This document shows, piece after piece, positions 1 through 23,693 of a stretch of 23,693 nucleotides of DNA (position 1 is the first letter of the stretch; every line of letters starts with the position of its first letter). The translations under genes and the position numbers were made by a program. The notes under the pieces were generated by a model. It did no database searches. It was not told the origin of the DNA and saw only the letters and a program-made list of their open reading frames with translations. The stretch comes from a virus. The stretch is from positions 1-23,693 of the IMG/VR virus record IMGVR_UViG_3300024999_000403; one strand, written 5' to 3'.

Positions 1-230
1 AGGAACGGTTCGATCTTCGGCGGTGTGGTATCTTTCGGATAACCACCCTTGTAGTAAACGAGGTCCTTGACGAATGCAAAGACGCCTGGTTTTTGACCGA
101 ACATCATCTTAAACAGTTTACGACCACGTGACATCCTGCTTTGGTGATCAACCTTCAATTCCTCTTGAATCTTTGCGCCCTCTTCAAGCAGGACGATGTA
201 ATCCTTTTGGTCTTCGTTTTGGTCTTCCAT
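1..230 (-). CDS. Hypothetical protein, 3' end cut by window edge
   Basis: The N-terminal 76 codons of a minus-strand gene are visible, starting MEDQNEDQKDYIVLLEEG and running off the left edge. The ATG at 230 lies 3 nt after the stop of the kinase gene. The visible part is charged and probably helical at its N-terminus (Glu/Asp/Lys-rich, about residues 1-30), followed by a basic stretch (MSRGRKLFKMMFG). I recognise no family. It is probably the last visible member of the operon that starts at promoter P1. The reading frame is open to the edge. Confidence 0.7.
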   Translation of the reverse strand, partial: MEDQNEDQKDYIVLLEEGAKIQEELKVDHQSRMSRGRKLFKMMFGQKPGVFAFVKDLVYYKGGYPKDTTPPKIEPF

Positions 231-233
231 TAA

Positions 234-803
234 TTAGTTCCCTTCTTTCCATATGAATGATTTGACTTGTTCCCAAACTTCCTGTTCGTTTGTGGCATTG
301 ATGTCGATGAGAATCTTGTTCGGAATGATAGAACGTTGATGAGAATCGATGAATCGATCAACCTCAACCGTCTTCTCTTTCATCCTTGTAGAAAATGATA
401 GACCATCGTCTCGTGAAATGAGGTTAAGCGGTTGGTCAATGAATGTAATGAGATAATTTTTATTCCAATTTCCCTCATCATGATATTTTGCATCCTCTTC
501 AAGTTCCCATATGAAGTTAGCATCATAATCACGATACATTTTACCATAGACCCATTCACCGAGGTGGCTGCGGTCAAGAATGAAACCGTTTGTACCAAGT
601 CCACCTTTATTCAAACGAATGATGTCAAACATTCGCCGATATAACATTTCAGATTTTTTTATGCAGTGATCCTTTTCAGGAATTCCGAGATTTGCAAAAT
701 GTAGGATGAAAGGATACATACCACGAGCTGCAATTTCTTTATAGAGTCTGTTGACCTGTGTGCTCTTACCGACTCGATCTGGCCCTTCACAAAAAATATT
801 CAT
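234..803 (-). CDS. Thymidylate/deoxynucleoside monophosphate kinase-like P-loop kinase
   Basis: This 189-aa protein is a P-loop kinase of the dTMP-kinase type, expected to phosphorylate dNMPs to dNDPs with ATP. The P-loop is GPDRVGKST (residues 7-15), a version of the dTMP kinase GxDGxGKST motif with Arg in place of Gly. A DRS motif with LGEWVYG (about 77-87) matches the nucleotide-binding 'DR' segment of the family. The length is slightly under that of cellular Tmk (about 210). The start overlaps the stop of HEG1 by one base (TAATG), so it is translationally coupled to it. It fits with the ribonucleotide reductase and deoxyribosyltransferase-like genes as part of the dNTP supply. Substrate specificity cannot be read from the sequence. 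Confidence 0.85.
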   Translation of the reverse strand: MNIFCEGPDRVGKSTQVNRLYKEIAARGMYPFILHFANLGIPEKDHCIKKSEMLYRRMFDIIRLNKGGLGTNGFILDRSHLGEWVYGKMYRDYDANFIWELEEDAKYHDEGNWNKNYLITFIDQPLNLISRDDGLSFSTRMKEKTVEVDRFIDSHQRSIIPNKILIDINATNEQEVWEQVKSFIWKEGN

Positions 804-1624
804 TATAGATACCTTTCCCTAAATTTTTCGTCATAACGATCTAACCAAACAATATCGCCTCTATTAAAAATTTCAACTATATCATCCGTTTTTAGTATAT
901 GCATGTCTTTCTCTGTGATTATTATAAAACTATCACCCAATTTATTTTTTGCGGCTTCAAATTTGTGACGATTGGTATAAGCACCTAATAATGACGCGGG
1001 TTTTACTTCAATATAAACATCGCTATTTTTTAAATAAAAATCGGGGAAATAATTTCGTTCTGCCCCATCCATATGATAAGGAATGGCGTGTTTCTTTGTT
1101 TCGGCAATCTCAAATTCGATGTTATTATCATAAAGATATTTCAGATATGATAATTCCATGATTGAACGAAAGTAATGTCCTTTAAACCAACCACTCCAAC
1201 CGTTGCCAGAACCGCGTGGTGCTGGCTTCCCAAACATATTATTCTTTTCGCCAATTTGTGCATCGCTCAACTTCTTTTTAATAATGCGTGATTTTTCAAG
1301 CCCATATACTTCATCAAACGTTTGTCCTTTTTCTAAAAACCTTGGACCAAAATAACTTCCTCCGAAGTTTGAATTCTTCTCCCCCATTGTTGCTTTGCTC
1401 ATCGTCTCCCGAAATATTTTTCCCTTTTCTTCCCCGACGATTTCTTCGATCTTTTTACCTTTTTGTGCTTTCCAAAATGTTTGTTCGGCTGGTTTACGAG
1501 AACCATTTTTATACTGCTCCCGTTGTTTGCAACTCCTACAAAGCTGTCTTCCGTAATTTTTTAAACTACGATTAAGATTAAACTTGCTTAATGTCTTGAT
1601 CTCTTTACCACATTCACACAACAT
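803..1624 (-). CDS. HEG1: free-standing homing endonuclease, NUMOD3 plus PD-(D/E)xK
   Basis: This 273-aa protein has the layout of a phage free-standing homing endonuclease. It starts with a zinc-finger-like pair (C3/C5 and C29/C32). NUMOD3-type DNA-binding motifs follow, with GEKNSNFGG (81-89) and GEKNNMFGK (125-133), and between them repeats of the kind KGKKIEEIVGEEKGK. The C-terminal nuclease core has E157, the PDF motif at 194-196 and E206-V-K208, a canonical E...D...ExK arrangement. It is clearly homologous to HEG2 along its whole length. The ATG has a GAGGAG site 8 nt upstream, but that site is inside a 12-bp hairpin (1635-1666), suggesting controlled translation. Its stop overlaps the kinase start. 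The DNA target is unknown; family assignment is from motifs only. Confidence 0.85.
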   Translation of the reverse strand: MLCECGKEIKTLSKFNLNRSLKNYGRQLCRSCKQREQYKNGSRKPAEQTFWKAQKGKKIEEIVGEEKGKIFRETMSKATMGEKNSNFGGSYFGPRFLEKGQTFDEVYGLEKSRIIKKKLSDAQIGEKNNMFGKPAPRGSGNGWSGWFKGHYFRSIMELSYLKYLYDNNIEFEIAETKKHAIPYHMDGAERNYFPDFYLKNSDVYIEVKPASLLGAYTNRHKFEAAKNKLGDSFIIITEKDMHILKTDDIVEIFNRGDIVWLDRYDEKFRERYL

Positions 1625-1634
1625 TATTTTGTCT

Positions 1635-1666
1635 CCTCAAATAAATTTAAAATTATTTATTTGAGG
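1635..1666 (-). promoter_or_regulatory. Hairpin sequestering the HEG1 Shine-Dalgarno
   Basis: A perfect inverted repeat has 12-bp arms (1635-1646 and 1655-1666) and an 8-nt AT loop. In the minus-strand RNA the 3' arm ends in GAGG, the core of the GAGGAG ribosome-binding site of HEG1, so folding would hide it. The 5' arm and loop edge (1654-1661) contain AATAAATA, a 7/8 match to the T4 late -10 motif TATAAATA. A transcript starting there would lack most of the 5' arm. There is no U-run right after the stem, so it is a poor terminator. Confidence 0.7.
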
Positions 1667-1684
1667 GACCTGATAATGTGGGAT

Positions 1685-1849
1685 TTAAAGAGGGAAGGTG
1701 TAAAGTAAAAATCTTTCCTCAAACTGTTCGTCGGTAATGTCATCGGATATTGCATGAATTCTTATCATATGTGTCTTTATGTTTTCGCCAAACACAATTT
1801 CATTACACAGTGGACATATGTACTTTCGCCCTTCAATAAAAATATTCAT
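1685..1849 (-). CDS. Small C2H2-like zinc-finger protein (54 aa)
   Basis: A short gene begins MNIFIEGRKY and carries CPLCNEIVFGENIKTHMIRIH-type spacing: C12-x2-C15, then H27 and H32. This is close to a classical C2H2 finger but with 11 rather than 12 residues in the central gap. The ATG at 1849 is preceded by AAGGAG with ideal spacing. Promoter P1 lies directly upstream, giving a leader of roughly 20 nt. A DNA- or RNA-binding role is an inference from the finger only. It is the first gene of the P1 unit, followed by HEG1 and the kinase. Confidence 0.75.
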   Translation of the reverse strand: MNIFIEGRKYICPLCNEIVFGENIKTHMIRIHAISDDITDEQFEERFLLYTFPL

Positions 1850-1875
1850 ATATACTCCTTTGATTCATGGAGAGC

Positions 1876-1904
1876 TATTATAACAAATTCATTCATCTGT
1901 GTCA
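1876..1904 (-). promoter_or_regulatory. Promoter P1, consensus sigma70 type
   Basis: Minus-strand TTGACA (1899-1904), a 17-bp spacer and TATAAT (1876-1881) match the sigma70 consensus at every position. A TG one base before the -10 also gives an extended -10. The predicted start is near 1869, about 20 nt before the zinc-finger gene. The -35 box begins 5 bp past the stop codon of the 65-aa gene upstream. Confidence 0.9.
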
Positions 1905-1908
1905 ATTG

Positions 1909-2106
1909 TTATTTGGGTGGGAGAGTACAGAATTCCGGGAAAGGACCATCATAATCGTTTCTATATTCATGGATGAATCTTTCTTCCTTTTGACATGATG
2001 ACCAGTCACTATCATGACCCAGTCCATAACCTCTGTGGAAGAAAGGACATTTACAGCTGCATCCTCTTAAAACAATTGGGTCTCTGTTTACGACTCTTTC
2101 TATCAT
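1909..2106 (-). CDS. Small Cys-rich protein (65 aa)
   Basis: The protein starts MIERVVNRDPIVLRGCSCKC and has cysteines at 16, 18, 20, 38 and 60, ending in GPFPEFCTLPPK. The spacing suggests a small metal-binding fold, but I recognise no named family. The ATG at 2106 has GGAG about 9 nt upstream, and the gene follows the 112-aa gene with a 13-bp gap. It is the last gene of the P2 unit; the P1 -35 box lies just beyond its stop. Confidence 0.7.
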   Translation of the reverse strand: MIERVVNRDPIVLRGCSCKCPFFHRGYGLGHDSDWSSCQKEERFIHEYRNDYDGPFPEFCTLPPK

Positions 2107-2119
2107 GACTTTTTGCTCC

Positions 2120-2458
2120 TTATGATTTCCTCTTCAGTATTGCAACATTCGTCGGTGGTTGCAGGGGTTCATAAAGCGCGCGTTCACGAAACCTAAATTC
2201 ATTCATGGCATCAGCAAATTCTGGATCAGACATTCCCGCCATTAATTCTAATGCAAAACTTGCATAAGACCGTTTAGTGAATCCATCCATTCCCGTAGCG
2301 CAGCGGCCCCAAATAATCAGTTCATAAAGAACATAACCTCTTGTGAGTTCCATATCATGAATTCTGACTTGATGTAAAGCATGCACCAATCCGATTTGTT
2401 CTTTAGTCAAAAAGATACGATCAAAGAATTCTTCCACACCTGATTTATCCTTTGGCAT
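2120..2458 (-). CDS. Hypothetical protein (112 aa)
   Basis: The product starts MPKDKSGVEEFFDRIF and looks soluble and mostly helical, with no membrane segment, Cys pair or nucleotide-binding motif. I recognise no family. A GAGGAG site lies 3-5 nt before the ATG, tight but usable. It sits 7 bp after the P-loop NTPase gene, so the two are probably co-transcribed from P2. Confidence 0.7.
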   Translation of the reverse strand: MPKDKSGVEEFFDRIFLTKEQIGLVHALHQVRIHDMELTRGYVLYELIIWGRCATGMDGFTKRSYASFALELMAGMSDPEFADAMNEFRFRERALYEPLQPPTNVAILKRKS

Positions 2459-2465
2459 TGTCTCC

Positions 2466-3017
2466 TCACTTCCCTGATAGAATATTCATTCCAATTTTAA
2501 AAATATCCTGAGCCGCATTACAGGAACCCACGGTATGGTATTCGATCCCTCGTTGTTCAAAGAATTCAAGAATCTGATTGTCAACCGCAATAGACTGCTC
2601 CTGATCATGCAAACGACCAATCATGCTATGGGGCCAATCTCCACGATTTAAGAAGATGTTTACGTGTCGGAATGAATGATGCTTTTCCCAGGCAAGTTGA
2701 CATAGAGTTGGATCATCAGCAGCATAGATGAATTGTAACAGAAGAGGAGAGTCATTCACAGCAATTTGATACTTGCCGTCTATTCGATTCATTCTGTGGA
2801 ATTGATTACCGAAGATGTATGGTTGGCTTTTAAATGCGGCAAGTTCTTCGCTGTTAATTGCGTCTGTTGCAAATTCACCGACGAGAGTACTGACTACATG
2901 CTGTTTCTTAAACAAAACAAAGACCTCGGCAGCAGTCAATGTCTTGCCTGCACCGGGGCCCGAGAACAAATTGAAATGTAATGTCTCGTATGTTTTACAT
3001 AGGTCTCCTTCTGTCAT
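2466..3017 (-). CDS. P-loop NTPase/kinase-like protein (AAA_28-like)
   Basis: This 183-aa protein has a Walker A loop GPGAGKT (residues 20-26) after a hydrophobic beta strand (LHFNLFS). Further on are a TDAIN-type segment, a Gln/His-Arg stretch (GNQFHRM), NDSPLLL and an IFLNRGDW strand. This order resembles small phage NTPases of the AAA_28/kinase-like group, whose substrates are mostly unknown. The ATG at 3017 has AAGGAG 11 nt upstream. It follows the Nudix gene by 18 bp and shares the P2 transcript, so a role in nucleotide or cofactor metabolism is plausible but not shown. Confidence 0.7.
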   Translation of the reverse strand: MTEGDLCKTYETLHFNLFSGPGAGKTLTAAEVFVLFKKQHVVSTLVGEFATDAINSEELAAFKSQPYIFGNQFHRMNRIDGKYQIAVNDSPLLLQFIYAADDPTLCQLAWEKHHSFRHVNIFLNRGDWPHSMIGRLHDQEQSIAVDNQILEFFEQRGIEYHTVGSCNAAQDIFKIGMNILSGK

Positions 3018-3035
3018 AGGCGGTTAGGCTCCTTT

Positions 3036-3557
3036 TCATTTTATGAACTCCTTATCATAGAAGTCATTGATAATCTCGGCATGATCAAATGCCAATTCTG
3101 GAAGTTCGTTATAACGGAAGAAATCGAATCCAGCAGCATCGTCTCCGGCAATAACGTTCTTCGGGTCAATTCTTTTTATGCAGACATATGTGATTGATAT
3201 GTTGTGTTGGCGAGGATCGCGTTTCGGGTCACTATAAACGCCGTGGAGATAAAGATCATCTTGTTCTATCGGTGTTGTTGTCTCCTCCATGAGTTCCCTG
3301 ACAGCCGCGGCGGGACAAGATTCACCGAGATCAACGAAGCCGCCGGGAAGTGCCCAACCCAACGGGGCATTCTTTCGTTTGATGAGCATGATGCGCGAAT
3401 CTTTGTCGAGGGCGATGATGTCAACCGTCGGTGTTGGGTTACGATATTTCTTGACCTTCTTATTCAGTAAGGCATAGATACCCCCGACAGCAAAGCCAAT
3501 ATAACCAATAAAGGCTACTGTTAATAAAATTGGCAACACACAGATGAACATATCCAT
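3036..3557 (-). CDS. Nudix hydrolase with N-terminal membrane segment
   Basis: A Nudix box (G-x5-E-x7-REUxEE) is present at residues 73-92: GFVDLGE, then RELMEE with catalytic glutamates at 91 and 92. The usual Gly after the EE pair is replaced by Thr. Upstream, APLGWALPGG is typical of the fold. Unusually, residues 4-31 form one long hydrophobic helix followed by KKVKK, predicting a protein anchored in the inner membrane with the enzyme in the cytoplasm. Nudix enzymes hydrolyse nucleoside diphosphate derivatives; the substrate here is unknown. An AGAGG site precedes the ATG, and promoter P2 lies 33 bp upstream. It is the first gene of its operon. Confidence 0.85.
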   Translation of the reverse strand: MDMFICVLPILLTVAFIGYIGFAVGGIYALLNKKVKKYRNPTPTVDIIALDKDSRIMLIKRKNAPLGWALPGGFVDLGESCPAAAVRELMEETTTPIEQDDLYLHGVYSDPKRDPRQHNISITYVCIKRIDPKNVIAGDDAAGFDFFRYNELPELAFDHAEIINDFYDKEFIK

Positions 3558-3589
3558 TTTTGTTCCTCTCGTTGTTTGATTATGAGTGT

Positions 3590-3618
3590 ATTTTAAACTA
3601 AATGAGAATGAATGTCAA
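3590..3618 (-). promoter_or_regulatory. Promoter P2, sigma70 type
   Basis: Minus-strand TTGACA (3613-3618), 17-bp spacer, TAAAAT (3590-3595; 5/6). The predicted start is near 3583, giving the Nudix gene a leader of about 26 nt with its ribosome-binding site. The -35 lies 12 bp past the stop of the 95-aa gene upstream. Confidence 0.85.
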
Positions 3619-3629
3619 CTGAAATTATT

Positions 3630-3917
3630 TCATTCCTTCAGGAAGTGATGTGCACCACTTTCGATGCGATGTAAAAGTTGAAGGTTATGCCCAAAATTGA
3701 TACATAGACGCGATTCTCTTTGAAAGTACTCGAGAAGATAGGTAACATCTCCAAGAATAGAAGCCGTCTGTGCGAGATCTTGTTTGAGACTCTTGTGTGC
3801 ATCCTCTAATTTTTGTAGACGTGTCGTTAACATCTCCTGTGTAAAGGGCGTCCAAGGTCCCATTGGTAAATTGCGCCAATGAAGCACCCCACCTATGATT
3901 CGTTCTTCATAGAACAT
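3630..3917 (-). CDS. Hypothetical protein with coiled-coil stretch (95 aa)
   Basis: The product starts MFYEERIIGGVLHWRN. Residues about 28-65 (QEMLTTRLQKLEDAHKSL and on) have a heptad-like pattern suggesting a short coiled coil. There is no catalytic motif and I recognise no family. GGAG lies 7 nt before the ATG and the gene follows the 84-aa gene by 3 bp. It is the last gene of the P3 unit. Confidence 0.7.
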   Translation of the reverse strand: MFYEERIIGGVLHWRNLPMGPWTPFTQEMLTTRLQKLEDAHKSLKQDLAQTASILGDVTYLLEYFQRESRLCINFGHNLQLLHRIESGAHHFLKE

Positions 3918-3920
3918 ATT

Positions 3921-4175
3921 TCATCTCCATCTCCTTTCGGCATACGGTGAATCAGCGGGATGCCGAGAAATATCAAAGATGTTTCCGTGGCAGCCATACG
4001 TGAATTCTCTTCCCAGTGCTTTCTCAACGGCGGCTTTCATATCAACGTAAGAGATGGTGACAAGCTTCGCCTTGATGCTTCTCTTCACTGGCATTTCCGC
4101 GGCCTTGATAATCAAGTCAGCCTCATCAACTAAAATCTCCTCGCGACGATAGTAATATCCACCAGGTTTCGCCAT
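3921..4175 (-). CDS. Hypothetical protein (84 aa)
   Basis: The protein starts MAKPGGYYYRREEILVDEAD and is basic at its C-terminus (PYAERRWR). There is no recognisable family, membrane segment or zinc site. GGAG lies 7 nt before the ATG. It sits within a tight run of genes from P3 (11-bp gap upstream, 3-bp gap downstream), which supports its being real. Confidence 0.65.
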   Translation of the reverse strand: MAKPGGYYYRREEILVDEADLIIKAAEMPVKRSIKAKLVTISYVDMKAAVEKALGREFTYGCHGNIFDISRHPADSPYAERRWR

Positions 4176-4186
4176 GATCGCTCTCC

Positions 4187-4534
4187 TTATTTCGACTCTC
4201 TTGATTTCATATTTCTTATTTCCTCCCGCGACTTGCCAATTAAATCCTTTGCAACAGCAAGTCGCTCGGTGACGTTGAGAATATAGAAGTATTTTTCGAA
4301 GCGGCGATCGATTCTCCCGGAACCGCGATAAGCCAGTTCATCGTAACTGTCTCCGAAGCGAGCACTGAAGATATCATACTTACCTTCAAAGAAACAGTAA
4401 TAGAGGTCATATTTAACGCCCTCATATTCAACCGTTGCCATGTAATTACATTCACTACATGAATGACGGTAAAGAGGACCGTCGGTATTCAAATTGAGTT
4501 CCTTCAGTATTTCTTGAAGCATTTCGTCTCGCAT
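4187..4534 (-). CDS. Hypothetical protein (115 aa)
   Basis: I chose the ATG at 4534 (MRDEMLQEILKELNLNTDG) rather than a further-upstream start, because the longer frame would overlap most of a separate membrane-peptide gene. This ATG also overlaps that gene's stop by one base (TGATG), and a GGAG lies 10 nt upstream. A CSEC pair (26 and 29) could bind metal together with a later Cys in DLYYCFF. The C-terminus is basic (MKSRESK). No family is recognised. Coupled translation with the membrane peptide is likely. Confidence 0.7.
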   Translation of the reverse strand: MRDEMLQEILKELNLNTDGPLYRHSCSECNYMATVEYEGVKYDLYYCFFEGKYDIFSARFGDSYDELAYRGSGRIDRRFEKYFYILNVTERLAVAKDLIGKSREEIRNMKSRESK

Positions 4535-4701
4535 CAGATGGTTACTCCAAATAGTCGTGACATTGCATAAATGAAACCGATCATACCACAACCAAGCGGA
4601 AATACGGCCAACGGTCCCAAATCTGTTTTGTTCATAATATAGCATCCGAAAATAAAGGACACTATACTAATAAGTAATACCCCAAAATCAAGCGGTGTCA
4701 T
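4534..4701 (-). CDS. Small two-helix membrane protein (55 aa)
   Basis: This short gene was found by reading the frame upstream of the 115-aa gene. It starts MTPLDFGVLLISIVSFIFGC. Residues 6-23 and 33-48 are strongly hydrophobic, with MNKTDLG between them, predicting a hairpin of two membrane helices. AAGGAG lies 6 nt before the ATG and overlaps the stop codon of the 177-aa gene. Its TGA overlaps the next ATG. The function is unknown; small phage membrane peptides are often host-takeover or lysis-timing factors, which is only a possibility here. Confidence 0.7.
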   Translation of the reverse strand: MTPLDFGVLLISIVSFIFGCYIMNKTDLGPLAVFPLGCGMIGFIYAMSRLFGVTI

Positions 4702-4710
4702 ATACACTCC

Positions 4711-5244
4711 TTAGCTCATATCCTCAATGATAACAACTTTCTTTCCATCAGCAATTGCTTCAGTAACCGCGCTGCCGATATGAAAATCTTCACGGCACCG
4801 GGAGTAGATGTAGGCCCCGTTCTTCTTTGCCCATTCCACGATGACCGCGCCCTGTTCATCATAATCATGCAGACCGCGCATCCAATCCGGGAGGATCACA
4901 TCAAGCAGTGCACAGATGTTGATAACCTTTACTTCGCCGTATGTGTCCATGACCCGTACGCCGTCAATGCGTTCAATCGGCCATGTGTCCGCGGCAACGA
5001 TTGCTGCTGACTTGATTGCTTTCAGCGTATATTCTTCAACTGTAATCCCGGAGAAGAATTCGTCAATACCTTCATCCGTGCTCGGTTTGGCATTGTCTTC
5101 TTTTTCACCGAAACGAATAACCTCGGCGTCAATGATAATTTCCTTCCCATCGATAGTAACACAAAAATTACCACGATCTTCATCAACGACCCAATTGTCA
5201 AGATAGGCGATCATCATTATGAAAGTGCGATAATTTTTGTTCAT
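4711..5244 (-). CDS. Hypothetical acidic protein (177 aa)
   Basis: The product starts MNKNYRTFIMMIAYLDNWVV and is acidic, with no Walker, zinc or membrane motif that I can see. The C-terminal part (AVIVEWAKKNGAYIYSR, ADGKKVVIIEDMS) looks like an alpha/beta fold. No family is recognised. An AGGAG site lies 8 nt before the ATG. It is the first gene after promoter P3, with a leader of roughly 43 nt. Confidence 0.7.
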   Translation of the reverse strand: MNKNYRTFIMMIAYLDNWVVDEDRGNFCVTIDGKEIIIDAEVIRFGEKEDNAKPSTDEGIDEFFSGITVEEYTLKAIKSAAIVAADTWPIERIDGVRVMDTYGEVKVINICALLDVILPDWMRGLHDYDEQGAVIVEWAKKNGAYIYSRCREDFHIGSAVTEAIADGKKVVIIEDMS

Positions 5245-5293
5245 TGCCGTGTCTCCTGTTGGTTGTTGAGTAAGATTATGTTTCCTTGGTTCA

Positions 5294-5322
5294 ACAATAA
5301 CAAAAAGACACTATCATGTCAA
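5294..5322 (-). promoter_or_regulatory. Promoter P3, sigma70 type
   Basis: Minus-strand TTGACA (5317-5322), 17-bp spacer, TATTGT (5294-5299; 4/6), helped by an extended -10 TG. It sits in a 128-bp AT-rich gene-free stretch (5245-5372). The stretch also holds a weak A/T-only hairpin just upstream of the -35 that might act as a poor terminator for the preceding unit. Confidence 0.75.
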
Positions 5323-5372
5323 TAGAAAAAAATAGACTTTTTTCTTAGAATGATTTTTATTAGATATTATTT

Positions 5373-5714
5373 TTACATCATGATTATTGGGCACATGATA
5401 ATGAACGCGACACAGAGAAAACAGATCATGATTAATAAGAGGGTTAAAAGTTTGCCGATAAAAGGTTTGCCTTTCGGCCCCGCTGAAATCTTTGATCCTG
5501 ACCTATCTTGGAGCCAGGCATTTCGCATGTCATCGCCGTATTTCTTAAACAGACAATTCTCGATGCGCCAAATTACACATCTAACTTTGTAGAGTGCAAT
5601 CCACCACCGAGATTTCGGTGAATACGTGGGATGATACCCAATAGGATTCTTCAGCGCATATACATTCCCGTCGTATCGCCATCTTAACCAACAACATACA
5701 ATAGAACCGATCAT
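5373..5714 (-). CDS. Hypothetical protein with C-terminal membrane anchor (113 aa)
   Basis: I place the start at the ATG at 5714 (MIGSIVCCWLRWRYDGNVY), which overlaps the stop of the gene before it as ATGA; a longer frame would run back inside that gene. The last 25 residues (LLTLLLIMICFLCVAF and on) form one hydrophobic helix ending at the C-terminus, so this looks like a tail-anchored membrane protein with a basic, Trp-rich cytoplasmic part. No family is recognised. It closes the P4 unit. Confidence 0.65.
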   Translation of the reverse strand: MIGSIVCCWLRWRYDGNVYALKNPIGYHPTYSPKSRWWIALYKVRCVIWRIENCLFKKYGDDMRNAWLQDRSGSKISAGPKGKPFIGKLLTLLLIMICFLCVAFIIMCPIIMM

Positions 5715-6157
5715 CTCGACTTCTTCTTTCTGTCCCGCTTTGGGTGGCCGGTTTCTCCAGCAATACCTTTTTTGCCGTATGTCTTTCCTTCCCATGGGCG
5801 CGGCTTTGGCTTGTCTTCAGGCCTTGTGCTTTCAATGCCACATCCCCAATCGATCATTCTTATGGATGATATCGGCCTCGGCATTTGCCGAGATGTTGGG
5901 ATATGTCCCGCATCGCATAACGGGCATTCAAGACGCCGTAGTTCATAAGAATGATAGAAGTAATCTGACCCCATCGGCGTTGATGTTAATATAAGTGGTA
6001 ATGGACCGATGCAGCTCGGTTTGATTAATGTGATTTTTAGTGGAACGAGGCCAGCAAGATTGATATCATCTATCATTTTCTCGACAGAAGATCTTGTCGA
6101 TTCGTCGCCGCCGGTGATGGCAATTTTTATTTCTTTCAGATCAGTTTCGCCGGTCAT
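5711..6157 (-). CDS. Hypothetical protein with basic C-terminal tail (148 aa)
   Basis: The protein starts MTGETDLKEIKIAITGGDES. It has a CPLC pair in the middle (about residues 77-80) and ends with a long Lys/Arg/Pro tail (PEDKPKPRPWEGKTYGKK, then KRDRKKKSR) that suggests nucleic-acid contact. AGAGG precedes the ATG. The start overlaps the 48-aa gene by 17 bp and the stop overlaps the next start (ATGA). No family is recognised. Confidence 0.65.
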   Translation of the reverse strand: MTGETDLKEIKIAITGGDESTRSSVEKMIDDINLAGLVPLKITLIKPSCIGPLPLILTSTPMGSDYFYHSYELRRLECPLCDAGHIPTSRQMPRPISSIRMIDWGCGIESTRPEDKPKPRPWEGKTYGKKGIAGETGHPKRDRKKKSR

Positions 6158-6287
6158 TTTTACCTCTTCTTATCATCACCTGATCAGGATGTCTTTGTGA
6201 ACACCCGCGACACTCTTTATCAGTGCCGAACAACCGACAGTCAACACCCTCTTTGATTGCCTCTTCTGACAAGGTCTCAACGCTCAT
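6141..6287 (-). CDS. Small Cys-containing protein (48 aa)
   Basis: A short frame starts MSVETLSEEAIKEGVDCRLF and has cysteines at 17, 26 and 29 (CRLFGTDKECRGC) before a basic end. It overlaps the previous gene's stop by 11 bp and the next gene's start by 17 bp. The ribosome-binding site is weak (GAG about 10 nt upstream), so translation would depend on coupling. It fills the only gap of this run, which supports it, but it is less certain than its neighbours. Confidence 0.5.
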   Translation of the reverse strand: MSVETLSEEAIKEGVDCRLFGTDKECRGCSQRHPDQVMIRRGKNDRRN

Positions 6288-6741
6288 TTGTGTTCATCTC
6301 GTTTTTCTTAACAGAAGATTTTCTCCACTCGGTGTGGAGAAAAACGAGATGCATTGGAATAGAATCGGACGGGTCAAGAGGAAGTGTCTTAAGCAATGTT
6401 TCAAGTGCCTCGCTATCCATTTTTTTCGGATCAACGACGCAAGTATCACAGATTGCACCATCAATCGGCGTGGGGGCGAGGAATGCGATAGAATCGGCCC
6501 ACCGGGAAACTTTTAATGTAATACCTTCAGGATGCGGACCCGGTCGCAACTCGAATGTGGCCTTCGTATACGGGGATTCATGTTTCCCGTCTCTACCGAT
6601 CCCCCAAGGCAATCCAAGTGCCCGACTCTGTCCGGTGCAGATGTATTTATGTTTAACCTCGGTGGTCGGTTTCAACATGATGTTTGAGCCGACCCCGTAT
6701 CGGATGGCATAAATCTTTAGTCCTGTATTCTTTTTACCCAT
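6277..6741 (-). CDS. Hypothetical protein (154 aa)
   Basis: I chose the ATG at 6741 (MGKKNTGLKIYAIRYGVGSN), which has GGAG 6 nt upstream, over a GTG four codons earlier that lacks one. The product mixes beta-type segments (KHKYICTG, YTKATFELRPG) with a CDTC pair near residue 95. No family is recognised. A perfect 10-bp hairpin (6319-6343) lies inside its 3' coding part, 30 nt before the start of the 48-aa gene. Confidence 0.65.
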   Translation of the reverse strand: MGKKNTGLKIYAIRYGVGSNIMLKPTTEVKHKYICTGQSRALGLPWGIGRDGKHESPYTKATFELRPGPHPEGITLKVSRWADSIAFLAPTPIDGAICDTCVVDPKKMDSEALETLLKTLPLDPSDSIPMHLVFLHTEWRKSSVKKNEMNTNER

Positions 6742-6783
6742 AGGAAGCTCCACTTATTTAGAAATAGATTGGCCGGATATTTT

Positions 6784-7014
6784 CTATTCGTCTTTACAGA
6801 CACAGTTGTTCTTGACGAACGAATTAAGCAAAGAAACTTTGAACTTCAGGTCCCCGACCTCATCGTCCCGCTTATACAGCTTCTCCTGAATTTCCGTGTA
6901 TGACAGTTGGGTGGGTGTTGATTCTTTTGGGTTGCTCCCGGGCGAACCGATAGCAAACCCGAGTGACATTCCGATAGCAAGTACAATCAACATTTTAGCA
7001 GCAGCGTCTTTCAA
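6784..7014 (-). CDS. Small membrane-anchored protein (76 aa), TTG start
   Basis: Residues 7-24 (KMLIVLAIGMSLGFAIGS) are a hydrophobic signal-anchor. A polar Ser/Pro linker follows, then a predicted helix (TEIQEKLYKRDDEVGDLKFK) that could form a coiled coil, ending NNCVCKDE with two Cys. The start is a TTG at 7014 with GGAGG 6-7 nt upstream; the first ATG (6993) has no ribosome-binding site and would cut the anchor. The layout resembles small phage spanin- or i-spanin-like proteins, but there is no partner gene nearby to support that. Confidence 0.6.
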   Translation of the reverse strand: MKDAAAKMLIVLAIGMSLGFAIGSPGSNPKESTPTQLSYTEIQEKLYKRDDEVGDLKFKVSLLNSFVKNNCVCKDE

Positions 7015-7040
7015 AATAAACCTCCGATAAATTTTACAAT

Positions 7041-7394
7041 TGGGTGGCCGAGAGAATGTTTTTAATTATCGGACGGTGATTCGTCGCTGCCCGATTCATC
7101 GGCTGCCGGGAATGCCGCCACGGCCGAGTAGGTTGCCTTGCTCTTGAAGAACTTTCTCTCCAAACCGCGACGACGTCGGATGAACTTAAATTCGAACTTC
7201 ATATCATCGATGAATAGAAACTCCGGCCAGCGGCCCGTGCTCTCATTTGCCGAGCCGACGGTGAGGAGATCGCCACTGTGACTCATAATGCTGATCTGGG
7301 GGAATGGGATTTCGTTGAACGGGTTGAATCGGACTTTCTTTCTTTCATTGCACATAAAAGTGCTCCTTTCTTGTTCCTGTCTCTCGGCCACCCA
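7041..7394. repeat. 15-bp perfect inverted repeat flanking one gene
   Basis: The 15-mer TGGGTGGCCGAGAGA at 7041-7055 is repeated as its exact reverse complement at 7380-7394. The two copies enclose a single gene (7062-7355) with little else. In its mRNA the copies would be able to pair across the whole coding region. The function is unknown: it may be an RNA clamp, a protein-binding pair, or the ends of an inserted cassette. The 10-mer core TGGGTGGCCG also occurs at 5741-5750 inside another gene. Confidence 0.7.
7062..7355 (-). CDS. Hypothetical protein (97 aa)
   Basis: The ATG at 7355 (MCNERKKVRFNPFNEIPFPQ) has AGGAG 7 nt upstream and is preferred over a GTG 12 codons earlier. The product has a basic patch (FKFIRRRRGLERKFFKSK) and an acidic Ser-rich tail (AADESGSDESPSDN). 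No family is recognised. It is enclosed by the 15-bp inverted repeat. Confidence 0.65.
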   Translation of the reverse strand: MCNERKKVRFNPFNEIPFPQISIMSHSGDLLTVGSANESTGRWPEFLFIDDMKFEFKFIRRRRGLERKFFKSKATYSAVAAFPAADESGSDESPSDN

Positions 7395-7405
7395 TGGCCA
7401 TGTCT

Positions 7406-7681
7406 TTATGGTGCCGGTATTACCGTGATAATTCCCGCAGCAACCGCCCCTTCGTAGTATCCGGCGGCGATGTCGATTGCATGTTCTTCGAATTCCGGGA
7501 ACTCGTCCGGGTGATTGAGATCACTGCTTGAATTGATATGATGACCTTGTGACATCAATTCAAGCATCTTATGATTCACGGCGATTGCTCCTGTGACCGT
7601 CGGGGGAAACCAATGCTCGACGAGATCACTATTATGTTTCATCAGAGCAAACTGTTTTTCTCTTATCCCAAAAAAGTACAT
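7406..7681 (-). CDS. Hypothetical protein (91 aa)
   Basis: I use the ATG at 7681 (MYFFGIREKQFALMKHNSDL), which has GGAGG 5 nt upstream. A longer frame back to 7759 would overlap the 152-aa gene and has no such site. The sequence is rich in His and acidic residues (SSDLNHPDEFPEFEEHAID), then ends in a hydrophobic alanine/glycine/isoleucine stretch. No family is recognised. Confidence 0.65.
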   Translation of the reverse strand: MYFFGIREKQFALMKHNSDLVEHWFPPTVTGAIAVNHKMLELMSQGHHINSSSDLNHPDEFPEFEEHAIDIAAGYYEGAVAAGIITVIPAP

Positions 7682-7694
7682 CCGATCCTCCTGC

Positions 7695-8153
7695 CTACTT
7701 CGAGGCTTTGGTTTTCGCGACGGTGATGGGCTTGCACTTGAAGGGACGTTTACCGTCATTGACGGTTTTCAGCAGCGGCTTCAATTTCTCTTCGGGAACG
7801 ATCTTCCGAATGGCGCCGATGTTGAAGGTGATGTTCTCCCAGAATTCTTCCTCGGTGATAAGTTCTTTGATCTGTTTCATTCCTTCAACACCACCGACGA
7901 CGGAAGTCTTGGCGGCCTCGGGGGAGAATTGAAGGACGAATGCTTTACCGCCGAAGTTTTCCTTTTCCTCGGGAGCCAAAATCTCGTCAGCCAAGGCAGC
8001 GGCTTCTTTTTGAAGATCGGCGAGCGTTTTGAACTGCGGCTTGGCAAGAATGGCATCGCACTTGATCTGTTGCCGTCCGATACGATCGGCAAGTTTGGTG
8101 AGGGTAAGAATCTTGTCAGCTTTTTCTTCGGGCGTCAAATTTGCTTTTGCCAT
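7695..8153 (-). CDS. Hypothetical Ala/Lys-rich helical protein (152 aa)
   Basis: The start chosen is the ATG at 8153 (MAKANLTPEEKADKILTLTK), with GGAGG 5 nt upstream; an ATG four codons earlier lies in front of that site. The protein is rich in Lys, Glu and Ala and largely helical, with a basic C-terminal end (KPITVAKTKASK). There are no catalytic motifs. Its composition (soluble, highly charged, strong promoter and ribosome-binding site) suggests an abundant early protein, which is inference. It is the first gene after promoter P4. Confidence 0.75.
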   Translation of the reverse strand: MAKANLTPEEKADKILTLTKLADRIGRQQIKCDAILAKPQFKTLADLQKEAAALADEILAPEEKENFGGKAFVLQFSPEAAKTSVVGGVEGMKQIKELITEEEFWENITFNIGAIRKIVPEEKLKPLLKTVNDGKRPFKCKPITVAKTKASK

Positions 8154-8189
8154 GATGGCCTCCATTGTGTTTGTTTGATTGTTGAGACA

Positions 8190-8218
8190 ATAATAACAAA
8201 CAACAGAGGCCGTGTCAA
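8190..8218 (-). promoter_or_regulatory. Promoter P4, sigma70 type with extended -10
   Basis: Minus-strand TTGACA (8213-8218), 17-bp spacer ending TGT, TATTAT (8190-8195; 5/6). The predicted start near 8183 gives a 30-nt leader for the 152-aa gene. Confidence 0.85.
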
Positions 8219-8255
8219 TAAGAAAAATGATTATTTTTACTTTAGATGAATATTT

Positions 8256-8417
8256 TTATCCCTCGTTCAACTGGACAGTCTTTACTTCATCAAGGCGATC
8301 AAATCCACACCGTTCCGTGCACTCACGTTTAACTCTGTTCCCAGGAAGGACCCCGGTGATAATTAAGAGGTTCCCGCAATTTGGGCATTTATCATTGTCT
8401 TTTATTTCATGTAACAT
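8256..8417 (-). CDS. Small zinc-ribbon protein (53 aa)
   Basis: A short gene starting MLHEIKDNDKCPNCGNLLII has C11-x2-C14 and C33/C37 (CTERCGF), the four-cysteine pattern of a zinc ribbon. AGGAGG lies 8 nt before the ATG. It follows the 152-aa gene by 3 bp. A nucleic-acid or protein-binding role would be usual for such ribbons; nothing more specific can be said. Confidence 0.75.
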   Translation of the reverse strand: MLHEIKDNDKCPNCGNLLIITGVLPGNRVKRECTERCGFDRLDEVKTVQLNEG

Positions 8418-8420
8418 TTT

Positions 8421-8879
8421 CTATTCCTCCTTTATTCTTGTAACCCAACAATTATTCCCATGCATAATCCGATGATATATTTCATCTTTGATTATACTAT
8501 TAAGATATTCACGATCCTCGACCGTCAACCATCGCACAAAGCCATCTGTTTTTTCTATTCTTGATGTAGTGACTAACTCGTCTCCGAGATGACAACCGAC
8601 TCTTGCTGGTCTTTTCACACCATCAATTTCACCATAGTAATAAAGTAAATATGGATTGCCGAGTATCAATTGTTCGCCATACTGTGTAGTAATTATATCA
8701 AGAATCTGTGTTTTCTTTTTGACGTGTTCTAACCATAATGTATCCTTGTCATCTTCAACAAATTCACAGTGTTCCTTACAATGTGGGCAGATACTAACAT
8801 CTTGAAAGTCAGGGCCGTCGGGTCCCATCATTCTATTTTTTCTCCCAACAGCAATTACTAATCTTTTCCATGCATTCAT
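8421..8879 (-). CDS. Hypothetical protein with CxxC motif (152 aa)
   Basis: The product starts MNAWKRLVIAVGRKNRMMGP and contains CPHCKEHC (about residues 31-38), a likely metal site. The C-terminal part (EDREYLNSIIKDEIYHRI) is helical. No family is recognised. AAGGAG lies only 2 nt before the ATG, closer than usual, so the start is somewhat uncertain. The gene lies 32 bp after the DinG-type helicase, in the same direction. Confidence 0.65.
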   Translation of the reverse strand: MNAWKRLVIAVGRKNRMMGPDGPDFQDVSICPHCKEHCEFVEDDKDTLWLEHVKKKTQILDIITTQYGEQLILGNPYLLYYYGEIDGVKRPARVGCHLGDELVTTSRIEKTDGFVRWLTVEDREYLNSIIKDEIYHRIMHGNNCWVTRIKEE

Positions 8880-8911
8880 TTCTCCTTATCACACGAAGGC
8901 CGGTCATGTTT

Positions 8912-10564
8912 TTACATCTGAATTCTATCAACAAACCATTTTGGTAATTCATTTTTACACTGTTCTATAAAAAAAGGAAAACTACTATCAAGTACATATG
9001 TGACCGAGTGATCTTCTTCTGATCTTGTAGCTCTCCCGCTTGCTTGCATGATTTCCTTCAGCATTTGATTAACATACCATTTACCTTCTTTCATCTTCGC
9101 TTTAACCCGCGGATCAGCCATGCTTGCAAATGGGAGCTTGACTATAATCTGAAACCTAGCAAGATCGTCATCAAGACTTATACCTTCACTCATAGAAGGA
9201 CTGAGCAAAACAGTTGGTGTTCTCGATTCCATGTGTTTCTTGATCAGAACATCATTCTTGATTCCGAACTTGAAGTTCACGGGGTCCATACCACGACTGA
9301 GCAATCGTGATCGGTTTCTTTTAACCCTTTTAGCAATATCATCGGTGATACGATAGTTGACGCTGTGTATGATTCCCTTTTCTGTCTTGTGATGATCCAT
9401 GATGTGGTCAACAGCATCAGCAATTTTCGGTAGTGTTGCTGTGATGTTTTGGTAGTTCATCTTACCAATGGGAAGGACGATGATCGGTGACATATCTGGA
9501 GAGAACGGAGAATCAACTTCAATGTATTCGACTTGATCGGCCGGCAAAGCAAGCTCACGAGCAAATTCTACAGCAGAACCGATTGTTGCTGACATGAATA
9601 CAAACTTGCTCGCCGATTCCCCAATGAACTTTTGAAAAAGACCACGAGCCGAAAGAGGTGTGATAGTCAGGTGATTCTCGTCGGCATTTGATTCGACGAT
9701 CCATTCTTCAAGGTCTCGACGTTCAAAGTAAATCTCGAGCTTCTTAACGACCTTATCAATATCACTGACCTTTGCACTAATCTTATTGATCTTCTCGAGG
9801 ATCGGTTTAGATATGTTCTGCATCGGTGTGTTTTCATCAATGCCATTATCAGCATAAATGTTATCACGGTCCTTCGTCCACTCTGCTTTACGAGCCATGA
9901 TTGCCCTCGTCATTGAAACAAGAACCTTCATATCCTCATTCTTTGACCCGTTGAAGAACCATGTCAGATCAGAAATACCGTACCGCTCTTTTAGTTCTGC
10001 CGGTTTGAGTATGATCTCCGCAAATCCAACAAGATAACCTTCAAGGGCATGGGCTTCGTCCATGATACAAACTTCACGGGGTGTAACTTGCTTCTCGTCA
10101 GATAGTGGACCACACAATCGGGCAAAGAGATAGTATGCATAGTTGGTCAGCATCACGGGTGCTTCCATTGCCTTGTTTCGTTGATTGATATACGGACACA
10201 CTTGACGAGCTTGACACTGCCTGATGATCTGCGGCATTGCTGCACAGGGAGCAGATTCGCATGTCATCAGTTGATTAATACCGCACTTATAATTTCCCTT
10301 ACCGCGAAGGTCAACAACACCCCCGGGATTCTTGTACTGATCTTGAAGTTGTTTAGAGGAAGTGATGATGTGGGCATTGCGAGCTGACTCAGCAATTGCC
10401 TGTGCAATGAACTGCTTTCCGACGCCCACCGGCGCGCTTAATAACACAAATCGTTTTCCGGAATTTAATGCATTTATTATCTTTGTAATAGATTCAATTT
10501 GTATTTGACGTGGGGTCAGATTGTTCTTCTTGAAAAAATTCATGCCTTTTTTGTAGTCCAACAT
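8912..10564 (-). CDS. DinG/XPD-family SF2 DNA helicase
   Basis: This protein of about 550 residues is a superfamily-2 helicase of the XPD/DinG branch. Motifs in order: LTPRQIQIESI, Walker A APVGVGKQ, a cysteine-rich insert (YKCG, CESAPC, CQARQVC) where XPD-type enzymes hold a 4Fe-4S cluster, the DEAH box, VFMSAT, SPSMSEGISLDDD and finally QASGRATRS (motif VI). Family members unwind DNA or D/R-loops in 5'-3' direction. The Gln after the GK of the Walker A is unusual (Ser/Thr expected). I prefer the ATG at 10564 (MLDYKKGMNFF), with GGAAG upstream, over a TTG at 10573. The 5' end overlaps HEG2 by about 70 bp in another frame. Confidence 0.85.
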   Translation of the reverse strand: MLDYKKGMNFFKKNNLTPRQIQIESITKIINALNSGKRFVLLSAPVGVGKQFIAQAIAESARNAHIITSSKQLQDQYKNPGGVVDLRGKGNYKCGINQLMTCESAPCAAMPQIIRQCQARQVCPYINQRNKAMEAPVMLTNYAYYLFARLCGPLSDEKQVTPREVCIMDEAHALEGYLVGFAEIILKPAELKERYGISDLTWFFNGSKNEDMKVLVSMTRAIMARKAEWTKDRDNIYADNGIDENTPMQNISKPILEKINKISAKVSDIDKVVKKLEIYFERRDLEEWIVESNADENHLTITPLSARGLFQKFIGESASKFVFMSATIGSAVEFARELALPADQVEYIEVDSPFSPDMSPIIVLPIGKMNYQNITATLPKIADAVDHIMDHHKTEKGIIHSVNYRITDDIAKRVKRNRSRLLSRGMDPVNFKFGIKNDVLIKKHMESRTPTVLLSPSMSEGISLDDDLARFQIIVKLPFASMADPRVKAKMKEGKWYVNQMLKEIMQASGRATRSEEDHSVTYVLDSSFPFFIEQCKNELPKWFVDRIQM

Positions 10565-11432
10565 ATTTTTCAAATCTTCCTTTATTATGCTCGCTTAAAT
10601 TAATTCTTCCGGCAATAAAATCTTCAGCCAATTCTGTCTTGTATGTTGGAAAATCCTTTTCGGTTAAAACTTTAAATCTTTCCCTATATAAATTAATTGC
10701 TGCGGCGAATTTCAATTTATTATCATCCGAATTAATTAATCGTGATGGTTTTATTTCTATAATCTCCCCCGTACCCAAGACATAATCCGGGTAGTAGTTT
10801 CTCTTACAACCATCTTTTTCATATTCAACTCGATATTCCTTAGACTCCCCAGAAACAAACGGAATCTTTATTGTAACAAGATGTTTGATGAATGTCAATT
10901 CAAGAGTGCTTCGAAAATGAAAACCCTCATACATTCCGGATATACCTCGACCAGAACCAACCGGGGCGGCTTTACCAAACATATGATTTTTTTCTCCGCA
11001 TCGAGACAACTTCTTCTTTATTAAATCCCCCTTTTCTTTTCCATATTGTTCATCATATGTTTTTCCTATGCGTTTTGCGTTTGCAATATGTTGTCCGGGG
11101 CCGTTAAATTTCCCCCCAAAATTTGAGGCCCTTTCACCAACATACAATTTTAGTTTTTCCCTTGCCTTATTTGCTTTCTCTGTGCCGAGAATTTCTTCAA
11201 ATGTTTTCCCTTTACGCCTTGATGAATTCGCTATATTGGCGGCTGCACTTCGACAACCACCACACAAATCCTTATGATGTTTTTCCCTATTATTTCTTAC
11301 ACAATTATATGAAGAATTAAAAACATGTTTACATTTGTCGCAACACACGTCAATGAGCTGCATTCCCCTGAAACCATCTTTTGAACGCCATCCTCTTCTA
11401 TCTTTACAAATTTCTAGCTCCGTTAAAATCAT
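10494..11432 (-). CDS. HEG2: free-standing homing endonuclease, NUMOD3 plus PD-(D/E)xK
   Basis: This 312-aa homologue of HEG1 has an N-terminal zinc-finger region (C31, C34, C57, C60), then RRKGKTFEEILGTEKANK and NUMOD3-like GERASNFGG (99-107) and GEKNHMFGK (146-154). The nuclease core has E178, the PDY motif (215-217) and E226-I-K228. Its 3' end overlaps the helicase start by about 70 bp in a different frame, unlike the clean junctions of other genes here. The ATG at 11432 has GGAG close upstream, but the start codon is inside a long-range hairpin whose loop carries a TATAAATA late motif. The natural target may lie near the helicase gene, which is inference. Confidence 0.85.
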   Translation of the reverse strand: MILTELEICKDRRGWRSKDGFRGMQLIDVCCDKCKHVFNSSYNCVRNNREKHHKDLCGGCRSAAANIANSSRRKGKTFEEILGTEKANKAREKLKLYVGERASNFGGKFNGPGQHIANAKRIGKTYDEQYGKEKGDLIKKKLSRCGEKNHMFGKAAPVGSGRGISGMYEGFHFRSTLELTFIKHLVTIKIPFVSGESKEYRVEYEKDGCKRNYYPDYVLGTGEIIEIKPSRLINSDDNKLKFAAAINLYRERFKVLTEKDFPTYKTELAEDFIAGRINLSEHNKGRFEKYVGLQKRHEFFQEEQSDPTSNTN

Positions 11433-11496
11433 AAGTGCATCTCCTGTGATTGGCTTTTATTTTATTTATAAAAAGTATACACGATCGTGCACTTAT
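11431..11496 (-). promoter_or_regulatory. Hairpin sequestering the HEG2 start codon
   Basis: ATAAGTGCA in the transcript (11496-11488) is exactly complementary to TGCACTTAT (11439-11431), which covers the A and T of the HEG2 ATG. The stem is 9 bp with a 48-nt loop that contains the GGAG site and a TATAAATA late motif (11463-11470). A read-through early transcript could fold and be silent; a late transcript starting in the loop would lack the 5' arm. A 10-bp palindrome (11480-11489) also lies in the loop and overlaps the 5' arm by two bases. Confidence 0.65.
11463..11470 (-). promoter_or_regulatory. T4-type late promoter motif TATAAATA (HEG2)
   Basis: The octamer is identical to the T4 late -10 element recognised by gp55. 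It is 31 bp upstream of the HEG2 ATG; the start would fall near 11457, inside the hairpin loop and before the ribosome-binding site. By eye this motif occurs perfectly at only two places on this strand, both in front of homing endonuclease genes. Confidence 0.65.
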
Positions 11497-11528
11497 TGGT
11501 GTTTAATTTGACATTCGTTTTTTATCCT

Positions 11529-12227
11529 TTATTTGAGTTTATCCATTGGGTGTTTGCCAACAGAGTACAGAATGTCATTCGTTAAGTCAAGCGCCGTCAA
11601 TCGTCCACCAAACACAACACCGGTGTCAAGACCTATACGACGCTCGTCAATGTGTGGCCATGTTCCTGGTGTGTGGCCGTGCACTACGATCTTGTCCCAC
11701 TTACATTTTGACTCAAGAAAGTCAGCACGAATCCACATCTTATCTTGATCGTTTTGATCTTTGAGTTCGATCGTTGGGTAAAGCCCGGCATGAACAAAAA
11801 TGTAATCGTCTGTTTCAAAATGAGTTGGGAGTTCATCTAAAAACTTTCTATGAGAATCCGGTAATATAAATTTCACCCCACCCATTTCAAATTCTTCACC
11901 GACGACCGGTGGTGTTTCTTTGACCGTGTATGAATCAACCGTCATGGTCCCACCATTATAGAGAAACAACCCCTCTTGATATCTGTCCCCGGCAAGTGCT
12001 CGTATAAACATATCCTCGTGGTTGCCCTTCAGACAAACCATGTTTGGATAGGTGCGTTTCATATCAATCAGTGCCTCAATGACACCACTCGAACGAAGTC
12101 CGCGGTCAATATAATCCCCAAGAAAAACAATGACATCGTTCGTCTTTGGTTTGATTAAACCTAGTAATTTTGCAAGTGAGTAGAGACAGCCGTGTACATC
12201 GCCGATTGGAATAATTCTTTGTTTCAT
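11529..12227 (-). CDS. Calcineurin-like Ser/Thr protein phosphatase / ApaH-type hydrolase
   Basis: This 232-aa metallophosphoesterase carries the family motifs GDVHG (9-13), GDYIDRG (37-43), GNHED (68-72), a VHAGL strand and HGHTPG near the C-terminus, which together bind two metal ions. It resembles the lambda protein phosphatase and bis(5'-nucleosyl)-tetraphosphatase group; sequence alone does not decide between protein and nucleotide substrates. The start is the ATG at 12227 (MKQRIIPIGDVHG) with GGAG 8 nt upstream; a longer frame would run into the coiled-coil gene. It is the second gene of the P5 unit. Confidence 0.85.
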   Translation of the reverse strand: MKQRIIPIGDVHGCLYSLAKLLGLIKPKTNDVIVFLGDYIDRGLRSSGVIEALIDMKRTYPNMVCLKGNHEDMFIRALAGDRYQEGLFLYNGGTMTVDSYTVKETPPVVGEEFEMGGVKFILPDSHRKFLDELPTHFETDDYIFVHAGLYPTIELKDQNDQDKMWIRADFLESKCKWDKIVVHGHTPGTWPHIDERRIGLDTGVVFGGRLTALDLTNDILYSVGKHPMDKLK

Positions 12228-12246
12228 TTTGATGATCTCCAATAAT

Positions 12247-12642
12247 TTAATATGTGTTTTTTCGTAATTCTTCGATTTGATTTTCGAGAGAATCAATTTC
12301 GTCCTTTAATGAACCAACCTGATCTTTGAGATCTTCAATTTCGTCGCCATTATTAGAAATTGTGTCTTCGAGCTTCCAGGATGCCTCTTCTAAATCAGCG
12401 CCCCATTCACGCAGGTTATGATTCGCTTCTCGTATTTCTTCAAGGGCCGACTTATTTCCACTAATAAGATCATTCAATCGGTCGGCGGCCTCTGATAACA
12501 TTTTCATAATATCATTCGGCGTCATTGACATGAAATCGGATTCGAGTAATTGAAGGTCTTCTACCGTTGATTTGATTTCATGTATAACCGAATTGATGTC
12601 TGGACATGTAAATGGCACCGGGCACGTCGTTCTTCTTGCCAT
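12247..12642 (-). CDS. Coiled-coil protein (131 aa)
   Basis: After a short N-terminus with two Cys (MARRTTCPVPFTCPDI), almost the entire protein is heptad-patterned and acidic, with a clear coiled coil over about residues 85-128 (DEIEDLKDQVGSLKDEI and on). It is probably an oligomer. No family is recognised. AAGGAGG precedes the ATG and promoter P5 lies 32 bp upstream. It is followed after 19 bp by the phosphatase. Confidence 0.75.
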   Translation of the reverse strand: MARRTTCPVPFTCPDINSVIHEIKSTVEDLQLLESDFMSMTPNDIMKMLSEAADRLNDLISGNKSALEEIREANHNLREWGADLEEASWKLEDTISNNGDEIEDLKDQVGSLKDEIDSLENQIEELRKNTY

Positions 12643-12673
12643 AAAACAACCTCCTTGATTGGATAAGAGGTGT

Positions 12674-12702
12674 ATTTTAATACATTAGACGATGAATGTC
12701 AA
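12674..12702 (-). promoter_or_regulatory. Promoter P5, sigma70 type
   Basis: Minus-strand TTGACA (12697-12702), 17-bp spacer, TAAAAT (12674-12679; 5/6). The leader to the coiled-coil gene is about 25 nt. The -35 begins 12 bp past the stop of the C39-like gene. The -10 flank GTGTATTTTAA also resembles that of P2. Confidence 0.85.
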
Positions 12703-12714
12703 TAAGAATGAACA

Positions 12715-13206
12715 TTAACCCCAAATTAAGTTGATCGGTATGATGTCAAGAATATGATAATCTGATAAAGGGCGATGATCTTCGACGTCAGGGTTGGGGT
12801 CTCTAACCGATGAACCATCCCAGAACACAGCGTGAAGTCCACTTTCATACTTTTCACTCCGCACCGTCAACATCGCCGGAGAATCCATTGACAACTTTAA
12901 GTACAATGTATCGCCGATGGCGGCGCCATTCACCCCACCGTCATAGTAGTTAGTGTAGGCCGGTTTTAATTCGGGATAGGTGCCGACCATGTAACCACAC
13001 TTTACCATAAAGGCAATCATTTCCTTTAGATAGAAACCCCGAGATGACCCATCATGTCCACAGTGTTCAAAGATATCTGTTATCGGAGAGTGTGTTGCCA
13101 TTGCAATGACGGCCGCAACACAACTACATTTCGTTGGCTGTGTCACCCTTTCTTTTAAAACCGATTTTGCCAATTGGCGAACCGTTGATGTTTTTATTTT
13201 TCGCAT
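12715..13206 (-). CDS. C39/papain-like cysteine peptidase-fold protein
   Basis: This 163-aa protein has the pattern of small papain/C39-like folds: Q23 with C27 or C29 at the start of a helix (QPTKCSCVAAVIAMA), then GLHAVFWDGSSVRDPNP with H125 and Asp residues at 130 and 136, giving a candidate Cys-His-Asp set. It has no signal peptide, so it would act in the cytoplasm. The substrate is unknown; related folds serve as peptidases, amidases or transglutaminase-like enzymes. It overlaps the acetyltransferase gene by 13 bp and is probably coupled to it. GAGG lies 10 nt before the ATG. Confidence 0.6.
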   Translation of the reverse strand: MRKIKTSTVRQLAKSVLKERVTQPTKCSCVAAVIAMATHSPITDIFEHCGHDGSSRGFYLKEMIAFMVKCGYMVGTYPELKPAYTNYYDGGVNGAAIGDTLYLKLSMDSPAMLTVRSEKYESGLHAVFWDGSSVRDPNPDVEDHRPLSDYHILDIIPINLIWG

Positions 13207-13634
13207 TGATCGACATCCTCAATTTTATATTCATGCATGATGTATGTTTTAACAAACCCGACTTTCTCTTTAACAACAATCATCACTTCATTTTCTATCC
13301 CAGTACCAGAGCGAAGTGATTTAATATCCCGGGACCGCGCTTCTTCATTCAAACAACCGAGCATTGCTTTGTAGATGCCTTTGTTCCTATGTTCTTCTTT
13401 TACATATGCCAAGTTTATCCAAATATAATCAGCTTCTGTTTCAAAGAACACCATGATACCAACAACCTCATTTCCGATTGTTGCGGAAATCACCTCATTA
13501 ATGTCTATCACTAATCCTTTGTCGGCAAGATTCTTAGACATAAGATCGGCATAACCATATAATACAAGGGCATATACATCCGTTGGACACTTGCTAAATT
13601 TTGAGTGATGGTTAACAACGATTTCTTCAGACAT
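13194..13634 (-). CDS. GNAT-family N-acetyltransferase
   Basis: This 146-aa protein is of normal GNAT size. The acetyl-CoA binding motif A is visible as LAYVKEEHRNKGIYKAMLG (about 75-93), with the R/Q-x-x-G-x-G/A loop as HRNKGIYKA, followed by a helix (LNEEARSRD) and a C-terminal VGFVKTY strand typical of motif B. The acceptor (protein, small molecule or antibiotic) cannot be told. GAAAGG precedes the ATG. It lies just after the 32-bp palindrome that ends the reductase unit and overlaps the C39-like gene. Confidence 0.8.
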   Translation of the reverse strand: MSEEIVVNHHSKFSKCPTDVYALVLYGYADLMSKNLADKGLVIDINEVISATIGNEVVGIMVFFETEADYIWINLAYVKEEHRNKGIYKAMLGCLNEEARSRDIKSLRSGTGIENEVMIVVKEKVGFVKTYIMHEYKIEDVDQCEK

Positions 13635-13657
13635 TAGTTTAACCTTTCTTTAATTGA

Positions 13658-13689
13658 ACTGGGTGGTTCTGAATTCAGAACCACCCAGT
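13658..13689. terminator. 32-bp perfect palindrome after the reductase genes
   Basis: The segment is its own reverse complement and folds into a 14-bp stem (ACTGGGTGGTTCTG) with an AATT loop. It begins 7 nt after the stop codon of the reductase C-half. The tract after the stem (TTCAATTAAAG) is only weakly U-rich, so it may be a partial terminator or an mRNA 3'-end stabiliser. Confidence 0.7.
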
Positions 13690-13695
13690 GTTGTG

Positions 13696-15525
13696 TTAAC
13701 CGCACTTTGTCCAACTACATGTTTTACAGATCGGACAACCCTCTGACATTTTGAATTCATGACCGCCGCATTCGGGACATGTCATTTCAGCCATCAGATC
13801 ATCTTCATCGATAAAATTCGCAATGAATTTTTTGATTCTGAAAATAAAAGAACCGATCGGTAGATCAAGTGTATCAAGAGTTTTAATAATGTCAATGATT
13901 GGTATGTTATGACGAAGCAATAAGCTCAGCGTCCTTGCGATCTTTGTAACATTTGTGTTACCGATCATCTTTGAATCGTTATCATCAATGATATGTGGAG
14001 CAATACCGGCATTCTTTGCAATTTCCGTTAGCGCCTCAATACAAGCATGGGTATTGACATCAGGCTCGCGGTTATTTGTCTGTACGAAGATAGCGAAGGG
14101 GCGTTTCATTTCGTGATCTTTGAATGCAGCCGAAACATACCACTTTTTACCTTCGGACTTGATCTTGTAACCCTTCATCGGATATTCATCTGGGAGCGAA
14201 ACATCATCAAGGAAAATATGTCCATCCTGGTGATCTTTCCACGAATCAAAAAATTCATGCTGTTGCATTTTGATTGAACTTCCATCATTACTCTTTTTCG
14301 TTTCAAGTACCGACATCATGGTACCTTCACGGTAGGTTGTGATACCCCTTACGCCGTCCCGCCACATCTTACGGAATAATTGGTCAAACTCTTCATAAGG
14401 ATAATCAGCACGAAGGTTAACAGTCTTGGAAATAGAGTTATCGATGTGTGAGGAGAAGATGGTAAACGGGTCAATGTGTTCTTCAACGGTGAGGTCCATT
14501 GCCGTCGTGAATGCGCCATTGGCTTTATATCTTTCCATCTCTTCAACTGAAAGATTCTCTTTACACCACAACCAACCAAAGTCCATACATTCCGTCTTCT
14601 TGACGAGACCACGATTTTTGTCAAAGTAATAATTGCGGCATGTTGACATCAGTACATCGTCATCGCCAACTTTTTCTGCAACGAAGTCTTTCGTTTCAAA
14701 CCATTCACCCTTTGTCACATCAGGGTAAGCCAGTCCTCTTAGTTCCTCATGTATCTTATAGGTAATAGTTACCCAACGAATGTAGTCAAGATCAAAGACT
14801 GGCTCAATTCCACCTGATACAAGCCCCATAAGAATTCCCGTAGTTCCCGTCGGCGCGGCGGTTAGCAGTTGGGAGTTACGAAGACCATAATGACGAATTG
14901 CATCAAGAGTGTTCTTTGTAAGAACGCCCGAATTTTTGACGAACCCACCGTTAAAAATTAGATCTACATCAAAGAGTTTAAATGAACCTTTCTCCTTAGC
15001 AAGCATGGCCGATGCATGATAGGCCGCATTTGCATATGTTGCCATTAGTTGTTGTGTGAATGCGTTTGCATCCCGTGATCCATACTTGAAACCCATCATC
15101 ATCAACAGAGAACCGTAACCGAGGAGACCACAACCGATCTTACGGCGAAGTTGTGCCGATGCCTCGATTCCCGGGAGCGGATAACCAGAAACATCAATGA
15201 TAGAGTCAAGTGAACGGACGAGGAGAGCAATATCGGCCGCATATGTTTCCCAGTCAAATCCTTTATTCTTATCATAGTACATTGGTACATTGATATGCCC
15301 GAGGTTACAGATATCACCAAGGTGATCATAGATGACGCCGTCAATCTCGACAATACCGGCATCAGCCAACATTGCTATCTCTCCGCAATTATGAACTAAT
15401 ATATTATTAGCAAAAAAGTTATGATTTGTTGTTGTTTGAATATCATAGACATCCTGATTTTCAATGACGGTTATTCTTTTAATTCGTTTTCTAATTACTT
15501 TAGCAGGATTCGTTCCTGTTTCCAT
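13696..15525 (-). CDS. nrdJ: Ribonucleotide reductase C-terminal half with C-intein (split gene)
   Basis: The 609-aa product begins with a 46-aa C-intein (see separate entry) ending HN, followed by CGEIAML. The extein part (563 aa) has the class II reductase signatures: C47 as the predicted thiyl-radical cysteine in the restored NPCGE loop, CNLGHINVP, APTGTTGILMGL-type phosphate-binding loop, and a C-terminal zinc ribbon (CPECGG, CPICKTC) typical of NrdJ. No NrdB-type subunit gene is visible here, consistent with a cobalamin radical source. Activity requires trans-splicing to the N-half. GAGGAG lies 8 nt before the ATG, inside the end of HEG3, which overlaps by 31 bp. Together the exteins make about 866 aa. 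Confidence 0.9.
   Translation of the reverse strand: METGTNPAKVIRKRIKRITVIENQDVYDIQTTTNHNFFANNILVHNCGEIAMLADAGIVEIDGVIYDHLGDICNLGHINVPMYYDKNKGFDWETYAADIALLVRSLDSIIDVSGYPLPGIEASAQLRRKIGCGLLGYGSLLMMMGFKYGSRDANAFTQQLMATYANAAYHASAMLAKEKGSFKLFDVDLIFNGGFVKNSGVLTKNTLDAIRHYGLRNSQLLTAAPTGTTGILMGLVSGGIEPVFDLDYIRWVTITYKIHEELRGLAYPDVTKGEWFETKDFVAEKVGDDDVLMSTCRNYYFDKNRGLVKKTECMDFGWLWCKENLSVEEMERYKANGAFTTAMDLTVEEHIDPFTIFSSHIDNSISKTVNLRADYPYEEFDQLFRKMWRDGVRGITTYREGTMMSVLETKKSNDGSSIKMQQHEFFDSWKDHQDGHIFLDDVSLPDEYPMKGYKIKSEGKKWYVSAAFKDHEMKRPFAIFVQTNNREPDVNTHACIEALTEIAKNAGIAPHIIDDNDSKMIGNTNVTKIARTLSLLLRHNIPIIDIIKTLDTLDLPIGSFIFRIKKFIANFIDEDDLMAEMTCPECGGHEFKMSEGCPICKTCSWTKCG
15388..15525 (-). other. C-intein (46 aa) of the split intein
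   Basis: Residues 1-46 contain intein block F (VYDIQTTTNHNFFANNIL) and block G (VHN followed by C+1). The penultimate His and terminal Asn needed for Asn cyclisation are present. The N-terminal part is strongly basic (KVIRKRIKR), opposite in charge to the acidic N-intein. The first residues METGTNP repeat the TGTNP sequence of the N-extein end. Confidence 0.9.
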
Positions 15526-16250
15526 ATTTTAAGCTCCTCGTGATAATTTTTACAATATTTAGATATGTCGTGTATAACGATCATTTTAATGTTAGGATAG
15601 TCCTTCTTCATCAAATCAATTTTATACATTCTATTCTTAAAAAAACCCTTAACCTCGACGATGTATAGAAGTTGACCATTATCATCAAAAATTGAAAAAT
15701 CGGGGCGGTAACTTTCACCGCTTGATAAATGAAAGTGTTCTCCTTCAAACTCCCAATTAATGTTTTTATCATCAATCCATTTTGCATAAATGAATTCCCA
15801 TGTAGATCTTAACCATACGAATTGGCCATTTTTCCTTTTAAAATATCCCTGTATTCCTTTTGACGTAGATGCATGCATCTCTGGTATTCTGTTTGTCCAA
15901 TCATACCAAGGATTCTTATTGCCTTTAACACGAGCACTACGGAATTCATCTGTTTTTGATGTCGATATGTCATAACCACGTCTGATATCTATTTCTAAAT
16001 AGACGAATAATGATCGTATTCTAGAATATGTAAGGCCGATTTCCCTAGCGATAACTTTTAAACCATATCCATCATCATATACACTTTTTAGATATTTTAT
16101 CGTTTCTTCTGTGGGGCGTTTTGTATCAACCAGTGCCTGTTTTCTTTTTGCCTTTGGATACGAAACTACATTTTTATAAAATTTAATCAATTCATCTTTA
16201 TGTGTTGTATCAAAGTCAAATCTAAGTGTATCTTTATTCCATGGATTCAT
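15495..16250 (-). CDS. HEG3: homing endonuclease inside the fractured reductase gene
   Basis: This 251-aa protein lies between the two halves of the split-intein reductase. It has a helix-turn-helix-like region (about 62-85, GLKVIAREIGLTYSRIRS), a NUMOD3-like GNKNPWYDW (110-118) and a C-terminal nuclease core with E152, the PDF motif (183-185) and E199-V-K201. The core is like that of HEG1 and HEG2, but the N-terminal part is different and lacks the zinc finger and double NUMOD3 units. AAGGAG precedes the ATG, within a 16-bp hairpin. The stop overlaps the C-half gene. Its natural target is probably the uninterrupted reductase gene, which would let the whole block home. Confidence 0.85.
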   Translation of the reverse strand: MNPWNKDTLRFDFDTTHKDELIKFYKNVVSYPKAKRKQALVDTKRPTEETIKYLKSVYDDGYGLKVIAREIGLTYSRIRSLFVYLEIDIRRGYDISTSKTDEFRSARVKGNKNPWYDWTNRIPEMHASTSKGIQGYFKRKNGQFVWLRSTWEFIYAKWIDDKNINWEFEGEHFHLSSGESYRPDFSIFDDNGQLLYIVEVKGFFKNRMYKIDLMKKDYPNIKMIVIHDISKYCKNYHEELKIWKQERILLK

Positions 16251-16285
16251 AAATACTCCTTTTTAGAAATATTTATAAATCCATG
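16240..16285 (-). promoter_or_regulatory. 16-bp hairpin over the HEG3 start codon
   Basis: In the transcript CAUGGAUUUAUAAAUA (16285-16270) pairs with UAUUUAUGAAUCCAUG (16255-16240): 15 Watson-Crick pairs and one G-U. The start codon is in the 3' arm and the AAGGAG site in the 14-nt loop. The 5' arm contains the TATAAATA late motif. An RNA starting from that motif would lack the 5' arm and be open for translation. Confidence 0.8.
16270..16277 (-). promoter_or_regulatory. T4-type late promoter motif TATAAATA (HEG3)
   Basis: A perfect late -10 octamer lies 20 bp before the HEG3 ATG, with predicted initiation near 16264, in the hairpin loop. It is downstream of the stop codon of the reductase N-half (16300), so it would serve HEG3 and, by read-through, the C-half. 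Confidence 0.7.
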
Positions 16286-16299
16286 TGGTTTTTTGATAT

Positions 16300-16605
16300 T
16301 TAATCTACAAGCAGTAAAATATCGTCATCGTTTAATAATGCCGCCTCGACGTAACCGCGATTTTCCGTAAACACTTTATGGTCTGGTGTTAATTCAAGAA
16401 TCATGTCATCATCCAACTCAATTTTAATAACATCCGTGTTATTTCTTGTTTTATCAGCAAATACGATGTTTTCGTATTCAAGACAAAGTGTTTCGGTGTT
16501 CATTGTTAATGCTTTAAATTTATCACCAGCTTTATAACGATCACATAATTCTTGGATTGTAATATCGCCACCATCAGTCTTAACAACGGTGTTCCCAACA
16601 ACACA
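16300..16605 (-). other. N-intein (101 aa) of the split intein
   Basis: It corresponds to residues 304-404 of the N-half. Block A starts with C304 (CVVGNTVVKTDGGDITI), and block B has TPDH (residues 73-76 of the intein) followed by KVFTENRGYVEAALLNDDD. The fragment is acidic, ends LLLVD and then a stop, with no endonuclease domain. From memory it resembles the metagenomic NrdJ-1 split intein. Confidence 0.9.
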
Positions 16606-17514
16606 GGGATTAGTTCCGGTTACTTTCTGATAATAAATGAGATTATTAAAACGATTTGCGCTATCGATGAAATAGATACCGGGTTCATTGCGTGTATATG
16701 TATTTTTGAGAAGAAGTTCCCAGAGATCGCATGCCTTTATTGTTTTGTAAACATATTTCGGAAGTCCAGCCTCTTCCCATTTATCAAAATCACCATCCCA
16801 CAGCTCGTCATATTTTTCATAACGGATATCGGGGAACCATAGTTCCCAGTCATCATCGGCAGCGACGGCTTCCATAAATTTATCGGTGACGATAACTGAC
16901 ATATTGAATTTCGTCAGACGACCAGGAATCTTCTTGGCCTCGATGAAATCAATGATCTCGGGGTGGCGGCAATCAAGCATCGCCATTTGTGCACCCTTGC
17001 GGATTTTCTTTTTTGTTGGTTTCCCGTCATCTTGGTGTAATTCACCGGAATCACCACGAGTAATGACGTCTGCACTGACATTATAAATGTCCATGAATGA
17101 AACAACACCCGGGGTCCCGACACGTACACCTTTGATGAGTGTACCACGTGGCCGAATATGGTTGAAGTTAAAACCGATCCCACCTTCTGTTTTCAAAATC
17201 TCCGCGGCATTCAGAAGATCGGTGAAGATTCCCTGAATAGAGTCATAAGGTTTTTTTGCTCTTTGTGCACCGTAGCAGTTGAACGAGTTCGTTTTACCGT
17301 ATGATGTATTTGTGTTAGCAATAACACGACCACCAAAGGAGATGCGGCGGGACATCATTGCATCAAATAATGCTTGCTGCATTACGGGACCGCCATCATG
17401 GAGAATACCACTAGCAAGTCGCCACATCATTCCTTCGATTGTTTCACCGTTGAACCGATAGTGATCACTCCAAATATCATGCTGAAACTCATTAATAAAA
17501 AAATTCAAATTCAT
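16300..17514 (-). CDS. nrdJ: Ribonucleotide reductase N-terminal half with N-intein (split gene)
   Basis: The 404-aa product has 303 aa of reductase followed by a 101-aa N-intein. The extein contains SFNCYGAQ, with the Cys of the redox pair, a KTEGGIGFNFNHIRPRG segment and GVVSFMDIYN, all typical of the catalytic barrel of class II (and class I) reductases. It breaks off at VTGTNP, where the conserved loop NPCGE should be completed by the C-half. The enzyme reduces ribonucleotides to deoxyribonucleotides for phage DNA synthesis. AGGAG lies 6 nt before the ATG. It follows the FmdB-like gene by 12 bp. The NrdJ rather than NrdA call rests on the C-half's zinc ribbon and the lack of a nearby NrdB. 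Confidence 0.9.
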   Translation of the reverse strand: MNLNFFINEFQHDIWSDHYRFNGETIEGMMWRLASGILHDGGPVMQQALFDAMMSRRISFGGRVIANTNTSYGKTNSFNCYGAQRAKKPYDSIQGIFTDLLNAAEILKTEGGIGFNFNHIRPRGTLIKGVRVGTPGVVSFMDIYNVSADVITRGDSGELHQDDGKPTKKKIRKGAQMAMLDCRHPEIIDFIEAKKIPGRLTKFNMSVIVTDKFMEAVAADDDWELWFPDIRYEKYDELWDGDFDKWEEAGLPKYVYKTIKACDLWELLLKNTYTRNEPGIYFIDSANRFNNLIYYQKVTGTNPCVVGNTVVKTDGGDITIQELCDRYKAGDKFKALTMNTETLCLEYENIVFADKTRNNTDVIKIELDDDMILELTPDHKVFTENRGYVEAALLNDDDILLLVD

Positions 17515-17526
17515 GTAGTGCTCCTA

Positions 17527-17823
17527 TTATTTTCTGTTGGCTTCTCGATCAGCGCGGACATAATCTTTTGCTATCTCTTCAATTCGTTTCTCACCGTCAA
17601 GATTCTTATCGGTCTCCATGTCGGTGATTCCATATTCTTGATCGGACCAACCATTGCCCTTTAATTTAAAACGAAATTGGTTTGGTATTTCCTGAGACAT
17701 TGTACTTCCGCATTTTTCACAACGAATGTTTTTCTTTAATTCGTCATGATCTCGCATAGGCACAATGCGTTCGACGGGATTCTTACACTCCTCCCGGTCG
17801 CATACAAAAACGTATGATGGCAT
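17527..17823 (-). CDS. FmdB-like zinc-ribbon protein (98 aa)
   Basis: The N-terminal half has the four-cysteine ribbon C8, C13, C35, C38 (IRCEKCGSTMSQEIP), with the order of small FmdB-type zinc ribbons: a YVFVCD strand, PVERIVPM, HDE, then the second Cys pair. The rest (KGNGWSDQEYGITDMETD) is a charged tail. Such proteins are putative regulators with no proven activity. AAGGAG lies 6 nt before the ATG. It is directly upstream of the reductase. Confidence 0.8.
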   Translation of the reverse strand: MPSYVFVCDREECKNPVERIVPMRDHDELKKNIRCEKCGSTMSQEIPNQFRFKLKGNGWSDQEYGITDMETDKNLDGEKRIEEIAKDYVRADREANRK

Positions 17824-17859
17824 GTGGTGCTCCTTGTAGTGGGGTATTTGTTTGAAAAA

Positions 17860-18297
17860 TTATCCGAGAAGGATAAAGGTGGGTTTTTGGTTGTTCATTG
17901 TTAGGAGATTGTAGATTGTAACGGCGGGGATGATTCTGAATACTGCTTGTGGTTCGTCGATGTAAACCTTATTAAGCGGTTTGATATATTTTACATCAAC
18001 GTCAAGATCTCTAACACAAACGACCGATGATGATAGATCACGTCCGATTTCCCTGGCAGATGCTTCGTTGAATGTTATGACAAGGTCATGTGGGCCAGCA
18101 TGCTGTCTGATGTATGATGATTTACCTGTCTGCCGACCAATATCGACTTTGACGGTGCAGCACTCCATTGCATATAAACCCGGTGATAGAAGATCTTCTA
18201 TCTTCGATGAAAATGCCTCTCTGTACTTTTTGTTGAGATCGATGAGGGAGTCTATTACTACATGATACTCCTTTTGAATTTCTTCTGGTACATTCAT
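17860..18297 (-). CDS. Mini P-loop ATPase (145 aa)
   Basis: The protein has a clear Walker A, GRQTGKSS (54-61), after a beta strand (CTVKVDI), and a Walker B, KVYIDEP (110-116), followed by a strand ending PTFILLG. The GRQTGKS form is commonest in terminase and helicase-like motors, but the protein is far too short for a full terminase or helicase and lacks further motifs. It may be a stand-alone ATPase domain or a remnant. The ribosome-binding site is weak (GGAT), and the start is 5 bp after the zinc-ribbon stop, suggesting coupling. Confidence 0.7.
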   Translation of the reverse strand: MNVPEEIQKEYHVVIDSLIDLNKKYREAFSSKIEDLLSPGLYAMECCTVKVDIGRQTGKSSYIRQHAGPHDLVITFNEASAREIGRDLSSSVVCVRDLDVDVKYIKPLNKVYIDEPQAVFRIIPAVTIYNLLTMNNQKPTFILLG

Positions 18298-18302
18298 AAT
18301 TA

Positions 18303-18563
18303 TTATCCGATGAGAGCATAAGGATCAAATCGCTCCGGTTTGGGGTTAACACTCATATCGTAAAGAATCTTCTCGATTCGGCGAACTCTTTCGTCAATCG
18401 TCATGGAATCGAGCACATCAAAATGAGCCTTCTCTTTAACTTCCTTTTCTAACTTTTCGCAGTCACTACAAAGAAGCTCGCTGATGTAACCCATCCTCGC
18501 CGGCACCCCCGTACGATACACCTTCTTACAGGTCGGACATTTAACTTCAACCATTACAGCCAT
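18303..18563 (-). CDS. Small zinc-ribbon protein (86 aa)
   Basis: Cysteines at 9, 12, 32 and 35 (CPTC and CSDC) form a zinc ribbon; the rest (KLEKEVKEKAHFDVLD) is helical and charged. It starts MAVMVEVKCP after the primase with a 7-bp gap, with AAGG 10 nt before the ATG. A DNA-binding accessory role next to primase is possible but unproven. Confidence 0.7.
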   Translation of the reverse strand: MAVMVEVKCPTCKKVYRTGVPARMGYISELLCSDCEKLEKEVKEKAHFDVLDSMTIDERVRRIEKILYDMSVNPKPERFDPYALIG

Positions 18564-18570
18564 TTATTTA

Positions 18571-19560
18571 TTACCTTCCTCTCTTCAGTCTCCCAAGTTT
18601 TAACATGACCCTGGCTATTCCTTGTGGACCAGAGAATATGTTTTCATCAACCATTTTCTTGATCTGTGGTGGTGTAACACCTTTACAGATCAGTTCGTTA
18701 AAATCCTTCGATTGTAACTGATCCGGCCAAATGAATACTCTTTCATTTTGATTAAGGTACTTGAGACTTTTCTCCCAACCGGTCCTGTCATTATCAAAGC
18801 AAAATATCGGATGCTTCAGTGTTTTCCGAACGGTCACCGATAGGTCAGAACCTAACATTGCGATGGCATTGTCGATGAAGAACGAATCTATGATGGCCTC
18901 AAGAACATAAACATTTCTATCTGAATCAACATTGAAGAAATTGTAGACCTTGAATGAATCATTCTTGGTGAATGTCTGAAACCGCTTCTTACCTTCGATA
19001 GTTCTACCCTGAAAACCAGTAACGCTTTCTTCGTCGTAACTGAGTGGGAAAATCAACATATTGTAGAAGTCGGTGTTTTTCTTAGTACCAAAGAAAAGGG
19101 TATCAATGATGGCATCTGGGAATTTCCTCGAGCGGCAATATTCAACGGCCTTTGGAATTTTGCGGGCGGGGGTGAATGTACGTGGACTTAATTTAAAAAC
19201 GTATTTTGGTTCTGATGACCCTTCAGTAAACTTGGCGATCGTCCTCTTTTTAAATATAGACCTTCCGGATTTCAATTCCTTCACCAGCTCGTCTTTTTCG
19301 ACCCGGCAATATTGTTTATAGAGCTCGTAATCAAGGTCTCTTATAAGCGTTTTTAATGACCTTGGTTCACAACCGTTCTGACAGCAGAAAGTATTGTGCC
19401 CTCTCGTTCCGTTGTCAAAAAGATAGTAACCGCGTCTCTTCCACGGAGACTTGCCTTCATTACACAGAGGACAAGAGAAACGGAAGTTACGGCCTTCTTG
19501 GCGAAGATTTCGTAGGTTGAGTTTATGGATGAACTCTATTTCGGTAAAGTAGTCAATCAT
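18571..19560 (-). CDS. DNA primase, T4 gp61-like (DnaG/Toprim family)
   Basis: This 329-aa protein has a zinc-binding domain (C30, C33, C60, C64) followed by a Toprim core with E221 (VLEAIIDSF) and D256-N-D258 (CFDNDRTGW), and K285-D286 in LQSKDFNEL. The size matches T4 gp61 (342 aa). It would make RNA primers together with the gp41-like helicase encoded in the same cluster. A longer frame begins at a TTG that is actually part of the -35 box of promoter P6, so I use the ATG at 19560 (MIDYFTEIEF). This ATG has no ribosome-binding site and lies 13 bp after the -10, predicting a nearly leaderless mRNA. Confidence 0.85.
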   Translation of the reverse strand: MIDYFTEIEFIHKLNLRNLRQEGRNFRFSCPLCNEGKSPWKRRGYYLFDNGTRGHNTFCCQNGCEPRSLKTLIRDLDYELYKQYCRVEKDELVKELKSGRSIFKKRTIAKFTEGSSEPKYVFKLSPRTFTPARKIPKAVEYCRSRKFPDAIIDTLFFGTKKNTDFYNMLIFPLSYDEESVTGFQGRTIEGKKRFQTFTKNDSFKVYNFFNVDSDRNVYVLEAIIDSFFIDNAIAMLGSDLSVTVRKTLKHPIFCFDNDRTGWEKSLKYLNQNERVFIWPDQLQSKDFNELICKGVTPPQIKKMVDENIFSGPQGIARVMLKLGRLKRGR

Positions 19561-19573
19561 AGGAAGGTCAGAT

Positions 19574-19602
19574 ATTATAATCCCATTGGGGTTTGATGTC
19601 AA
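19574..19602 (-). promoter_or_regulatory. Promoter P6, perfect sigma70 consensus, upstream of primase
   Basis: Minus-strand TTGACA (19597-19602), 17-bp spacer, TATAAT (19574-19579). The predicted start near 19567-19568 leaves a leader of only 7-8 nt before the primase ATG. The -35 starts 3 bp past the stop of the Cys-rich peptide gene. Confidence 0.9.
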
Positions 19603-19605
19603 CTA

Positions 19606-19788
19606 TTAAACAGCGAATTCGCAAATTTCGTCTTGTTCTAAATCAGAAGCATTACAGGGGCGGGGGAATTTATTTACAGAGGAACATCTTCCGGCGTCAT
19701 CGCACTGCAGACAACATACATTTGTTGTCTTTGTGCAATTCTCTATGCGAATTTTTGCGCTGCAATGAAAGTAATCTTCCATCTTCAT
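19606..19788 (-). CDS. Small Cys-rich protein (60 aa)
   Basis: The product starts MKMEDYFHCSAKIRIENCTK and has nine cysteines in 60 residues, including NVCCLQC and RPC, suggesting a zinc- or disulfide-rich mini-fold. No family is named with confidence. AAGGAG lies 8 nt before the ATG. It follows the gp33 candidate with a 12-bp gap. Confidence 0.75.
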   Translation of the reverse strand: MKMEDYFHCSAKIRIENCTKTTNVCCLQCDDAGRCSSVNKFPRPCNASDLEQDEICEFAV

Positions 19789-19800
19789 ATTATGATCTCC

Positions 19801-20106
19801 TTATCTGAGTAAGCTCAAATAGTCATCCATCGACTGCTTGGTTTTGGGTTGTTGTGATAGCGGTGTTCTGTAATTTGCAATTTCTTCCATTATTTTGGTA
19901 ACACAATTCATGACAGTCGATTCGTTGATTGGTAATCCTGTAGAAATCAACATATTCTCTTCATACTCTCTGACGAGTGACTCGAATGCCTTTGTCTCAA
20001 CACCATTAATTGCAAGGTCAATGATCTGTGTTTTAAGGACTGGGTCTTGTTCTTTTCTGAACATATGAATTAGGGTATTCACTGGTACTTCTACTGTTTT
20101 CTTCAT
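19801..20106 (-). CDS. Candidate T4 gp33-like late transcription co-activator
   Basis: This 101-aa protein is unrecognised by clear motif, but three facts point the same way. It lies directly downstream of the RNase H gene, close to the T4 order rnh-dsbA-33-59-32. Its size matches T4 gp33 (112 aa). It ends in TKQSMDDYLSLLR, an acidic-hydrophobic tail like the sliding-clamp-binding tails of gp33 and gp55. The phage also uses TATAAATA motifs, so a gp33-type factor is expected somewhere. The rest is helical (NTLIHMFRKEQDPVLKTQII). It overlaps the RNase H stop by 4 bp. GGAGG lies 10 nt before the ATG. Confidence 0.5.
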   Translation of the reverse strand: MKKTVEVPVNTLIHMFRKEQDPVLKTQIIDLAINGVETKAFESLVREYEENMLISTGLPINESTVMNCVTKIMEEIANYRTPLSQQPKTKQSMDDYLSLLR

Positions 20107-21107
20107 GAGAAAAAATCCTCCAAATTAGAATTCATCATCGCGTCATGCGATTTCTTTTTTTCTTGTTGTGGTGTGTTGAGTTTTGTCTTGATCACGGGGG
20201 TGTTCATTTTGAAATTGTTCATCTGCGCTGCAATGTCTTTCAGGCCGTACTTAACAAAGAACTTCATCAACTCCGTAGAATTGAAGTTCATATGTTTCTT
20301 TTCAGTCAGATCTGAAATAATTCCATTCTTGACATCGGCGGGGATATAATTGAAGTCAATTAGTGTACGATTGAACTCGTAAATCTCCCTCGCCCCTTTT
20401 TCCGTTTTGAGAAATGTCTCAATCCCAGCCTTATAAATTTTCTCAGCTGTCTTTTGTGCAACTCCTTTCTTGATAGGAAGACAACCGTCTCCTCTATCGC
20501 CGGCTATAATCAAAGTTTGAAGCTGAAAGTCGGTATTGATCGGTGGACAATATTTATTCGTCATGGGATCATAAATATGAACACCTTCCTGTTGTAGCTG
20601 TTTAAAATCTTTATCAGAACCAGCGATGAAAACAGGCTCGCCTTTTGCGGCATAGTGTCTTGTTGTGATCGCAATGACGTCGTCGCCCTCTGCTTCTTTA
20701 CACCGTAGTACGATAAAATCGCTATACTTATCGAGAATGTCCATACATTCATTATAAGCCGAGAAGATATCAGGCCACGGATAGTCGTCATTCTTATCAC
20801 GGCCCTGTTTATATGATCGTTCCTTGTAAACATCAATGTTGTGTCGATTTTTTTCAAACCATATGTGACGCCATGTTGGGCTATCATCAAGAGCAACGAT
20901 TAGAGGATTTGTCACCGAACATCCAAAAACACGAGCCCGTGATAGAAGACCACGCATTAGAATATGCATCATATAATGACGGTTTAATTTTCTCTTTGAA
21001 CCGACCGTATCTTCATCAGTACCATATTCCTCGTTCTTATCGAACAGGTCTTTAGTGGTTGCATAGATCAACCGATAAAGATAGTGAGACATATCAATGT
21101 TTACCAT
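20103..21107 (-). CDS. RNase H / 5'-3' exonuclease, T4 Rnh-like (FEN family)
   Basis: This 334-aa protein has the acidic residues of FEN nucleases: D5, D74-D75 (VALDDSPTWR), E138, E140 and D142-D143 (KEAEGDD), D165 and D167 (GSDKDF), and D204/D207 (AGDRGDG) followed by a helix-hairpin-helix region (LPIKKGVAQKTAEKI). T4 RNase H (305 aa) removes lagging-strand RNA primers. The last residues NLEDFFS fit a sliding-clamp (PIP-like) tail. The start overlaps the deoxyribosyltransferase-like gene by 14 bp, and its TGA overlaps the next ATG. Confidence 0.85.
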   Translation of the reverse strand: MVNIDMSHYLYRLIYATTKDLFDKNEEYGTDEDTVGSKRKLNRHYMMHILMRGLLSRARVFGCSVTNPLIVALDDSPTWRHIWFEKNRHNIDVYKERSYKQGRDKNDDYPWPDIFSAYNECMDILDKYSDFIVLRCKEAEGDDVIAITTRHYAAKGEPVFIAGSDKDFKQLQQEGVHIYDPMTNKYCPPINTDFQLQTLIIAGDRGDGCLPIKKGVAQKTAEKIYKAGIETFLKTEKGAREIYEFNRTLIDFNYIPADVKNGIISDLTEKKHMNFNSTELMKFFVKYGLKDIAAQMNNFKMNTPVIKTKLNTPQQEKKKSHDAMMNSNLEDFFS

Positions 21108-21585
21108 GTTGTGACTCCTTATAAATCAATGCACCGGCAAGAGAGGCGATGTATGGTACTTGCTCTATTCCAAAACGGTGACATATGATGTCAACATTAC
21201 CCTTGCGATAAAACCTATCTGGGCAACATACGACCAATTTCTGTGGGCATTTACCAGCAAGATAACCAAGTTCGAATAATGAGATCGGTGATTTTGTTAC
21301 TGGATCAAGATACATCACAACAACATCACACTTATCAATGTAATCAAGCTCCCATGTAACTTGTTGGAAGAAGTACGGATTCGAGATGTGTTGATCTTGT
21401 GTTGCATCGAAATCATCGCGGCGAGGTGAATAAATTGTAAAGTTCGACGACCATTCCGTGTGATCTTCCACTAATTGAATCAACTCATTCTGCCAATCAG
21501 CACAGGTTCCCATCTCTATTGAGCCGGCAAGAAAGACAGAGAATCCTTTTGTTTGGTAAAATTCTGGTGGTTTAACTATTCTCAT
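21094..21585 (-). CDS. Nucleoside 2-deoxyribosyltransferase-like protein
   Basis: This 163-aa protein has FLAGSIEMGTCADWQNEL (18-35), a PRRDDFD segment (54-60), DVVVMYLDP (87-95) and SLFELGYLAGK (102-112), with E105 as the likely nucleophile. These match the nucleoside deoxyribosyltransferase family, which moves deoxyribose between bases or hydrolyses the glycosidic bond. It may supply salvage nucleotides or modified bases; the direct substrate is unknown. It follows the helicase by 3 bp and overlaps RNase H, so it is part of the replication operon from P7. Confidence 0.8.
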   Translation of the reverse strand: MRIVKPPEFYQTKGFSVFLAGSIEMGTCADWQNELIQLVEDHTEWSSNFTIYSPRRDDFDATQDQHISNPYFFQQVTWELDYIDKCDVVVMYLDPVTKSPISLFELGYLAGKCPQKLVVCCPDRFYRKGNVDIICHRFGIEQVPYIASLAGALIYKESQHGKH

Positions 21586-21588
21586 TTA

Positions 21589-23001
21589 TTACTCCTCAAA
21601 TGTAAATCTTGCAAGAACGTCTTCTGTTGCCTCGGCATTTTTCTTCTTATACCTGGTGGCTTCTTCAACCTTCAACTGATCTTTTACATGCAGCGGCAAC
21701 TCTTGTTCACTCTCTGCAAGCTGATGTAACTTCATATGACTTCTGTTAACACCGACCGTATAGATCTCATAGTTGTTTGCACCGAACCGTGTCTTAATAA
21801 CTTTCAGAAGGTACTTACATAGTTTGAACAATTCTGGGTTCTGAATGATAGCCCCCATCCAATCAGCCGTCATCGGAAGGCCAAATGAGTCAGCGATATC
21901 TTCCATACCAGTGTCAACACCGGCTTCTGATCCACCGCGGTTTGTTTGTGTTGCAGAGATGACCGCACAGTTGAAACCGCCGTTCTCAAAAGATGCTCCG
22001 AGACCGCGCATTTCTTCTGTTACAGATTTGACATATAGATACTGATTGGATATTGCAGAGGCGGGGAGACGATAGCTGGCAAAGATGTTGAGATAATCGA
22101 GAATGATAACGTCAGGAACGAAACCTTCCTTAAGTTTGTAGTCATTAATCAAAGCACGGATGGTGTTGGCTGATGCCGTTCCGCTAGGATACTCCTTGAT
22201 TTTTAAACGACCGGTCGTTTTGTCATACAGTTCACGAACCTTCTTGAAGTACTCCTTTTTATCAAGTTGCATCCCAAGTTCATCTGTCATAAACTCAAGG
22301 AGATTTGCATCAAGGCGTGTGCGGATCATCTCTTCAGACATTTCAGCAGAGACATAAAGAACGTTGTAACCTTTACGCATTAATGCTGCGGCTTCATGAC
22401 ACATCCAAAGAGTCTTACCGATGTTTGTCCGACCCATATAAACGTAGATTGCTTTGCGACGATAGCCACCACCGAGCGATTGATTCATTGACTCAACTTC
22501 AGTTGGCATCACTTCGTCTTGTGTGGTATAGTACTCGTACTGTGTCGGTGCATCACGAAAATAGTCGTGGCCGAGCGTCTGTGCAAACCCAAACCGAAGA
22601 GCCTGCTTGATGATATCCTCAATGATTCCTTTATTTGACTTCGGGTCCTGCATGATTTTAAGAGAATCCATAATGGCATTCTCAAGCGAACGTAGCTTTC
22701 CCCAATTTTCGGATTCGGTGATAAGCATATCATCGGCAACTTCCTCTGCGCCTTTACACGAATCAATAAATTCGATAGCCTCATCTGTAACTCCTTCATT
22801 CAGATTAAGGTCATTCTTGATGAGTAATTTAATATCGGCCCACTTCGGTTGTCTTTTATAGAGTTCGGAATAATCCTTGATTTTACGAACAACTACACCC
22901 TGCGCATCATTATCAAATAGTTCTGGTGTTAGATGATGTATGGTCTTATTGAAATAGGTTGGACTTTCAAACAAGCTTTTAATAATGGCCTGATTTAACA
23001 T
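21589..23001 (-). CDS. Replicative DNA helicase, T4 gp41-like (DnaB family)
   Basis: This 470-aa protein matches T4 gp41 in size (475 aa). It has Walker A GRTNIGKT (190-197), SAEMSEEMI (motif 1a-like), Walker B DVIILDYLN with D302, and TQTNR (351-355) and RFGANN near the C-terminus as in RecA-like DnaB cores. It would form the hexameric replication-fork helicase partnered with the gp61-like primase. It is uninterrupted by an intein, although gp41 genes in other phages are known split-intein sites. GGAG lies 6 nt before the ATG. It starts the P7 unit after a leader of about 113 nt. Confidence 0.9.
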   Translation of the reverse strand: MLNQAIIKSLFESPTYFNKTIHHLTPELFDNDAQGVVVRKIKDYSELYKRQPKWADIKLLIKNDLNLNEGVTDEAIEFIDSCKGAEEVADDMLITESENWGKLRSLENAIMDSLKIMQDPKSNKGIIEDIIKQALRFGFAQTLGHDYFRDAPTQYEYYTTQDEVMPTEVESMNQSLGGGYRRKAIYVYMGRTNIGKTLWMCHEAAALMRKGYNVLYVSAEMSEEMIRTRLDANLLEFMTDELGMQLDKKEYFKKVRELYDKTTGRLKIKEYPSGTASANTIRALINDYKLKEGFVPDVIILDYLNIFASYRLPASAISNQYLYVKSVTEEMRGLGASFENGGFNCAVISATQTNRGGSEAGVDTGMEDIADSFGLPMTADWMGAIIQNPELFKLCKYLLKVIKTRFGANNYEIYTVGVNRSHMKLHQLAESEQELPLHVKDQLKVEEATRYKKKNAEATEDVLARFTFEE

Positions 23002-23120
23002 TCACTTCTCCAACACTAAAGACAGGGCAACTCCTAAGAGCCGGCGATCTCTAATGTAAACTTGAATTTATTTGGGATTTGCTTCTGAGAAAAACGGGGT
23101 GTTTTTATTGAAGGAGATAG
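23002..23120 (-). promoter_or_regulatory. Long untranslated leader of the helicase operon
   Basis: No gene is present here. The predicted P7 transcript begins near 23114 and carries a small hairpin close to its 5' end (6-bp stem AAAAAC/GTTTTT, 23090-23106) followed by U residues. The remainder holds the helicase ribosome-binding site at its end. It is the longest leader of the seven promoters. Nothing else recognisable was seen. Confidence 0.5.
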
Positions 23121-23149
23121 ATTATAAAATAAATGGCCGCAAATGTAAA
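23121..23149 (-). promoter_or_regulatory. Promoter P7, sigma70 type
   Basis: Minus-strand TTTACA (23144-23149; 5/6), 17-bp spacer, TATAAT (23121-23126). It overlaps the large hairpin at 23126-23179: the -35 and the whole spacer are within it. Confidence 0.8.
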
Positions 23150-23179
23150 TAGAAAAATACATTTGCGGCCATTTATTTT
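23126..23179 (-). terminator. Strong hairpin terminator after uvsX
   Basis: Two perfect 22-bp arms (23126-23147 and 23158-23179) with a 10-nt loop. The stem has the GC-rich core ATGGCCGCAAATG, and the flanks are A- and T-rich on both sides (ATTTATTTT), so it could end transcription in either direction. It lies 17 bp after the uvsX stop. Confidence 0.8.
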
Positions 23180-23196
23180 TATGTTGTTGTGAATTA

Positions 23197-23693
23197 TTAT
23201 TCTTCTGATTCGTCTTCCATTAATCCAAGGCATTGTGTTGCTGATTGATACCCGAAGATATCCCGGAGCTTGTCAGCGAACCCATCTTCAAGAATCTTGT
23301 CCCAGACAATCGGGTCGGTTGGATCAAGCATTCCCGCACTGAATAGAGGCATTGTTGTAATCCATCTATCGTAATTGGCCTTTGCTTCCTTACTTGCACC
23401 CTGACAATCTTTTGGAATTTCACCAGTTGGGTTAAATGCATATGAACGCTTGACCGGAATCAAAACATTCATCACCTCAGCAATCTCAAGGAGTCCAGAA
23501 TAACGTTGGAGACCTTTGTTGAAGTTGATGTTGAACTTAACTTTCATCTTCTCTTTAGCAAAACGAGATTTGATATTCTTGGCCGTGATGATGGCACCAA
23601 CAACGTCTGTTCCTTTTTTGTCTTGGGCTTTTGAAAGTTCAATGATCGCCGATGAAGCATAAAGGCTGCCGGAACCACCACCAACGGTATTAG
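23197..23693 (-). CDS. UvsX-like RecA-family recombinase, C-terminal part
   Basis: The 5' end is cut by the right edge. The visible part, about 165 codons, begins NTVGGGSGSLYASSAIIEL, followed by KDKK-type charged residues, KGTDVVGAIITAKNIKSRF and RYSGLLEIAEV, resembling the L2-loop and C-terminal region of T4 UvsX. The protein ends in an acidic tail (MEDESEE), as RecA-like recombinases often do. The Walker motifs lie beyond the window, so the call rests on the C-terminal half only and on the neighbouring T4-like helicase. UvsX drives recombination-dependent replication and strand exchange. Confidence 0.75.
   Translation of the reverse strand, partial: NTVGGGSGSLYASSAIIELSKAQDKKGTDVVGAIITAKNIKSRFAKEKMKVKFNINFNKGLQRYSGLLEIAEVMNVLIPVKRSYAFNPTGEIPKDCQGASKEAKANYDRWITTMPLFSAGMLDPTDPIVWDKILEDGFADKLRDIFGYQSATQCLGLMEDESEE

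What the first reader, a model, noticed from the sequence alone, without database searches (positions are those of the whole stretch)
1635..1666. Third hairpin in front of HEG1 hides the Shine-Dalgarno
The arms are a perfect 12 bp and the 3' arm contains the GAGG of HEG1's site. The late motif is 7/8 (AATAAATA). All three homing endonuclease genes in the window are thus hairpin-controlled, while no other gene here shows a comparable hairpin at its start. A common rule for mobile-gene silencing is suggested.
Basis: partly seen in the sequence, partly recalled or inferred. Interest (0 to 1): 0.6.

Follow-up and report, generated by a model that had tools for sequence, protein, structure and literature searches.

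The report
Late-promoter hairpin silencing a phage endonuclease
In this T4-related phage, most selfish DNA-cutting (homing endonuclease) genes start with an RNA hairpin that hides the ribosome site in long early messages, while a late promoter inside the hairpin makes short messages without it; this is the known T4 I-TevI trick, used unusually widely here and also by some ordinary genes.

Summary
The hairpin is real: 12 perfect base pairs (window 1635-1666) covering GAGG of HEG1's Shine-Dalgarno (SD), with AATAAATA at its 5' arm. It is one of 29 such repeats in about 163 kb of this phage; simulated sequences gave none. The genome encodes a T4-type late sigma factor and clamp, so a late transcript should start near 1648, lack the 5' arm and free the SD, whereas an early transcript from a 12/12 sigma-70 promoter upstream carries the closed hairpin. 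This is the I-TevI/segB/mobE device of T4-like phages.

All three window endonuclease genes have it, as do 13 of 17 putative homing endonuclease genes genome-wide (6 of 10 found by domain search alone). But 'no other gene here' is wrong: window genes 7695-8153, 12247-12642 and 4711-5244 have SD hairpins as strong. The major capsid gene and a RuvC-like gene have the late version, and eight non-endonuclease genes have a version whose 5' arm lies within a sigma-70-like promoter. The better rule: a gene is translated only from its own promoter's transcript; homing endonucleases are the main late users. Nothing was measured.

The parts
1635..1666 (-). HEG1 leader hairpin: perfect 12-bp arms, 8-nt loop
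1633..1638 (-). HEG1 SD GAGGAG; GAGG is inside the 3' arm
   Evidence: sequence
1654..1661 (-). late-promoter-like motif AATAAATA; predicted late start near 1648, downstream of the whole 5' arm
   Evidence: start inferred from T4 late-promoter spacing
803..1624 (-). HEG1, putative PD-(D/E)XK homing endonuclease with NUMOD3 motif
1877..1905 (-). 12/12 consensus sigma-70 promoter with extended -10, pointing at HEG1; no terminator-like site between
1685..1849 (-). small ORF (54 aa) between that promoter and HEG1
11431..11496 (-). HEG2 start hairpin with TATAAATA (11463-11470) in its loop region; SD and start at the 3' side
10494..11432 (-). HEG2, putative PD-(D/E)XK homing endonuclease
16240..16285 (-). 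HEG3 start hairpin, 21 pairs, TATAAATA (16270-16277) in the 5' arm, SD and start codon in the 3' arm
15495..16250 (-). HEG3, putative PD-(D/E)XK homing endonuclease lying between two halves of a ribonucleotide reductase that carry intein halves
8157..8218 (-). comparison, non-HEG gene 7695-8153: SD hairpin whose 5' arm lies between TTGACA (8218-8213) and the -10
5249..5322 (-). comparison, non-HEG gene 4711-5244: SD hairpin (5249-5311) whose 5' arm lies just downstream of TTGACA (5322-5317)

Best explanation
The inverted repeat is an RNA switch set by where the transcript starts. Early transcripts that run in from upstream contain both arms, fold the 12-bp hairpin and hide HEG1's SD, so HEG1 is not translated early. 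Late in infection a T4-type late RNA polymerase (gp55 with the gp45 clamp) starts at AATAAATA in the 5' arm; that RNA begins near 1648, lacks the 5' arm, cannot fold the hairpin and is translated. Shown from sequence: hairpin, SD overlap, motif position, presence of late sigma and clamp genes, an early promoter upstream with no terminator found. Inferred: promoter use, start site, repression in vivo, and that HEG1 homes.
For: SD inside the stem, z -3.9. Opening cost 12.5 kcal/mol in read-through RNA, 2.7 in late RNA, 6.5 with shuffled upstream sequence. Late sigma factor (phrog_234, 1e-42) and clamp; ATAAATA the most enriched upstream 7-mer, 27 seen, 2.4 expected. Early promoter 12/12, no terminator. 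Same arrangement in 13 of 16 late-motif HEGs, and each 5' arm fits its own leader: -15.4 against -7.9 kcal/mol when swapped, 0 of 20,000 permutations. The same code recovers T4 I-TevI, I-TevII, e and 49. Precedent with experiments in T4 and Aeh1.
Against: No expression data. The motif is 7/8, not exact. No relative close enough to test conservation of this hairpin. Four of 17 HEGs fall below the 5 kcal/mol switch, and related phages do not always have it.
Confidence: 0.8

Rival explanations
1. The repeat is a DNA operator: HEG1 or a repressor binds the palindrome over the late promoter and shuts transcription, as I-TevI does at its operator. It could act together with the RNA hairpin.
For: I-TevI represses its own late promoter through an operator that overlaps it.
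Against: Arms differ from gene to gene and each is complementary to its own SD region; a shared operator would not need that.
Confidence: 0.1
2. The hairpin is a transcription terminator of the upstream small ORF.
For: Perfect stem in an intergenic gap after ORF 1685-1849.
Against: Only 3 of 12 pairs are G-C, the stem is followed by AGACAAAATAATG with no T run, and no terminator-like site was called.
Confidence: 0.04
3. A chance A+T-rich palindrome without function.
For: Nine of 12 pairs are A-T and ATAAATA is a simple word.
Against: No such repeat in three simulated genomes, z -3.9, and the same arrangement recurs before other HEGs.
Confidence: 0.03

Closest known systems
T4 I-TevI, I-TevII, segB and Aeromonas phage Aeh1 mobE leader hairpins (PMC2988022)
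   Same: Homing endonuclease gene whose SD is hidden in a hairpin on early/middle transcripts, with a late promoter placed so that late transcripts lack the 5' arm.
   Different: Different nuclease fold for HEG1-3 (PD-(D/E)XK, not GIY-YIG or HNH); a distant T4-like phage; most of its HEGs have the device, against 3 of 15 in T4 by the same calculation.
T4 genes e, soc and 49 (PMC3014915)
   Same: Late, non-mobile genes with the same SD hairpin and late-promoter layout; parallels the capsid and RuvC-like genes here.
   Different: Not mobile genes.
Fractured genes with split inteins and homing endonucleases (Dassa 2009, cited in PMC3653736; paper itself not held)
   Same: HEG3 lies between two gene halves that carry intein halves.
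   Different: The device here is upstream RNA control; trans-splicing and the HEG family of that paper were not tested.
IS10-type protection of transposase from outside transcription (own knowledge, not looked up)
   Same: A mobile gene insulated from read-through RNA by a structure that its own promoter's RNA lacks.
   Different: Bacterial insertion sequence with a host promoter; unrelated sequence.

Membership tests
I-TevI-type late-promoter-embedded SD hairpin | SD lies in a stable stem on transcripts from upstream | tested here: met
I-TevI-type late-promoter-embedded SD hairpin | Late promoter placed so that late RNA lacks the 5' arm | tested here: met
   Motif AATAAATA at 1654-1661, predicted start 1648; 7/8 match, start site not measured
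I-TevI-type late-promoter-embedded SD hairpin | Phage has T4-type late transcription | tested here: met
   gp55-like sigma and gp45-like clamp, motif enrichment
I-TevI-type late-promoter-embedded SD hairpin | Translation delayed until late infection | not testable with these tools
   Needs expression data
I-TevI-type late-promoter-embedded SD hairpin | Autorepressor operator over the late promoter (I-TevI itself) | not tested
   HEG1 target site unknown
PD-(D/E)XK nuclease (HEG1-3) | Catalytic E ... PD ... ExK | tested here: met
   Invariant E157, P194-D195, E206-x-K208 in HEG1, HEG2, HEG3 and a relative; top structural match TnsA, weak E-values
Homing endonuclease | Site-specific cleavage and gene conversion into empty sites | not testable with these tools
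   Called from nuclease motifs, NUMOD3 and position only
Fractured gene with split intein (HEG3) | HEG between gene halves ending and starting in intein halves | tested here: met
   RNR and Intein_splicing matches on both flanking ORFs; same layout in L003
   11 of 266 non-HEG genes have a switch of 5 kcal/mol or more, 3 late and 8 early

The most novel reading that the evidence does not exclude
This phage uses a general origin-of-transcript licence for translation: in many genes, early (sigma-70) or late, promoter DNA encodes the 5' arm that hides the SD, so a gene is translated only from its own promoter's RNA and stays silent in read-through RNA. That would keep early genes off in late transcripts and late selfish genes off in early ones.
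Probability: 0.4. Interest if true: 0.65.

Novelty: new member of a known kind. Interest (0 to 1): 0.45.

Why it matters
It extends a well-studied T4 mechanism to a distant T4-like phage and another nuclease fold, and suggests that one hairpin-plus-late-promoter design stands in front of most of this phage's homing endonucleases. The sigma-70 version on non-mobile genes, if real, would be a broader way for compact polycistronic phage genomes to separate early and late expression without terminators.

Tried and rejected
Terminator reading: no T run, none called. HEG-only rule: rejected. Conservation of the HEG1 hairpin in relatives could not be tested: one short hit in viral contigs. The HEG3 relative L003 and the HEG relatives L012 and L014 show no late-motif SD hairpin at the start examined. 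Two relatives carrying the late sigma, G004 and G005, showed no late gene with a switch of 5 kcal/mol or more; G005 has one early case that its shuffled control also reaches. For all sigma-70-type candidates together, own pairing is only modestly better than swapped (-15.2 against -11.7 kcal/mol); the signal comes from a subset. A paper search for a sigma-70 version in phages found nothing.

Full report
What is there. HEG1 (803-1624, - strand) is preceded by a perfect 12-bp inverted repeat, 1635-1666, as described. On the HEG1 strand it reads CCTCAAATAAAT-AATTTTAA-ATTTATTTGAGG-AGACAAAATA-ATG. The 3' arm holds GAGG of the SD GAGGAG, and AATAAATA runs from the 5' arm into the loop. Folding gives -17.5 kcal/mol against a shuffled mean of -7.7. 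HEG2 and HEG3 have start hairpins too, with the only two exact TATAAATA of the window inside them.

The genome. Window 8039-23693 is 99.99% identical to one end of a 155-kb viral contig, G001 (IMGVR_UViG_3300025012_000031), so about 163 kb of this phage could be examined. It has a gp23-type major capsid protein and a DNA helicase, a UvsY-like mediator, and a late sigma factor and sliding clamp. The closest listed capsids are about 25% identical, from Campylobacter phages. ATAAATA is the most enriched 7-mer upstream of its genes. T4-type late transcription is therefore likely.

How the switch would work. A start six bases beyond the motif, the T4 late spacing, falls at about 1648, after the whole 5' arm. 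The predicted cost of opening the SD-to-start region is 12.5 kcal/mol in read-through RNA and 2.7 in late RNA. Upstream, a 12/12 sigma-70 promoter (1905-1877) points at HEG1 with no terminator-like site between, so early read-through is expected. As a positive control the same code recovers T4 I-TevI, I-TevII, e and 49.

How general it is. Seventeen putative HEGs were counted: GIY-YIG, HNH, PD-(D/E)XK, DUF559-like and a few weaker calls. Of the 16 with a usable late motif, 13 show a switch of 5 kcal/mol or more, against 3 of 14 late-motif non-HEGs. Several HEGs came to attention because of the motif, so the fairer figure is 6 of 10 HEGs found by domain search against 11 of 266 other genes, p = 4e-6. 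Each 5' arm fits its own leader better than other leaders. Two HEGs, G001 57217 and 52532, share the core CTTTATAAATAAAAATAAAG but have different self-complementary arms around it; 104068 has a close variant. That is the trace expected from selection for pairing rather than for sequence.

Window genes 7695-8153, 12247-12642 and 4711-5244 have sequestration as strong as the HEGs. 7695-8153, 4711-5244 and six other non-HEG genes carry the 5' arm in or next to a sigma-70-like promoter, upstream of its expected start, so their own transcript should escape while read-through RNA is silenced; 12247-12642 stays partly folded either way. The capsid and RuvC-like genes have the late version. The rule is better stated as translation licensed by transcript origin, with HEGs the heaviest late users.

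The endonucleases. HEG1-3 share invariant E, PD and ExK residues. A model of HEG1 is confident only in its nuclease domain, and its best structural matches are TnsA, at weak E-values. HEG3 lies between two ribonucleotide reductase halves with intein halves. Homing itself was not tested.

Limits. Genes were called by a simple script, so some starts may be wrong; transcript starts are inferred from consensus spacing; the 5 kcal/mol threshold is my choice. Opening costs differ slightly between calls because the folded context was -70 to +35 (used) and -110 to +40. Nothing was measured.

Noticed in passing
window 13696-17514: A ribonucleotide reductase is split into two ORFs that end and begin in intein halves, with HEG3 between them; the same layout occurs in another phage contig, L003.
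   Followed up: partly
G001 28934-31482 (L005:9134-11682): A second apparent fractured gene: DNA topoisomerase II pieces on both sides of a putative HEG (G001 30174-30959); the downstream piece begins like an intein C half.
   Followed up: partly
G001 45213-46421 (L006:5613-6821): Strongest SD hairpin of the genome, 27 bp, before a non-HEG gene of unknown function (phrog_2319); its 5' arm spans a sigma-70-like promoter.
   Followed up: partly
L042 and L043, T4 122742-123032 (alt.-3) and 135772-136278 (alc): Two T4 genes with near-identical early promoters also show the sigma-70 version of the switch in the same calculation.
   Followed up: no
window 13658-13689: Perfect 32-bp palindrome TGGTTCTGAATTCAGAACCA-type repeat just after the reductase gene, probably a bidirectional terminator; not tested.
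   Followed up: no
L014 (Campylobacter phage CP20) 775-1887: A HEG2-like gene lies between two ORFs annotated as PhoH-related ATPase, another apparent gene split.
   Followed up: no
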